Shown here one piece after another: positions 1-64,000 of a DNA stretch of 64,000 nucleotides (position 1 is the first letter of the stretch; every line of letters begins with the position of its first letter). The translations under genes were made by a program, and so were the position numbers. The notes beneath the pieces were generated by a model. The model did no database searches. It was not told the origin of the DNA and was given only the letters and a program-made list of their open reading frames with translations. This stretch comes from Ekhidna lutea (GTDB lineage Bacteria; Bacteroidota; Bacteroidia; Cytophagales; Cyclobacteriaceae), in NCBI RefSeq assembly GCF_900188325.1, contig NZ_FZPD01000002.1, positions 310,001 to 374,000 on the forward strand, written 5' to 3'.

Positions 1-2599
1 GATTTGCTTTTGATGTTTTAATTGCCTGATAACTCACAGTCATTATAACAATCAGGAAGGCTAGAATTCCTGCGGTGAGAAAAGGAATTGCATCCAGGGT
101 CACCCTATAGGCAAACGCTTCCAACCATTTATCGAGAATAAAGTATGCAATAGGCCATGCCAATAATGTAGCTATTAGTACCAACTTGATAAATGATGCA
201 GATAATAGCAGTGTCAGGTTTGACATGGATGCTCCTATAACCTTACGTATGCCAATCTCTTTGATCCTGCGCTGCGCACTGAATGAAGACAAACCATATA
301 AACCCATACAGGCAATGATAATGGATAGAATAGAGAAAACACCCGTCAGTTTCCCCAACATGGCTTCAGCGGTATACTGCTCCTTTAGTGTTTGATTCAG
401 TAAATGAAATTCAAAAGGGGTTTCCGGAACAAACGAAAACCATTGATTTTCAATATAAGCAAGAGTCTGCTCTATTTGACCACCTTCCACTCTCAAAGCG
501 ATATATCGAGCCGAGAAAGCCAGATTATCTAGGTTATCAGAAACTTTTTCTAAAATGAATGGCCCCATTTCATGATGTAAAGAAGCAAAATGAAAGTCCT
601 CTGTTACTCCCACAATTGTTTCATCACCTATTGATTTTCCTATAGCTTCTTCAGCCGTCCATCCAAGCAGTTTCGCCAGGGTCTCATTAATAATCACCGA
701 CTCCTCAGCATCTTGTTTGAATGTATTTTGATAATCACGACCAGCCGCCAGCTTTATTCCCATGGTTTGAAGAAAATCTTCATGAACAACCAGTCTTGGA
801 ATTTGCTGTGCGTCCTCCCCCTCTACTATCTGATAAGAACCAGTCTGAAACTTCATTCCGGGCACATCTTCCACAGTGGTAATAGACTTGATTTCCGGTC
901 TATCCAGAAGCTGGGTTTTGAACGAGTGATAATGCTCCATGATTGGTGATCGTAAAGAAGGCAGTAGCACAACCCTCTCTGCATCAAAACCTAACGCTCG
1001 GTCACGCATGTACTGAAACTGTCTGGCAGCTACTATGGTACCGATAATCAGCACTATAGATAAAGTAAACTGCCCGATCACCATCCATTTGCGAATAGAG
1101 AGCATACTCAAGCTTTCATTGACACGACCATTTTTGATGACCTGAATGGGTTGAAAAGACGACATAAATACTGCCGGGTAAATACCACCAACAAAACACA
1201 TACCTAGAAAAATGGCGATCGTCTCCCACGGTTGAATTGGCAGGCTATTTATATTTAAAATAAGCTCCTTCCCTATTAATACTTGTATTAACTCAAGCAA
1301 GAAATACACCATTGGAATGGAGATTAAAACCGCAATGAAATTGGCAATGATGGATTCGTTCAGTAATTGACCTATCAATTGAATTTTCTTTCCACCCAGC
1401 ACTTTTCTTACGCCTATCTCTTTTGCTCTTGTGCTTGCTCGCGCGGTGCTCAGGTTCATGAAATTGATATAGGAAATAAGTAGAATAAAAAATGCGACTG
1501 TGGTGAAAATGTACACATATATGATGTTACCATTAGGCCCCATCTCATAATCCAGATTGGAGTATAGATGAATGTCTGTCAATGGTTGCAAAAAAAGCTT
1601 CACCCGATCTTTACGAGACTCAGGAAAATGCTTTTGAACAAAATCCGGAAATTGTGCCTCCAGTACTTCAGGTTTTACATCCTCATCAAGTAAAAGGTAA
1701 GTCCAGCTAGGATTCCATACCCAACTTTTTCTTAATCGATTCCTCATCACCTGAGGGTTATCCAAAGTGGAAAACGAGATCAAAAAATCAAACTTAAAAT
1801 GCGTGTTAGCTGGTATTTTACTGAATACTCCAGACACAATGAGGTCATGTTCTCCTTCAAATCGCAGCGTCTTCCCAATCGGATCGGCTTGCCTGAAATA
1901 CTTTTCAGCCATCTCCTGACTCAGAATGATTTTATTAGGACCATTCAGTGCTAATTCCGGATTCCCTTCAATCAGATTGAAATCAAAAACACGGAAAAAG
2001 GCATCATCAGCAAAGTAAATATTTGGCTCATTGAATTGCCTCAATGTTCCATTATCAGAGTGGTAAGCAAGCGCAAGAGTAGGTGCCTGGAAATTAAACA
2101 AACGAACGGCCTCTTCTATTTGATCCGGATAATCCAAAAGCATAGCCTCAGCTAGCGGTGTTGGGGCGCTTGTGGACTCCTCTCCTACATCATTGACTTT
2201 ACGAATATCCAGTACTCTGTGAATCCGATTAGCTTTTTCATGCCATTTATCATAAGATTTTTCCTCCTGCACATAAAGCATTAATATGACAAAGCAGGAA
2301 ATTCCCAAAGCGAGACCAAGCAGATTAAGTGCAGAATGCCCCAGGTGTCGGTGTAGATTGCGGAAAGCCAAAATAAGCGAATGACGAAATAGCAACCACT
2401 TATACTGTAAGCTATGATACACAAATGATGGTGATGACAGTAGCACCTGATACCAGAATAATAGAACAGCCACTCTCCTTCCTCTTTCCTGAGTCGTCTT
2501 TTCAAAGTACTCTTCAAAGTCACCAATAAGCAAATCTTTTCTGCGCTCAGGCAATATGAGTTCCAGCCATTTCTCTCCTAGTTTGGGGATTCTGTTCAT
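1..2599 (-). CDS. ABC transporter permease with N-terminal permease-prefix domain (3' end outside window)
   Basis: The reading frame starts at an ATG at 2599 and stays open for 866 codons to the left edge, so the C-terminus is missing, probably by only a few residues because the visible end resembles the usual end of FtsX-type permeases. Residues 1 to about 75 are a hydrophilic-then-hydrophobic prefix (it begins MNRIPKLGEKW) of the kind seen in permease-prefix transporters. Then comes the first membrane helix (about 85-105), a periplasmic MacB-like core domain, three central helices with the motif ARASTRAKEIGVRKVLGG, a second periplasmic domain, and a repeat of the EIGIRKVIGA motif near the end. 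It belongs to the MacB/FtsX family of permeases that work with a separate ATPase; no ATPase gene is visible here. The ATG overlaps the stop of the PadR gene (ATGA), so the two are co-transcribed and probably co-regulated. The substrate is unknown. Confidence 0.9.
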   Translation of the reverse strand, partial: MNRIPKLGEKWLELILPERRKDLLIGDFEEYFEKTTQERGRRVAVLLFWYQVLLSSPSFVYHSLQYKWLLFRHSLILAFRNLHRHLGHSALNLLGLALGISCFVILMLYVQEEKSYDKWHEKANRIHRVLDIRKVNDVGEESTSAPTPLAEAMLLDYPDQIEEAVRLFNFQAPTLALAYHSDNGTLRQFNEPNIYFADDAFFRVFDFNLIEGNPELALNGPNKIILSQEMAEKYFRQADPIGKTLRFEGEHDLIVSGVFSKIPANTHFKFDFLISFSTLDNPQVMRNRLRKSWVWNPSWTYLLLDEDVKPEVLEAQFPDFVQKHFPESRKDRVKLFLQPLTDIHLYSNLDYEMGPNGNIIYVYIFTTVAFFILLISYINFMNLSTARASTRAKEIGVRKVLGGKKIQLIGQLLNESIIANFIAVLISIPMVYFLLELIQVLIGKELILNINSLPIQPWETIAIFLGMCFVGGIYPAVFMSSFQPIQVIKNGRVNESLSMLSIRKWMVIGQFTLSIVLIIGTIVAARQFQYMRDRALGFDAERVVLLPSLRSPIMEHYHSFKTQLLDRPEIKSITTVEDVPGMKFQTGSYQIVEGEDAQQIPRLVVHEDFLQTMGIKLAAGRDYQNTFKQDAEESVIINETLAKLLGWTAEEAIGKSIGDETIVGVTEDFHFASLHHEMGPFILEKVSDNLDNLAFSARYIALRVEGGQIEQTLAYIENQWFSFVPETPFEFHLLNQTLKEQYTAEAMLGKLTGVFSILSIIIACMGLYGLSSFSAQRRIKEIGIRKVIGASMSNLTLLLSASFIKLVLIATLLAWPIAYFILDKWLEAFAYRVTLDAIPFLTAGILAFLIVIMTVSYQAIKTSKAN

Positions 2600-2931
2600 A
2601 ACAAATTATTTTTTTTCAGTACTACTTCAGGAAGATTCCACAGTGATTGCTGCATCTCCCGTGTTTTTCTCAAAATCTCAATACCTTCTGCTGTCAGAAT
2701 AAACCGCCTTCTCGGTCTTCCCATTCGTTCCTTTGTCGGATTTTCATCCTGAACATCCAGGTAGCCTTTTAGAACTAGGCGATCGAGAGGAACATAGATA
2801 CCACCTATTGAATATTGTTTCCCAGTTTGCTTTTTCACCTCTTCTCTTATCTGCATTCCATAAGCTTCATCCTGAAGCCTACAGACCATTAGTAGCAGCA
2901 TCTCTTCTGTTCGTGTAAGCAAGTTGTCCAT
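2596..2931 (-). CDS. PadR family transcriptional regulator
   Basis: This 111-residue protein has the winged-helix layout of PadR regulators: an N-terminal helical start (MDNLLTRTEEMLLL), the recognition region around GGIYVPLDRLVLKGYL (residues about 43-58), then the wing with basic RMGRPRRRF and the C-terminal helix. PadR proteins are dimeric DNA-binding repressors, often controlling the transporter gene beside them. The gene overlaps the downstream permease by four bases, which strongly suggests translational coupling and a regulator/transporter unit. The protein lacks the long C-terminal dimerisation helix of PadR subfamily 2 and so resembles the short subfamily 1. The ligand is unknown. 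The AT-rich 142 bp upstream region shows no clear operator. Confidence 0.9.
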   Translation of the reverse strand: MDNLLTRTEEMLLLMVCRLQDEAYGMQIREEVKKQTGKQYSIGGIYVPLDRLVLKGYLDVQDENPTKERMGRPRRRFILTAEGIEILRKTREMQQSLWNLPEVVLKKNNLL

Positions 2932-3073
2932 TTTGATTTACTAGTTTTTCTGTGTTATAGAAAAAGTAAATTAATCATACGGATACTAAAAATAAAAGGT
3001 TGTTAAAAAATTAAAATGGAAATGATTTTTAAGGTACAAGATCAAATAGGCCGCTATCAGTAAAGGGAAAATA

Positions 3074-6000
3074 CTACCTGATCAAATGAACAAACCCGTT
3101 CAGTTCATGTGTGTCACATGAATTTCCATATGTCAGACTCCAGAAGTACACACCACTGGACATACCAGCTCCTTTCCATTGAAAATCATGGTTAGTAGTC
3201 TGGAAAACCTTACTCCCTGCCCTATTAACAATGGTTAATTCAAATCTCGATAAAGGATATACCAGTCCATCTGCAAAAAAGTAATCATTTAATCCATCGT
3301 TATTCGGTGTGAATACATTCGGTATAAATAAGTCGTCTTTCTTTAACACATTGATTTCAAATGTCTGACTTGTTTCATAGGAACAGCCATTTATTTCGTA
3401 ATAATACATCAGTTCATAAACTCCATTCTCCAAGTCGATTGGGTCAAATACCGGTTCGCTGAAGGTAAATGAAGTGTTCTTTATTTCAAATGTGCCTCCC
3501 AATGGTGATGTCAGCAAGTCTACTTTTTCCGAGACGTCACAAATATTTTCAATTGGTTCAAATGTCAAATCAAAAACTTCCTGATTAATGGAAATTGTGT
3601 CGCTCAAGTATTGACATCCACTTGATGAAATCGATCTGCAATAAAAAGATCCTTCTTGATTAGCTGTTATAATTTGATCATCAGAGTATAATTTATAATC
3701 TTCAAACCCATCCAAATCTGCGTACCATTGAAATTCAATCATATCCTCATAATCATTTGATATACTTAACTCAATAGATTCTCCCATGCATAATTCGTAT
3801 TCGTTCTGATAATTCAGCTCAGATTTAGAAATATCAAATTGGACATTCACTGTATCACTATCAAAAACGCAACCATGACGAATGAATTGACAAAAATATA
3901 AGCCCCCGGAAGCCACTTGTATGCTGTCATTAGAAGAAAACTCAATAAAACTTAGATTAGATGTATCCTCACTATAATACCAACTGTAACTATCCATCTG
4001 GGTTTCAGAATTTAGCTGAAGTGTGAAAGTCTCTCCTGTACAATATGCCACATAATCTTCATGACTCAGTTCTGTTGATTCATCGACGGCCACAACTTGA
4101 AAGAATTCGGGTTCAGAGTTGCATGCAGGGTTTAAAGAAATACCATAATAATAGCCAGGTGCTTTAGCTACAATTCGGTTTTCTCCATTCCATATGAACT
4201 GTTGAACGTACTCATCATCGATTGTATTTTTAAAAAACCACTGGTAGTCATGAGAAGTTTTATCAGACTCAATGAATATGTCTACCGAGTCATCCAAACA
4301 CAAGTATTGCAACGGGTTGGAGGCATTTATTATAACCGGTTTTGTGTAAACATCAATTGTAGTAGTGGATGTGCATTCACCGTATTGATATCGAATTGAG
4401 TAAGATTTTTCATCTAATGCTGATGGGTCAAAAATGCCTTTTTCTGAATCAATTATACCTTCTCCGCTCCAGATGCCTCCTGAAACAGGATATGCGATCA
4501 AATCAACGCTACCACTTTCAATGCACATTGGCGGAATATCCTCTTCTATCGATCCGACTTTTTTGTACATATAAGCAGCCCCCGACCTGTCTCCATTATC
4601 CGTATCTGCAAGTGGAGCATTCACTACGACCTCCAGGAAATTTTTTGAAATACTTGCTCCAAACCCATCCAATGCTTCTCCATCGTCCGGAATAATCCGA
4701 CCAACTTCATTAACTACTTCTTCACTTTCATCAATGAATGCTCTATCAAACACATAAACCAAACCTGGTTCTTCATCCTCTTTATTGTAGGCATCTGTAT
4801 ATCTTCTTCTGAAAAAGGAATGAGGCGCACCGACTAGTATATTCTTGCTATCTATATAAACCGAGTTGCCAAACATACCATCTACAATCCTATCCTTTGG
4901 CTTTAAAATACTTGTGTGGTTGATATCCCCATTCCAACCTCCTACTGGCATTTTAAAAAGGTATGCTCGTCCACTATGAGCTCCTAAACGTTCATCTCTT
5001 TCACCAAAAGGCGCCCCCACGATAATATATTCACCGTGCAAATCGATATCGACACCAAAATTATCAAACTCTTCTACCGGATAATTACCGTCCAATTCTT
5101 CTCTGTCCGGCAGTAAGGTCGCTGTTTCATTCCCACTTCTCCACTCTTCACCGGGGTTTCGCTTAAAAAGCAAAGCTTTATTCCCATATATTGCCGAGCC
5201 GGCTATAATAAGCGTGTCGTTCATGAAGATGGGTAACATACCAATGGCATCTCTAGTATACCTATCTGACGATTGTAATGTGGCCTGATGGTCCCAACCT
5301 CCTGTGTGGTTTTCTTTAAATATGTAAATACTTCCTTTGTAATTGGAACCACCGAAGTACCGTTGACCAACAGCTAAGTATCCGTTATGGTATGTTAGGG
5401 TTCTCCCAAATTCCCTATTAGAATAGCTATCATTTTGACTCAAAACAGAAACTCCCGTTTGCTCTGATTCTACTTCCGGATCTGAGGCTATTAATACATT
5501 ACCCTCCGAAAGGTTTTGAAAAAACACTCCTTCATTCTCTGCTTTTTTATGCTTGTCTGCTGAAGCTTGATTGTTCAAATAGTTGAGGGCATCTGGTGAG
5601 ATTATTTCATTGATTAAATGCCATTTCTCGTTTCTTTTTTCAAACTGAAATACTTTACCCATCGCACTCACCACTCTTGATCCATCAATGGCCAGACTAT
5701 CATAAAATGGAGCCGAAACAAATAATTGTTTTTCGTTTACATCCACAGCCAGGCCAAACCCCTGATTAGATTGTATTGTTGGTGAATATATTTTCGAGAC
5801 CTGTTTCCAGGTTAAACCCTCGTTTTCTCTTTCATAGATATTTACAGCGCCGCTTGAAGAACCTCTGTCATCATCCAAATGAGTACCTACAGCACCCACA
5901 GATTTATAGAAGGCACTCGAACTTGCAAACTCATCGCCCGATGCAGTATTAGAATATTGGGTCAGGACTTGATCTGGAATGCTTCTTGAGCTGTCCAAAG

Positions 6001-7237
6001 GTGTCTCGAGCAACACAGTGTTTACTTCACTGCCAGTTGTTGTATAGTTGGAATATCCAAAATCATTTGAGTTGTAAACGAAATGCTTTGAATTGATATC
6101 CATTTCCCACCCATATCCTCGCTCCAGATCGGGAAGTTGTAAAAAAAAGTCCGGCTTCTCTTTGGCTTTAAGCGTGTCATCTAGCGAAAAAACACTCATT
6201 ATTCTTTCAGCTGGCTGAGAATGTATCAAGTACTTACTACTAGCAGATATATTATCGTTGGTAGACCCAACAGCAGGAGTTGAATAGATCACACATTGAT
6301 TTGTCTCCGTCCATTTATCTTCTTCTTTTTGATAGACAAAAACTTTAGATGTACCTGTCCCTTCAGGGCTGTCATCGCGTAAGCTGCTTACAAAAATATT
6401 ATCATCAACAACATCAACGGAGGTGCCAAAACCAATTTGATTTTCTAATGGTGGAATTAATTCATGAGATAGTTCTTCCCAACCGGCTACAGAATCATAA
6501 TTGTATACAATACTAATTCCGCTAGAATAGTTTGGCCTACTATAAAAGCCAGAAGATATAACTAAAAAATCATCCTCAAGATTCAAGTGAACTTGTGTTT
6601 GATAGTTTCCATCATCATACTTCAAGCCATCATATGCATGAATTAATTCTGCAAAATCATCACCAAGGCTATAGATATTGCACTTAACTTCATGATGATC
6701 TTCAAAATAATAACCATAGCTATAATATAAAGCAAGAAATTTGTCAGAGACATCAAAATTCACACGTGTCCCCCAAAAATCATCTTCAGCCACAACAGGA
6801 ACCGGATCAATAACATAGCTTTCATTCTGTGTAACCCAGCTTTCTACGGAATCTTTTTCAAATACATAGACTTTTTGGTACGCTACTCCTTCCGGAGAAT
6901 ATTTGGTCCCACTAATAGCTATTATATTCTTATTTGCCTCAATTCGCTGACCGAATCTCATCCCATTGGATGGATCAGATGGAGTCAACTCAGCAATCTT
7001 AGTCCATCTGTTGGCTTTGTACTCATAAACGAAAACCAATCCATTTGCATAAGCAAGTGAATCATTTGAGTCGGAGGATGTGATTAAATAATCGTCTTGT
7101 ATAACCACCTGTCTTCCAAAACCAGTGAATAAGTCAATGCTTTTTGGAGGGAACATTATGAGGTCATCATCGAGGCATTGGGAGAACAAATTTCCGAATG
7201 GTGATATGATTAGAATAAATAGGTAGGCTAATCTCAT
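3074..7237 (-). CDS. Giant secreted protein with beta-propeller-like repeats and gliding-type T9SS C-terminal domain
   Basis: This is a 1387-residue protein with a signal peptide (MRLAYLFILIISPFGNLFSQ). Residues about 30-870 hold many repeats of the type 'GxSVDVVDDNIFVSS', 'VYVFxxxxxxW' and 'IVGAPFG', which resemble FG-GAP/integrin-like beta-propeller blades. Residues about 880-1290 look like several Ig-like or PKD-like modules with paired cysteines. The last 85 or so residues (IPNVFTPNNDGLNDYF onward) match the gliding-motility-associated C-terminal domain (CHU_C, T9SS type B). It should be exported by Sec, pass through the type IX secretion system and be attached to the cell surface or released. 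Function is unknown; adhesion or cell-surface display is a reasonable inference. It is a single gene with no close co-directional neighbour upstream. Confidence 0.85.
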   Translation of the reverse strand: MRLAYLFILIISPFGNLFSQCLDDDLIMFPPKSIDLFTGFGRQVVIQDDYLITSSDSNDSLAYANGLVFVYEYKANRWTKIAELTPSDPSNGMRFGQRIEANKNIIAISGTKYSPEGVAYQKVYVFEKDSVESWVTQNESYVIDPVPVVAEDDFWGTRVNFDVSDKFLALYYSYGYYFEDHHEVKCNIYSLGDDFAELIHAYDGLKYDDGNYQTQVHLNLEDDFLVISSGFYSRPNYSSGISIVYNYDSVAGWEELSHELIPPLENQIGFGTSVDVVDDNIFVSSLRDDSPEGTGTSKVFVYQKEEDKWTETNQCVIYSTPAVGSTNDNISASSKYLIHSQPAERIMSVFSLDDTLKAKEKPDFFLQLPDLERGYGWEMDINSKHFVYNSNDFGYSNYTTTGSEVNTVLLETPLDSSRSIPDQVLTQYSNTASGDEFASSSAFYKSVGAVGTHLDDDRGSSSGAVNIYERENEGLTWKQVSKIYSPTIQSNQGFGLAVDVNEKQLFVSAPFYDSLAIDGSRVVSAMGKVFQFEKRNEKWHLINEIISPDALNYLNNQASADKHKKAENEGVFFQNLSEGNVLIASDPEVESEQTGVSVLSQNDSYSNREFGRTLTYHNGYLAVGQRYFGGSNYKGSIYIFKENHTGGWDHQATLQSSDRYTRDAIGMLPIFMNDTLIIAGSAIYGNKALLFKRNPGEEWRSGNETATLLPDREELDGNYPVEEFDNFGVDIDLHGEYIIVGAPFGERDERLGAHSGRAYLFKMPVGGWNGDINHTSILKPKDRIVDGMFGNSVYIDSKNILVGAPHSFFRRRYTDAYNKEDEEPGLVYVFDRAFIDESEEVVNEVGRIIPDDGEALDGFGASISKNFLEVVVNAPLADTDNGDRSGAAYMYKKVGSIEEDIPPMCIESGSVDLIAYPVSGGIWSGEGIIDSEKGIFDPSALDEKSYSIRYQYGECTSTTTIDVYTKPVIINASNPLQYLCLDDSVDIFIESDKTSHDYQWFFKNTIDDEYVQQFIWNGENRIVAKAPGYYYGISLNPACNSEPEFFQVVAVDESTELSHEDYVAYCTGETFTLQLNSETQMDSYSWYYSEDTSNLSFIEFSSNDSIQVASGGLYFCQFIRHGCVFDSDTVNVQFDISKSELNYQNEYELCMGESIELSISNDYEDMIEFQWYADLDGFEDYKLYSDDQIITANQEGSFYCRSISSSGCQYLSDTISINQEVFDLTFEPIENICDVSEKVDLLTSPLGGTFEIKNTSFTFSEPVFDPIDLENGVYELMYYYEINGCSYETSQTFEINVLKKDDLFIPNVFTPNNDGLNDYFFADGLVYPLSRFELTIVNRAGSKVFQTTNHDFQWKGAGMSSGVYFWSLTYGNSCDTHELNGFVHLIR

Positions 7238-7375
7238 TTGAATCCGTGAAATTAGAAAAATTTATCAGCAACATTGAAAAAATCATTTTTCATCGAAACC
7301 TTCTCCTGCTACTTTGTTTAATCTAGTATCAAATAGTATTTTTATTGCATACGTAACTAACCAACAACCCATATC

Positions 7376-7885
7376 ATGAAGCATATTGTAGCGTCTATTC
7401 TTATTTCCTGTTCGTTTTTCACCTATTGCCAGAACGAAAATATCGTTAAAACTATTGATGACCTAACGGCTAAATGGGACAAGCAAGCTGAAGAGCTAGG
7501 CACCTATGCCGGTATGAAATATTATTGTACCTCTCAGGTTTACAAAGACAAAACGATTGGATTATTAGATAAAATCCATCATTATGACACTTTACTATAT
7601 CAAATAGTAAGTGAAAAGTATGCGGACAGTAATGATAAGGAGGCAGAGGAGACACTAGCGGAAATTCTTACCGTAGAAACCAAGTATACTACCCCAAATT
7701 TTAAATCCTTTCTGGAGGAAGAATGCCTCAAGTTTGAGGAAGTTGGAGAAGATTATGATAGAAACAGCAAAAAATATTTTAAAGAGATCGAAAAGCTTGA
7801 AAAAGAGTTGTCTAGTTATGTTAAAAACATAACTGAACGAATTGACCTTATCGATGAACACATACATCACCTGAAACTTGATTAA
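7376..7885 (+). CDS. Secreted coiled-coil hypothetical protein
   Basis: I do not recognise a family for this 169-residue protein. It starts with a signal peptide (MKHIVASILISCSFFTYCQ). A free cysteine in the h/c-region could be a weak lipobox, but there is no good lipobox consensus. The rest is highly charged and predicted to be mostly helical, with heptad-like stretches at residues about 20-45 and 115-165 (EKLEKELSSYVKNI), so an elongated periplasmic or surface protein is likely. Two cysteines lie in the middle (in YYCTSQ and EEECLKF). It is divergent from the giant T9SS gene and is followed 33 bases downstream by a metallo-beta-lactamase-fold gene on the same strand, probably in one transcript. 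Confidence 0.65.
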   Translation: MKHIVASILISCSFFTYCQNENIVKTIDDLTAKWDKQAEELGTYAGMKYYCTSQVYKDKTIGLLDKIHHYDTLLYQIVSEKYADSNDKEAEETLAEILTVETKYTTPNFKSFLEEECLKFEEVGEDYDRNSKKYFKEIEKLEKELSSYVKNITERIDLIDEHIHHLKLD

Positions 7886-7918
7886 TGTAGCATCGTTTGA
7901 TTAAGGAGACATTCATTT

Positions 7919-8698
7919 ATGCTTTTCCTTACGTTTATTCTAACGTTACTAACCCCAAATCAGGACTCATTAAGTGTTTGGTACATGCACCATAGTGGAT
8001 GGATGGTAGAGACAGATAACCATCTGATAATATTTGACTACTTCCCGGATGAACTTGATGATAAAAATAGAAATTCTGTAAGTAGTTTATTGAGCCAAAA
8101 AATTGAAGATGTAGATAAGCCTGTGGTATTTATCATCAGCCACAGACATAAGGACCATTATTCAAAAGCAATATATCAGTGGAAGGACCTGGATCGTGTA
8201 CGCTATGTTTATGGGTGGGAATATGATTCTGATGTCGATTCTTTTATAGCAGCACCTCCCGGAAGTCAAAATTTAACTGCAGGAGATTTGATGATATTAA
8301 AATCAATCCAATCGACCGATCAGGGCTCTGGATTGTTAATCGCTGTTGATGATATGGTTATTTTTCATGGTGGGGATCATGCACAATGGGCAAGTGAGTA
8401 TAAAGCACAATTCCGATCAGAACTGGATAAAATTGCAGCATATGATGGTGAAATTGATCTTGTGTTCATGCCAATTTCACGAGGCACATGTGGTGAGGTA
8501 ACTCCTGATTTAACTGAAGGGATTATTTACGCACTTGATAAGTTGAAACCTAAATACTTCTTCCCTATGCACGTCAGGTGTGTGGACAGAATTCCGCTTT
8601 ACAAAAGTTTTACGGATGGAATTAAGGATAGATTTCCACTTGTTCAATTTCGATATGGAATATTTCCGGGAAAAGCTTTCACTATAAGTTTGAAATAA
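7919..8698 (+). CDS. Metallo-beta-lactamase-fold hydrolase, probably exported
   Basis: This 259-residue protein carries the metal-binding motif of the fold, S-H-R-H-K-D-H, around residue 75, preceded by the typical strand HHSGWMVETDNHLIIFDYF and followed by FHGGDHAQW (about residue 143) and a late histidine in FFPMHVR (about 220). Those residues would hold one or two zinc ions. The N-terminus MLFLTFILTLLTPNQDS looks like a short signal peptide, so it may act in the periplasm. A good Shine-Dalgarno-like AAGGAG lies 10 bases before the ATG, which supports this start. The substrate is not evident; the sequence is closer to UlaG-like or general MBL hydrolases than to true beta-lactamases. Confidence 0.8.
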   Translation: MLFLTFILTLLTPNQDSLSVWYMHHSGWMVETDNHLIIFDYFPDELDDKNRNSVSSLLSQKIEDVDKPVVFIISHRHKDHYSKAIYQWKDLDRVRYVYGWEYDSDVDSFIAAPPGSQNLTAGDLMILKSIQSTDQGSGLLIAVDDMVIFHGGDHAQWASEYKAQFRSELDKIAAYDGEIDLVFMPISRGTCGEVTPDLTEGIIYALDKLKPKYFFPMHVRCVDRIPLYKSFTDGIKDRFPLVQFRYGIFPGKAFTISLK

Positions 8699-8772
8699 TC
8701 ACAGAATTGCATTGCCTATTTGATTTTAAGTATTCTAAGGATATCTATACCTTTAAATAATCATAGCTGATC

Positions 8773-9216
8773 ATGGAGCCTCATCTAGATATTGATAAAT
8801 TAAATGATGCATACATTGAAGGAGAGGAAAGCTATCAACTTTTCATAGAACCTCTTGAGGTTGGTGTTGGGGTGTATAATTCAAATGCTTCACCCATCGC
8901 TTGTAATCCTGCTGCTTACAAATTATTGGGTCTCTCAAAAGAGCAGTTTATGGGAAATACAGCAATGGATCCATACTGGAAAGTAACCCACGCAGATGGA
9001 AGTAAATTTGAAACGTATGACTTTCCAATTGTAGAAGTAATTACAAGCTACAAGCCAAAGCTTGGTGTTATCATGGGGGTCTCGCGTCCGCTGTTAAACG
9101 ATAAAGTATGGTTGGAGGTAAATACACATCCGGTGCTAAATGCGGATGGCACCATCCATTATGTTTTTTGCACGTATAAGGATATTACAGAGAAGTTTAA
9201 TGAATCACTGGATTGA
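8773..9216 (+). CDS. Stand-alone PAS domain protein
   Basis: This 147-residue soluble protein is essentially one PAS domain. The core runs from about residue 27 (PLEVGVGVYN) through ACNPAAYKLLGLSKEQFMG to the last beta strands WLEVNTHPVLNADG and VFCTYKDITEKF, the typical PAS/PAC ending. There is no output domain, so it must signal through a partner protein. The next gene downstream on the same strand encodes a SiaC-like phosphoprotein (164 bp gap), and the chemosensory cluster, which also contains a PAS-bearing kinase, starts about 6.6 kb away. Any functional link to either is an inference. The bound ligand cannot be read from the sequence. Confidence 0.85.
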   Translation: MEPHLDIDKLNDAYIEGEESYQLFIEPLEVGVGVYNSNASPIACNPAAYKLLGLSKEQFMGNTAMDPYWKVTHADGSKFETYDFPIVEVITSYKPKLGVIMGVSRPLLNDKVWLEVNTHPVLNADGTIHYVFCTYKDITEKFNESLD

Positions 9217-9380
9217 ATAATTCCAAGTTCACTTATAAACGAATGAAGCTAAGCATCAACAATGGAATGATGTGAAGAATTAATCACCTGACTAAACGAG
9301 AAAATTGATCAATTCACCTAAAATGATTTAGTACTTCCCGAAATTTTTATTCTCTTTATAATTGAGATTAAATCTTCACA

Positions 9381-9776
9381 ATGGAACCCATTAAAATATA
9401 TCCAACACGAACCACACCAGCAGTACTACTAGATCCAAACCGGGGTGTTTTTAAGATGTATGGTAGGTCAAGTCCTGAAAATTCAGTGCAGTTTTATGAC
9501 CCAATCAGAGTCAACCTCACAAAAATACCGGGAGAGAAGGTGGATGTTCGAATCAAGTTGGAGTATTTCAACACTAGTTCCTCCAAATGCATTTACGATC
9601 TTTTAAAGGAAATCAAAGCTTTGCGCGACAAAGGAAAAGACGTGATTGTGAGGTGGTACTACGACGAGGATGATGAGGATATGTTGGAAGCTGGCGAAGA
9701 TTATAGTGATCTATTAGACCTTCCATTTAAGTTCATTGAGTATCATCCGAAAGATGAATATCAAAAGACTGCATAA
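9381..9776 (+). CDS. SiaC family regulatory phosphoprotein (DUF1987)
   Basis: This 131-residue protein aligns well by eye with SiaC of Pseudomonas aeruginosa: the N-terminal PTRTTPAVLLDPNRGVFKMYGRSSPENS, then the central EYFNTSSSKCI, then VRWYYDEDDEDMLEAGEDY, then LPFKFIEY. In SiaC the threonine of the LNTSS motif is phosphorylated by the kinase SiaB and dephosphorylated by the PP2C phosphatase SiaA, and the unphosphorylated form activates the diguanylate cyclase SiaD. The equivalent threonine is present here (in FNTSS, about residue 74). No SiaB-like kinase or GGDEF protein is encoded in this window. The nearest PP2C-like gene is at the end of the chemosensory cluster (15879-16673), but its active site looks degenerate. 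Confidence 0.85.
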   Translation: MEPIKIYPTRTTPAVLLDPNRGVFKMYGRSSPENSVQFYDPIRVNLTKIPGEKVDVRIKLEYFNTSSSKCIYDLLKEIKALRDKGKDVIVRWYYDEDDEDMLEAGEDYSDLLDLPFKFIEYHPKDEYQKTA

Positions 9777-9882
9777 AATCTTCTTTTTTACAAAAACTCG
9801 AAATATTCTTCTAAATCATAATCGGTAGCCAATAGATGTCCGTATCAAATAAGTAAAGGACAAAACTCTTAGGACTACTTTT

Positions 9883-10785
9883 ATGAAATTTAGCAGGATA
9901 CGTACTTTTTGGGTCCTGGCACTTCTTGGAGCAATATGTGTTTCAGCGCAAGGCCAGTTTAGAAATATACTGAAGCCTCAGCAAAGCCCCATTCACGAAT
10001 TAAGAATTAAAGCAGATGAAGAATATCTGTCTAACCAGCGAGATAGGTTTAGATTAAAAAGTCCATTAGGGCCACAGGCTCATCTACTCAGAGCAAACTC
10101 TTACAAAAAAATCGAAGACAAAATTCGCCGTGAAAAGCCATGTGGGTTTTGGATAAAATCTCATGGAGACGAATACTTGTATAAGAATCAAGAGCTTTAT
10201 GTTTCAAACATAAAAGGAGAAATACTTGGCAGAGCTAAAAAATGGAAGATCAACAAGAAACTTCGAAAAACATTCAGAGCTCTTAGGCAGCTTGAAAAGA
10301 AATCTCAGTATGCACGTAACATTATCCAAACATTACAATATTCTGAGAACAGATTTACTCTCTCAATTGTCAAATGCATCGATAGCTATACCCTGTTCCC
10401 GCTACAGAATGACAAATACGGTGTTTTAAATAACAATGCGTATGCCTTTCAGGTAATGGAAAATGACCAGTTATTGGTAGATTATGCCCCTTTTGACAGA
10501 ATAGGAAGTGGTGCTGAAATCAGGTGGGAACCGCGTCACAAAAAGATGAAGCTAGCTCACGAGCTTGCACATGCTTATGATGCCAACTTTGGATTACTCG
10601 ATGATCGCCTTATTAAATCAAATGGCAACATTATGCCAGCACGGGAAATACGCGCACTATTCCATGAGAATATGATTCGAAAAGAAATGGAAAGGAATTT
10701 AAGAACCAGAATAAACAGCGGCGAAGCATGGTTGGCATTAGGAGTACCTTATACCTATCCATTACCCGTAACTGCAAGGTATTGA
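9883..10785 (+). CDS. Secreted zinc metalloprotease-like protein (HExxH, M91-like)
   Basis: This 300-residue protein has a signal peptide (RIRTFWVLALLGAICVSAQG). The C-terminal third carries a zinc-protease motif HELAHAYD (about residues 226-233), in which two histidines and the glutamate would bind zinc and activate water. It is followed by MPAREIRALFHENMIRKEME, which resembles the downstream region of M91/NleD-type effector peptidases, where a glutamate or aspartate supplies the third zinc ligand. The N-terminal two thirds are rich in arginine and lysine and match no family I know. It ends two bases before the convergent lipoprotein gene. Substrate unknown. The protease assignment rests on the motif and its context, so it is moderately sure. 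Confidence 0.65.
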   Translation: MKFSRIRTFWVLALLGAICVSAQGQFRNILKPQQSPIHELRIKADEEYLSNQRDRFRLKSPLGPQAHLLRANSYKKIEDKIRREKPCGFWIKSHGDEYLYKNQELYVSNIKGEILGRAKKWKINKKLRKTFRALRQLEKKSQYARNIIQTLQYSENRFTLSIVKCIDSYTLFPLQNDKYGVLNNNAYAFQVMENDQLLVDYAPFDRIGSGAEIRWEPRHKKMKLAHELAHAYDANFGLLDDRLIKSNGNIMPAREIRALFHENMIRKEMERNLRTRINSGEAWLALGVPYTYPLPVTARY

Positions 10786-10787
10786 AG

Positions 10788-11267
10788 CTATTGCGCTGGT
10801 AATTGCTTTGCAGAATATATGATTTTATTCAGTTGAGTTGTATCTGTACAGTTGATATAACCAAATACATAATCTCCATAAATATTTTCTTTCCAATGCT
10901 TTTGATCTTCTTGCTTTCCTCCTACGCTGATTGTATCCTTTTTACTTCTTGCATTTGAATATGAGTCTACTCCTATTGCATGCCGGTTATCGAAATTAAG
11001 TGATGACCCATTATAAATATCTGATGTTACATACAGAATGGAACCATTAGCCAAGCTGATTCTATATTCGCAAAACTGATATTCAGTCCTTAAACTTTCA
11101 ATGGTATAGTCTTCAGGAATACTCAAGTGAATAGCCTGATATCTTAAATCATCACCGCAATTCGTAAAATTGAGTTTTACCTTTTCCGACAAGGCTGTAG
11201 TCTTAGCGTTCGGTAGTGTAACGCATCCTGCTACAGCAAATAGTACGACTATAAATCCCCCTCTCAT
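10788..11267 (-). CDS. Hypothetical lipoprotein
   Basis: This 159-residue protein starts with a lipoprotein signal peptide: MRGGFIVVLFAVAGCVTL, with the lipobox AVAGC giving a lipidated cysteine at residue 15. The mature part is small, beta-rich in appearance, and has two or three further cysteines (for example FTNCGDD, YQFCEYR, YINCTD). I do not recognise a family. It would sit on the outer or inner membrane facing the periplasm. It is divergent from the ABC-F gene and convergent, at a 2 bp distance, with the protease gene. Confidence 0.65.
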   Translation of the reverse strand: MRGGFIVVLFAVAGCVTLPNAKTTALSEKVKLNFTNCGDDLRYQAIHLSIPEDYTIESLRTEYQFCEYRISLANGSILYVTSDIYNGSSLNFDNRHAIGVDSYSNARSKKDTISVGGKQEDQKHWKENIYGDYVFGYINCTDTTQLNKIIYSAKQLPAQ

Positions 11268-11423
11268 TAACTTGATAAAAGTAATGATAAGAAAATGATC
11301 TACTCAACAAGGAATCTATTTTTAGAATAAGAAAATGAACTCGAGTGTATTAAAATTATTTTGCTTATTGAAAATTCTGTTTTATACCTATTTTATTATT
11401 AATAACTTCGCGGCACTATTTAA

Positions 11424-13040
<1,617 letters not shown>

Positions 13041-13075
13041 AAAAAGTCGTTCCTTTAATCAGGAACGACTTTTTT
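13041..13075 (+). terminator. Bidirectional intrinsic terminator
   Basis: A perfect 14-bp stem (AAAAAGTCGTTCCT paired with AGGAACGACTTTTT) with a 6-base loop follows the ABC-F stop codon directly. The stem has T-runs in both orientations, so it can end both the ABC-F transcript and that of the convergent TonB-dependent receptor gene. Confidence 0.93.
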
Positions 13076-13089
13076 ACTTCAAGTATATC

Positions 13090-15813
13090 CTAGAAATTAA
13101 AACCAATTCTTCCAAAGAAATACGCCCCATCTGATCCCATCTGAACAGAATCTGACAGACCTCCTTGATCAGTCCACGCATCAAATTGTGGTGTAGGGTA
13201 TGTATTGAAGATGTTGTTCCCTCCTAGTGTGAATCTGAAACTATCAGTAAACGAGTACGATAAGCTCAGATCTACTGTTGTAGCTGCTTCATATACATCT
13301 GTAGCTACAGGAAACAATGCATCAGCCTCAGCTTGAGTGGTGGCTGGCGAATCAACCCACTGAAAATCTTGTAGGATTACTTCACTAAATTGAGTTACAA
13401 ACAAGTTCGCGCTAAACTTATTAAGTGTATAGCTAACCCGTGCACCAAGTTTATGATCTGGTGCTGCTGCTTTTAAGTAGGCTTGAGAAAAAGGGCCAAA
13501 AAAGGTGAACTCATTCAAGTTACCATTCTTGATTTTATCAATTTTCAACTTGTTGAAGTTTCCGGAAACACTCACATCTAAATTACTGTTAGAGGCTAAC
13601 TCATACTTATAGCCTACTACAATATCGACTCCCTTGGTGTTAGTGTCTACTCCATTGGCAAAAAACTGTGCTGCATCCACTCCAAGACCAAGCCCTGAAG
13701 CATCAAAGTTGTCTGTCAGCACAATTCTATCATCAACTGAAATGGAATATGCGTCTACAGTCATATTAAAACCACCGGAGTTATAAGTGAATCCAATGGA
13801 TGTATTGATGGCTGTTTCCTCCTGTAACGGGCCAATGCCAAATGCCTTTGTCACTGTGCTCGTATTAGCAGATAATAAAGAAGGAACAGATGCTCCTGCT
13901 ACAATATTGTTGAATATCAAGTTGTAATGAATCTGAGCCAGTGATGGAGCACGGAAACCTGATGAAACAGACCCTCTCAATGAAAGGCTCTCATTTATGC
14001 TATAACGAGATGCCAGCTTAAAATTGAAAGTTTCACCAAAATCACTGTACTTTTCAAATCTCAATGCACCTCCAATAAGGAAGTCGTCTGATAGGTTAAT
14101 TTCGCTATCCAGGTAAAGTCCCAAATTTGTTCTACCTCTGTCCACTACATTATCAGGACTATACCCCGGAAATCCCTGAGAACCACCTGGTAAATCATCG
14201 CCATTGGTATCTGTAGCAGGAGACTGATCGGCTGGATTGCGAATGGCTACACCATTATTGTCATATAAAGCATATGATCCCTCCTCGCCAGCAAAAATGG
14301 TAAAACGTTCAGTTCTATATTCCATACCATAAGCAAGGTTAAAACCTGCAGCTATGTCCTTATAGAATTTATTGAAATCCAGATTAGTTACATTTTGTGA
14401 AAGGTTGTGCCCTCCTGCATCAAAATCCGTTGGAGAAGCTGCTTTTAATGACGCATTGTTTGTTTCCACTATGTAGTAATGGAAGTTATTCTTCCCATAG
14501 GTATTACTAAAATCTACGTTCCACCCATTATCCATTGTATGTCTGAAACCTGCGGATGCAGAAACATCGTTAATATCTGATGTAATGTGTGGGGTAAACC
14601 CATTTGGATGCAAGCTTGGTACGGATCTATTATCTCCATTCGCAAAACTATCTCGTGAAAATGCATGTGCATCTGTGTGTCGGAAGCTCCGCCCACCAAA
14701 CGCATAAAAACTAGTCTGTTCACTAATTGGAACCTCTGAATTGATCATGAAATTGAAACCATCCACAGCTGCTGTTCCGTACCCCTTTCGCCATGAAAAA
14801 CCTGGTCTAAGGGTTCGATCTTTGGAAAGAAACTCCGTTGTGATATTAGCAAAGCCACCTTTCTCACCTATTGGTAAACCATAGTTGAAGTCCATTTTAT
14901 AGGTATTGCCATCAAAGCTTTTATTTTTTCCATCAAGTCTATTCTTTCCCTCGACGTTGAATAAAGTTTCACCGGTTTCCTCTTCCCATCCTTCCCCAAT
15001 CGCAGTACTGTAAGCTCCGTAGGTTACGCCTCCTGAAACACCTTCATCATTTCGCAAAACAATGTTGATGACACCTGCAATCGCATCTGACCCATATTGA
15101 GCTGAAGCTCCATCTCTCAGGATTTCAATTCGCTTAATGGCCGAAGCAGGAATAGCATTTAAATCCGTGCCGGAATTGCCTCTACCCCTGGTGCCAAATA
15201 CATTTACTAAAGAAGATTGATGCCTTCGCTTGCCATTGATTAAAACTAAGGTCTGATCCGGTCCCAGGCCTCTTAAGGAAGCAGGGTCTATATGATCCGC
15301 ACCGTCTGATCCTGACTGCTTAGTAGCATTGAATGATGGAGCTGCATATTGCAATATTTGATTGATTTCAACCTTTCCATTGGTGGCAGCAACATCTGCA
15401 ACATCTATCACATCAATCGGAACCGGGGAATCGATTACCGTTCTGTTTTGATTTCTGCTGCCAACTACCACAATTTCAGAAAGTTGCTCTGCAGAAGGCG
15501 CCAGGGATAAATCGTATGTAGACTGTGATGCAAGCACTTCAAAAACCTGCCGTTCATAACCAACATAACTGACTTCAATTCTATCACCAGCTTTTGCATT
15601 AAGTGTATAGATCCCATCGACACCAGTAACATCCCCTGTGGTTGTTCCTTGAATAACTACAGTAGCACCGATGATTACCTCACCAGATTCACTATCCACA
15701 ATTTTGCCACTAATGGTTTTTGATTGTGAAGCAGCCAAAAAACTACTCAACCCTAAGATGGACAGAAGTACGATACGAATCCTGCTCATCGTTATTTGTA
15801 ATAATCTCTTCAT
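13090..15813 (-). CDS. TonB-dependent outer membrane receptor
   Basis: This 907-residue protein starts with a signal peptide (cleavage near LAASQS, about residue 31). It continues with a CarboxypepD_reg-like domain (about 33-110: ISGKIVDSESGEVIIGATVVIQG ... YVGYERQ), then the plug domain (about 115-260, with PVPIDVID, LRGLGPDQTLVLINGKRRH and ILRDGASAQYGSDAIAGVINIVL), then a 22-strand beta barrel ending in the aromatic terminus YFFGRIGFNF. It would import a large or scarce nutrient in a TonB/ExbBD-dependent way. It is not SusC-like in length and has no SusD partner nearby, so the substrate is open (siderophore, vitamin or glycan). An alternative ATG eight codons downstream gives a shorter signal peptide. 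It lies 65 bp downstream of the end of the chemosensory cluster on the same strand but is probably a separate transcript. Confidence 0.93.
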   Translation of the reverse strand: MKRLLQITMSRIRIVLLSILGLSSFLAASQSKTISGKIVDSESGEVIIGATVVIQGTTTGDVTGVDGIYTLNAKAGDRIEVSYVGYERQVFEVLASQSTYDLSLAPSAEQLSEIVVVGSRNQNRTVIDSPVPIDVIDVADVAATNGKVEINQILQYAAPSFNATKQSGSDGADHIDPASLRGLGPDQTLVLINGKRRHQSSLVNVFGTRGRGNSGTDLNAIPASAIKRIEILRDGASAQYGSDAIAGVINIVLRNDEGVSGGVTYGAYSTAIGEGWEEETGETLFNVEGKNRLDGKNKSFDGNTYKMDFNYGLPIGEKGGFANITTEFLSKDRTLRPGFSWRKGYGTAAVDGFNFMINSEVPISEQTSFYAFGGRSFRHTDAHAFSRDSFANGDNRSVPSLHPNGFTPHITSDINDVSASAGFRHTMDNGWNVDFSNTYGKNNFHYYIVETNNASLKAASPTDFDAGGHNLSQNVTNLDFNKFYKDIAAGFNLAYGMEYRTERFTIFAGEEGSYALYDNNGVAIRNPADQSPATDTNGDDLPGGSQGFPGYSPDNVVDRGRTNLGLYLDSEINLSDDFLIGGALRFEKYSDFGETFNFKLASRYSINESLSLRGSVSSGFRAPSLAQIHYNLIFNNIVAGASVPSLLSANTSTVTKAFGIGPLQEETAINTSIGFTYNSGGFNMTVDAYSISVDDRIVLTDNFDASGLGLGVDAAQFFANGVDTNTKGVDIVVGYKYELASNSNLDVSVSGNFNKLKIDKIKNGNLNEFTFFGPFSQAYLKAAAPDHKLGARVSYTLNKFSANLFVTQFSEVILQDFQWVDSPATTQAEADALFPVATDVYEAATTVDLSLSYSFTDSFRFTLGGNNIFNTYPTPQFDAWTDQGGLSDSVQMGSDGAYFFGRIGFNF

Positions 15814-15878
15814 ATTTATAATTATTTAGTTAGATCAAACAGAATCTAATATAAATTATAAACAAACAAGAATAATAT

Positions 15879-16673
15879 TTATGCTTTAAAGCCGATGACC
15901 ATAATATCATCGTTTTGACGGTTGGCTCCAGTCCAGGTTGCCAGATATTGTTCTGTCATAGACTTTTGTTCAGACATGGCTACTTTTCTTCTATCACGTA
16001 GAAATTCTCCGAACTGATTGGTTGTGATCTTCTTAAAATCTGGACCTCCAATTAGGTTAAACACACCGCTACTGCATAGGTAAAAATTTGAATCCTTAGT
16101 GTTTTCCAATGATATAGATGTATAGCTGGAACGATGCTCCCCAGTCTCACCTACCTGGCTTTTTTCACCTGTAATAATTTTTATACCTGTTCGATGAACC
16201 TGCAATAAATCCATGTTTGCCCCGGCAAATTCCATTGCCTTGGAAGTAGTATTGAGTTTTACAATCCCGACGTTTGCATTGGTGTTGAGTAGTATATTGT
16301 TTTTATCCTTGAATCGAGCCTGTACTTCTCTGTGCAAAAATTGAAGAATTGACCCGGGAAAATCAATGGAATATCCATCAACCATCTTTTTAAGTGCATT
16401 CATGTATATTCGGATCATCATGCTAGCCAGATGACCTTCACCGACACAGGTAAATAGCGCTAAATAGACATCATTACCGTTACTGTGAAGCCAATACCCG
16501 TCACCTCCTACTCTCCCTTTTGGTTTGTTTATTACGAAGGCATCTGAAAAAAACTCCATGAGCATTTGCTCCTGAGGTAACACAGAAAAGTAGTTACGCC
16601 TGGTACTATCCTCAATCTTATCAAGATTGACGATCCAATTAGATTCATTTACCTTTTTACCTGATTCACTCAT
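15879..16673 (-). CDS. SpoIIE/PP2C-like domain protein, possibly catalytically degenerate
   Basis: This 264-residue protein is the last gene of the chemosensory cluster. It follows the SpoIIE/RsbU phosphatase fold along its length: VGGDGYW (D58), then FTCVGEGH where active members read D-x-x-G-H-G, then MEFAGANMDLLQV, then LCSSGVFNLIGG where active members read T-D-G, and finally QNDDIMVIG (D255, D256). Thus two of the usual metal-binding aspartates appear replaced by T75 and S202, while the others remain. It may be a pseudophosphatase that binds a phosphoprotein, or a variant enzyme. I chose the ATG at 16673 over the GTG one codon upstream because it has better spacing from AAGGAT. It starts 9 bp after the CheX-like gene stop. 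Confidence 0.75.
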   Translation of the reverse strand: MSESGKKVNESNWIVNLDKIEDSTRRNYFSVLPQEQMLMEFFSDAFVINKPKGRVGGDGYWLHSNGNDVYLALFTCVGEGHLASMMIRIYMNALKKMVDGYSIDFPGSILQFLHREVQARFKDKNNILLNTNANVGIVKLNTTSKAMEFAGANMDLLQVHRTGIKIITGEKSQVGETGEHRSSYTSISLENTKDSNFYLCSSGVFNLIGGPDFKKITTNQFGEFLRDRRKVAMSEQKSMTEQYLATWTGANRQNDDIMVIGFKA

Positions 16674-16682
16674 CACAAATCC

Positions 16683-17150
16683 TTAATCTAAACCTAGTAC
16701 AACAAAAGCCTCATGGTTATTCCATTTTATTGGAATGACGTACATGGAAACATTTTCAGGAATATTTAATTCCTCCGGCATACCTTCAAAAACTGTAGGT
16801 ACTGAGATCATAAAATTTGCGCCAAGGTTGGCTCGAACGTTACCAGCTACAACGTTGGAAATTTCCCCAGCCATATCTAATATATCTTCTTCACTAGGGT
16901 CTTCTATTCCAATAAAAAGGTTAATTAAATCCGCAAACATTTCTCTATTAGCCGATATATAGACAAACCCTTGCCTGCTTCCGGATATCCCAATCATTCC
17001 AGTAAAATCCTTAAGCACCAGCCCATCAGACTCCTTTAAGTAAGGAACCTTCATATCTGAGTCAATCTCTGTGAGATGCTTGAAGTAATTGCTCACAGAA
17101 TTAATGAACAAATTGCACGTTGCTTCGAATTCTTCTTTCCTACTCTCCAT
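16683..17150 (-). CDS. cheX: CheX-like chemotaxis phosphatase
   Basis: This 155-residue protein belongs to the CheC/CheX/FliY phosphatase superfamily. It shows the helix with the catalytic E-x-x-N pair in DMAGEISNVVAGN (about residues 94-106), followed by VRANLGANFMISVPTVFEG. CheX-type proteins dephosphorylate CheY-P and so end the signal. It overlaps the start of the upstream CheY gene by 11 bp, so the two are translationally coupled, and that CheY is its likely substrate. Downstream lies the PP2C-like gene. CheX is the best name because there is a single E-x-x-N motif and the protein is short, but CheC is not excluded. Confidence 0.8.
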   Translation of the reverse strand: MESRKEEFEATCNLFINSVSNYFKHLTEIDSDMKVPYLKESDGLVLKDFTGMIGISGSRQGFVYISANREMFADLINLFIGIEDPSEEDILDMAGEISNVVAGNVRANLGANFMISVPTVFEGMPEELNIPENVSMYVIPIKWNNHEAFVVLGLD

Positions 17151-17514
17151 CCCTTTTCAATAATTTATCAAATGCCCTGGACAGGTCATCTGCATTTACA
17201 GGTTTATACATAAACCCCCTGGCGCCTCTATCTAAGGCGATGAGGCCAGTAAGTTTATCTGCAAGTGCAGTAATAATCATCACTTTGGTTTCAGGATTAA
17301 TTTTCATTATTTCCTCAAGGCAAGCTATTCCGTCCATCTCTGGCATAGTGATGTCAAGTGTCACCACATCGGGTTTTTTATCCATCACCATTTGAACGGC
17401 TTCTACTCCATTAGCTGCCTGACCAATGATTTCCATATCGTAATTTGCCAGGTTTTTTTCGATTGTTCGCCGCATTACTGACGAATCATCCACTATTAGT
17501 AATCGCTTCTTCAT
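17140..17514 (-). CDS. cheY: CheY-like response regulator
   Basis: This 124-residue protein is a single receiver domain: acidic pair D9/D10, phosphoacceptor D54 (VVTLDITMPEMDG), a T/S position in MIITAL, and the conserved lysine in FMYKPV. It should accept phosphate from one of the two CheA-type kinases in the cluster, most simply the NIT-HAMP-PAS-HPt kinase whose stop codon it overlaps by four bases (ATGA). It has no DNA-binding domain, so its output is by protein contact. It is less related to the two other cluster CheYs than those are to each other. Confidence 0.93.
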   Translation of the reverse strand: MKKRLLIVDDSSVMRRTIEKNLANYDMEIIGQAANGVEAVQMVMDKKPDVVTLDITMPEMDGIACLEEIMKINPETKVMIITALADKLTGLIALDRGARGFMYKPVNADDLSRAFDKLLKRDGE

Positions 17515-20114
17515 TCCTCAACCTTCTTGGTGTTAATTATTGGTAATTTGATAGTCATTTCGAATGACTTGCCAGGAGTGGAGGTGATTTCGTAAGCGCC
17601 TTTGTATTCATCAATAATTGACTTAACCAAATGCATACCCTGGCCTCTGCCAGCGTGTTCATCTGATTTATCAGATGTTGAAAATCCTTCATGAAAAATG
17701 AGGTCAATAACTTGTGAGACTTCCATTTTCTTTAGCTGTGTTTCAGTAACAATACCATGCTCAACAGCCATATGCTTAATGCGATCCATATCAAGCCCTC
17801 TTCCGTCATCTTTATAACGGATAAACATCTCTTCATCCGATTTGGATAATTCAATAAGAATCTCCCCCATAATAACCTTCTTATCATTCATTCGGACACT
17901 AGGTGCCTCAATGCCGTGGACGATAGAGTTTCTTATAAGTTGAATCATCATATCCTTGAAAGGATTGATATATGCTTCTGGAAGAATGACATTCTCAATA
18001 TTATCAAATGTCACATTCACGGTTTTACCAACTTCTCTTGCAATCAATTCAGCTCCTCGTTCCAGTGAATCAATAACCATAATATTAGATACCGAATCAC
18101 CCTCAGCAGGAAATTTTTTGTAGATATTGATGATCTTATAAAGCATTTCGGCTATCTCCGCAATCATACGATCTGCTTCATCTACTTCATATAAAATGGC
18201 TAGGAAGTCTTTACCTCTGACATCCTTAGATTGAAGCTCTGTAATGCCGTCTTCAATTTCATGAAATTTATTAGCCATAAGTTCCATGCCGATTACAACC
18301 GCATTTCCTTTGAGGTTGTGAATAATATCAAAAGTAAAACTCAGTAGCTCAGAGTATTCATCCTTATCATTTTTCTCATACTTCTCAGAAATGCTCTTTA
18401 GCATTTTACGAGAATTGTGAAGAAAGCCACGTAGAATGGAAGGATCAATCTTAAGAATGCTTAACACTCTTTCTGTCTCTTGCTGTTTCTTCTTCTCAGC
18501 CTCGCTCAAGTGCTGCTGAAGTAAAATCGATTCGGTTTCATCTGAAACAGTGACCATGATATTTTGAATCTTATCCTTTCGAAAGATTCTTGTGAAGTCT
18601 ACACGGATATATTTGGTAGCTACGATCCCATTGTTTTCCGTATGAATCTTTACTTGATCAATAGGGTTCAGCTGATTTACTACCTCTTCATCCATGTCTT
18701 CATTGAAGAGGTGGCGCATAAACATTTCCAATGCTTCTAACTCTCTTGGCAAGATGAGTGGGCGCATGAAGTTTGAAAAGTTTTCACCAGCAATCCGGTC
18801 ATTGTTGAAGATTTCTTTCATTGCTTTTGAATGAAATTTTGAAATCTTAAACTCTTTATCAAGCAGGAAAATACCCTGCTCTATATTTTCAAAAACCACA
18901 AGCGAAACACCATAGATATTCTTATATAGAAACTTCGCTTTGTCGCGTTGTTTTCGTAGTTCAAAGTGAGACTTCTTGATCTCAAAGACCATTTTATTAA
19001 AAGTATTGGCATATTGACCAAGCTCATCCTTTGTTGGAATCACTACTTTTTTGCTCATATCCCCGGCTGAGATTCTTCTGGTATAAGCTTCAAGAATTTT
19101 TACGTTCTTGAGAAGGTTTGTGACCAATGTTGTCATCAACCAAAACGCGATGATGCCGATGGTTATGTCAAGGATAAGAAAGGTCCAGAAATTTTGAACA
19201 GAACGTTTTGCTATAACCTGAGTCTTTGTCTGAATATTGTCAGACATATAATCCTCTACTCTTTTAAGCAGGTTAATTTTGGTTGTGCTAGCCTCATACC
19301 AATCATCTGGATTTTCAGAAAGTGTATCATTGGCAAAAACAACCTCACGCATTCTATTTACCTCCTCAACTTCATCTCCCTGTACGATTTGATTGTAATA
19401 GTCTATTGATTCTTCATTTGCAATAATGGTAAAGGCATCCAAATAAGAATTTTGACTTGAAACTAAAGTTGTAAAGCGATTATAAAGATCAAACCCAATA
19501 TGATTATGAGAAAATGCCTGAGTGCCGATTGCTCGCTCAATACTTGCATACTCTTTTGATTTCAAAAAGTAAATAATTGCATGGATCTGTTGTGCTACTT
19601 CTTTATCTCTTGTTTCATCTATCAGCTTAATTACCGTATTTAATGCAATATTGTTAACCTCTGAAAATCTATCTATTGATTCTTCAGAGCTGATTCTATG
19701 CTGGTCAATACTTTTTCTAAGGGCTGCTATTTTGTCAAAATGGGCATTTAATTGATCCAGGTCTGTGCGGTGAAATGTCAATAATTCATCAAGTTCACCG
19801 CTTGAGAGTTCGTTGTAGTATTGCTGAAGCGTACTATCTGTTCGCTCCCTTTGCCTATTGAGTTTAATACCGAAATTATCTCCCTCATTGGCCAAAAATC
19901 CGGAAGAAATACTTCTCTCTTTTTGTATTTCATGAACAACATGATTGATTTCAATCCCGACAGTGATCGCCTTGTTTAGTCTGACACTATCAGAATAATC
20001 AAGGTAATGATACCTTACCTGTAAGTAATCGAATGCCAAAATGATAACGATGAGCGGAATAATAATTACCGCAAATTTTTGGCGAATAGGTAAATTGGTT
20101 AGTCGCTTTATCAT
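17511..20114 (-). CDS. CheA-like membrane kinase: NIT sensor, HAMP, PAS, HPt, HATPase
   Basis: This 867-residue protein combines a membrane sensor with CheA-type catalytic parts. TM1 is at about 14-32. A NIT-type (nitrate/nitrite-sensing fold) extracytoplasmic domain follows at about 50-300 with the motif EIQKERSISSGFL. TM2 is at about 309-335, HAMP at about 335-390 and a PAS-like domain at about 405-525. A histidine phosphotransfer domain holds IIHNLKGNA (H599). The HATPase domain at about 690-860 has the N box IRNSIVHGIE (N729), DDGRGLD and GRGQGMHLV. No CheA P3 dimerisation helices, P5/CheW domain or classical DHp box is seen, so it should phosphorylate its own HPt and pass phosphate to a CheY, probably the coupled one downstream. 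Ligand unknown. It starts 15 bp after the CheY gene at 20130-20492. Confidence 0.85.
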   Translation of the reverse strand: MIKRLTNLPIRQKFAVIIIPLIVIILAFDYLQVRYHYLDYSDSVRLNKAITVGIEINHVVHEIQKERSISSGFLANEGDNFGIKLNRQRERTDSTLQQYYNELSSGELDELLTFHRTDLDQLNAHFDKIAALRKSIDQHRISSEESIDRFSEVNNIALNTVIKLIDETRDKEVAQQIHAIIYFLKSKEYASIERAIGTQAFSHNHIGFDLYNRFTTLVSSQNSYLDAFTIIANEESIDYYNQIVQGDEVEEVNRMREVVFANDTLSENPDDWYEASTTKINLLKRVEDYMSDNIQTKTQVIAKRSVQNFWTFLILDITIGIIAFWLMTTLVTNLLKNVKILEAYTRRISAGDMSKKVVIPTKDELGQYANTFNKMVFEIKKSHFELRKQRDKAKFLYKNIYGVSLVVFENIEQGIFLLDKEFKISKFHSKAMKEIFNNDRIAGENFSNFMRPLILPRELEALEMFMRHLFNEDMDEEVVNQLNPIDQVKIHTENNGIVATKYIRVDFTRIFRKDKIQNIMVTVSDETESILLQQHLSEAEKKKQQETERVLSILKIDPSILRGFLHNSRKMLKSISEKYEKNDKDEYSELLSFTFDIIHNLKGNAVVIGMELMANKFHEIEDGITELQSKDVRGKDFLAILYEVDEADRMIAEIAEMLYKIINIYKKFPAEGDSVSNIMVIDSLERGAELIAREVGKTVNVTFDNIENVILPEAYINPFKDMMIQLIRNSIVHGIEAPSVRMNDKKVIMGEILIELSKSDEEMFIRYKDDGRGLDMDRIKHMAVEHGIVTETQLKKMEVSQVIDLIFHEGFSTSDKSDEHAGRGQGMHLVKSIIDEYKGAYEITSTPGKSFEMTIKLPIINTKKVEE

Positions 20115-20129
20115 AGAAGTTGCATAAAA

Positions 20130-20492
20130 CTATGCAAGTACTTTTTCTACTACCTTGAGTAAATCCTCTTCGGTAAATGGTTTAACAATATATTCTGAAG
20201 CCCCGAGTGATAGTCCTTTGTTCACCACTGTTTGCTGGCCAACTGCACTTACCATAATTACTTTTGATGGTACTTCTTCATCCTTTAATACTTTAAGAAT
20301 TTCAAACCCCATCATGTCAGGAAGAATATTATCTAATGTAATCAAATCTGGCTGTAATTGCACAGCTAAATCAATGGCACTTTCTCCATTTTGGGCTTCA
20401 CCTACTACCTCAAAGCCTGCACCTTCCAATGCAGACTTTATCAATGACCTCATATAAATAGAGTCATCTACAATCAATACTGTCTTGCTCAT
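20130..20492 (-). CDS. cheY: CheY-like response regulator (paralogue 2)
   Basis: This 120-residue receiver domain has D9/D10, phosphoacceptor D54 (LITLDNILPDM), SAVGQQ at the switch threonine/serine position, and the KPF lysine. It is clearly a paralogue of the receiver at 21246-21608: both contain the blocks VVGEAxNGESAIDLA, ITLDNILPDM and SKVIMxSAVGQQ. A CheC-like gene lies between the two. It is a single-domain output protein that could bind a motility machine or act as a phosphate sink. A 78 bp gap separates it from the CheC-like gene, so it may also have its own promoter. Confidence 0.93.
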   Translation of the reverse strand: MSKTVLIVDDSIYMRSLIKSALEGAGFEVVGEAQNGESAIDLAVQLQPDLITLDNILPDMMGFEILKVLKDEEVPSKVIMVSAVGQQTVVNKGLSLGASEYIVKPFTEEDLLKVVEKVLA

Positions 20493-20570
20493 TTTTCTTT
20501 TTATTACTGTTTTATCACTTAATTAAATTTATCACTGCTATAGCAGTACGATTAGGGTGATAATGAGTAG

Positions 20571-21167
20571 CTAAACCAGGTCCTTTATTTTATCCACAAA
20601 CTTATTGTGAAATACCCAAATAAAGTCTGGACATATATCTAGTTCTTTTCCATGCAATACGGCTTTAAAATGAATCATTGATTCAAATTCGCTGGATTCT
20701 TTATCTATAAAATCATTTAGTTCCGTTGCTTTAAGCACCTTCAATGATGGCACATTTCCATAAATTTCAACTCCCAAAAAATTAGAAAACTCGGTGATAA
20801 CTGCTGCTGAGACCATATTATCAATCTCGGTAAGAAAACCTAACTTCATGATCATACTCTCTTTGGAATCATCCTTTACTATTTTTTCAGGCAAACATGC
20901 TTCGTAAAGTTTTGACACCTCTTTTTCAGAAAATATTAAATGGCTGGTTCCTTTTAGCTCTCCCATCAATTCTGTTTTAATAAGGTGAACATCCTGGTTG
21001 GCGCCACCAAATCGACTGGTCTCTAATTCAGCATTTACATAATCAATCTGTTCGATACTCACAGGACTTTGAAGTATTTGCTCCATTGATGCTTTCGCCA
21101 TGGAAAGCCCATCAAATATCAGTTTGGTGGCTACCTTCATTTCAGAGTCGTTCAAATCTGCTATCAT
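20571..21167 (-). CDS. CheC-like chemotaxis phosphatase
   Basis: This 198-residue protein matches the CheC/CheX superfamily. The motif FLTEIDNMVSAAVITEFSNFLGVEIYG (about residues 111-136) contains the catalytic E-x-x-N pair in TEIDN. Only one such pair is evident, whereas classical CheC has two, and the N-terminal 100 residues look like a divergent half. It probably dephosphorylates one or both of the flanking CheY paralogues. No CheD gene, the usual CheC partner, is present in the cluster. Gaps of 78 bp on both sides set this gene slightly apart from its neighbours. Confidence 0.75.
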   Translation of the reverse strand: MIADLNDSEMKVATKLIFDGLSMAKASMEQILQSPVSIEQIDYVNAELETSRFGGANQDVHLIKTELMGELKGTSHLIFSEKEVSKLYEACLPEKIVKDDSKESMIMKLGFLTEIDNMVSAAVITEFSNFLGVEIYGNVPSLKVLKATELNDFIDKESSEFESMIHFKAVLHGKELDICPDFIWVFHNKFVDKIKDLV

Positions 21168-21245
21168 CTTCTCAATTTTTAAGTCTTAGTTGGGCTCTCA
21201 AAATAATTCTTTATTCTAAATCTCAGTTAAATTTTAGGTGAACTG

Positions 21246-21608
21246 TTAAGTTTCTTCATCGAGTCCCCTCAAAATACCGATTAATTCTTCATTGTCAAAT
21301 GGTTTTACCAGGTAATGTTTTGCGCCATTCTCCATTGCCTCTACAATAGCAGATTGCTGTCCTACAGCACTTATCATGATTACTTTTGATGTAAAGTCGT
21401 CTGTATTAATCGTTTTCAATACATCCAAGCCTGTCATATCCGGCAAAATATTGTCTAGCGTAATAACATCAGGATTTAATTCAAGCGCAAGATCTATGGC
21501 TGATTCGCCATTTTTGGCCTCACCGACCACTTCATACCCATTGTCATGAAGCAACGAACGCAAGCTTGATCTGATGTATGTTGAGTCATCTACTATGAGT
21601 ACTCGCAT
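21246..21608 (-). CDS. cheY: CheY-like response regulator (paralogue 1)
   Basis: This 120-residue single receiver domain has D7/D8, phosphoacceptor D52 (VITLDNILPDMTG), the SAVGQQ block and the KPF lysine. It starts 4 bp after the cheR stop codon, so it is part of the cheB-cheA-cheR unit and is the natural phosphate acceptor for CheA. Together with the receiver at 20130-20492 it forms a duplicated pair around the CheC-like gene. Confidence 0.93.
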   Translation of the reverse strand: MRVLIVDDSTYIRSSLRSLLHDNGYEVVGEAKNGESAIDLALELNPDVITLDNILPDMTGLDVLKTINTDDFTSKVIMISAVGQQSAIVEAMENGAKHYLVKPFDNEELIGILRGLDEET

Positions 21609-21612
21609 GGTC

Positions 21613-22431
21613 TTACTGTTTTGTTTCGTTTAATTTCTTATAAATACGAGTGCGTACATCATAAATTCCAAACTTTGTCTTACCATAGTCAGGCATGATG
21701 TCGTAATAGCCAATGATCAAATAGCCATTGGGTTTCAGGCAGCTATGTAAAAGATCTAAGACTCTTCTTTTAAGCGAATCATCAAAGTATATCATTACAT
21801 TTCTGCAAAAAATGATATCATACGTATCATTCATCTGCTCCATTACTAGATTGTGGCGTTTGAAGCTCACATTTTTTGTGTATTTGGTTTTAATCGTTGC
21901 ATGTTTATCATGAAAGTCGAAATAGTCACTCATTTCACGATTTGGAAAAAATTTCAGAAACGGAACCAAATACTGCTTTAAGGTTATCAGGGAATAATCA
22001 CCTTTTGTAGCTTTTGCAAGTGCTGTCTTACTTAAATCAGTTGCTATTAATTTTGTTTTATTTAGCAAATTTAGTGTCTCAAGTACGATATTCATTGTAT
22101 AGACCTCCTCGCCGGTAGAGCATCCTGCATGCCATATTTTCAGTGACTTGTTTGGTATCTCTGGGATAATTTCACCACGAAGTTTGATCCATACATCAGG
22201 ATTTCTGAATAACTCAGTCAGGTTCACCAGTAAGTCATCAATCGCATTTTGAAAAAATTCATTGTCTTTTAAAACCAAAGACCACAACTCAATGATGGAA
22301 TCCATATTGTTCTTGAGCATCAGTCGTACTATTCCTCGTTTTAAGGAGGACCGTTCATAGTTTGTAAAGTCTAATCCATAACGATTGTTTATAGCTTGCA
22401 TAAGTGCTGTAAGCTCCTCATCGCTAATCAT
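21613..22431 (-). CDS. cheR: CheR methyltransferase
   Basis: This 272-residue protein has an N-terminal helical CheR domain (about 1-75, with YERSSLKRGIVRLM) and a SAM-dependent methyltransferase domain (about 80-265) with IWHAGCSTGEEVYTM as the SAM-binding loop and IIFCRNVMIYFD as the conserved CheR motif. It methylates glutamates on the MCP as part of adaptation. The MCP here lacks a C-terminal NWETF-type tether, so CheR must bind it directly. It lies 17 bp downstream of cheA. Confidence 0.95.
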   Translation of the reverse strand: MISDEELTALMQAINNRYGLDFTNYERSSLKRGIVRLMLKNNMDSIIELWSLVLKDNEFFQNAIDDLLVNLTELFRNPDVWIKLRGEIIPEIPNKSLKIWHAGCSTGEEVYTMNIVLETLNLLNKTKLIATDLSKTALAKATKGDYSLITLKQYLVPFLKFFPNREMSDYFDFHDKHATIKTKYTKNVSFKRHNLVMEQMNDTYDIIFCRNVMIYFDDSLKRRVLDLLHSCLKPNGYLIIGYYDIMPDYGKTKFGIYDVRTRIYKKLNETKQ

Positions 22432-22448
22432 ATCGGTTGTTATCGTTC

Positions 22449-24161
22449 CTATGATTGTGTGGTTTTAGTTGCTGATTGAAACAATATATCCATTATTGAT
22501 GCGACATCAAGCACCGGACAGACATTTCCGGATCCAAGGATGGTTGACCCGCTGAGTAATCGACTGTTATTCAGTGGCTTAGGTAGTTTTTTCTCTATTA
22601 TTTCTTTTTGCCGATCCAGCCGATCCACGACTAACCCCAATAATCGTCCGGAATGCGAGGCTATAACAACATTTAGCTGAGAATCATTTGCAATCTTTTG
22701 GAGAGGTTGCTGGCCGATGGCATGCTGCTCAAAGTCATTCAGGTTGCGAATGTTAAGTAGCCCCTTTAAAAACACAATTGGAACTGACTTATCATTATAG
22801 TCAATCATTAAATTATCCGCAACATGGTGAATATTGTCTTTTGTGAGATATGTAACAGAATCAATATAGGTTAGTGGAATAGCATATTCTTGATCGTCTA
22901 CTATAAATAAGAGTGCTCCTTTTAAAGCAAGTGAAGAAGGAAGCACCAGGTGAACAGATGTACCAATTCCTATTTCAGTTTCTACCAGAACCTGCCCACC
23001 AATTGATTCTACAGCCTTTTTAACGACATCCATACCAACACCTCTTCCTGATATTTCAGTGATTTTTTCAGCGCTTGAAAAACCTGGCTCAAATATGTAT
23101 CGGATGATTTCATTTTCGCTGAGCTTGTCTGCTACCTCCTGTGAAACCATTTTTTTCTTAACGATTTTCTCTTTGATCTTCTCTTTATCTATACCCTTTC
23201 CATCATCTGAAATGGTGATGACTACACTATCTTTTTCTAATGTAGCAGATAGCGTTACACTTGCTTTTAGGTCTTTCCCTGAGTTTTTACGCTCCTCTGA
23301 GGATTCTATTCCATGTGAAACGGCGTTACGAACCAAATGCACCATGGAATCGCTAATGATTTTAAGAATATTCCTGTCTATCTCTACTTCAGTGCCTTTG
23401 AGAACAAGTTCTACTGACTTCTTTTCTGTGGCTGCCGCATCTCTGAGCACCCTGTGAAATTTATTGAAAAGAAACCCCATCTGCACCATTCGCACATTCA
23501 TGATACCATAATGTAGATTAGATGAAATGCGTTTTAGACGTTCAAATTCCAGCGTACTTTTTCCTTCTTCCCCAAATAGAGATATCAGCCGATCTCGCTC
23601 GATTACTAACTCCCCAACCATGTTAAGCAGGTCATCCATGCGCTTTACGGGAATCTGTACGACATCTGCAAACTTGATACTTCCTCCCTCTTCTTTTACT
23701 TCTTCTTGTGGTTGATCAGTATCTATTTCAGGCTCTTGAGGCTCATCGGAATCATCAGAGGGTTTACCAGCGTCTTCAAGGGCATTCTTCAGAAATACAG
23801 ATAGTTTCGTTTTAATACCAAGATAGCTAACCTTCTCATTAGTGGTGATCGCATTGATCAATCCTCCAAGCTTATCATTGGCACGAAACAAACTATTGAC
23901 CAATTCAGTATCCAATGGAATATCTCCATTTTTTATTGCACCAAAAATATCTTCAACTGTATGAGACAAATCCGCGATTTTGTCATAACCCATCCCCATT
24001 GCATTACCCTTGAGGGTATGGACTATTCGAAATATATTGGCGATGGCTCGTTTACTTGAGTGATCCTTTTCAAGCTCGACAAATAAACGGTTTAGCTCCT
24101 CAAAGTTTTCGAGGGCTTCTGTTAAAAATAACTGACGATATTCTTCTTCTTTCGAATTCAC
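22449..24161 (-). CDS. cheA: CheA histidine kinase
   Basis: This 570-residue kinase has an HPt (P1) domain with FRIVHTLKGNAMG (H48), a short acidic linker (about 130-165) where the P2 CheY-binding domain would normally be, the P3 dimerisation domain (PVKRMDDLLNMVGELV), the P4 ATPase domain (HLVRNAVSHGIE, DDGKGID, GRGVGMDVV) and a C-terminal P5/CheW-like domain (about 425-560). It phosphorylates itself and then CheY and CheB. The start is a GTG directly after the cheB stop (TAAGTG); no ATG occurs before the P1 core, so this start is well supported. The lack of a P2 domain makes it shorter than enterobacterial CheA (about 650). Confidence 0.95.
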   Translation of the reverse strand: MNSKEEEYRQLFLTEALENFEELNRLFVELEKDHSSKRAIANIFRIVHTLKGNAMGMGYDKIADLSHTVEDIFGAIKNGDIPLDTELVNSLFRANDKLGGLINAITTNEKVSYLGIKTKLSVFLKNALEDAGKPSDDSDEPQEPEIDTDQPQEEVKEEGGSIKFADVVQIPVKRMDDLLNMVGELVIERDRLISLFGEEGKSTLEFERLKRISSNLHYGIMNVRMVQMGFLFNKFHRVLRDAAATEKKSVELVLKGTEVEIDRNILKIISDSMVHLVRNAVSHGIESSEERKNSGKDLKASVTLSATLEKDSVVITISDDGKGIDKEKIKEKIVKKKMVSQEVADKLSENEIIRYIFEPGFSSAEKITEISGRGVGMDVVKKAVESIGGQVLVETEIGIGTSVHLVLPSSLALKGALLFIVDDQEYAIPLTYIDSVTYLTKDNIHHVADNLMIDYNDKSVPIVFLKGLLNIRNLNDFEQHAIGQQPLQKIANDSQLNVVIASHSGRLLGLVVDRLDRQKEIIEKKLPKPLNNSRLLSGSTILGSGNVCPVLDVASIMDILFQSATKTTQS

Positions 24162-25199
24162 TTATAGATCGTTGACCAGATAGTTTCCAATTTCTTTAAT
24201 ATCCAAAATCTCATCTACAGCACCTGACTCGTTCGCGGCTTTAGGCATTCCATATATTACACTGCTTTCTTTGTTTTGCGCTATGGTTTTTCCTTTTGCC
24301 TCGTGCACTGCTATCATGCCTTTTACTCCATCTTTTCCCATCCCTGTCAGCAAAACACCTACCATCCTATTCTTATAAATCTTAGCTGCACTAAGCATCA
24401 TTGCATTTATAGAAGGGTTATTATAGTCAGGATAGACTTCATCCGTAAAATCGATTACTGCCTCATTGTTTTTCTTTGTTAGTATTAGGTTAGCGTGTCC
24501 TGGGCAAAACATCACTACCCCTGGTGTTGGTTTAGCACCTTTCGTCGCTGAAACCACCTCAAGGTTCGTCAAAGAGCTTAGGCGCTGAACAAACTGAGGA
24601 ATAAATACTGCCGGCATATGTTGGCAGACAATAATAGGAATATCAAAATCAGCGGGTAATGAACTTAAAACCCTTTCAATTGCTGTAGGCCCTCCAGTAG
24701 AAGCCCCAATGGCTACCAGATCATAATTAGACTTCTTCTTGCCCCTTTTTTTTGATACCACCTGTACTGTTTTCTTAGCAGCAGTGATCGTTTTGGGTTT
24801 TGCACGAGATGTGCTTTTTATTTTTTGAATCAGCTCCTTTTGAAGCTCTCGCATTTTCGATTTATTCCGGTCGGGCTTATTGATGTAGTCAACAGCTCCG
24901 TTTTTCAGTGCTTCAAAAATGGGTTGCAAATCTGTATTTCCAACTGAGCTTAAAATTAAAATCGGCGTTGGGCGACTTTCCATTATAGCTTTCACTGCAT
25001 ATAAACCGTCATAGTCTGCCATATTTAGATCTAGCAAAACAATGTCTGGTTTAAGCGTTAAAACCTGCTTTGTTGCTTCCAATCCATTCGTGGCTGTTCC
25101 GACCACTTCTATTTGTGAATCCTCTGAAAGCAAATCCGTAACAAGCAACCGCATGAATGCAGAATCATCTACAACTAATATTTTAAGCTTACTTGCCAT
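24162..25199 (-). CDS. cheB: CheB protein-glutamate methylesterase
   Basis: This 345-residue protein has an N-terminal receiver domain (D57 in IVLLDLNM, KP lysine in YINKPDRN), a basic linker (about 130-155) and a methylesterase domain with the catalytic serine in AIGASTGGPTAIERV (S167), the histidine in CQHMP (H194) and the aspartate in GMGKDGVKGM. Phosphorylation by CheA would activate removal of methyl groups (and deamidation) at the MCP. It starts immediately after the stop of the CheW gene (25200) and runs directly into cheA. Confidence 0.95.
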   Translation of the reverse strand: MASKLKILVVDDSAFMRLLVTDLLSEDSQIEVVGTATNGLEATKQVLTLKPDIVLLDLNMADYDGLYAVKAIMESRPTPILILSSVGNTDLQPIFEALKNGAVDYINKPDRNKSKMRELQKELIQKIKSTSRAKPKTITAAKKTVQVVSKKRGKKKSNYDLVAIGASTGGPTAIERVLSSLPADFDIPIIVCQHMPAVFIPQFVQRLSSLTNLEVVSATKGAKPTPGVVMFCPGHANLILTKKNNEAVIDFTDEVYPDYNNPSINAMMLSAAKIYKNRMVGVLLTGMGKDGVKGMIAVHEAKGKTIAQNKESSVIYGMPKAANESGAVDEILDIKEIGNYLVNDL

Positions 25200-25886
25200 C
25201 TATTTCAAAAATTCATCAGGAACAACAACTGTATGATCACTTCGAACCAATTCATCGATATCCAGGTAAAAAATAATTCGATCATCCAACTGAATCAACC
25301 CTTTAATGTATGATGATGTGCCTGTTGTATTGTCTATCATCGAAACGTCACTGGTGATGTTGTCCCCAGAGGTTTTAAGCGTTACCGGCAAACTATTTAG
25401 AAGAAATCCAATAGGACTATCTTTAGCTTTAACGGCTAGAAAATACTCACATAACTCTTCGGATTTATTCACGAATTTGCGTCTGAGATCCATTGCTAAA
25501 AAGGTTTTCCCGCGGATTGAGGCAATGCCCTTCACGTGAGCCGGACTGTTAGGTGCTTCTGAAAGTTTAGGTGTTGACACTACTTCACTAACCTTAGCTA
25601 TTTCTACCGCATACTCTTCATTACCGACATTAAACACCACAAATTGAACTATTTGATTTGAAAGGCTTTCGATTTCTTCGCGGAATTTTTTCCTTAGTTC
25701 TTGTTTTCTTTTCTGTTCCTTTTCTGTTATGAAATTTCCTATTATTTGTGCTTTTCCAGGCTCAGTTGCCTTTTTTTTCACAGAGCTCTTTTTAATAAGT
25801 TTCTTTTTCTCCACTTTCTTTTTGGGAGATTTCTTTTTCTCACTTGCAATTAACTGCTGCTTTTTTAAATTCTTCCCCAATGCCAT
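25200..25886 (-). CDS. cheW: CheW adaptor with lysine-rich N-terminal extension
   Basis: This 228-residue protein has a C-terminal CheW domain (about 75-220) with the conserved VKGIASIRGKTF loop that contacts CheA/MCP. The first 70 residues are an unusual, very lysine-rich extension (KKKSPKKKVEKKKL and onward). The first seven residues, MALGKNL, are identical to those of the other CheW of the cluster (29199-29780). It couples receptor to kinase in the signalling array; the basic tail might bind membrane, nucleic acid or the neighbouring ParA-like protein, which is inference. It sits between cheB (immediately downstream) and parA (3 bp upstream). Confidence 0.92.
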   Translation of the reverse strand: MALGKNLKKQQLIASEKKKSPKKKVEKKKLIKKSSVKKKATEPGKAQIIGNFITEKEQKRKQELRKKFREEIESLSNQIVQFVVFNVGNEEYAVEIAKVSEVVSTPKLSEAPNSPAHVKGIASIRGKTFLAMDLRRKFVNKSEELCEYFLAVKAKDSPIGFLLNSLPVTLKTSGDNITSDVSMIDNTTGTSSYIKGLIQLDDRIIFYLDIDELVRSDHTVVVPDEFLK

Positions 25887-25889
25887 TCT

Positions 25890-26636
25890 TTACACATTTA
25901 ATTCTAAAATTTCATCAGCAAAATGCATGTAATCAACCGCACTATTAGAAGTTGGTTTATACGAAATAACGCTTTTTCCAAATGAAGGGGCTTCTGAAGC
26001 TTTTACATTATTTCTTATATGGGATTTGAAGATTCTTAAGTCGTAATTTTCTTTGATGTAGTCTTCTACCTCTATACTAAGCTTTCTCCTTTTATCTACC
26101 ATTACTGGAAGAACTCCTTCAATGGACAAGTCTTTATCATACGAGGTTTGTACTTTATTAATCGTATCTACAATCTGGTCTAATCCCTGGAGACTCAGCA
26201 CCTCCATTTGCATGGGTATAATTACCTTGTCTGCAGCTAGCAAAGCATTAAGTGTAAGTGTTGATAAAGAAGGTGGACAATCAATCAAAACAAAATCAAA
26301 ACCTTTTGCATCAGTGAGCATTTGAGATAGAACCTTTTCTTGTCCTTCACTTCGTGCCAGCGATAATTCCGTATCTGCAAGGTTATTATCTGATGGAGCA
26401 ACAGTAATTCCTTCCCGGATTTCCATGACATCTCCAAGAGAACATTCACCTAACAAAGCATCTGCCATGGACTGGCTAAATTCGTTTACACCCAATGAAT
26501 AACTAAGGTTGCCTTGTGGATCAAGGTCAATGAGTAAAACATCCTTGGCCCGACGCTTTAATGCTGCTCCTAAATTGATTGCAGTGGTCGTTTTTCCTGT
26601 TCCTCCTTTATGATTTATAATGGAATAGACTATCAT
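25890..26636 (-). CDS. ParA/MinD-type ATPase of the chemosensory cluster
   Basis: This 248-residue ATPase has the deviant Walker A NHKGGTGKTTTAINLG (about residues 8-23), VLLIDLDPQGN, and Walker B FVLIDCPPSLS. It resembles the soluble chromosome- and plasmid-partition ParA group. No ParB or parS-like repeat is visible, and the gene is embedded in the che operon (3 bp from the MCP gene, 3 bp from cheW), which points to a ParC-like role: positioning or segregating the chemosensory array at cell division, as known in Vibrio and Rhodobacter. The C-terminal lysines that would bind DNA non-specifically cannot be judged without modelling. Confidence 0.9.
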   Translation of the reverse strand: MIVYSIINHKGGTGKTTTAINLGAALKRRAKDVLLIDLDPQGNLSYSLGVNEFSQSMADALLGECSLGDVMEIREGITVAPSDNNLADTELSLARSEGQEKVLSQMLTDAKGFDFVLIDCPPSLSTLTLNALLAADKVIIPMQMEVLSLQGLDQIVDTINKVQTSYDKDLSIEGVLPVMVDKRRKLSIEVEDYIKENYDLRIFKSHIRNNVKASEAPSFGKSVISYKPTSNSAVDYMHFADEILELNV

Positions 26637-26639
26637 TTA

Positions 26640-29165
26640 TTAATCACCTTTCTGTGATAACTTAAACATGCCTACCTTATCCTTGAGCGTTTTAGCAATT
26701 TCGGTAACTTCCTCCGATCGTTGTGTATAGCTCTCCATTCCAGCGCTAAGCTCAGTAGCCGAGCTTGCAACCTGCTCTGTACCTGCGGCCGTTTCCTCAG
26801 CAATGACCACAATGCCTTCAGTAATACTTACCACATTCTTTATGCTATCCATTTGTTCTTTGGTAGCATCAAGAATTTGCTTCGATATCTCCAGATTTTG
26901 ATTTGAAGATGAGGCTATCTCTCTGAACGCCTCGGATGCATCATTAGAAGCACTTTCACCTCCAAGAATGCTCTCATTCATGACTTCAATCACTTTAGCC
27001 GCAGTAGCGGTATCGTTCTGGACGTCTGTGATTAGTTTTTCAATTTCTCTAGCTGAATTTCTTGAATCTTCAGCGAGTTTTCTGATTTCTTCTGCAACTA
27101 CTGCAAACCCTCTTCCGGCATCACCAGCCTGAGCAGCTTCAATAGCTGCATTTAGGGCTAATAAATTGGTTTGAGCAGCTATATCAGTGATAATACCCAA
27201 AACCCTGGTTATCTCTTTGCTTCGCTCAGTAAGTACCTGAATGGATTCATTCGTGTCATTCGCAAAGGCTTTGATGTCCTTCATGCTAAAGCCTACCTTG
27301 TTCACCATTTTGAGTCCTGTTTCAGAGCTTTCAGATACCTTATGTGCTGCCACATTGATTTCATCTGCCTGAACACTCATACTAGAAGCTGCTCGTTGAA
27401 TGCTTTCAACAAGGTTTGATGATTCATCTACCTTGCTTACCTGATTTTGTGCCCCGCTACTCATTTCTGCAATTGCGGAAGCGATTTCGCCGGTGTTGGT
27501 ATTCATCTCTTCACTGGCTGAAAGCATCTCCATAGAGGAATCACCAATGATATTTGCATTCTTAACAATTCCATCGAGTAATTCATCAAGGTTATTTAAA
27601 GCTTTATTTAAATTTTCAGCTAGTTGAAGGATGTCTCCTTTCGCTTCTTCTGTATATCTAACAGTTAAATCGCCTTCTGCCATTCGGTTAGCCATTTCAT
27701 TCAGTATTATGAATGGTTTAGAAACTGATTCCAGAAGACTATTAATCGAAATACTAAGTTCCCTCCATGCTCCGGATTTATTATCAGAGTTCATGCGTGA
27801 TTTTAGGTCTCCTTCACCTTCTGCATGCTGAACGACATTGTTTGTTTCATCAATTACGGATCGGAGATTGTTTCTCATCATTATTAATGAGGCACCTAAA
27901 ACGTCATTTTCGCCAGCAACTTCAAAGTCAGCGTTTAAATTACCTTCACCAATTTCGCGAGAAAAATTTGCCTTTTTCCTTAGTTCAGCAAGCAGGATAT
28001 TAACCGAATGGGCTATTTCCCCAAGCTCATCGCCAGAAATATTCTTTATCACAAGCGAGTTATCTAATACTCCTTTCGCAAGATTCTTCAAAAGACTATT
28101 AGATTCATCTAAAGAGTCGGTAATTCTATTCGCAAGTTTCCAAATGGTGTAGGTAAGGAAGACTAGCCCTATCAGTCCAATAATGAGTGTTAAACGAAAT
28201 GTAGCATTAAATGGGGCTGTAATCTCAGAAACGGGAACAACAAAAACAGCCCACCAGGATTCATTAGATCTGCCCACTGGAATATTTGCGAAGGAAACAT
28301 ATACATCATCATCCAGTGAATCATCATGGGTGCGGTATGAAAAAGGCTTTCCTTCTTGCATTTTTTCAGATACATTAACAGGGCTTTTTTTGATAATGTT
28401 AAGCGTATCCATTTGTTTGTTGAATAGACCGGCGTTTTTATGAGCTGTAATTACACCTCCGCCCGAAACAAGTAGCGCATATGCATTTTCATAAAAGTCT
28501 ACCTCTGAAATACCTTGAAAATCATCAACAGACATATCTGTTCCAATTACACCGGCGAACTTTCCATCCACTTCAAATCGTACGGTAGGAGAAATGCCTA
28601 ATAGTGAGTCTCTGGTATTGGATGAATAATCATAATCTAAATACCAGTAAGGCTCACTCAATAACTCTTTAAGGTCATCTTCTGCTTTGAATCGTTCATA
28701 AATTGAGCTTGCTTTTCTTCCATCTAGTTCAGCAAGCTCCAAAGAAGATTTTACCTCGCCCCCGTCCATGTATGAGTTAAAGCGCTCTCGTCCATAACTT
28801 TTATCCCAGTTTGGATCGATAAACTCCAGCTGCCAACTCATCCAGGTTGCATCATACTTTGGATACATCACGAGCACTTTATCCAAAAGTGATTTCCGTA
28901 GTTTGTTGCGTTGATCATCAGGAAGAAGTGTGTATTCTTCTACGGCTACTGCCATGATTCTCGAAACAGCCAAATCTTCATCAATAATCACTTTTATTTC
29001 ATTGGCTTTTTGTTTGGCATAGGAATCAGCAAGTTTCTCTGCTTCGCTAATCGCATTATTCCGCAGATTGTAGCTTATATATCCTAGTGTTACGACATAG
29101 ATGATTACTGTCAATCCGAGGATAAACAACATCATCTTTCTTCGAATGGTAAAATTCTTAAGCAT
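26640..29165 (-). CDS. Methyl-accepting chemotaxis protein with dCache-like sensor and four HAMP-like units
   Basis: This 841-residue receptor has TM1 (about 11-31), a long periplasmic region (about 32-320) with double-Cache features ([31 protein letters not shown]), TM2 (about 324-344), then about four consecutive HAMP-like helical units (about 345-397, 398-436, 440-482, 485-535). A cytoplasmic signalling domain (about 540-835) follows, with the tip region [36 protein letters not shown]. It should bind a small extracellular ligand and control CheA via CheW. The C-terminus (KLSQKGD) has no CheR/CheB tether. It is the only MCP in the window and lies 33 bp downstream of the first cheW. Confidence 0.93.
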
Positions 29166-29198
29166 TTTGGTTATGGTTAACTATCAATAAATTAATCC

Positions 29199-29780
29199 TT
29201 AGGCAGTTTGAGTAAATTGATCGCCAGTAATCATTCCTAATATATCAAATAGGATAATCATTCGACGATCTTTTTTAATAATTCCTTTTAAGTATTTCTG
29301 ACCAGTGACGGACTTTAATCTAGAAGCAGACAACTCTTCAATCATTTTTTCTGCAACCATTAATGTGTCAGGCACTTCAGGTATTGCGATTCCCATTTTA
29401 TATTCTTCATGTTCTAAAACCAATAAATAATTGTACGTTTTATCATTTGAATGATTATGAGGATTGAAGAAGGTAGCCAAATCAAGAATTCCGTAGATAT
29501 TTCCTCTCACATTAACCATTCCAGAAATATATGGTGGCATTTCCGGCAATAATGAGACACGAGGGCATTTTACTACCTCACTAACCAACTGGATGGGTAT
29601 AGCATACTCCTCTCCTCCTGATTTGAAAACGCAAAATTGATGGAGCCTTGCTTGTAAACCCAACTCTTCATCTCTCTCACCCTCTTGTATCGACTCATTT
29701 TGGTTCTGCTTCCCCTTTTCGGCTTTTTCTTCCGCAGTAATCTCGCTTGTTTTCTTTGTTAGGTTTTTTCCTAATGCCAT
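29199..29780 (-). CDS. cheW: CheW adaptor, first gene of the chemosensory cluster
   Basis: This 193-residue protein has a CheW domain (about 45-185) with YISGMVNVRGNIYGILDLATFF as the central loop and strands. The first 45 residues are a charged tail starting MALGKNLTKK, which shares its first seven residues with the other CheW. As the most upstream gene on the minus strand, it should be read first from a promoter in 29781-29972. It would bridge the MCP, encoded 33 bp downstream, with CheA. Confidence 0.93.
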   Translation of the reverse strand: MALGKNLTKKTSEITAEEKAEKGKQNQNESIQEGERDEELGLQARLHQFCVFKSGGEEYAIPIQLVSEVVKCPRVSLLPEMPPYISGMVNVRGNIYGILDLATFFNPHNHSNDKTYNYLLVLEHEEYKMGIAIPEVPDTLMVAEKMIEELSASRLKSVTGQKYLKGIIKKDRRMIILFDILGMITGDQFTQTA

Positions 29781-29835
29781 GACAATTATAACTCAAGGTA
29801 AAATTGAACTTTCTAAGAAACTAAATACAATTGAC

Positions 29836-29861
29836 TTTTACCTAAATCTTTATCGGTAAAA
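29836..29861. promoter_or_regulatory. Inverted repeat upstream of the chemosensory cluster
   Basis: TTTTACC and GGTAAAA (29836-29842 and 29855-29861) form a perfect 7-bp inverted repeat with a 12-base spacer, in the 192 bp between the divergent cheW and DUF2061 genes. Its position, 56 bases upstream of the cheW start, fits an operator for a dimeric regulator, but the AT-rich background makes chance a real alternative. Confidence 0.3.
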
Positions 29862-29946
29862 TGACCAATTCACTCCTGAGAGTTAAGAATTGAATTATTA
29901 AAACAGAATTTTTCCAAATAGAGCATGATGGTTATCATTTCAAGGA

Positions 29947-29954
29947 TATTTTTG
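29947..29954 (+). promoter_or_regulatory. Candidate -7 box (TAnnTTTG) before the DUF2061 gene
   Basis: TATTTTTG matches the Bacteroidota -7 element TAnnTTTG and ends 18 bases before the ATG at 29973. No good TTG box lies 19-21 bases upstream, so this is only half a promoter. It does support the downstream ATG as the true start, since the box lies inside the longer reading frame that begins at 29925. Confidence 0.45.
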
Positions 29955-29972
29955 CTGACTTTGGAAAAACAA

Positions 29973-30389
29973 ATGAATAGTAGAAAAAGACATATCCTTA
30001 AAACATTGACATGGAGGGTGATAGCAACAGGCACAACCTTCCTTCTTACCATGTTTTTCTTCAGGGAGGACCCAAATGCAACAGAAAAAGCTTCTTGGGT
30101 AGCTTTAATAGAGACCAGTTTTAAAATGATTCTTTACTATTATCATGAAAGAATTTGGTTCTCTTTAAAAGTTGAGGTTAAAAGTGCAATCAGGCATTTG
30201 TATAAAACTTTAACATGGCGCGTTATAGCTTCGCTAACTACATTTTTAGTGGCTATATTCATTTTTAGAGAAGATCCTATGGCAATTGAAAAAGCAACAG
30301 GAATTGCGCTTGTTGAGAGTTTGCTTAAAATGCTATTTTACTATTTACATGAAAGAGCATGGCACATATCAAAATTTGGACTTAAATGA
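29973..30389 (+). CDS. Tandem DUF2061 membrane protein
   Basis: This 138-residue protein consists of two copies of the DUF2061 module, each reading roughly RHxxKTLTWRVIAxxTTFLxxxFxFREDPxAxEKA ... ALxEsxxKMxxYYxHERxW (about residues 5-65 and 72-135). Each module has two predicted membrane helices, so the protein would have four. DUF2061 proteins are small integral membrane proteins of unknown function, sometimes found near sulfate-assimilation genes in other bacteria. I chose the ATG at 29973 over the upstream ATGs at 29925 and 29928 because it begins right before the first module (MNSRKRHILK) and because a -7 box lies between them. Confidence 0.85.
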   Translation: MNSRKRHILKTLTWRVIATGTTFLLTMFFFREDPNATEKASWVALIETSFKMILYYYHERIWFSLKVEVKSAIRHLYKTLTWRVIASLTTFLVAIFIFREDPMAIEKATGIALVESLLKMLFYYLHERAWHISKFGLK

Positions 30390-30487
30390 TATTATTAAGG
30401 TAATTAGCTCCAATAAGTGTTTGATGAATGTAATTAAAAGATTAATCTTGAATTTGAATTGACATTTAGCTGATCAAAATCTACATA

Positions 30488-31306
30488 ATGATGAAAAAGA
30501 AAATCATACACCTTTCACTCTTCACTTCTGCTTTCTTCCTGATCTCCTGTGGCGGAGGTAATAAAGCATCTGATGAATCAACCGCAGAGAAAAAAGAGGA
30601 AATTGAAACATTTGTGGAAAAGGAATTCACATATCCACTTCCCACAGCATTTGAAGTTTCACAAATGCTAAGTAATGCGAATACTACCTATTCACCGGAA
30701 ATTGTAAATGATCCGGCCAATTCAGATAAATATATTGCTACCTGGCAAAAGGCTGCAAATCTTGGCGTTTATGGCGCTGACCTAAGTTATGCTGCAACTT
30801 TTGATAAGACACAGGAAACTATCGATTTTCTTGATGTGTCAAAAAAGCTGATAGATGACCTGAATATTACATCTGCTTTTAATGAATCAATGGCTCAGCG
30901 TATTGAAAATAATATGGACAATGTAGATTCATTGATTTTCATAGTAACAGAGTCATTTTATGATACCTACAATTACCTTAATCAAAACGGAGAGGAAAAA
31001 ACTTCCATTCTAGTTATAGCAGGGAGTGTAATAGAAGGCTTGCATATTACTTGTGAACTTGTAAAAATGAGTGAGAACAAAGGTGAGCTTATGGCCGTAT
31101 TAGCCAATCAGAAAGCACAAGTAGATAAACTTGTAGAATTAATGGAAAACCATAAGGACGATGTAAATGTGAGTAAGGTGCTTCCTAACCTTAGATTTAT
31201 TAGTCTTACTTATGAACAACTAGGTGAAGGTACTGAAATGACAGAGGGACAATTTTCAGATATTGCCAACAGCGTGAAAGAGATGAGAGATCACATCGTT
31301 GGATAA
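30488..31306 (+). CDS. Hypothetical lipoprotein
   Basis: This 272-residue protein begins with a lipoprotein signal peptide, ending in the lipobox FLISC followed by GGG, so the mature protein is anchored by its cysteine (about residue 21). The region after it is acidic and low-complexity (about 28-45). The rest is predicted mainly helical (for example LANQKAQVDKLVELMENHKDD). I recognise no family. It has its own terminator 26 bases after the stop, so it is probably a monocistronic gene. Confidence 0.75.
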   Translation: MMKKKIIHLSLFTSAFFLISCGGGNKASDESTAEKKEEIETFVEKEFTYPLPTAFEVSQMLSNANTTYSPEIVNDPANSDKYIATWQKAANLGVYGADLSYAATFDKTQETIDFLDVSKKLIDDLNITSAFNESMAQRIENNMDNVDSLIFIVTESFYDTYNYLNQNGEEKTSILVIAGSVIEGLHITCELVKMSENKGELMAVLANQKAQVDKLVELMENHKDDVNVSKVLPNLRFISLTYEQLGEGTEMTEGQFSDIANSVKEMRDHIVG

Positions 31307-31331
31307 TCTTTCCCGAAATGATATTTTTAGA

Positions 31332-31358
31332 GCCTCGACCGAAAGTTGAGGCTTTTTT
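31332..31358 (+). terminator. Intrinsic terminator after the lipoprotein gene
   Basis: GCCTCGAC and GTTGAGGC form an 8-bp stem (one G-T wobble) with a 5-base loop, followed by six T residues. It sits between the lipoprotein gene stop and the ABC transporter ATG. Confidence 0.88.
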
Positions 31359-31373
31359 ATTACAAAACATCCT

Positions 31374-34300
31374 ATGACCGAATCCATAATTAATGCATTA
31401 GTACACCTCTTTGCCATAATCGAGAGCGCGAAAGAAGATACCGATGCAGTTGATTCCGGTGAATTGGTCATTCGCCCTTACCTTCAGAAAAACCTCAACA
31501 ATGAGACATTAACTGCAGAATACATTAAGCTTTTTTATGATTATCTGAATTTTTATAAAGATCAGCCTACAGCAAAAGACAGTGAAGGGATTAGCATTGA
31601 TAGCACGAGTATTCTGCAAATTGCCAAAATATGCAATCAGCTGAATAAGGAGTTACTCAGATCTGAACGACTCATTGTTTTCATGCAATTGATGGAGTTA
31701 ATTCGAGCTGATGAGAAGGTTACAGACAAAGAAGAAGAGTTTGCCGCTTTGGTAGCTCTAAATTTCAATCTGGATCAAGAAGATGTACTAAACCTCAAAA
31801 ATTTCATTCTTAAACCTGATGATAAGGAGATCAATCAGGAGAAAATTCTGATAATAGATAACAAGCAAACTGAGTGGCCTGAAGAGATGGCCTGGATAAT
31901 AAGGAAAAAGAAAAAAGACAATCAGGCCAGACACTTATTTGTTCAAAATCTATTTGGTAAAATCACTGTGCTCTATCTCAAGAGTGTAAGTACGTTTGTT
32001 TTTAGGTATGACGGACCACTTAACTTATTTCTGGAAGGGATAAAAATCATTCCCAGTAAATCGTATATACTAAGGCCCGGGTCTATCATAAAAGGGCCAA
32101 ATATTTCCTCCATCTATGAATCAGAGATTACTAAAAAATTTATTCAGGACGAGACCAGCACACGTGTGGTACTTGCCGGTGATAAGATTGAATTTAAATT
32201 CAAAAACAGCAGCAATGGTCTGAAGGCATTTTCATTTTCTGAAGATTCGGGGAGACTAATTGGCATTATGGGAGGTAGTGGTACTGGTAAGACTACCCTC
32301 ATGAATATTTTGAATGGAAAGATTGATTTGGATAATGGACGACTCCATATCAATGGCTTTTCACTTGAGCAAGCTTCAACGGAAGGTGTAATTGGATATG
32401 TACCTCAGGATGACTTGCTTTTTGAGGAACTGACGGTATATCAAAACTTATATTTTAATGCGAAAACCTGTTTTAGTGATTTTTCAGAAGATCTAATTGA
32501 TCGGACTGTTCATAAAGTACTGGAAGACCTTGACCTGGAAGACATTAAGGATCTTAAGGTTGGTGATCCTCTTAACAAAACTATATCTGGAGGGCAAAGA
32601 AAACGCTTAAACATTGCGTTGGAGCTCATGAGAGAACCTTCCGTGCTATTTGTAGATGAGCCAACATCAGGTCTTTCATCAATGGACTCTGAAAAGATGA
32701 TGATGCTGCTGAAAGATCTTACAAGAAAAGGAAAACTTGTAGTAGCGATTATACACCAGCCTTCCTCCGAGATATTCAAACTCTTCGATCGACTCTGGAT
32801 ACTCGACAAAGGAGGCTATCCAATATATAATGGCAACCCTATCGATGCGGTAGTGTATTTCAAAACCATGAATACTCAGGTTAATGCAGCAGAGAGTGAG
32901 TGCCCACGCTGTGGTAATGTAATTCCTGAACAGATTCTTCAAATAATAGAAGCCAGAGAAATAGATGAGCGCGGGCGTTCAACTAAAAAGCGAAGAGTAA
33001 ACCCTTCGGTTTGGTATTCGAAGTACAAAGAGAATATTTTACCAAAACTGGTTCGATTAAAATATGAATCTGTACTCCCACCAACAAACTTCCGAATCCC
33101 TGATAGCTGGAATCAGTTTAAAATATTTAGTCAGCGAAACCTACTCTCTAAGATTTCTAACAGGCAATATATTATCATTAATATGTTGGAAGCTCCACTC
33201 CTGGCTTTCATTCTTGGATACTTCTCGAAATACTCACCCGAAAAGGTGTACTCATTTTCTGAGAATATCAACCTGCCAGTCTATCTGTTTATGTCCATTG
33301 TGGTTTCACTATTTATGGGGCTGACTGTAAGTGCACAGGAGATATATAAAGACAGGCAAATACTTGAAAGGGAATCATTTCTGAACCTTTCCAGAATAAG
33401 CTACATAAACTCCAAAATTGTGTACCTCTTCATTCTCTCGGGCATTCAGACTATTTCATTTGTTTTGATTGGAAATTATATCCTGGAAATTCATGGGATG
33501 ACATTGTACTATTGGACTGTACTTTTTACAGTCTCATGTTTTGCTAATTTGATAGGGCTAAACATCTCCTCTGCACTCAATTCTGTCATTAATATCTATA
33601 TTCTGATACCATTCATTCTTGTTCCTCAACTCCTCCTTGGAGGTGCAATGATCAAATTTGATGAGTTGCACCATTCGTTGAGCAATCAAAAAAATGTGCC
33701 GATTGTAGGTGATATGATGGCTTCACGATGGGCGTATGAAGCACTAGCTGTAGCCCAATTTAGATACAACGATTATGAAAAACACTTCTTTGAAGTAAAT
33801 GAAGAGATCAGTAGAACTTCAGTATACAGATCATTTATGGTTCCTGAGATGATGGCCATTAATCAGGAGATTCTTCGTGATAGTGCAGACTGGAGTGATA
33901 AAAAGCGCTCTTTCCGGATATTAAAAAATGAAGTAACAAATCTAGCTGAAATCCATTCTCTGCGACGATTTCCATATATAGATCAGATTGAGTCAGCTTA
34001 TTTCAGCACTTCAATAGGTGATAGGCTTCATAACTACTTGCTCTACGCAAAAGATCAGTTCGCGGCAGACTATTTAAAAGCACAGAAAAAGCGCGATGAT
34101 TTATACATCAAATTAGTTGAGGAGCTTGGTAAAGAAGGTTTTGCTGAGTTGGAAAATAAATATCACAACCAGTTTCTCGAGGATCTGTTAATGAATAGAG
34201 CCCAGTTTAATATGGTATATAGAGGTGATGACCAACTGATTCAAAAGAAGGACCCTATTTACATGCGGCCTTATTCATCGATAGGGCGTGCGCATTTCTA

Positions 34301-34565
34301 CTCTCCTAATAAGATTCTTGGTGATATAAAAATCCCAACCTTTTACTTCAATATTGCTTTCATTTGGTTTATGACTATTGTCCTGTATCTCACATTACTG
34401 GATAACAGCCTTAAGAAACTTATCAAGTTTTTTGAGTCTAAAAATAGAGATGAAAGCCGACCTAGTGCGTGGATTCGCATATGGGACACAATTTTAATAA
34501 TTATCAGTTCACCTGGAGTGTATCGAAGGGCACTAAAAATAAAAAAGAACAATCAAGAAGAATGA
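31374..34565 (+). CDS. ABCG-type ABC transporter with TerB-like N-terminal region
   Basis: This 1063-residue protein has an N-terminal helical region (about 1-165) with a TerB-like segment (LMELIRADEKVTDKEEEF), then a beta-rich stretch (about 170-260) that could be FHA-like, then an ABC ATPase (about 260-500). The ATPase has Walker A GGSGTGKTT (about 303), signature ISGGQRKRLNIALEL, Walker B VLFVDEPTSGLSS and the H-loop IIHQPS. A short CPRCG motif (about 508) could bind a metal. ABC2-type membrane helices follow at about 605-780, then a long soluble insert (about 790-980) and a last membrane helix near 985. The ATPase-then-membrane order is that of ABCG half-transporters. The substrate is unknown. 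The stop overlaps the start of the DoxX gene (ATGA). Confidence 0.85.
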   Translation: MTESIINALVHLFAIIESAKEDTDAVDSGELVIRPYLQKNLNNETLTAEYIKLFYDYLNFYKDQPTAKDSEGISIDSTSILQIAKICNQLNKELLRSERLIVFMQLMELIRADEKVTDKEEEFAALVALNFNLDQEDVLNLKNFILKPDDKEINQEKILIIDNKQTEWPEEMAWIIRKKKKDNQARHLFVQNLFGKITVLYLKSVSTFVFRYDGPLNLFLEGIKIIPSKSYILRPGSIIKGPNISSIYESEITKKFIQDETSTRVVLAGDKIEFKFKNSSNGLKAFSFSEDSGRLIGIMGGSGTGKTTLMNILNGKIDLDNGRLHINGFSLEQASTEGVIGYVPQDDLLFEELTVYQNLYFNAKTCFSDFSEDLIDRTVHKVLEDLDLEDIKDLKVGDPLNKTISGGQRKRLNIALELMREPSVLFVDEPTSGLSSMDSEKMMMLLKDLTRKGKLVVAIIHQPSSEIFKLFDRLWILDKGGYPIYNGNPIDAVVYFKTMNTQVNAAESECPRCGNVIPEQILQIIEAREIDERGRSTKKRRVNPSVWYSKYKENILPKLVRLKYESVLPPTNFRIPDSWNQFKIFSQRNLLSKISNRQYIIINMLEAPLLAFILGYFSKYSPEKVYSFSENINLPVYLFMSIVVSLFMGLTVSAQEIYKDRQILERESFLNLSRISYINSKIVYLFILSGIQTISFVLIGNYILEIHGMTLYYWTVLFTVSCFANLIGLNISSALNSVINIYILIPFILVPQLLLGGAMIKFDELHHSLSNQKNVPIVGDMMASRWAYEALAVAQFRYNDYEKHFFEVNEEISRTSVYRSFMVPEMMAINQEILRDSADWSDKKRSFRILKNEVTNLAEIHSLRRFPYIDQIESAYFSTSIGDRLHNYLLYAKDQFAADYLKAQKKRDDLYIKLVEELGKEGFAELENKYHNQFLEDLLMNRAQFNMVYRGDDQLIQKKDPIYMRPYSSIGRAHFYSPNKILGDIKIPTFYFNIAFIWFMTIVLYLTLLDNSLKKLIKFFESKNRDESRPSAWIRIWDTILIIISSPGVYRRALKIKKNNQEE

Positions 34566-34942
34566 TCTATCCCAATCTTGCGTCATTAATTCTCAGACTT
34601 AGCGTAGGCAGCATGATGCTGACACATGGCTGGGGAAAATTTAATAAACTTATTTCAGGTGATTTATCCTTTGCAGATCCAATTGGTGTTGGTGAAGCTC
34701 CTACCCTGATTCTCGCTGTGCTTGCAGAGTTTATCAGTCCTATTTTATTGATTGTGGGTTATAAAACTCGATTAGCAACTGTATTGCCTGCACTTACTAT
34801 GCTTGTAGCTGCATTTGTAATTCATGCTGATGATCCGTGGGGGCGACAGGAATTTCCACTCCTTTATTTCTTTGGCTTTGCAACGATATACCTACTTGGA
34901 AGTGGGAAATATTCGCTTGACTGGCAGCTAAAGAAGGTTTAG
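34562..34942 (+). CDS. DoxX family membrane protein
   Basis: This 126-residue protein has four predicted membrane helices and the DoxX features LILRLSVGSMMLTHGWGKF (helix 1), VLAEFISPILLIVGYKTRLAT (helix 2-3) and FFGFATIYLLGSGKYSLD (helix 4). DoxX proteins are small membrane proteins linked in some bacteria to redox or thiol stress, but the role is often unknown. The start is the ATG that overlaps the stop of the ABC transporter gene; a GTG 93 bases upstream would add 31 unrelated residues and was discarded. The 3' end overlaps the convergent pseudouridine synthase gene by 15 bp. Confidence 0.85.
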   Translation: MIYPNLASLILRLSVGSMMLTHGWGKFNKLISGDLSFADPIGVGEAPTLILAVLAEFISPILLIVGYKTRLATVLPALTMLVAAFVIHADDPWGRQEFPLLYFFGFATIYLLGSGKYSLDWQLKKV

Positions 34943-35521
34943 CTTTTTATAGATCACTTTTTCACTAACCTGAGTAATCTCTCCGGATTTTAGTGGTTCG
35001 AGACTTAAATCTTCGATCCCAACACGTAATAGTCTCAAGGTAGGGTGACCTACTTTTGCCGTCATTCTTCTGACCTGCCGGTTTTTTCCTTCCGTAAGTG
35101 AAAGCTGTAGCCAGGTTCGAATAGGATGTTTCTTGTAATTGACAGGAGGGTTTCGTTCAGGAATATCAGGAGTGACGATACTTACTTTTGCTGGTTTGGT
35201 TCTATGCTTTTTCCCACTGACATTGATCTCCACACCTTTTTCAAGCTGTTGAAGTGCTTCCTTATCGGGACCTCCATCCACTTCCACCCAATAAGTTCGT
35301 TGATGGTTATGTTTTGGATTTAAAAGCCTGTTATTTAATGACTTATCATTAGTTAAAATCAGTAACCCTTCACTATCCAGATCCAGACGACCAACAGGGT
35401 ATACATCTTTTGGAAGATCATTATATATAGCCCCAAGCCCGATATTTTCACCTTCATTGGAAAACTGACTCAGCACCTTAAAGGGTTTATGTATAATGAA
35501 GTAAAGATTCTTCTTAGCCAC
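34928..35521 (-). CDS. rRNA pseudouridine synthase, RsuA/RluE group
   Basis: From a GTG at 35521 this is a 197-residue protein starting VAKKNLYFIIHKPFKVLSQFS, which matches the N-terminus of short RluE-like enzymes that lack an S4 domain. The catalytic motif is VGRLDLDSEGLLILTND (aspartate in RLD), followed by RTYWVEVDG and the C-terminal LTEGKNRQVRRMTAKVGHPTLRLLRVGI. It isomerises uridines in ribosomal RNA; RluE acts on 23S rRNA U2457 in E. coli. The start is uncertain: an ATG at 35545 and a longer frame from 35650 exist, but their extra residues do not belong to the family and would lie inside the VanZ gene. The gene overlaps VanZ by 8 bp at its start. Confidence 0.88.
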   Translation of the reverse strand: MAKKNLYFIIHKPFKVLSQFSNEGENIGLGAIYNDLPKDVYPVGRLDLDSEGLLILTNDKSLNNRLLNPKHNHQRTYWVEVDGGPDKEALQQLEKGVEINVSGKKHRTKPAKVSIVTPDIPERNPPVNYKKHPIRTWLQLSLTEGKNRQVRRMTAKVGHPTLRLLRVGIEDLSLEPLKSGEITQVSEKVIYKKLNLL

Positions 35522-35879
35522 GAACAAACAGTTTAAATAAACCATAGCCAAGAAATACACCCAGCATATTTGCAAGCGCATCAATCCATTCAAAAACACG
35601 AAATTCGAAGAACAAATACTGAACCAACTCCAACGCAAAACCATAAGCACTGGCTAATAACACCAGAATAAGGGAAGTCTTCTTGCTTAATATTTCTGTC
35701 TTGCGAAAAGCAATCAGAAAACTGACTACCAAAACAAAGTATGCAAAACAGTGCTCCCATTTATCGATATGACTCACACCTTCTACCTGGATAGGAATAG
35801 CCAACACGGTGGATAAAAGTAAAATACCCAAGGCCACCATACCTGCGGGAATAAACCAAATGAATTTATTATTTAGCAC
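35514..35879 (-). CDS. VanZ family membrane protein
   Basis: This 121-residue protein has four membrane helices and the VanZ-like motifs HIDKWEHCFAYFVLVVSFL (helix 2) and SAYGFALELVQYLFFEFRVFEWIDALANMLGVFLG (helices 3 and 4, with the conserved E and D residues). VanZ itself gives low-level teicoplanin resistance, but most homologues have no proven role. It starts with GTG, whose G is shared with the last base of the upstream hydrolase stop codon (TAGTG), so the two genes are tightly coupled. An ATG start is not available close by. Confidence 0.82.
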   Translation of the reverse strand: MLNNKFIWFIPAGMVALGILLLSTVLAIPIQVEGVSHIDKWEHCFAYFVLVVSFLIAFRKTEILSKKTSLILVLLASAYGFALELVQYLFFEFRVFEWIDALANMLGVFLGYGLFKLFVRG

Positions 35880-36610
35880 TAGATAATAAGTTTTTGCCCA
35901 TCTGATAATCGATTGATTTTAAGGTCTTTGGCTTCAATCACCTCGTCCGCCATATGGGTGAGCCATAGTTGCTTGGTGTCAAACGCAGAATGCTTCTCTA
36001 ATAGTTCAGAGTAGCCTAAATGTCCAAAACTCACCTTATCCAAAAAATTGCATTCACAAATGAATAGGTCGGTACCTTTTGATAATGGAACTAAGTTATC
36101 GGTCCAAGAAGTATCTCCTGAGAACGCCACGCTCTTCCCTCTCCATTCCAAGCGGACGGCATGAGGGATTGAAGGCAAACTGTGGTCTACTTCCCAGGCA
36201 TGAATCACCTTATCCTTAATAGTAATTGCTTTTCCTTGCTCATATTCATAATAAGTCAAATCCATCTCAAGAGTCTTTGCAGCAGTGCCAGCATACATGG
36301 CTTCCTGCAGTTCATATACTCTTTTTGCTACTCCTTTTGGTCCAACGATAGACAATGGGTTTTTTCGAGGGTTTTCAAACATACTACTAATCAGAAAAAA
36401 AGGAATTCCTCCAAAATGATCCCCATGAAAGTGGCTGATGATAATAGTAGAAATTTCATCCAGATCAATTTCTTCTGCCTTAAGCCTGATAAGGGTGGTA
36501 GCTCCACAGTCAATCAGAATCCGTTCATCCTTGTCAGATACTAAAAAAGAGGTATTGTTTCTACCTCCATTTCCGAATGCATCTCCACATCCAAGTACGG
36601 TCAATTCCAT
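35879..36610 (-). CDS. Metallo-beta-lactamase-fold hydrolase, RNase Z-like
   Basis: This 243-residue protein has the fold's zinc motif SHFHGDHFGG (about residues 60-69), the N-terminal strand TVLGCGDAFGN, SGDTSW (about 166) with the bridging aspartate, FICECNFLD and the last histidine in LWLTHMADE. These features group it with RNase Z/ElaC-type and related one-domain hydrolases; it is shorter than true RNase Z (about 300). It may process tRNA 3' ends or act on a small phosphodiester or lactone. It is the first gene of a three-gene minus-strand unit with VanZ and the pseudouridine synthase. Confidence 0.82.
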   Translation of the reverse strand: MELTVLGCGDAFGNGGRNNTSFLVSDKDERILIDCGATTLIRLKAEEIDLDEISTIIISHFHGDHFGGIPFFLISSMFENPRKNPLSIVGPKGVAKRVYELQEAMYAGTAAKTLEMDLTYYEYEQGKAITIKDKVIHAWEVDHSLPSIPHAVRLEWRGKSVAFSGDTSWTDNLVPLSKGTDLFICECNFLDKVSFGHLGYSELLEKHSAFDTKQLWLTHMADEVIEAKDLKINRLSDGQKLII

Positions 36611-36666
36611 AAATTCAGATTTCAGGGCTCAATGTACACATACTCTCGCGAGCTTCGTAAATTTAC

Positions 36667-37329
36667 ATGATGGAGCTATTCTTGAATGATAATCTTGGTA
36701 AAATTAGTGCAGAGGTAAATGAATCTCCCAGAGCACAGGCAATCCTTATCCTGGCTCATGGAGCTGGTGCAGGCATGCATCACCCATTTATGCACAGCAT
36801 GGCACAGCGACTAGCTGATATGGACATCACAACCATACGATTCAATTTTCCTTACATGGAGCAAGGACGTAAGTCACCTGGCTCGCCAAAAGCGAATATC
36901 GAAACGTGGAAAATGGTAGCCGAATACATACATAATATGTATCCCGGATTTCCAGTATTCCTATCAGGTAAATCGTATGGAGGCCGGATGGCTTCTCATC
37001 TACTCTCTGCAGAACCCCTTGAATATGTAAAGGGAATTGTCTATTTCGGATTCCCTTTGCACGCTCCCGGTAAAGACTCTAAGGATCGAGCGGATCATTT
37101 GAAAACACTTCAAATACCACAGCTATTCCTGCAAGGCTCAAATGATAAACTGGCGAACATTCACCTGATCAAAGAGGTCTTATTAGAGCTGCCTAACCCA
37201 ACGCTTGAGGAAGTGTCGGACGCAGACCACTCTTTTAATGTGCCAAAGAAAAGCGGAAAAACAAAAAGTGAAATAATGGAATTTTTGAGCTCCACAGCGG
37301 CTAGTTGGATAAAAGACCATCTAGATTAG
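36667..37329 (+). CDS. Alpha/beta hydrolase, KANL3/Tex30-like
   Basis: This 220-residue cytoplasmic protein has LILAHGAGAGMHHPFM (oxyanion region) at residues about 27-42, RFNFPYMEQGRKSPG, the nucleophile elbow LSGKSYGGRMASHL (Ser in GKSYG, about 104), QGSNDKL (Asp, about 160) and DADHSFNV (His, about 181). This is the layout of the small KANL3/Tex30 branch of dienelactone-hydrolase-like enzymes. The substrate is unknown. Its stop codon overlaps the stop codon of the convergent membrane protein gene (TTAG). Confidence 0.85.
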   Translation: MMELFLNDNLGKISAEVNESPRAQAILILAHGAGAGMHHPFMHSMAQRLADMDITTIRFNFPYMEQGRKSPGSPKANIETWKMVAEYIHNMYPGFPVFLSGKSYGGRMASHLLSAEPLEYVKGIVYFGFPLHAPGKDSKDRADHLKTLQIPQLFLQGSNDKLANIHLIKEVLLELPNPTLEEVSDADHSFNVPKKSGKTKSEIMEFLSSTAASWIKDHLD

Positions 37330-38690
37330 TATTGGTTATACCAGAAAACTGCTTGTGCATAATCGATAGGGTTCCTCGCTCCGACTGAATCTATGCTTAT
37401 TTTTTTTACGATAAGCTTATTTTCACCATTCAAAAATTCTGACGTTGGTATAGTCGTTAGAAGTCCCTTTTGCTTCTTGTGAGGATGCGTGTAGAAGTGG
37501 AACTTCAAATTTGTATAAATAGAATCATTAACCTGTATTTGGTAAATAGATTGATGGCATTCAAGGAGTTTAGAAAAATCCTCATCTGAATAATCTCTTC
37601 CTGTAATATGAAAGTTAGGACCATCAGATTCTATTCTAAGCTTCCAGTTCAATCCATCATCCTTTAGGGGCTGAAATTCAGGACAATTTGCCTTTATCAA
37701 TATATTATCAGACGGGTCGTACCTCAGAAATACCTGAAAGTGTGGCTGATCTATGAAATTAGAATTAATGCTTATTGTATTGATGTATTGATCATCGGGG
37801 CGCTGATCATCATATACATCCGCTGAAATGGTGTATGGATTTGTTCCATCCGGGAAATACTGATATTGATCAAACGAAAATAGCATCATCGCAAACACAA
37901 TAACCCCTACAATCCCGTATACAAAACGGATGCGTTTTTTAGAAAACTTGCTGATCAAATAATAATAGATACTTCTGCTTAGCCCGGAAAGAGTGATGAA
38001 GTTCAGCAGCCGATAAAATGGATAATAGAATTTTGAAAACCACCGAATCTTTTTAAAAAAGCCTAATGAAAAGTAATCGATCATATAAATCACTCCTATT
38101 AACAACAAAAAGAGAAATAATATGACAATAAGGATGATAGCAAAATTTTGCAATCCACCCGCTGGGAGTGTATTTATGATTGCGCTAAAAGCAACACCAA
38201 AGACCCCTACGAACGAAAGATACATTCCAAAGGCAATGAGGATAGAAATCAACAAAAATGAAAAAGCAAATATGACACTGCATATTTCGTCCAGCATGAT
38301 AACCATACGGTCCAGACTTATTACTTTCTTTTTGAGTCGATCAGTAAAGAACTCATTATAGTTGAGTTTTCCGAAATCAATTGAAGATTGAACCGATCTT
38401 AATCCAATTGCACCTATCCAAAAACCTCTAAGCATTAAATGAATAATAAGGCTGATGGTCAAGGCCAGAATTGATTTTTGGATTAGAATCAAAAAAATGA
38501 AAATAATAGCGAGAGCAGATCCGGAAAAATTGTACTCGTATTGAACTTGAACAATAAACTCATCAAAAGCCGAATTTGCCCCTATTAGTAAGAAAATGGT
38601 AAAAGCCGATACGAGTAGCTCAAGCTGCCAGCTTTCTCGTTCAAGCTTCTTCAGCCAGCTTTCAATTTGGTCATCATGGATGTTGCTCAT
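37326..38690 (-). CDS. Multi-spanning membrane protein of unknown family
   Basis: I do not recognise this 454-residue protein. It has about seven predicted membrane helices: residues about 22-42, 55-90 (probably two), 132-156, 160-185, 190-215 and 262-282. A soluble C-terminal domain (about 285-454) follows that looks beta-rich and probably faces the periplasm. An amphipathic, charged loop (residues about 95-125, with DRLKKKVISLDRM) lies between helices. No catalytic motif is evident. It is 31 bp downstream of the glycosyltransferase gene on the same strand, so the two may be co-transcribed. Confidence 0.7.
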   Translation of the reverse strand: MSNIHDDQIESWLKKLERESWQLELLVSAFTIFLLIGANSAFDEFIVQVQYEYNFSGSALAIIFIFLILIQKSILALTISLIIHLMLRGFWIGAIGLRSVQSSIDFGKLNYNEFFTDRLKKKVISLDRMVIMLDEICSVIFAFSFLLISILIAFGMYLSFVGVFGVAFSAIINTLPAGGLQNFAIILIVILFLFLLLIGVIYMIDYFSLGFFKKIRWFSKFYYPFYRLLNFITLSGLSRSIYYYLISKFSKKRIRFVYGIVGVIVFAMMLFSFDQYQYFPDGTNPYTISADVYDDQRPDDQYINTISINSNFIDQPHFQVFLRYDPSDNILIKANCPEFQPLKDDGLNWKLRIESDGPNFHITGRDYSDEDFSKLLECHQSIYQIQVNDSIYTNLKFHFYTHPHKKQKGLLTTIPTSEFLNGENKLIVKKISIDSVGARNPIDYAQAVFWYNQY

Positions 38691-38721
38691 TGGCTAAATT
38701 TAAGCGTTTCCATCATATTAC

Positions 38722-39414
38722 CTATTCTAATTCTTCGGTATAGAATTTTCTAATTTCCATAGGCTCTACTCCTCTTTTATACATTTTCATTGCTTTCAGG
38801 TTTGTCAGCTGCACCTTTAGATAGGAATTCTTTTGGTATTTGCGGGGAGAAACCTTAACGCTCTTTGGTAATACTTTGAAAGAAATTTCAGCTTCAGCGA
38901 TACGCTCAAGTAAATCGTAATCCTCCATTATTACATAATGTTCATCAAATCCACCAAGTGTTTCAAATGCATTTCTGGTGATGAACAGTGTCTGATCTCC
39001 CCCCCTGCACCAGGTGAAAGGAAATCGTGTAAAGAATCCATTGATGTGTAGTAAGATGTTTTGAGGAGAATCAAATTTGAATCGATAACAACCACTATTA
39101 AATCCTTGATTTACGGCATCTTGAATATCATCAATAAAAGTGGGTAGCAATTTGGTATCAGCGTGGACAAAATAAAGAATATCACCTTTTGCCAGTTTAG
39201 CTCCCTCATTCATTTGATGTGCTCTGGAAGGTGGACTAGCAGTTATATGATGGATTTGTCTCTCTTTTACGATTCCTAAGGTTCCATCGCTACTCCCACC
39301 ATCAACAACAATGACCTCAAACCTATCACCTGCTTGATGTTTTGACAGAAAGTCAAGCAATGATCCAATGTACTGCTCTTCATTTAAGGTGGGGATGATA
39401 ATGCTGACAAACAC
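38722..39414 (-). CDS. Glycosyltransferase family 2, TIGR04283-like
   Basis: This 230-residue enzyme has the GT-A fold start SIIIPTLNEEQYIGSLL (about residues 4-20), VIVVDGGSSDGT, PSRAHQMNEGAKLAKGDILYFVHADT with the metal-binding DxT-type motif, and WCRGGDQTLFITRNAFETLGGFDE and MEDYDLLERI. The SRAHQMNEGA block is typical of the TIGR04283 group, annotated as arsenosugar-biosynthesis-associated glycosyltransferases. There is no arsenic gene in the neighbourhood, so the acceptor is uncertain. The start is a GTG right before the first strand; no nearer ATG is present. Confidence 0.85.
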   Translation of the reverse strand: MFVSIIIPTLNEEQYIGSLLDFLSKHQAGDRFEVIVVDGGSSDGTLGIVKERQIHHITASPPSRAHQMNEGAKLAKGDILYFVHADTKLLPTFIDDIQDAVNQGFNSGCYRFKFDSPQNILLHINGFFTRFPFTWCRGGDQTLFITRNAFETLGGFDEHYVIMEDYDLLERIAEAEISFKVLPKSVKVSPRKYQKNSYLKVQLTNLKAMKMYKRGVEPMEIRKFYTEELE

Positions 39415-39475
39415 TAAAACAGGTCTTTTCAGCTAGTTACGAAGAAAATGCGAGAGTTGGACTTATACCTGTCAA

Positions 39476-39844
39476 TTACATGGCCTTCCGATCCTTCTTT
39501 TCTTTCTGAGTAGCCCCCTTAGCCTTCTCCATTGGCTTTTTCGCCTTCATAATCATGAACTTAGCTGCAAGGTTTAAAAGTTCCGGCTGCCCCGAATAAC
39601 TATACCCAAGCTCCTTAAGTTCTTCGATGATTTTGCTGTATTCTTCCGCTTTTGATAGAGAGAAGTTGTCAGTGTTTTGTAAATAAACAGCTTCTATGAC
39701 ACCAAGTGAATGTTTTAACATTCGAAACAGCTTCTGATTTTTTGTTTCTCGTTCCTCACGAAAATGCTTTGCATACACATCGGGCATGAGTTCTTTTAAT
39801 CGCTCAAAATGCTCGCTCAATACTGGGTGTTTGTCTTGTGTCAT
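39476..39844 (-). CDS. Small basic hypothetical protein of the Ku cluster
   Basis: This 122-residue soluble protein is helical and ends in a lysine-rich tail (PMEKAKGATQKEKKDRKAM). I do not recognise a family. Its ATG overlaps the stop of the TPR gene (ATGA), which in turn follows the Ku gene by 2 bp, so these three genes are one operon. A role in DNA repair or nucleoid binding is possible by context only; the basic tail resembles that at the end of the Ku protein. Confidence 0.65.
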   Translation of the reverse strand: MTQDKHPVLSEHFERLKELMPDVYAKHFREERETKNQKLFRMLKHSLGVIEAVYLQNTDNFSLSKAEEYSKIIEELKELGYSYSGQPELLNLAAKFMIMKAKKPMEKAKGATQKEKKDRKAM

Positions 39845-40452
39845 TTGGCTATGGCGTTTAGGGTTTTGATTATTTCATTGGCTGTTTGATGCTCCGACCG
39901 TGGAGCTAATTCAACGAATTTATTGATGCTTTGGATGGCTTCCTTATACTTTTTCAAAGAGATAAGCACCAATCCAAGGTTGTAATAGCTATTGGGGTAT
40001 TCCGGCTCTATCTCCGCTGACAGTTCATAATGAACCTTAGCCAACTCCAGATTGCCTAAATCAGAATACACATTCCCTAAATTGTAATGTGCTTCAAAAT
40101 GTCTTGGATTTCGTTTCAGGCATTGGGTCAGGTGGTCAATGGCTTTGGTAAGATCCCCTTGTCCAGACTTTAAAATACCAAGATTGCAAAGTGCATCTTC
40201 AACCGACTGATCGTTTTCGATGGCTAGCAAATAATACTTTTCTGCGTCTTTGTTTCCTTCTTCATCCAGCTGAAGCGCCTCTTCAAAAAAGGATCCTGCT
40301 TTCGGCAAGGAAAGAATCGGAGTGTTGTCAGGGAGCTGATCAAACATATTGAGCTGTCCGTAATCCTCCAGATTCGGCTTTCTCCTTCTTCTTGCCTTTT
40401 TCGGACCCAGATGCTCAGGAGTACTTACCGGAAATTGAACAACTCTTGACAT
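39841..40452 (-). CDS. Tetratricopeptide repeat protein
   Basis: This 203-residue protein has a basic N-terminus (KKARRRRKPNLEDYGQLN) and then about four TPR units (about residues 50-195), with the repeat pattern ALCNLGILKSGQGDLTKAIDHL, AHYNLGNVYSDLGNLELAKVHYE and SYYNLGLVLISLKKYKEAI. TPRs mediate protein-protein binding. It lies 2 bp after the Ku gene. The N-terminal part recalls MerR-associated TPR proteins found near Ku in some Bacteroidota, but I cannot confirm that here. Confidence 0.82.
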   Translation of the reverse strand: MSRVVQFPVSTPEHLGPKKARRRRKPNLEDYGQLNMFDQLPDNTPILSLPKAGSFFEEALQLDEEGNKDAEKYYLLAIENDQSVEDALCNLGILKSGQGDLTKAIDHLTQCLKRNPRHFEAHYNLGNVYSDLGNLELAKVHYELSAEIEPEYPNSYYNLGLVLISLKKYKEAIQSINKFVELAPRSEHQTANEIIKTLNAIAK

Positions 40453-40454
40453 TT

Positions 40455-41300
40455 TTAGCTTGCTTTACGCTTCACTTCTTTTTCTTCTGATTTATCCTTT
40501 TTATCTGCTTTTTTCATTGGCTTCTTAGACTCTTTCGCCTGATCAATGCTGGCCTTCAAAGCAGTCATAATATCCACCACTTCAGGCTCTTCTTCAACAT
40601 ATGATACAATCTCATTGCCCTGAATTTTGCTGTCAATCATCTCACGAAGGGCCTCATTGTATTTATCCTCAAGCTCAATTTTCTTGAACTTCTTGGTCAT
40701 CGATTTGATGAGCATGTTCGCGAGCTTCAACTGTTCCTCGTCGGCTTCTTCTTCTATTCTCACGTTTGGAACATCTTTTATGCTTCGCACTTCATTCGGA
40801 TAGCGAAGCTTATGAAGCATAATTCCACGCTCATGTGGTGTCAAAAGTACGGCACTTTCCCTGTCTCTAAGCACCACTTTACCAACTCCCACTTTACCAG
40901 ACTCTCGTAGCGCCTGACTCAGTAACGCATAAGTCTTACTAGCCACATCCCCGTCCGGGCCGGCGAAATAAGGTGAATCATATAACGTTTCATGAATTTC
41001 TTTCGCATCAACAAATCCTTCAATTTCAATAACCTTCGTACTCTTAAGTTTTACCTTTTCGAAATCATCCGGCTCAATGATCACAAACTGTCCTGGTTCA
41101 TATTGATACCCTTTTACAATATCCTCCTGACGAAGCACATCACCAGTAACCTTATCTCGTTTTTCGTACTTAACCGGATTGTGGGTCTCTTTTGAAAGCA
41201 GGTTAAACTGAACCTTTTGAGCAGTGTCAATGGCGTTATAAATCCTGATTGGAATTGTCACCATTGAAAATCGAATATGTCCTTTCCAGATCGCCCGCAT
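40455..41300 (-). CDS. ku: Ku protein of non-homologous end joining
   Basis: This 281-residue protein is a bacterial Ku: MRAIWKGHIRFSMVTIPIRIYNA at the N-terminus, then QFNLLSKETHNPVKYEKRDKVTGD, YEPGQFVIIEPDDFEKVKLKSTKVIEIEGFV, the core LYDSPYFAGPDG and SGKVGVGKVVLRDRE. Ku homodimers ring broken DNA ends and recruit LigD. The C-terminal 45 residues are a lysine-rich tail (KESKKPMKKADKKDKSEEKEVKRK), known in some bacterial Ku proteins to aid DNA binding. No ligD lies in this window. It heads a three-gene operon with the TPR and basic protein genes. Confidence 0.93.
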   Translation of the reverse strand: MRAIWKGHIRFSMVTIPIRIYNAIDTAQKVQFNLLSKETHNPVKYEKRDKVTGDVLRQEDIVKGYQYEPGQFVIIEPDDFEKVKLKSTKVIEIEGFVDAKEIHETLYDSPYFAGPDGDVASKTYALLSQALRESGKVGVGKVVLRDRESAVLLTPHERGIMLHKLRYPNEVRSIKDVPNVRIEEEADEEQLKLANMLIKSMTKKFKKIELEDKYNEALREMIDSKIQGNEIVSYVEEEPEVVDIMTALKASIDQAKESKKPMKKADKKDKSEEKEVKRKAS

Positions 41301-41471
41301 AAGTATGAATTTACTGATTTAGGCAGAAAATTAAAAATCATTAATCTTTAATCAAAGTAAAGTGGGTTAACTTATTGATTAACAATTTTTTATGACGTGT
41401 TAATTATTAGCGAAGAACATAATTCCCAACAGCATCAATTGACCGTAATGACATGATTATCAGCCGATTAA

Positions 41472-42356
41472 CTAATCATCGTAATCAGCATTTCGCTCTA
41501 TATATTTGATAATCTCTCCTGCAATGTTTTTTCCGGTTGCTGCTTCTATTCCTTCTAATCCAGGTGAAGAATTCACTTCCAAAATTAAAGGCCCCCTCTC
41601 CGACTGCAACATATCTACACCTGCAACTCCAAGTCCCATTGCTTTAGCTGCTTTCAATGCAGCGCGTTCTTCCGCATCAGAAAGTTCGATAATATTTGCC
41701 GATCCTCCTCTGTGTAAATTTGACCTAAACTCTCCTTCTTTCCCCTGACGCTTCATAGCTCCTATGACTCGATCACCAATAATAAAGACACGTATATCAG
41801 CACCTCCGGCTTCTTTGATAAACTCCTGAACAATCACTCGAGCTTGTAATCCATTGAATGCTTCCAAAACGGATTCAGCAGCCTTTTGAGTTTCCGCAAG
41901 TACAACACCCAGCCCCTGCGTTCCTTCAAGTAACTTAATGACACATGGAGCACCACCAACTGCATTAATCGGTGTGCTTACATCTTTTGAATAATTAGTG
42001 AAGACTGTTTTTGGAAGTCCTAAACCAGCTCTTGAAAGGATTTGCAAACTACGGAGCTTATCTCTTGACCGAACCAGTGCAATTGACTCTGTGGTCGAAA
42101 ACACATTCATCATTTCAAACTGACGAACAACTGCGGTTCCATAAAAAGTAACAGAGGCACCAATGCGAGGAATAATAGCATGGACATCAGTAATGTTTTC
42201 TCCTTTATAGTAAACCTTGGGTTTCTTCTTTTCGATTTCAATCGAACATTTGCTGTGATCAATCACAATCATTTCATGTCCCTTTTTCTCACCCGCTTCT
42301 ATAAGTCGTTTGGTTGAATACAGCTTAGGGTTTCTGGAAAGTACTGCTATTCGCAT
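41472..42356 (-). CDS. rimK: RimK-type ATP-grasp ligase
   Basis: This 294-residue enzyme is very close by eye to E. coli Rim[59 protein letters not shown], then the ATP-grasp core [18 protein letters not shown], the glutamate-rich [26 protein letters not shown] and the metal-binding [17 protein letters not shown]. RimK adds glutamates to the C-terminus of ribosomal protein S6. The rpsF gene is not in this window, so the natural substrate is not confirmed. It is divergent from tyrS. A TATATTTG box (minus strand, 42391-42398) lies 35 bases before its ATG. Confidence 0.92.
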
Positions 42357-42390
42357 GATGAATTTTTTTCGCTATTGTTTTGAATTAAGA

Positions 42391-42398
42391 CAAATATA
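42391..42398 (-). promoter_or_regulatory. Candidate -7 box (TAnnTTTG) for rimK
   Basis: Read on the minus strand, TATATTTG matches TAnnTTTG, about 35 bases before the rimK ATG. The nearest TTG upstream has a spacing of only about 15 bases, shorter than the usual 19-21, so the assignment is tentative. Confidence 0.35.
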
Positions 42399-42493
42399 TG
42401 TCGTGAAGGACACCAAGCTGCCTTAATTGCAGCCAACTTTTAAATTATATCTCATAGTAACCGATGAAATATGATAAAGAACCATCAATATTG

Positions 42494-42524
42494 TTGAACC
42501 TGATATTGATCCCTCCTATTTTTG
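42494..42524 (+). promoter_or_regulatory. Bacteroidota-type promoter of tyrS
   Basis: TTG (42494-42496), a 20-base spacer and TATTTTTG (42517-42524) fit the TTG-N19-21-TAnnTTTG consensus of the phylum's primary sigma factor. Transcription would start near 42531, about 14 bases before the tyrS ATG, leaving a very short leader with no room for a T-box or riboswitch. Confidence 0.6.
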
Positions 42525-42544
42525 CCGATCACTAATTGAACACG

Positions 42545-43819
42545 ATGAAAGATTTTGTAGAAGAGTTGAAATGGAGGGGTATGGTACACGATATCATGCC
42601 CGGAACACAGGACGAACTGAATAAAGGCATGACGGCTGCCTATATTGGTTTTGATCCTACCGCAGACTCACTGCATATCGGTAACATGGTTCAAATCATG
42701 ACTTTGGTCCATTTCCAAAGATGCGGACATAAGCCGTTAGCTCTGGTTGGCGGTGCAACGGGGATGGTTGGAGATCCATCCGGTAAATCATCTGAACGAA
42801 ATTTGCTGGATGAAGAAACACTCAATCACAACCTTTCTTGTGTAAAAGCTCAACTTGAAAACTTCCTATCCTTTGAAGGTGAGAATGCTGCTGAAGTAGT
42901 AAATAATTACGATTGGTTCAAAGATTTCAATTTTCTGGAATTCATAAGGGATGTTGGCAAGCACATCACGGTCAATTATATGATGGCCAAAGACTCAGTA
43001 AAATCCAGACTGGAAACAGGTCTTTCGTTTACTGAATTTTCATATCAGCTGGTTCAGGGCTATGACTTTTACTATCTATGGAAGCATAAAGGTGCCAAGC
43101 TTCAGCTTGGAGGATCCGACCAATGGGGAAACATTGTTACGGGTACAGAACTTATTCGTAGAAAAGAACAAGGTGAAGCATTCGCCATGACTACCCCCCT
43201 AATAACCAAAGCAGATGGTTCCAAATTCGGTAAATCTGAAGGGGGCAATATCTGGCTGGATGCAGAAAAGACTTCTCCGTATAAGTTTTATCAATATTGG
43301 ATTAACTCATCGGATGAAGACGTTGAGAAATACATCAAAATCTTCAGCCTGAAAGAGCGAAAAGAGATTGAAGGGTTAATAGGTGAGCACAAAGAAGCAC
43401 CTCATCAGCGTTTACTACAGCGTACCCTTGCCGAAGAATTAACTGAACGAGTACATTCTAAAACTGACTTAGATACTGCCATTAAAGCAAGTTCAATCCT
43501 CTTTGGTAAATCCACTACTGAAGATTTGGAAAGTCTTGATGAGAAGACGCTGCTTCAGGTTTTTGAAGGCGTTCCGCAAACTGAAGTAAGCAAAGCTGCC
43601 CTTGGTAGTGATGCCACAACATTCCTAAGTGAGACTACACAAAACATAATCTTCAAGTCGAAAGGTGAAGCTAGAAAGATGATTCAGGGTGGTGGCGTAA
43701 GTATCAATAAAACAAAAGTTACAGCACCTGACCAGTCAGTGGATTTTAGCCTGCTTCAGGATAAATACTTGTTAGCTCAGCGAGGAAAGAAGAATTACTA
43801 TTTGATTAAGGTGGTTTAG
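42545..43819 (+). CDS. tyrS: Tyrosyl-tRNA synthetase
   Basis: This 424-residue class I synthetase has the HIGH-type motif in [10 protein letters not shown] (about residue 45), [42 protein letters not shown] (tyrosine and ATP pocket) and the KMSKS-type loop [10 protein letters not shown] (about 230). A C-terminal S4 RNA-binding domain (about 350-420, [21 protein letters not shown]) completes the TyrRS-S type found in most bacteria. I chose the ATG at 42545 over a TTG three codons upstream because the ATG fits the family's start and the promoter spacing. The stop overlaps that of the convergent exporter gene by four bases. Confidence 0.96.
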
Positions 43820-44898
43820 CGAACTTTCTTCACCAACTGTTTCTTCTCCATCAATCGAACCAACACACCTGCGTCTGACATGTTCTCGAGAATTACCTTA
43901 AAGAGAAAAGTTAATGGTACGGCTAACAACATACCTGCTGTTCCCCAAAGGAATGCCCAGAATACAAATCCAAATAGAACCGAAACAGTATTCATTGAGA
44001 AAGAATCACCCATCAATTTTGGCTCAATGATATTTCCCATAATCAGCTGTACCCCCTCCAGGCAAAAGAAAATTACAAGCACTTGAGATACTGAACTGGA
44101 ATCAATAATGCCCAAGACAAGCGGTGGAACAATTGCTATAAGTGAACCTATATATGGAATGTAGTTGAGCACAAAGGCTAGAAAACCCCATAATAAGGCA
44201 TAATCAATTCCAAATAGTAAGCATACAATTCCAACACCAACCCCAGTCATCATGCTTACAAGCGTTTTTACTTTGATGTATGATCCCACAGAATCTTTAA
44301 TTCTATTAAATACCTTAAGTGACTTTTCTTTGTTCTTGTTCTCATTACCAACCAGGTAAGTAATAGTGGAATCATATTGAGTAATTGCGCCAAGAAGGCC
44401 AGCAAAATAAAGAATGGTCATTAGCAGTTCAGCCGCCATACCACTGAGGCTATTAATAAATGATCCTGATGCGGACCAGAATTGTCCCGTCTGCACCATT
44501 TCAACTACAAGTTCTCGCAATTCACCTCTTTTAAATGTGACACCAAAATAGGCTGTATAGTCATTTATAAAAGGTCTTAAATCATTCGAAATACTTTCCA
44601 GTATCGTTTCACTGTTTTCTACCAGCGCCTGTATGACATTAAATATTCCAAACCCAATAAAGAAAAAGACTGCCATCGTTAAAATGGTAGTAATGGCAAT
44701 ACTTATATTAACGGATAGAAATCGCTGTAAAAAATGAACAAGCGGTTGAAACAGAACGGCAAAAAACAAAGCAAAGAATAGCGGCACCAATAAGTTTGCT
44801 AATTCCCTCATTAGGTACAGGGTAGCAATACCTAAAAAAATCATGAGGATAATTTTGATGTGTCGCAGCGAGCGTTCCATTTCTGATTGTGAACTCAT
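43816..44898 (-). CDS. AI-2E family transporter (PerM-like)
   Basis: This 360-residue membrane protein has about eight helices: two close pairs at the N-terminus (about 12-65 and 60-90), a soluble middle segment (about 90-150), and a C-terminal bundle (about 145-345) with [47 protein letters not shown], the hallmark YIPYIGS loop, and [17 protein letters not shown]. Members of this family include TqsA (AI-2 export) and Na+/H+ antiporters; the substrate here is not known. The ATG is 65 bp from that of the divergent lipoprotein gene. Confidence 0.9.
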
Positions 44899-44911
44899 AC
44901 CCGCAAAATAA

Positions 44912-44941
44912 TTGAATTAAAACAGGAAACGGCTATCTTTA
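44912..44941 (+). promoter_or_regulatory. Candidate promoter of the 44964 lipoprotein gene
   Basis: TTG (44912-44914), a 19-base spacer and TATCTTTA (44934-44941) match TTG-N19-TAnnTTTG except for the last base. Transcription would start about 15 bases before the ATG at 44964. Confidence 0.45.
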
Positions 44942-44963
44942 AAAAGATTCAAAATTCACAGAT

Positions 44964-45536
44964 ATGAAAAATCTTGTTTCACTCTCATTTATTCTACTCA
45001 TTGTTAGCTGTACCGGACAGGAAATTCCTGATAAAGAATACCAAATTGAAACCGCCGTACTAGCTGCTCCGGAACATCAAAGAGAAGGGTCAACTGTTTT
45101 GGGTTTTAACTCAGATGGTGAATTGATGACGCTCAGAGAAGGAACTAATGAATTTGTGTGCATTGCAGATGATCCCGGAAAAGATGGATTTAGTGTTGCC
45201 GCATATCATAAAAGCCTGGAGCCATTTATGACCCGTGGAAGAGAGCTGAAAGCACAAGGGCTTGATTTTAAGCAAGTGTTTGATAAACGCGAAGAAGAAG
45301 TAAAAGCCGGAACGCTGGAGATGCCCGATAGGGCCACTCTTTATGTTACTACCGGTGACCCAAACGAAGAAACAGGTGAGATCGACAACCTTTACACACG
45401 CTATGTGATATACATCCCATATGCGACAGAAGAAAGTACCGGCATGCCGCTCAGTCCTCCGGCACCAGGAGCTCCCTGGATTATGGACCCGGGCACCCAT
45501 AGAGCCCATATCATGATTAATCCGCCGAAGAAGTAG
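44964..45536 (+). CDS. Hypothetical lipoprotein
   Basis: This 190-residue protein has a lipoprotein signal peptide (MKNLVSLSFILLIVSC, lipidated cysteine at residue 16). The mature part contains a segment GEDxTLREGTNEFVCIADDPG-like (about 55-75) and a proline-rich C-terminal stretch ending GAPWIMDPGTHRAHIMINPP, which I have seen in uncharacterised proteins of several phyla but cannot name. Its function is unknown. The next gene, a T9SS protein, starts 22 bp downstream on the same strand, which may mean co-transcription. Confidence 0.7.
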   Translation: MKNLVSLSFILLIVSCTGQEIPDKEYQIETAVLAAPEHQREGSTVLGFNSDGELMTLREGTNEFVCIADDPGKDGFSVAAYHKSLEPFMTRGRELKAQGLDFKQVFDKREEEVKAGTLEMPDRATLYVTTGDPNEETGEIDNLYTRYVIYIPYATEESTGMPLSPPAPGAPWIMDPGTHRAHIMINPPKK

Positions 45537-45558
45537 GTATAATATTTCAGAAGTTTAA

Positions 45559-46893
45559 ATGGAAACTGGCATTACCTTAAAGAAGCTTGCTTTTATACTA
45601 CTTTCTTTAACATCAGGAATACTACTTTGTCAAGATTTCTCCAATCAAGATAATGTCTCAGGTCAATTCACACACAAGCTCACTAAAATTTCATATGGCG
45701 ACTTTGTTCAGGAGTTTGAATATAATAATCACGGGCTAATTGTTAAAGAATTAAGTTATGATTCAAATAGCTCAAAAACGATAAAATACATATACAATGA
45801 CCATGCTAAAGTTGCTTTAATTGAAGAAACAGATTGCTCACTTTCAGCTCCTTGTGAAACAACAGAAACAGTTTACGAATATGATCTAGACGGATATATT
45901 TCTCTGGCTAGGCAATACACAGACAATACCGATTATACGGTCGTAACAGTATATCGCCGAAATAGTGATGGCAATCCTACTATTGTAATGAGTACATACT
46001 CAGAAATAACAACTAGTGGTGATTTAATCGAATCAACAAGAAGGCAACTTTTTGAGTATGATTCATTAAAAAGGAAAATAAAACACACCAATCAATATTT
46101 ATCCCAGACAACATCCAATTGGATCACCAATAGCACGGATCAATATGCATATACTGAAAAAACCACTGAAGTAGTCTCAAGTATAGCAAGTTCAAAATTT
46201 AAAGTATTACGTTCATACAACACCCCAAATAAGGAATTATTGGTGAACTCCAAAACTTATGAATGGTTAGATGCTTCTGATGAATGGGGCCTGATTAGTG
46301 CGTTTGAATTGGAGTTAGATGAGAATGATAACCCTATCGAATCCCTACAATATGAGTGGAGTTATAAGAGTGACAAATTAGTGCCCTGGCAGAAAATGGA
46401 TTTTATATATGACGAAGCAGGAAATATTACTCGCAAAGCAGTCTGGTCATTTTCGGAAAATGAGCAGACTTGGACGCGACATTACATTGACAAATATTCA
46501 TATAAAAAAGGGCTTTATTTTAACCAAGTGGCTGGTGCGCATTGGGTCTCTCGTCTTTATGGAAACATAATGCCTGCAAGTCGCAATCGATCAATATGGA
46601 ATGGGGAATGGGAGGCCAGCTCAGAAATTCAATATTTTTATCAGGCTTTAAGTCTTGCCAAAGAAGATATAAGTTTAGTATATCCAAACCCAGCATCCAG
46701 TATCGTTTCATTCGACCTTTCCAATAGCAACGAAGCTCAATTAATCCTTTATGACGCTCAGGGAGCCAATGTGGTAGAACAAACAATTCAAACATCTCGG
46801 TCGATTTCAATTCAAGACCTCAAAAAAGGTACATACTATTATAGGATTGTCACAGAAGGTAATGTTCAGACAGGAAAGCTTATCAAGGATTAG
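45559..46893 (+). CDS. Secreted protein with T9SS type A sorting domain
   Basis: This 444-residue protein has a signal peptide (cleavage after LLCQ, about residue 27). Residues about 40-360 contain tyrosine/aspartate-rich strands such as EFEYNNHGLIVKEL, YEYDLDGYISLA and FIYDEAGNITRKA, which resemble YD/RHS-like repeats. The C-terminus (about 372-444: VYPNPASSIVSFDLSNSNEAQLILYDAQG ... YYYRIVTEG) is a typical type IX secretion sorting domain (Por_Secre_tail). The protein is exported by Sec and T9SS and probably bound to the cell surface. Its function is unknown. Confidence 0.85.
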   Translation: METGITLKKLAFILLSLTSGILLCQDFSNQDNVSGQFTHKLTKISYGDFVQEFEYNNHGLIVKELSYDSNSSKTIKYIYNDHAKVALIEETDCSLSAPCETTETVYEYDLDGYISLARQYTDNTDYTVVTVYRRNSDGNPTIVMSTYSEITTSGDLIESTRRQLFEYDSLKRKIKHTNQYLSQTTSNWITNSTDQYAYTEKTTEVVSSIASSKFKVLRSYNTPNKELLVNSKTYEWLDASDEWGLISAFELELDENDNPIESLQYEWSYKSDKLVPWQKMDFIYDEAGNITRKAVWSFSENEQTWTRHYIDKYSYKKGLYFNQVAGAHWVSRLYGNIMPASRNRSIWNGEWEASSEIQYFYQALSLAKEDISLVYPNPASSIVSFDLSNSNEAQLILYDAQGANVVEQTIQTSRSISIQDLKKGTYYYRIVTEGNVQTGKLIKD

Positions 46894-46896
46894 TCA

Positions 46897-47310
46897 TCAC
46901 ATAACAACCGGCCAGAAAATAATATCTACCCTCCTGTTCTTACGCCTGCCTTCCCAGGTGTTGTTGTCATATACAGGATTAAACTGACCAAAGTCACGCT
47001 TCTCAATTTGATTGGATTTAAACTCAAGGTTGAGCAACTTTTGAATCACCGCATCACCCCTCATTTCAGATAACCATTCATTATAAGCCGCTCCTCCAAT
47101 ATTATCAGTGTGGCTGTGAATAGTAATCGTATAATCTCGGATATCCTTTACTGAATCAACCAGTTGTTGTAGTTCTTCAAACTGATATTCATCTACATAA
47201 TAACTACCTCCCCCAAAGTAAATGCTCTTTAGAATATAAGCCTCAGGCTGATCTTGAGACTTGGTAACAAGTGCTGAGAAAGCTAAAAGTGTGAAGATAA
47301 GGGTTCGCAC
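46897..47310 (-). CDS. OmpA-domain protein
   Basis: This 137-residue protein consists of a signal peptide (about 1-18) and one OmpA-like domain: KSIYFGGGSYYVDEYQFEELQQLV, then the peptidoglycan-binding core TITIHSHTDNIGGAAYNEWLSEMRGDAV, then NRRVDIIFW. Known OmpA domains bind the diaminopimelate of peptidoglycan through an aspartate and an arginine, here in HTDNIG and NRRVD. It begins with GTG, as the signal peptide has no internal ATG. It would sit in the periplasm. It ends three bases from the convergent T9SS gene. Confidence 0.85.
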   Translation of the reverse strand: MRTLIFTLLAFSALVTKSQDQPEAYILKSIYFGGGSYYVDEYQFEELQQLVDSVKDIRDYTITIHSHTDNIGGAAYNEWLSEMRGDAVIQKLLNLEFKSNQIEKRDFGQFNPVYDNNTWEGRRKNRRVDIIFWPVVM

Positions 47311-47446
47311 AATAGTTAATAAACGATCGTATTGACTCCTTGTTTCGAGTATTTATATGATCAATCTGCCATTCATCAATTATTCCATTTATACTATACA
47401 TCTTCCTTTATAAATTACTGGCACTCTTAACTGAAACCTATAAGAT

Positions 47447-50400
47447 ATGAAGTACAAATTACTAAGTATGCTTCTTGCACTCGGCACAGTGGCTTTTGCC
47501 CAAAAGCTGGACATGGAAGCTTTTAAAAATATGGCGCCTAGAAATATCGGCCCTGCAGGTATGTCAGGAAGAATCACAGCTATTGATGTGGTGACCGATG
47601 AACCTGACATGATGTATGTTGGATCTGCATCTGGTGGAGTTTGGAAATCCACTAGTGGAGGAATCGATTGGAAGCCGATCTTCAATGATCAAACCACAGC
47701 TTCTATTGGAGCGGTTGCCATACAGCAATCAAATCCATCTGTCGTTTGGGTAGGAACTGGCGAAGGAAATCCAAGAAACTCACTCAATGGTGGGGATGGC
47801 ATTTACCGAACCCTTGATGGAGGAAAAAACTGGCAAAAGATGGGATTAGAAAAAACCCGTCATATCCATCGAATCATCATTCACCCGGACGATCCAAACA
47901 CCATTTATGTTGGAGCTATAGGCTCTCCTTGGGGTGAACATGAAGAACGTGGTGTTTATAAAACCACCGATGGAGGTCAAACATGGAATCGCATTTTATT
48001 TACAAACATCCGATCAGGGGCAGCCGAACTGGTAATGGACCCTACTAATCCTAATAAGTTGATTGCAGCAATGTGGGAACACAAAAGAGACCCATGGTTC
48101 TTCAAGTCCGGCGGATCAGGTTCTGGTCTTTATGTAACTCATGATGGTGGAAAGACCTGGGAGCAGCGAACAGATGAAGATGGGTTGCCAAAAGGTGAGT
48201 TGGGTCGTATCGGTCTTGCTATAGCACCTTCAATGCCAAACGTGGTTTATGCCTTGATTGAATCTAAGAAAAACGCACTTTATCGCTCAGATGATGGCGG
48301 TTTCAAGTGGAAGAAAATTAATGACAACAGTGATATTGGAAATCGTCCCTTCTACTATCATGAAATATATGTAGACCCAGTTAACGAAAATCGTGTCTAC
48401 AGCATTTTCACTTACGTGAACGTTTCTGTAGATGGTGGAAAATCCTTTTCTCAGCTTATGGGAGCATACGGTGTTGATAACGGTGTGCACCCCGATCACC
48501 ATGCATGGTACATTCACCCGGAAGATCCTAACTTCATGATGGATGGTAATGATGGTGGATTGAATATCACTCGAGACAGAGGTGAGACCTGGAGGTTTGT
48601 AGAAAACCTACCCGTAGGCCAGTTTTATCACATAAACGTTGACAATGAAACACCATACAATGTGTACGGAGGAATGCAGGACAATGGATCATGGGCCGGG
48701 CCAGCCTACGTTTGGAAAGCACAGGGAATAAGAAACCACTACTGGCAAGAAATTTCATTTGGTGACGGATTTGATGTACTTCCAGATCCAAGAGATAGTC
48801 GTTATGGTATTTCTACTTCGCAACAGGGTTATGCAGCGATCTATGACAGAAAAACAGGTTACAATGAAATGGTTCGACCTACTTATCCGGAAGGAGATGT
48901 AGAGTTACGTTTCAATTGGAATGTAGGGATGGCAAGAGATCCTCAGGAGCCTTCAACGGTTTACTTTGGAAGCCAGTTCGTTCACAAAAGTATAGATGGA
49001 GGACAAAACTGGGAGATCATCTCCCCTGACCTGACTACCAATGATCCTGAAAAACAAAAGCAAGGAGAAAGCGGTGGACTTACAATGGATGCTACAGGAG
49101 CTGAAAACTATTGCACAGTAATTGTGATTGAGCCATCTCCACTAAACTCTGATCTACTTTGGGTAGGTACAGATGATGGAAACGTTCAAATCTCAAGAAA
49201 TGGTGGTGACACCTGGACCAATGTAGGTGGAAATCTTCCAGGCCTTCCTAAGGGGACATGGATTACTCAGATCAAACCATCTAACAAAAATGAAGGTGAA
49301 GCTCTTTTGGTGGCCAACGATTACAGACGATTTAATTATGAGCCATATGCATACAGAACCAGGGACTATGGTCAAACCTGGGAACGAATTGTTGATGGAA
49401 ACGATGCAGTGAGCTACGCTTTATCCATCGTTGAAGATCCAGTTGAATCTCGATTGATGTTTCTCGGTACCGATGATGGCTTATATGTAAGTGTAGATGC
49501 TGGTTCCAACTGGACAAAATGGGACTCGGAAGGATTCCCAACAACCAATGCTTATGATATGGTTATTCACCCGGAAGAACATGATCTTGTGATTGGAACA
49601 TTTGGGCGATCTATTTGGGTAATGGATGATATCCGACCTTTGAGAGAGATTGCAACAAATGGATCTTCCACATTATCAAAAACACTCAATGTATATGACC
49701 CACCGGTAGCGTATGTTGCTTCTAACCAACAGCCAAAAGGATCTCGGTTTGGTGGAGATGCGCTTTATAATGGAGAAAATCGTCCTTATGGAGCTATGTT
49801 GAGCTATTCAATCAATCGTCCGGAGGAAGAAAAAAAGGACGATGAAGAAGAGGACAGAAAAAGTAAAAAGAGAAAGAAGAATGAGGAACCTGAAGAAGAG
49901 GAAAAAGATGATGAAGAGAAGGTTTCATATGACTCTATTACCGTAGAAATCATTAATGGCTCTGAAGTCATTCGAACATTAAAATCAAAAGCACCTGAAG
50001 AAAATGGTATACACAGAACCTTTTGGTATATGGATGAGAAAGGCACGGATAGAATGAGCAGAAGAGATCGAAGAGGAAATCGTGAACCTGGTGGTGTAAC
50101 AGTTCTTCCAGGATCATATAAAGTACGATTCACTTTTGGTGACCAGAAGGATTCAACAAATATTGAAGTGAAATATGATCCAAGAATCACAATATCTGAT
50201 GCTGCTATTCGAGCCCAGTACAATGCGCTAAAAGATTTGGAATCTAAATATGCAATGGGCGTCAAGGCAGTAGATCGCCTGAAAGAAAGCATCGATATAG
50301 CTAAAGGCATTCAGAAGGATTTGAAGGAAAAGGATAAGGAAGGATACAAAGAGCAAATCAAGCTGTGTAAAACTACCATTGATACGCTGAATAGTATGCT

Positions 50401-50683
50401 AGATGTGTTTCTTGGCGAAGAAGATGATCGGCAGGGAATTACAAGAGGTACTCCTAACAGTGTGAGCAATTCTTATGGCTCTGCAAGGTGGTACACATCA
50501 AACGCCCTTCATGCACCGGATGAGACTGAGAATAAACTCATCAAGAAATTTGAAGATGACCTGGCTGAAGCCATGGATATGGTGAATGGATACTTCAACG
50601 AAAAATGGCCAGATTTCCGGTCAGATGTTGAAGGTCTTGATACCTCACCGTTTAAAGACTATGAAGAAATAAAAGAAGAGTAA
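47447..50683 (+). CDS. Large secreted BNR/VPS10-like beta-propeller protein
   Basis: This 1078-residue protein has a signal peptide (ending VAFAQK, about residue 19). Its body (about 25-720) contains many BNR/Asp-box repeats (for example SGGVWKSTSGGIDWKPI, YRTLDGGKNWQKM, YKTTDGGQTWNRI, YRSDDGGFKWKKI), which build sialidase/sortilin-type beta-propellers; this two-propeller form is common in Bacteroidota as 'glycosyl hydrolase' or VPS10-domain proteins. A strongly charged Lys/Glu/Asp segment lies at residues about 793-828, before a C-terminal domain (about 830-1078). No T9SS domain is visible. A strong terminator follows. The substrate is unknown and no enzymatic motif is certain. Confidence 0.87.
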   Translation: MKYKLLSMLLALGTVAFAQKLDMEAFKNMAPRNIGPAGMSGRITAIDVVTDEPDMMYVGSASGGVWKSTSGGIDWKPIFNDQTTASIGAVAIQQSNPSVVWVGTGEGNPRNSLNGGDGIYRTLDGGKNWQKMGLEKTRHIHRIIIHPDDPNTIYVGAIGSPWGEHEERGVYKTTDGGQTWNRILFTNIRSGAAELVMDPTNPNKLIAAMWEHKRDPWFFKSGGSGSGLYVTHDGGKTWEQRTDEDGLPKGELGRIGLAIAPSMPNVVYALIESKKNALYRSDDGGFKWKKINDNSDIGNRPFYYHEIYVDPVNENRVYSIFTYVNVSVDGGKSFSQLMGAYGVDNGVHPDHHAWYIHPEDPNFMMDGNDGGLNITRDRGETWRFVENLPVGQFYHINVDNETPYNVYGGMQDNGSWAGPAYVWKAQGIRNHYWQEISFGDGFDVLPDPRDSRYGISTSQQGYAAIYDRKTGYNEMVRPTYPEGDVELRFNWNVGMARDPQEPSTVYFGSQFVHKSIDGGQNWEIISPDLTTNDPEKQKQGESGGLTMDATGAENYCTVIVIEPSPLNSDLLWVGTDDGNVQISRNGGDTWTNVGGNLPGLPKGTWITQIKPSNKNEGEALLVANDYRRFNYEPYAYRTRDYGQTWERIVDGNDAVSYALSIVEDPVESRLMFLGTDDGLYVSVDAGSNWTKWDSEGFPTTNAYDMVIHPEEHDLVIGTFGRSIWVMDDIRPLREIATNGSSTLSKTLNVYDPPVAYVASNQQPKGSRFGGDALYNGENRPYGAMLSYSINRPEEEKKDDEEEDRKSKKRKKNEEPEEEEKDDEEKVSYDSITVEIINGSEVIRTLKSKAPEENGIHRTFWYMDEKGTDRMSRRDRRGNREPGGVTVLPGSYKVRFTFGDQKDSTNIEVKYDPRITISDAAIRAQYNALKDLESKYAMGVKAVDRLKESIDIAKGIQKDLKEKDKEGYKEQIKLCKTTIDTLNSMLDVFLGEEDDRQGITRGTPNSVSNSYGSARWYTSNALHAPDETENKLIKKFEDDLAEAMDMVNGYFNEKWPDFRSDVEGLDTSPFKDYEEIKEE

Positions 50684-50690
50684 TCATTTA

Positions 50691-50719
50691 AAAGCCGCCT
50701 CATATGAGGCGGCTTTTTT
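50691..50719 (+). terminator. Intrinsic terminator after the BNR gene
   Basis: A GC-rich palindrome (AAAGCCGCCTCA and TGAGGCGGCTTT around a central TA) begins 7 bases after the stop codon and ends in six T residues, so it should end the BNR-gene transcript before the acylase gene at 50742. Confidence 0.93.
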
Positions 50720-50741
50720 ATTTTACCTCAAAATCCCGTCA

Positions 50742-53105
50742 ATGAAAGTAGTAAAAATTGCCTTAGTGGTAGTGCTCCTCCTTATCCTCGGTGCAGCAGG
50801 ATATTACGTATACCTCAAAAATTCTCTTACCCCTTCCTATTCCGGAGACACACCCCTCAATGGGCTCTCTGAAAATGTAGATATCTACTTTACCGAATAC
50901 GGCATACCACATATCTATGCAGATTCTGAAGAAGACAGCTATCGGGCGCTCGGATACATTCATGCAATGGAGCGATTGTGGCAAATGGACCTGCTGCGTC
51001 ATGTAGGCAGTGGCCGCTTATCAGAGCTATTCGGATCAGATATGGTTGAAGTAGATAAGTTCCTAAGAACGATGGGTTTAAGCACCTATGCCGAATCTTC
51101 TTCAATTGAATACCAATCCAGAAATCACGAAAGTCTTCCACTTGTAGAAGCTTACATCGAAGGGATTAACTTTTATATTGAAAATAATCCCAAGCCTTTA
51201 GAATACACCTTACTCGGTTTAGATGTTGAGCCGTTCGAGATCCAAAATGTATTTGAAACACTTACTTATATGTCATTTAGCTTTTCGAATGCACACATTA
51301 CGGACCCTGTTCTTACAGAGCTCTCGCAGCAACTCGACAGTAGCTATTTAGAAGACCTGAATATTTATCACTATCAGGGTGAATCCACTTTACGTTCTTA
51401 TGATGATAGATATAGTAATTATTCAAAGGCCATAAGTGCTATGCTCCATCAACAAAAAGCACCTGAATTTATTGGAAGTAACAGTTGGGTGCTTTCCGGT
51501 AAAAAAACAGAGACTGGTAGCGTAATCCTGGCAAATGATCCACACATTGCCTTTTCTCAACCATCCGTTTGGTATGAGTCACACCTTACTTCCCCAGACA
51601 ATGAGTATTACGGATACCATATCCCAGGCTCCCCCTTCCCCCTATTGATGCATTCAGATCGACAGGCAATTGGAATCACCATGTTTGAAAATGATGACAT
51701 GGATTTCTACATAGAAGAAATACACCCGGAGGATTCCATGATGTACATGCACAAGGGCGAATGGAAAGAGGTGAAACAGCGACCAGAGAAGATCAAGGTA
51801 AAAGGTGACGTTCCGGTAACGTTCACCGTAAGATCAACGGTTCATGGTCCTATTGTATCAGATATTCTAAAGGAAGAGCCTCTTCAGGAAATTGTGACGA
51901 TGCATTGGGTTACGACCAACCATTCCAATTATATGATTGAAGCTATTTACGGATTCATTAATAGCTCAAGTATTGAAGAAATTGAAAATGCGGCTTCTAC
52001 TATCCATGGCCCGGGTTTAAACATCATGTATGGAGACGCTGAAGGAAACGTAGCTTGGTGGGCTGTGGGTAAGCTCAATAAAAGAAGAAATGAGCAAGCC
52101 AGCAAAACATTTTATGATGGATCATTGGGTCTTGATGATCCAGACAGTACCTATTCCTTTCAAAAGAACCCTCATGCTATCAATCCGGATTGGGGATATG
52201 TACATAGCGCTAATAATCAACCAGATACGTTAGATGGAGTTGTTTATTCCGGCTATTACCTCCCGGATGATCGTGGTGAACGAATTACTGAAATCATTGA
52301 TGCTGACTCCACTTTCACTATCGATCAAATGAAATCGATGCTACTCGATGATAAGTCGATGATGCATGAAGCAATTAAGGGGATCATGTTACATGCAATA
52401 AAGGATACTGACAAGGTAGAATTGTTAAGAGCACTGATAAAATGGGATGCCACATTCAATAAAGATGATTTCAAGCCACTCATCTTTCAAAAATGGTTGC
52501 ATGAAATACTACTGGCTTCACAAAAAGATGAAATCGGAGAAGACCTATGGAATACTTACAAAAAGACACATACCTATAAAGTAGCAGCTGAACATTTGAT
52601 CAAAAATGAGAGATCTAAATGGTGGGATAATGTAGAAACGGAAGCTACTGAACGCAGAAGTGATATCGTTCGACTCGCTTTTGAAAAAACCATTCAAGAG
52701 TTGTCGGATAGATGGGGCGAAGACTATACGAAATGGAAATGGGGTGATGTCCATTTACTCACCCATAAGCATGCAACCGGCGATGTACTGAGCTTTTTGA
52801 ATGTTGGATCATTTGCTGTATCGGGGGGAAATGAAGTGATAAACAATATGGGATATACATATTCAGAAGATTCAGAAAAACAAAGCATACTTTTCGGTCC
52901 TTCAACCCGTAGAATTGTAGATTTTGCTGATGTTAGAAACAATAGCTGGAGTATTCTCCCAACCGGTCAATCAGGCAATTATTTCAGCCCACACTATGCT
53001 GATCAGGCAGAAATGTATGTCAACGGGGAGTTCAGAAAAATGATGATGGATCATGATTCTATCAAGCTGTCTAAAAATAAATTGATACTGTACCCTGCCG
53101 ACTGA
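50742..53105 (+). CDS. Penicillin acylase family N-terminal-nucleophile hydrolase
   Basis: This 787-residue enzyme has an N-terminal membrane anchor or uncleaved signal (KIALVVVLLLILGAAGYYVY, about residues 5-24). It then has the alpha-chain part (GIPHIYADSEEDSYRALGYIHAMERLWQMDLLR, about 54-86) and the autocatalytic site IGSNSWVLSG with the nucleophile Ser at about residue 246 (GSN(S/N)W is the family motif). The beta chain follows, with ANDPHIAF, GIPGSPF-like HIPGSPFPLLMH, WWAVGKLN and the C-terminal SGNYFSPHYADQAEMYVNGEF. Members split themselves into two chains and hydrolyse amide bonds, for instance in beta-lactams or acyl-homoserine lactones (PvdQ/QuiP type). The natural substrate here is unknown. 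Confidence 0.93.
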   Translation: MKVVKIALVVVLLLILGAAGYYVYLKNSLTPSYSGDTPLNGLSENVDIYFTEYGIPHIYADSEEDSYRALGYIHAMERLWQMDLLRHVGSGRLSELFGSDMVEVDKFLRTMGLSTYAESSSIEYQSRNHESLPLVEAYIEGINFYIENNPKPLEYTLLGLDVEPFEIQNVFETLTYMSFSFSNAHITDPVLTELSQQLDSSYLEDLNIYHYQGESTLRSYDDRYSNYSKAISAMLHQQKAPEFIGSNSWVLSGKKTETGSVILANDPHIAFSQPSVWYESHLTSPDNEYYGYHIPGSPFPLLMHSDRQAIGITMFENDDMDFYIEEIHPEDSMMYMHKGEWKEVKQRPEKIKVKGDVPVTFTVRSTVHGPIVSDILKEEPLQEIVTMHWVTTNHSNYMIEAIYGFINSSSIEEIENAASTIHGPGLNIMYGDAEGNVAWWAVGKLNKRRNEQASKTFYDGSLGLDDPDSTYSFQKNPHAINPDWGYVHSANNQPDTLDGVVYSGYYLPDDRGERITEIIDADSTFTIDQMKSMLLDDKSMMHEAIKGIMLHAIKDTDKVELLRALIKWDATFNKDDFKPLIFQKWLHEILLASQKDEIGEDLWNTYKKTHTYKVAAEHLIKNERSKWWDNVETEATERRSDIVRLAFEKTIQELSDRWGEDYTKWKWGDVHLLTHKHATGDVLSFLNVGSFAVSGGNEVINNMGYTYSEDSEKQSILFGPSTRRIVDFADVRNNSWSILPTGQSGNYFSPHYADQAEMYVNGEFRKMMMDHDSIKLSKNKLILYPAD

Positions 53106-53127
53106 ACCGGAGGTTCGATTGACATGT

Positions 53128-53135
53128 TACCTTTG
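53128..53135 (+). promoter_or_regulatory. Candidate -7 box before the prohibitin-like gene
   Basis: TACCTTTG matches TAnnTTTG and lies 35 bases before the ATG at 53171. No TTG is found at the expected spacing upstream, so only half of the promoter is seen. Confidence 0.35.
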
Positions 53136-53170
53136 TGTCAAAATGAAATCAACAACCTTAATCTAAGAAT

Positions 53171-53995
53171 ATGGATAACAGAAAATACTTACCCTTTATT
53201 ATTATAGGCATCATTGCCTTCGTAGTGTTACTATCTGCTTTTAATCGCATTTTCTATCGAATTGAAGCGTCCGAACGAGCAGTAATTTTTAAAACCTTGT
53301 CTGGGGAACTTGAAAAGCAAAACATCATAGGCCCGGGCTGGCACGTAAAAGCTCCCTGGAATGAAAAGTATGTTTATGAAGTTTCAGAAAGCAAAATTGA
53401 AGAAACCATGGATGTACTCGATAAAAATGGATTGAGTATCAGTGTAGATGTCACTATCCGGTTTCACCCAAAGTATGACGCTATCGGCACCATTCAGGAA
53501 AATTTCAGAGGAGACTACATTCAGCGATTGGTTATTCCGGAAGCTAGATCCACTGTTCGACAGGTGATGGGTAGATATACAGCAGAGGAAATTTACTCAA
53601 CAAAAAGACCAGAAGTAGAAGCTTCCATCAAAGAAGAAACACGACAAGTGTTAGGTGCGCCAGGTAATGAAGTAGAAATGAAAAGCTTGCTTATCCGATC
53701 TATCAAACTTCCCGAGCAGATCAAAACAGCCATTGAAAACAAATTGAAGCAGGAACAAGAAGCGCTCGCTTATGAATTTAGATTAGATAGAGAAAAAAGT
53801 GAAGCTGAAAGAAAACGTATTGCTGCAGAAGGAGAAGCGCAAGCAAACAAAATCATCAATAGCAGTTTGACCGATGAGTTATTGAAAATGAGAGGGATTG
53901 AAGCGACCATGAATATTGCCAACTCACCCAATTCAAAAGTAATTGTAATTGGAGGAGCTGATGGTGGTCTGCCCCTGATTTTGAATGGCAACTAG
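53171..53995 (+). CDS. Prohibitin-like SPFH/Band 7 membrane protein
   Basis: This 274-residue protein has one N-terminal membrane helix (about residues 8-27) and an SPFH domain (ERAVIFKTLSGELEKQNIIGPGWHVKAPWNEKYVYEV onward, about 35-200). A coiled coil of charged helices follows (about 195-235, EQEALAYEFRLDREKSEAERKRIAAEGEAQANKI). The sequence is close to prohibitins: they form large ring assemblies that organise membranes and guard proteases such as FtsH. The N-terminal helix anchors it in the inner membrane; the SPFH part faces the periplasm or cytoplasm depending on topology. It stands alone between the acylase and citrate synthase genes. Confidence 0.92.
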   Translation: MDNRKYLPFIIIGIIAFVVLLSAFNRIFYRIEASERAVIFKTLSGELEKQNIIGPGWHVKAPWNEKYVYEVSESKIEETMDVLDKNGLSISVDVTIRFHPKYDAIGTIQENFRGDYIQRLVIPEARSTVRQVMGRYTAEEIYSTKRPEVEASIKEETRQVLGAPGNEVEMKSLLIRSIKLPEQIKTAIENKLKQEQEALAYEFRLDREKSEAERKRIAAEGEAQANKIINSSLTDELLKMRGIEATMNIANSPNSKVIVIGGADGGLPLILNGN

Positions 53996-54064
53996 CCTTC
54001 AAAATCTGGATTTTAATCATTAATTTCGTGGAAATTTTAAATCAGCAAAGAAGAATAAAACAAC

Positions 54065-55351
54065 ATGTCAAAAACCGCCCAAATAACCATTGATGGTCAA
54101 ACCTATGAACTGCCTGTAACAGAAGGGACAGAGCAGGAAAAAGCCATTGACATTAGTGCCTTTAGAGCACAATCCGGAGTAATCACGCTTGACCGTGGAT
54201 TCAAAAACACTGGATCTTGTGAAAGTGCCATTACATTTCTTGATGGTGAAAAGGGCATTCTTCGATACCGAGGCTACCCCATCGAACAATTGGCTGATAA
54301 TTCTACCTTTTTGGAAGTCGCTTACTTGCTGATATATGGCGAGCTTCCAAACAAGGCTACTTTTGACAAGTTCGCTGGTGACATTACACACCATACCTTA
54401 GTGAATGAGGACATCAAAAAGATTTTGGATGGATTTCCATCTGCAGCTCACCCAATGGGTGTTTTGTCCTCTTTGATTACGGCACAAACTGCCTTCTACC
54501 CTAACAGTCTGGATCCAAACAGGTCCAAAGAAGAGACTGAGCTAAGTATCATTCGTTTGCTTGCTAAAATGCCAACGTTTGCTGCCTGGGCGTACAAAAA
54601 GAAGGTGGGTCACCCGGTTATCTATCCAAACAACAAGATGGATTACTGTGGCAATTTCCTTAATATGATGTTCTCTCTTCCTGCTGATGAGTATGAGATT
54701 GATCCGGTGGTAGCTAAAGCACTAGACAAACTACTCATTCTTCACGCAGATCATGAGCAAAACTGCTCTGCATCTACAGTTCGAATTGTAGGATCATCTC
54801 AGGCTAGTTTATGGGCTTCTATTTCAGCTGGAATTAATGCGCTATGGGGCCCACTTCATGGTGGAGCAAATCAGGCGGTAATTGAGATGCTTGAAAACAT
54901 CAAGGCTGATGGCGGAGATACCAAAAAATGGATGGGGAAAGCCAAAGACAAAGACGATCCATTCAGATTGATGGGCTTTGGTCACAGGGTGTACAAAAAT
55001 TTTGACCCGAGAGCAAAGATCATTAAGAAAGCAGCTGATGATGTATTAGAAAAGCTGGGCGTACATGATCCGGTTCTTGATATCGCCAAAGGCCTTGAAG
55101 AAGAAGCACTTAAGGATCAGTATTTTGTAGACAGAAAGCTTTATCCGAACGTAGATTTCTACTCAGGCATCATTTACAGAGCGTTGGGGATTCCAACAGA
55201 CATGTTCACAGTAATGTTTGCCCTAGGAAGACTTCCGGGATGGATTGCTCAATGGAAAGAGATGAAAGAAATGGGTGAGCCTATCGGACGTCCAAGACAG
55301 GTCTACACTGGAGAAAACGCACGAGATTATATGAATATGGGCAAGAGATAA
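54065..55351 (+). CDS. gltA: Citrate synthase
   Basis: This 428-residue enzyme condenses oxaloacetate and acetyl-CoA in the TCA cycle. It has FLDGEKGILRYRGYPIEQLA, the histidine block LILHADHEQNCSASTVRI (about residues 222-239), GPLHGGANQAV (catalytic His about 263) and FGHRVYKNFDPRAK (about 303), and the aspartate region PNVDFYSGIIYRALGIP. The length and an N-terminal extra domain (residues 1-60) mark it as the large hexameric type typical of Gram-negative bacteria. A TAATTTCG box at 54021-54028 is a weak promoter candidate; a terminator follows the gene. Confidence 0.96.
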   Translation: MSKTAQITIDGQTYELPVTEGTEQEKAIDISAFRAQSGVITLDRGFKNTGSCESAITFLDGEKGILRYRGYPIEQLADNSTFLEVAYLLIYGELPNKATFDKFAGDITHHTLVNEDIKKILDGFPSAAHPMGVLSSLITAQTAFYPNSLDPNRSKEETELSIIRLLAKMPTFAAWAYKKKVGHPVIYPNNKMDYCGNFLNMMFSLPADEYEIDPVVAKALDKLLILHADHEQNCSASTVRIVGSSQASLWASISAGINALWGPLHGGANQAVIEMLENIKADGGDTKKWMGKAKDKDDPFRLMGFGHRVYKNFDPRAKIIKKAADDVLEKLGVHDPVLDIAKGLEEEALKDQYFVDRKLYPNVDFYSGIIYRALGIPTDMFTVMFALGRLPGWIAQWKEMKEMGEPIGRPRQVYTGENARDYMNMGKR

Positions 55352-55374
55352 TCTTGTCTTCTCCTTAAAATACG

Positions 55375-55408
55375 AAACCCTCACGCTAAATTGCCTGAGG
55401 GTTTTTTT
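55375..55408 (+). terminator. Intrinsic terminator of gltA
   Basis: AAACCCTCA (55375-55383) pairs with TGAGGGTTT (55396-55404) around a 12-base loop, and the T-run continues to 55408. It lies 23 bases after the citrate synthase stop. Confidence 0.88.
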
Positions 55409-55418
55409 ATGCTCTGAA

Positions 55419-58223
55419 ATGCTTTCAATTATTAAAAAATACCTTATAATATTTTTGTGGTTGCCAGTCATTCAAGGTTATGCGCAACTAACTAGTAAGG
55501 TCAATTACACCATTGATGATGGGCTGCCTTCAAACATGGTGTATTGCGTACAGCAGGACAGTACAGGATTTATGTGGTTTGGTACTGATGCCGGTCTGAG
55601 CAGATTTGACGGGTACGAATTTATCAATTTTTCTCTGGCAGATGGGCTTCCGGATACCGAAATTTTGAATTTTTTTAAAGATTCCAAATCAAGAATTTGG
55701 TTCTATACGCTGAATGGTAAAATCGGATTTCTGCATAAGAATAAGATATTCTCTTCAACTAATACTGAATGGTTGAAAGACCTTGATTTTAATGGAAGAA
55801 TTACCAGCATCGTTGAGTTTAATGACAAAATCTATTTTGCTGCTCATGATTCAAAAATTAAAATTCTAGAGGGGGGCGATGTTCAAACAGTAGACCTGAT
55901 TAAAAGTTTCCCATATAGCATATGTGCCTGTAACGATCAGATTTTACTTTTTGGTCAATCAAGTATAAAAAGTCTAGTCACTTCAAAAGTGTTTGACTTT
56001 AGAAAAAAGGGCCTAAGGATCAATTACTTCACCTACCCTACCTGTTTTGAAAATATTGTATACTCCATCGATAGAGGTCACCTAAATAACGCAATTTTAA
56101 CATTTGACACCAAGAAATGGGAACTTAGGCGAAATCCATTGCCAATAAGGAATCGGATTCTTAGCATAGGAAGCTATAAAAAATCGCCTGTTGTTTTTTC
56201 AAGAAATGGATCATTCGGTGCACATCTTCAAAGTGATTCATTGCACTTCAGAGAGCATACAAATTTCAAATCCCCGGCATCAATGTATTTTGATAACCAG
56301 AATAACACCTGGATTACATCTCTTGAAAAAGGTGTGTATTTTGCCCCGGAGAATAATATTAAGGAAATATCAGATTACACTTTTGTTACTGCCCTTAACA
56401 GAATCAACAACCATCTATATGTGGCTCATGAAAAAAATAGAATCACACAAATCAATAAAGAAGGGCAAGAATCAACAATTCAACAATTCGCCAAAAAAAA
56501 CTGGTTATTCTTTATTTCTAAAGATTCAATAAACAGGCTTTGGGTTGGGCGTGATGACGGAATCTATGTTGACGGAGAGAATATTAGTTACAATGCAATT
56601 AGCATATATCACACAGATGCAAGAAGTATTTTAGGCAGCAGAAATTCATACCTCGAGTTTTCAGATGATCTAAAAAATACAGTCAAAAAAGAAATTTTCT
56701 CCTATATCCTTGATATTGATAAATACAGAGATACTCTACTATTAGCCACTCACAATGGCCTACTGTATTTTGAAAATGATTCAATTATTCCTTTTCTCAA
56801 ATCAGATTTGAGCTTTGTACGAGTCAACCAAATGGAAGTTGATAAAAAGAACCGGTTGTGGTTGGCAACTGGAGGCAAAGGTTTGATCAGAATTGGTGGT
56901 GAGAGTCCTTTAAGTCTTTCAACAGATCATGGGCTTATCTCAAATTCAATCAATAAAATACTAATAGTAGACTCCACTTTATGGTTAGTCTCTCCAAAGG
57001 GCATTATGAAAGTTAATTTTCAGGAATCAAACCCAGAAATTCTTATTCTTGATAAATTAAATGGGTTAACACACGAAAAAATTAATGCCATTGAATGGTT
57101 TAATGGTCAAATATACATTGGGACAAATGCAGGGTTACTAGCCTTTCCGGATTCTATAAATTTAAAAGAACGAAATGATTTTCACTTTTTCATTTCTGGC
57201 ATATACGACGATGAAAGGAGTTTGACAAATAAATTTGACTATGGTTCAGGTTCATTACAAGTAGAGTTCAAAGCGTTAAACTATAAAAATCAATCAAGTC
57301 TTTCATACCAATACCAGCTTCTCACAAATAAGGATTCAATATCAAATAATCATTGGATCAATTCAGATATAAATAAAGTTAATTTCTCAACTCTTCGACC
57401 CAATGAGTACACCTTCTACGTAAGAGCAAAAACAAAAAATAGTCGTTGGTCCCCTCCTATTAAGTATGAATTTGAGGTCATTCCTCTTTTTTGGCAGAAA
57501 CTATCGTTCCAAACAGCCTTACTCCTAACTCTTTTAACTATCATTTTTTTGGCAATACGACGATATTATAAATCAAAAACGTCAAGAAAGGATTTAGAAA
57601 AAGCTAAAATAAGTGCCGAAATAAAAGCCCTAAAAGCTCAAATTAATCCTCATTTTGTGTTTAATGCACTGAATTCCATTCAATCATTTGTACTGGAGGG
57701 TGATTTTGAGAACACTGACGACTATTTGATCAAGTATGGTAAGCTCATGCGCAAAGTTCTTGATCATTCAGAAAGCCTGACTGTTCCTTTGTCTGATGAG
57801 TTGGAAATGCTACAGTTATATATTGACCTTGAAAAATTGAGATTTGAAGTTGGATTTGACTTTGAAATTAATGTGAGCGATGAATTAGACCAAAAGTCGA
57901 TGAAAATACCTTCGATGATTATTCAACCATTTATTGAAAATGCCATTTGGCATGGGCTTTCACCAAAAGAAGGACAAGGTAAAATTCATTTGATGATTAC
58001 TGTAATTGACGAAATTATTAATATCAATATTTCAGATAATGGTATTGGATTTGAGAATAATGGGGTTTCGGCAACAAATCATGATTCAAAAGGAAGCAAT
58101 TTAGTTTCTGAAAGATTACAATTAGTTGGTAAAATAAACGGGTTTACTCCAAGAATCAGAATCAGCAGTAAATTGAACGTTGGCACAACGGTCGAAATAG
58201 CATTTCCAAAACACCTAAATTAA
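55419..58223 (+). CDS. Beta-propeller sensor histidine kinase, LytS-type
   Basis: This 934-residue membrane kinase has a signal-anchor (about 1-24), then a large periplasmic region with two-component-regulator propeller repeats (GLPSNMVYCVQQDSTGFMWFGTDAGLSRFDGYEF, GLPDTEILNFFKDSKSRIWFYT, KKNRLWLATGGKGLIRI), then a Y_Y_Y-like domain (about 600-690), a membrane helix (about 700-722) and a coiled coil. The His_kinase domain carries KAQINPHFVFNALNSIQ (phospho-His about 745) and the HATPase_c domain has PSMIIQPFIENAIWHGL and ISDNGIGFENNG. It is of the LytS/AgrC class and should phosphorylate the LytTR regulator encoded 7 bp downstream. The ligand is unknown, often a glycan or extracellular signal in this phylum. 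Confidence 0.93.
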   Translation: MLSIIKKYLIIFLWLPVIQGYAQLTSKVNYTIDDGLPSNMVYCVQQDSTGFMWFGTDAGLSRFDGYEFINFSLADGLPDTEILNFFKDSKSRIWFYTLNGKIGFLHKNKIFSSTNTEWLKDLDFNGRITSIVEFNDKIYFAAHDSKIKILEGGDVQTVDLIKSFPYSICACNDQILLFGQSSIKSLVTSKVFDFRKKGLRINYFTYPTCFENIVYSIDRGHLNNAILTFDTKKWELRRNPLPIRNRILSIGSYKKSPVVFSRNGSFGAHLQSDSLHFREHTNFKSPASMYFDNQNNTWITSLEKGVYFAPENNIKEISDYTFVTALNRINNHLYVAHEKNRITQINKEGQESTIQQFAKKNWLFFISKDSINRLWVGRDDGIYVDGENISYNAISIYHTDARSILGSRNSYLEFSDDLKNTVKKEIFSYILDIDKYRDTLLLATHNGLLYFENDSIIPFLKSDLSFVRVNQMEVDKKNRLWLATGGKGLIRIGGESPLSLSTDHGLISNSINKILIVDSTLWLVSPKGIMKVNFQESNPEILILDKLNGLTHEKINAIEWFNGQIYIGTNAGLLAFPDSINLKERNDFHFFISGIYDDERSLTNKFDYGSGSLQVEFKALNYKNQSSLSYQYQLLTNKDSISNNHWINSDINKVNFSTLRPNEYTFYVRAKTKNSRWSPPIKYEFEVIPLFWQKLSFQTALLLTLLTIIFLAIRRYYKSKTSRKDLEKAKISAEIKALKAQINPHFVFNALNSIQSFVLEGDFENTDDYLIKYGKLMRKVLDHSESLTVPLSDELEMLQLYIDLEKLRFEVGFDFEINVSDELDQKSMKIPSMIIQPFIENAIWHGLSPKEGQGKIHLMITVIDEIININISDNGIGFENNGVSATNHDSKGSNLVSERLQLVGKINGFTPRIRISSKLNVGTTVEIAFPKHLN

Positions 58224-58230
58224 CCTCAAA

Positions 58231-58947
58231 ATGATTAAAGCTTTACTAGTTGATGATGAACCTAGAGCATTAAAGACACTGCAACTTACTTTAGAGAAAC
58301 ATTGTCCTGAAGTAGAGATTTTAGGTACTGCAAATAATATAGTCAATGCATTCAAAATTATCATCGAAAAATCAATCGATTTGATTTTTTTGGATATCAG
58401 CATGCCCAATGGATCTGGCTTAGATCTTCAGGAAAAAATTAAAGAAATGGACGTGAAAGTGATTTTCACTACTGCCCATAAGGAACATGCAATAAGTGCT
58501 CTACGGCTAGATGCTATAGATTATTTGCTAAAGCCAATAGACAAATCAGAATTGAAAAATGCAATTAATAGATATTTCAACCTTAAGCAGACTCATAAGT
58601 CAACTAAGGCAGACAAGGCACAAAGCAGATTAACCATTCATACACAAGAGGGTGTGAATATCATTGATCTTTCAGATATCTTATATGTCGAGTCAGATAA
58701 AAATTATAGTATTTTTCATCTCGCGAATAACGATTGTCAAATCGCATCAAAACCACTGGGAACTTATGAAGACCAATTAAAAAAGTTGGGTTTTTTTAGA
58801 ATCCATCGATCATGTATTGTCAATCTAAATCAGATCTCAAAAATTAAGAGGGGAAAATCTTGTCTTGCTGTCTTAAAAAACAATGTAGAGTTAGAAATTT
58901 CAAAAAGTAAAAAAGACCAATTACTCGAAGCTCTGAACAACTTTTAA
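58231..58947 (+). CDS. LytTR family response regulator
   Basis: This 238-residue protein has a receiver domain (D8/D9, phosphoacceptor D55 in LIFLDISMPNGSG, K in LLKPID) and a LytTR DNA-binding domain (about 130-235, with LSDILYVESDKNYSIFHL, PLGTYEDQLKKLGFFRIHRSCIVNLNQI and a basic end). It is the cognate of the LytS-type kinase; the two genes are 7 bp apart and share a terminator. Target genes cannot be inferred. Confidence 0.95.
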   Translation: MIKALLVDDEPRALKTLQLTLEKHCPEVEILGTANNIVNAFKIIIEKSIDLIFLDISMPNGSGLDLQEKIKEMDVKVIFTTAHKEHAISALRLDAIDYLLKPIDKSELKNAINRYFNLKQTHKSTKADKAQSRLTIHTQEGVNIIDLSDILYVESDKNYSIFHLANNDCQIASKPLGTYEDQLKKLGFFRIHRSCIVNLNQISKIKRGKSCLAVLKNNVELEISKSKKDQLLEALNNF

Positions 58948-59085
58948 CTCACTTCGTTCAATCAAACCAACCATTCATCATCAAAATCACCACCTTCATT
59001 CATTGAGTGGGTACTTTCAAGCAATTGTCACATCATTAACGGTAGATTTGTTTCAGGTTTTCACCTAAACATCGCTTTTTTGGAT

Positions 59086-59119
59086 CCTTGGCCTTGATCT
59101 TCTCGGGCCAAGGTTTTTT
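59086..59119 (+). terminator. Intrinsic terminator of the LytS/LytTR operon
   Basis: CCTTGGCC (59086-59093) and GGCCAAGG (59106-59113) form an 8-bp GC-rich stem with a 12-base loop, followed by six T residues. The opposite strand has no good T-run at this place, so it works on the plus strand only. Confidence 0.9.
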
Positions 59120-59121
59120 AT

Positions 59122-59607
59122 TTAATCCTCACTTCCTGCCATTGGAAATTTTTCTTCCTTAACACCACTAACATGGCTATTGATTGCCTTCCACTGTCCT
59201 TGCACCTTCACCAAGATGTTACTCGATTTATATGTAGTGATATAAGCTTCATTACCATCTACTCCTTTCATGGTTCCAGTTCCTGCTATAACAGCGGTTC
59301 CATTGTCAAATAAATCAAGCCTGGTTATATTATATTCAAACTCATCATGAGTTGGTGCATAATTGCTGATGTACTCAAGCTCGTCATCCTTAGTGAAACT
59401 ATCCCCATTGTCATCCATCATTTGAAACTTGTCATGCAATAATTGATTTAGAAGTGCGGTATCCTGTTCATTGTATGCCTGAGGCCATAACACTGTTTTA
59501 AAATTTCGTAATGTTGCTTCATCATCAGCTGTAATAACTACCGGATTTGTTGCCGGTGTGGCACAACCAAAAGCAATAGCGACGATCAATAGACTTAGGT
59601 ATTTCAT
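59122..59607 (-). CDS. NTF2/SnoaL-like lipoprotein
   Basis: From the ATG at 59607 this is a 161-residue protein with a lipoprotein signal peptide (MKYLSLLIVAIAFGC, lipidated Cys about 15). The mature part fits the NTF2-like/DUF4440 fold: ATLRNFKTVLWPQAYNEQDTALLNQLLHDKFQMMDDNG (helix-strand region), EYNITRLDLFDNGTAVIAGTGTM and YKSSNILVKVQGQWKAINSHVSG. Such domains form a cone-like pocket and may be enzymes or ligand binders. A GTG at 59628 would add seven residues before the signal peptide and was discarded. Confidence 0.8.
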   Translation of the reverse strand: MKYLSLLIVAIAFGCATPATNPVVITADDEATLRNFKTVLWPQAYNEQDTALLNQLLHDKFQMMDDNGDSFTKDDELEYISNYAPTHDEFEYNITRLDLFDNGTAVIAGTGTMKGVDGNEAYITTYKSSNILVKVQGQWKAINSHVSGVKEEKFPMAGSED

Positions 59608-59697
59608 AGCATCAAATTTATTATTCACGCAAAGTACAAACTTTGACTTTTCTTTAATAGATAAGTAATTAATTTAGGATTTCATTAACATTGAAAA

Positions 59698-60087
59698 ATG
59701 TCGGAAAACCAACTCAAAGAAAAGGCAAAAAATGCTTCCCAAAATGCTTACGCACCTTACAGCAACTTTAAGGTAGGGTGTGCCATCCTTTTAAAGTCTG
59801 GCAATGTATATACGGGTTGTAATATCGAAAATGCCTCTTTTGGACTAACAGTTTGCGCAGAAAGAAATGCAATTGCGAATGCCATTGCATCTGAAGGAAA
59901 AATTGAGCTTGATAAGGTAGTAGTATATACTCCAACTTCAACTCCTACACCACCATGTGGTGCATGCAGGCAGGTAATTCATGAATTTGGGAGTCCTACA
60001 GTGAGTAGTTTTTGTGATTCTGGTGAAAGCACAAAGCATCGAATGGAAGAGCTACTTACAAATGCCTTTAATCTTAACAAAGATTAA
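59698..60087 (+). CDS. cdd: Cytidine deaminase
   Basis: This 129-residue enzyme is a homotetrameric-type cytidine deaminase. It shows YAPYSNFKVGCAILLKSGNVYTGCNIENASFGLTVCAERNAI with the zinc cysteine and catalytic glutamate in TVCAERNA, and the two other zinc cysteines in TPPCGACRQVIHEF. It converts cytidine and deoxycytidine to uridine and deoxyuridine in pyrimidine salvage. Its stop codon overlaps that of the convergent gene at 60084 (TTAA). Confidence 0.95.
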   Translation: MSENQLKEKAKNASQNAYAPYSNFKVGCAILLKSGNVYTGCNIENASFGLTVCAERNAIANAIASEGKIELDKVVVYTPTSTPTPPCGACRQVIHEFGSPTVSSFCDSGESTKHRMEELLTNAFNLNKD

Positions 60088-60581
60088 TACTTTCTATTTA
60101 ATATCTCGCTGTAGATAACAGCCTTCTTGGCTTCAGAAGAATTTAGTCCGTCTTTGATTTCATCGGCTATTGTCCACTCATCTTCTTCATCGATACTGCC
60201 CTTAAACAAACTACCTTTTTTAAACTGATCAGCAGGTTCGAACTTCAAATCAGCCCCTTCTGCCATCTTAATAGATTCTTCATAGACACGTTTGCTCTCA
60301 TCGTCAGCAAATGCTCTTCGTTCACCTTCTAGTCTGTCATCTTGCTTCTCACGCTCTTTTACGGGTTCAATTTCAACTGGCTCCTGTTCATATGTAGGAG
60401 TCTCAGGCTCTGAGCGGCCCTCAGTTATTTCCTTTAGGAGGTCTTCAAATGATTTTGGTTGACTGGGAGGCGGGCTGTTTTCAGACCCTGGACGACTATT
60501 TGGCTGCTGCTTCTTTTTACCTCTGGTCAAAAAATAAATTACAGCTGCAATGATGTACCACCAAAAACTAAAATCATCCAT
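60084..60581 (-). CDS. Single-helix membrane protein of unknown function
   Basis: This 165-residue protein has one N-terminal membrane helix (SFWWYIIAAVIYFLT, about residues 4-18), a proline-rich and then strongly acidic/charged, probably disordered middle (about 22-110), and a C-terminal end SSEAKKAVIYSEILNRKY. The same tail motif is familiar from small Bacteroidota membrane proteins of unknown function. The layout suggests a membrane-anchored adaptor. No enzymatic signature is seen. Confidence 0.75.
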   Translation of the reverse strand: MDDFSFWWYIIAAVIYFLTRGKKKQQPNSRPGSENSPPPSQPKSFEDLLKEITEGRSEPETPTYEQEPVEIEPVKEREKQDDRLEGERRAFADDESKRVYEESIKMAEGADLKFEPADQFKKGSLFKGSIDEEDEWTIADEIKDGLNSSEAKKAVIYSEILNRKY

Positions 60582-60620
60582 GAAGCTAAGTTAGAGATAA
60601 GATCACAAATCAACGATTAT

Positions 60621-60989
60621 CTAATCGTTGATCGTTGACTTAAGCGTAGTAATAATATTTTCTTTGTCGAAAGGTTTGCTAAAGTACCCAACAATTAAGT
60701 TTTGATCGATTGCATCTACGACTTCCTGTGCGCCTCCATATCCTGTCAGTAGGAAGCAAGGTAAGTTATTCTTCGATTCCTTTACTTTAGTAATAAACTC
60801 AATACCATCCATTTCCGGCATCCGTACGTCACTTACAATTGCTGCAATCTCATCATGATTTTGGATCAACTGTAGCGCTTCAGAACCAGACGTAGCATTA
60901 AGAATCTCAAATTCATTCTTGAAGTTAAATTCAAAGAGTGTGATATTGAACTGATCATCATCCACGTACAGAATGGTAGGTTTATCCAT
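60621..60989 (-). CDS. Single-domain response regulator
   Basis: This 122-residue receiver domain has D10-D12, phosphoacceptor D54 (AIVSDVRMPEMDGIEF), LTGYGG at the switch position and the lysine in FSKPFD. There is no output domain and no kinase gene next to it, so it is an orphan receiver. It is not close to the CheY proteins of the chemosensory cluster; its partner is unknown. Confidence 0.9.
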   Translation of the reverse strand: MDKPTILYVDDDQFNITLFEFNFKNEFEILNATSGSEALQLIQNHDEIAAIVSDVRMPEMDGIEFITKVKESKNNLPCFLLTGYGGAQEVVDAIDQNLIVGYFSKPFDKENIITTLKSTIND

Positions 60990-61258
60990 ATTTAGTTTCT
61001 TACTATCAACGTCAATTAAAAATAAATGACTTTTATCAAAAAGTTAAGTGATTAGCACAATTGCTTCACCGATGTTACAATAATGCAACGAACTATTGAA
61101 ATACCCCTCATTCATTCGATCAAACTTTCAAATAATTACATGAAAAGAGCATCTTTAACTATTTACACGTAAAGTGGGGAAAAATGGTGGATAAATCAAC
61201 AAAACAATTTGGGTTCCCATTCCCCGTATTGCTTTTGAATCTTCTATTTTTGTCCGCT

Positions 61259-61271
61259 TCACTAGTAGTGA
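61259..61271. repeat. Short palindrome between smc promoter region and smc
   Basis: TCACTA-G-TAGTGA is a perfect 6-bp-arm palindrome, 15 bases before the smc ATG. A TATTTTTG (-7-like) box lies just upstream at 61245-61252, so the palindrome would cover the start of transcription. The rest of the 297 bp region from 60990 shows nothing I can name. Confidence 0.3.
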
Positions 61272-61286
61272 TCGAATAACGATTTA

Positions 61287-64000
61287 ATGCAATTAACAAA
61301 GCTAGAAATAAAAGGTTTTAAAAGTTTTGCTGACCGTGTGGTTATCAACTTTGACGAGGGTATAACAGGAATTGTAGGACCAAATGGTTGTGGTAAGTCC
61401 AACGTTGTTGATTCGATCAGATGGGTGCTTGGAGAGCAAAAATCAAGGGTACTTCGTTCCGATAAGATGGAGAATGTGATTTTCAATGGTACTAAGGCAC
61501 GTAAACCCACTCAACTAGCTGAAGTTTCGCTCACATTCAACAATACCAAGAACCTGATACCCACCGAGTATGCCCAGGTCACAATTACAAGAAGGTATTA
61601 TCGCTCTGGCGAAAGTGAATATCTTCTCAATGGCATTACATGCCGGCTTAAGGACATCACAAACTTATTTTTAGATACGGGCATTGCATCTAACAGCTAT
61701 GCAATTATCGAGTTGAAAATGGTGGATGATATCCTCAATGATAAAGACAATTCCCGTAGGGCCCTTTTCGAGGAAGCCGCAGGAATATCCAAGTTTAAAA
61801 TCCGCAAGAAGGAAACCTTAAGAAAACTTAGTGATACCGATGCTGACCTTGAACGAGTTGAAGACCTGTTGTTTGAGATTGAAAAAAATCTAAAATCCTT
61901 AGAACGACAGGCTACTCAGGCAAAAAAGTATTACGAGCTGAAGGATGAATATAAGCACTCTAGTATTGCACTAGCTAAGAAAGCTATGGGCAACCAGCAG
62001 GAGCATTTTGATACCATTCAGCAGCAAATACAGGAGGAAAACGATAAAAGATTAGCCCTTAATGCACTTGTAAATGAAAAGGAAGCAGCTATTGAAAAAG
62101 CAAAATCAGACCTCATAAATAAAGAGAAACTGCTTTCGTCGAGGCAAAAAACGCTAAATGAACATGTTAGCAAGATCCGACAATATGAGAGTGACAAGAA
62201 GATAAAAAATGAGCGTCAGAAATTTCTACATGACAAAATTGAAACACTTAAAGAACAAATAAGTCAGGATAAACAAAGCAGTGAAAGGGCTGCAGTTTCA
62301 TTAGAAGGCCTCAGAATTGAAGCTAAAGAGGCCGAAAAAGAAGTAAATGAAATTCTTACTAAAGTTGAAAAACTTAAGAGTGACTATGAAGCTCAAAAAA
62401 ATCTCACAACCGAAGGTCAGGAAAACTTAAACTCCCTAAATCAATATTACTCAGAGAAGAAAGATCACCAATTTCAGTTAAGTAAGGAGATAGAAATCAA
62501 GGACATTCAACTTCGCTCTATGATGAATGAGCTTGACAAAACAAGCGAAGATTCAAGCGAGAAAAGTGCCAATATTGAAGAATTTAAAGGCAGACTTGAG
62601 GAAATAGGAAAAGAAAAAGAGGAGAAGCAAGGAAGATATGATCAGCTAAAGAACAGCGAAGAACATCTAAAGGATCAAATTGCACAAACGGAAGAAGGCA
62701 TTGAAAAAGTTCGTACAGAACTCACTCAGGTCAATCGATCGCTTGATGCAAAACAAAATGAATATAGTCTAACCAAATCACTTGTCGATAACCTTGAAGG
62801 CTTTCCTGAGGCTATTAAGTTTTTGAAAAAAAATCCAAAATGGAAGGATGCCCCTCTCCTCTCTGATATACTGACATGTCCTGAAGAATACAGGATTACG
62901 ATCGAAAACTTCCTGGAGCCCTTCATGAATTATTACATCGTAGATACTCAGGATGATGCGCTAAAAGCGGTGAATCTTCTAAGTGAATCAACAAGAGGTA
63001 AGGCTAACTTCTTTATCCTGGAAAACCTCTTATCATACAAGTCGGATTTTGTAGAGGCACCAGCAGGAAGCAAACCTGCTCTGGAACTTATCGATTACGA
63101 TTCCCGGTATGAAAACCTAATCAAGCACTTGCTTTGGAATGTGTTCATAACTCCAAGGCCAGAAAAATCAGATGATTCTAACATCGTGGTTCTTGACAAG
63201 GAGGGGAAAGTAACCTTTAGAAGATATAGCATGTCTGGTGGCTCAATAGGCCTTTTTGAAGGAAAAAGAATTGGACGAGCTAAAAATCTGGAGAAGCTTG
63301 ATAAAGAAATTAAAGATCTTAAAAAGAAACAAGCCGCATTTGAGAACGAAATAGCCGGATTACAGACAAAGCTTGAAGAACTACGACTTTCTTCTAAAGC
63401 GAATCAGCTCGATGAGGTGAAAGAGGAGTTGGCACGAATCAAAGAAGTTGAAGTGTCAGTACAAACAAAACAAGACCAATTTCTTGAATTGCTTTCTTCA
63501 AATAAAAACCGCAGAGAAGATATCCAGCAGCAGATCGTTGAATTAGAGAAAGCGCTGAAGGAGCTTAAACCTCAAGCAGAAAAGGAGATCTTAGAGCTTA
63601 ATGAGCTGGCACAAAAAGTAGAAGTAAAAAAAGAAGAGGCACTGACATTACAAGAAGCTTTAGATCTAAAGTCCGCAGCTTACAATGAAGAAAATGTCAT
63701 CTTCCACCAAAAGCAAAACAAGCTAAACAGCATACTTCAAGAGATAACTTACAAAGAAGAATCATACAATAATTCACTTCAACGAATTGAAAAAAATAAC
63801 GACGAATTAGGTGATGCCACTTCTAATTTGAACGAATTGGTTAAGAAAAGTATCGCCAGCGATGATGAATTGATCTCAATGTATGAGGAAAAAGAATCGC
63901 TTGAGTCAGGGGTTAATGAAGCTGAAAAAGAATATTATGAAGCTAGGGGTTTAATTGATGATGAAGAAAAGAACCTTCGAGAAACTCAACGTAAAAGAGA
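61287..64000 (+). CDS. smc: Chromosome segregation protein SMC (3' end outside window)
   Basis: The frame is open from the ATG at 61287 to the right edge (904 codons), so the C-terminal third, including Walker B and the signature motif, is missing; full SMCs have about 1180 residues. The start is MQLTKLEIKGFKSFADRV with Walker A GPNGCGKSN (about 32-40), the Q-loop region VLGEQKS and NSRRALFEEAAGISKFK. A long coiled coil (about 170-500) follows, then a hinge (about 505-665, with YIVDTQDDALKAVNLL) and the returning coiled coil. SMC forms a ring with ScpA and ScpB to compact and segregate the chromosome. No scpA or scpB lies in this window. Confidence 0.95.
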   Translation, partial: MQLTKLEIKGFKSFADRVVINFDEGITGIVGPNGCGKSNVVDSIRWVLGEQKSRVLRSDKMENVIFNGTKARKPTQLAEVSLTFNNTKNLIPTEYAQVTITRRYYRSGESEYLLNGITCRLKDITNLFLDTGIASNSYAIIELKMVDDILNDKDNSRRALFEEAAGISKFKIRKKETLRKLSDTDADLERVEDLLFEIEKNLKSLERQATQAKKYYELKDEYKHSSIALAKKAMGNQQEHFDTIQQQIQEENDKRLALNALVNEKEAAIEKAKSDLINKEKLLSSRQKTLNEHVSKIRQYESDKKIKNERQKFLHDKIETLKEQISQDKQSSERAAVSLEGLRIEAKEAEKEVNEILTKVEKLKSDYEAQKNLTTEGQENLNSLNQYYSEKKDHQFQLSKEIEIKDIQLRSMMNELDKTSEDSSEKSANIEEFKGRLEEIGKEKEEKQGRYDQLKNSEEHLKDQIAQTEEGIEKVRTELTQVNRSLDAKQNEYSLTKSLVDNLEGFPEAIKFLKKNPKWKDAPLLSDILTCPEEYRITIENFLEPFMNYYIVDTQDDALKAVNLLSESTRGKANFFILENLLSYKSDFVEAPAGSKPALELIDYDSRYENLIKHLLWNVFITPRPEKSDDSNIVVLDKEGKVTFRRYSMSGGSIGLFEGKRIGRAKNLEKLDKEIKDLKKKQAAFENEIAGLQTKLEELRLSSKANQLDEVKEELARIKEVEVSVQTKQDQFLELLSSNKNRREDIQQQIVELEKALKELKPQAEKEILELNELAQKVEVKKEEALTLQEALDLKSAAYNEENVIFHQKQNKLNSILQEITYKEESYNNSLQRIEKNNDELGDATSNLNELVKKSIASDDELISMYEEKESLESGVNEAEKEYYEARGLIDDEEKNLRETQRKR

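Follow-up and report, generated by a model that had tools for sequence, protein, structure and literature searches.

What a chemosensory system controls in Bacteroidota without flagella is, to our knowledge, largely an open question. It is raised in concrete form by a locus of Ekhidna lutea within the window analysed here (the whole stretch of 64 000 nucleotides), where 14 genes on the minus strand, running from 29780 to 15879, begin with the components of a chemosensory array and end with a PP2C-type phosphatase domain. The first-pass annotation, which counted thirteen genes although it listed these 14, had rightly placed them on one strand with gaps of mostly a few bases; intergenic gaps range from -11 to 33 bp, except for two of 78 bp, one on each side of CheC. 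The genes of the cluster, followed by a candidate target gene elsewhere in the window, are:

29199..29780, minus strand, CheW1, 193 aa, opening the cluster (PF01584, E 8.8e-28)
26640..29165, minus strand, chemoreceptor (MCP), 841 aa (PF00015, E 2.2e-37; HAMP)
25890..26636, minus strand, ParA-like ATPase (AAA_31, E 1.8e-50; start MIVYSIINHKGGTGKTT, deviant Walker A)
25200..25886, minus strand, CheW2, 228 aa (PF01584, E 1.8e-22)
24162..25199, minus strand, CheB methylesterase with receiver (PF01339, E 1.1e-56; PF00072)
22449..24161, minus strand, CheA with HPt, dimerisation, ATPase and CheW domains (PF01627, PF02895, PF02518, PF01584)
21613..22431, minus strand, CheR methyltransferase (PF01739, E 2.9e-40)
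21246..21608, minus strand, CheY1 (PF00072, E 1.1e-29)
20571..21167, minus strand, CheC-like protein, predicted CheY-P phosphatase; starts the block common to both types of che core
20130..20492, minus strand, CheY2 (PF00072, E 6e-28)
17511..20114, minus strand, second kinase with NIT sensor, HAMP, HPt and CheA-type ATPase, lacking CheW/P5
17140..17514, minus strand, CheY3 (PF00072, E 1.2e-26), adjoining the second kinase in relatives too
16683..17150, minus strand, CheX, predicted CheY-P phosphatase (PF13690, E 2e-20, above cut-off; D-x3-E-x2-N signature)
15879..16676, minus strand, SiaA-like PP2C domain protein, predicted to be catalytically dead in the window
9381..9776, plus strand, SiaC-family phosphoprotein, candidate target (PF09345, E 1.2e-35)

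Components of the two signalling arms

The proximal genes encode a chemosensory system, comprising an MCP, CheW, a CheA with HPt, dimerisation, ATPase and CheW (P5) domains, and the adaptation enzymes CheR and CheB. The phospho-acceptor motif HTLKG is present in the HPt domain of CheA, all three motifs looked for are present in CheB, each of the three CheY proteins has its acidic pair, and CheC shows both the fold and the E-x2-N active-site motif. The only MCP signalling domain found in the genome is that of the cluster's chemoreceptor, and the only three CheW domains found are those of CheW1, CheW2 and CheA, making this the only chemosensory system found in the genome. The ParA-like ATPase is probably involved in positioning the array.

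The first-pass annotation described a pair of CheA-type kinases. The second kinase does have a CheA-type ATPase and an HPt domain, but Pfam identified no CheW-like P5 (array-docking) domain in 17511-20114, and the reading of two CheA kinases was therefore abandoned. NIT (E 7.3e-55), HAMP and HATPase_c scored above the Pfam cut-offs and Hpt (E 7.4e-4) below; the HPt histidine, the N-box asparagine and the G1 aspartate are conserved in 21/21 sequences. The NIT domain aligns to that of NasR (4akk), as in NIT-domain and NarX/PilJ-type nitrate sensors; unlike in those, it is fused to HPt and a CheA-type ATPase and has CheY and CheX alongside. The region from HAMP to HPt includes a stretch that we read as PAS-like, with no PAS match there in Pfam. 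Residues R67 and R254, two arginines conserved in 21/21 and 20/21 sequences, would, given an inferred chain offset, correspond to R49/R236, the putative nitrate-contacting arginines of NasR; neither of these NasR residue numbers occurred in the literature passages searched. Nitrate may be the signal of the second kinase, and CheY3 is presumably its receiver partner.

Gene order and frequency of the combination

In relatives, two kinds of che core were found in front of the same block. The window's kind (type A) precedes CheC-CheY2-kinase at 14 loci (window, L112, L114, L115, L118, L119, L120, L121, L123, L126, L129, L192, L193 and L194), and a different core (type B) does so at four (L117, L122, L124 and L125; L239, L202 and L201 are aliases of the last three). 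L124 and L125 lie in genomes G811 and G798, both of the window's GTDB genus. The contig of L129 ends inside the second kinase, the remainder being on another contig, L149. CheA of type B (L117, L201 and L202) had 28–31% identity to four type-A CheA proteins and 58–85% within the type, CheA of L239 being 55% identical to that of L202; one or two type-B loci also contained CheD and an extra HisKA kinase. By comparison, CheC (55–57%), CheY2 (69–75%) and the second kinase (51–54%) were retained at type-B loci. ParA was retained in L201 and L202 (~55%) but not detected in L237 or L239 (two of the four type-B loci), and was absent from three of the 14 type-A loci (L118, L126 and L194).

A che core thus accompanies the second kinase at 18 loci, at all of which CheC-CheY2 immediately precede the kinase; only CheR and CheY2 stand before it at two loci, and it has no adjoining che genes at eight. 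Three loci, L113, L116 and L149, are truncated at contig ends. The possibility, raised in the first-pass annotation, that the distal genes are always separate from the che genes in relatives does not agree with these counts. In a phylogenetic tree of the kinase, which also held seven rows from outside the clade on long branches, the eight loci without che genes formed one clade (99/98) and the type-A rows grouped with two truncated rows. Its four type-B rows were compatible with two to three changes or with one origin and were not resolved, and no number or direction of core changes is therefore stated. The order kept behind two kinds of core argues that the CheC-CheY2-kinase-CheY3-CheX block works with the che array, and the occurrence of one block behind either core amounts to a natural experiment as to which parts form a unit.

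The core itself is widespread, with a CheA match in 136/390 genomes of the order sample (E 1e-40). One CheA locus was read from each of 37 of these genomes, some loci reaching contig edges; most had parts of the order ParA-MCP-CheW-CheY-CheB-CheA-CheC-CheR, and none of the 37 had a match to the second kinase. The latter was detected in 27/390 genomes of the GTDB family sample (E 1e-60), including nine of the ten same-genus genomes shown (the window's own among them), and at full length in 3/390 genomes of the order sample. Describing the cluster as ordinary for the order is correct for the core and was rejected for the combination. The combination of a standard CheA arm, a membrane HPt/ATPase arm and a PP2C end is uncommon outside one clade, in agreement with the first-pass annotation; its reservation that the system might prove common and well described in the lineage applies in part, the core being common in the order and the combination not, and no account of the combination was recognised in the open-access literature searched. 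That annotation had missed the variation of the che core among relatives, as well as the candidate SiaC-type partner switch and the catalytic loss in PP2C discussed below.

The PP2C domain, SiaC and the output of the cluster

The fold of the terminal PP2C is closest to SiaA, also in a second look with VIA-align, with a score below the NCBIfam full-length cut-off. The protein has T76, N135, S203 and N207 at the positions of SiaA D474, D534, D600 and D604 and thus lacks all four catalytic aspartates tested, which 18 of the 19 module copies from outside the Ekhidna-like clade retain. Within this clade, PP2C is predicted to be catalytically dead, in which case an enzymatic output could not run as such in the window's genome. 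The PP2C is not an obligatory part of the cluster. At type-A loci it follows CheX at 12/13 (L129, cut inside the kinase, left out), the exception being L114, an Ekhidna genome, with no match in the 1.55 kb of contig remaining after CheX; at the type-B clusters L201/L202 no match was found after CheX, and two solute-binding-type genes are present there instead. Standalone modules had PP2C at ~1.4 kb or less from CheX at five of eight and no match at three.

In Pseudomonas aeruginosa, T68 phosphorylation of SiaC is set by SiaA/SiaB (PMC7647112). The window's genome has five SiaC (PF09345) and two SiaB-family matches, and the window's SiaC has the FNTSS motif, as in the T68 peptide; both components of a partner switch, a SiaC with phospho-acceptor threonine and a SiaB kinase, are thus encoded. 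All 16 module-carrying genomes studied (che core in front in 15; contig cut in G716) contain SiaC, with 1 to 12 copies each and 102 in total in 85.0 Mb. A copy lies within 12 kb of the cluster in six of the 16, representing four lineages compared with 0.72 expected (Poisson P for four or more, 0.006; a post hoc count, made once the pattern had been seen, on related and hence non-independent genomes), and none does so in the other ten. SiaC sits between MCP and ParA in G794, G823 and L129 (the last is not one of the 16). In G715 it lies 601 bp beyond PP2C, and in G758 it is found upstream of that genome's type-B core, in the order SiaC-CheC-CheY-deacetylase-PP2C (this CheC, without a Pfam match, was named from 39% identity to that of the window). 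Marinoscillum pacificum combines a SiaC gene within the cluster with a PP2C that retains its aspartates. The distance is ~10.6 kb in G699 and 6.1 kb in the window's genome; since the gene there is on the opposite strand, its membership of the cluster is something we infer. In other members of the order, the arrangements CheR-PP2C-SiaC (L075) and CheB-CheR-SiaC-SiaB (L218) occur. A general linkage of che and SiaC genes across the order is weak and is not claimed, SiaC and PP2C each being near two of the 37 other che loci. The putative link of SiaC to the cluster is one of neighbourhood.

A SiaA-type PP2C with SiaC genes nearby makes a partner switch the best candidate for the output. Like SiaABC(D) of P. 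aeruginosa (PP2C SiaA, kinase SiaB and phosphoprotein SiaC), the cluster has a SiaA-type PP2C domain; its genomes also carry SiaC-family genes, which several relatives have inside the cluster or close to it, and the window's genome has SiaB-family matches. In contrast to SiaA, which has its own sensor part (NCBIfam model of 658 positions), the cluster's PP2C is a separate domain that comes after two histidine-kinase arms and, in the window's clade, has lost the catalytic aspartates. The Wsp system of Pseudomonas resembles the cluster in having an MCP/CheW/CheA/CheB/CheR core in an organism without FliG, and differs in its output, a diguanylate cyclase where PP2C/SiaC is the candidate here; the present core, which includes ParA and CheC, is of a Cytophagales type, and a second sensor kinase lies inside the cluster.

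On balance we lean, by a little, towards a chemosensory system that has two inputs and whose output is a SiaA/SiaC-type partner switch. By homology, one MCP, two CheW proteins and CheA would form an array that is placed by ParA, adapted by CheR/CheB and phosphorylates CheY1 and CheY2, from which the CheC-like protein would remove the phosphate. In the second input, a NIT-type nitrate/nitrite membrane kinase would autophosphorylate its own HPt domain and pass the phosphate to CheY3, with CheX dephosphorylating CheY3-P. CheC/CheX dephosphorylate CheY (PMC10782961). Compared with the CheC/CheX phosphatase branch in Thermotoga and Borrelia, both kinds occur here together, each beside a CheY, in a cluster that has no flagellar genes. 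The two inputs may converge at the terminal PP2C. In most relatives this would be a Ser/Thr phosphatase of the SiaA type acting on a SiaC-family protein, as suggested by its fold, its catalytic aspartates and the proximity of SiaC; in the Ekhidna-like clade, including the window, it might bind SiaC-P or a live PP2C with no catalysis. That related genera keep the pairing even with the other kind of core points to the cluster acting on a protein-phosphorylation switch and not on a flagellum. For che systems of flagellum-free Bacteroidota, the linked array, nitrate-type kinase and SiaA/SiaC-like switch offer a concrete, testable candidate output.

Gliding or attachment is also a possible output. 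If the che core steered gliding directly via CheY1/CheY2, the distal kinase-CheY3-CheX-PP2C genes would be an independent two-component unit, merely co-transcribed. The eight loci with a distal unit free of che genes, the lack of the second kinase at 37/37 other che loci and a GldL match in 6/6 genomes tested, with FliG_C in 0/6, are in keeping with this; we nevertheless consider it rather unlikely, as the units occur together at 18 loci, also with the other kind of core, CheC-CheY2 lie directly before the kinase, and no gld genes were seen within the cluster. Three CheY proteins and two CheC/CheX-type phosphatases in a single cluster, together with the dead PP2C of the window's clade, would also fit a distal unit serving feedback or adaptation of the array, with CheY3 and CheX as a phosphate sink, PP2C as a scaffold and no Ser/Thr output. 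The intact aspartates in 18 of the 19 module PP2Cs outside the clade, and the SiaC genes that four lineages have inside the cluster or close to it, make such a role improbable.

A decaying remnant, leaving the window's cluster without any Sia-type output, would account for the loss of all four aspartates and for the clade genome L114 having no PP2C match; it is the least probable of these alternatives, with only a slim chance in our view, because the reading frame is intact in 5/5 copies of the Ekhidna-like clade, which differ at 58–76% of fourfold sites but at 9–21% of second codon positions (2–26% among live Marinoscillum PP2Cs). Counts by codon position were used since saturation of synonymous sites left most pairs without a usable dN/dS value (Biopython). 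Conservation despite the loss of the catalytic aspartates leads us to propose a binding protein and not an enzyme, and live and dead PP2Cs in related genera offer a clean test of a pseudophosphatase role.

The relay outside the order

A wider version of the partner-switch reading would have the array and the nitrate-type HPt kinase jointly run a SiaA/SiaC Ser/Thr switch, with the relay as a portable cross-phylum module of changeable sensor (NIT, PilJ or ammonium transporter) and output (PP2C or nucleotide cyclase), che coupling kept through core exchange, and the phosphatase of one clade a conserved pseudoenzyme. Taken as a whole it is tentative, and we hold it to be somewhat doubtful. A kinase of the same kind adjoins CheY and CheX at 13 of 22 loci outside the clade from the named scan, in records labelled Proteobacteria, Spirochaetota, Verrucomicrobiota, one Bacteroidetes and one unplaced bacterium. 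In the same scan, L138, L145, L148 and L152 had no CheY/CheX and L139 had no CheY; L153-L156 were rejected as modules, being CheA clusters. Pfam analysis of 22 kinases identified NIT in five (all of the clade), PilJ in four (L070, L140, L146 and L147), an ammonium-transporter domain in three (L072, L142 and L143) and none of these in ten. Across loci the sensor and the adjacent output gene change while kinase-CheY-CheX is constant, as seen in these domains and in neighbouring genes; in L072, L139 and L142, a class III cyclase gene follows.

Gene order beside PP2C in the window

The putative gene separating PP2C, the SiaA-like last gene of the cluster, from an ABC-F gene was assigned on its sequence as TonB-dependent-receptor-like. 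In relatives carrying the same kind of second kinase (loci L112, L113 and L192), the gene directly after PP2C matches ABC-F in length and place, and the additional gene in the window therefore indicates gene gain or loss at this position. A Ku-domain protein is encoded elsewhere in the window.

13090-15813, putative TonB-dependent-receptor-like gene
15879-16676, minus strand, PP2C gene
40455-41300, Ku-domain protein gene

Variation among related clusters and modules

In type-B clusters, a different che core precedes the CheC-CheY2-kinase block. That of genome G758 (L237, 7048-9194) includes a histone-deacetylase-family gene and a PP2C gene split over two frames, both flanked by che genes. Two genes occupy the PP2C position after CheX in L124 (12456-14176) and L125 (12433-14164), the L124 pair matching a solute-binding-protein family.

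CheY-CheX-kinase modules were found at L142 (4591-9412) and L072 (8176-13274); in both, the N-terminal part of the kinase is a full ammonium-transporter domain and a class III cyclase gene follows the kinase. Other che clusters of the order (L076, L077, L078, L083, L084 and L087) encode GAF-PAS proteins of 626-1025 amino acids just downstream of CheA/CheC.

Sia-type loci outside the cluster

The window's own genome has a Sia-type locus on C11 (L157, 8986-15752), containing:

SiaB
SiaC
degenerate REC-PP2C
another histidine-kinase-like gene
dCache-HAMP-PP2C, SiaA-like

Genome G534 has a locus of similar appearance (L163), as well as a lone MCP gene in the neighbourhood of several consecutive SiaC-family genes (L162, 7947-15311).
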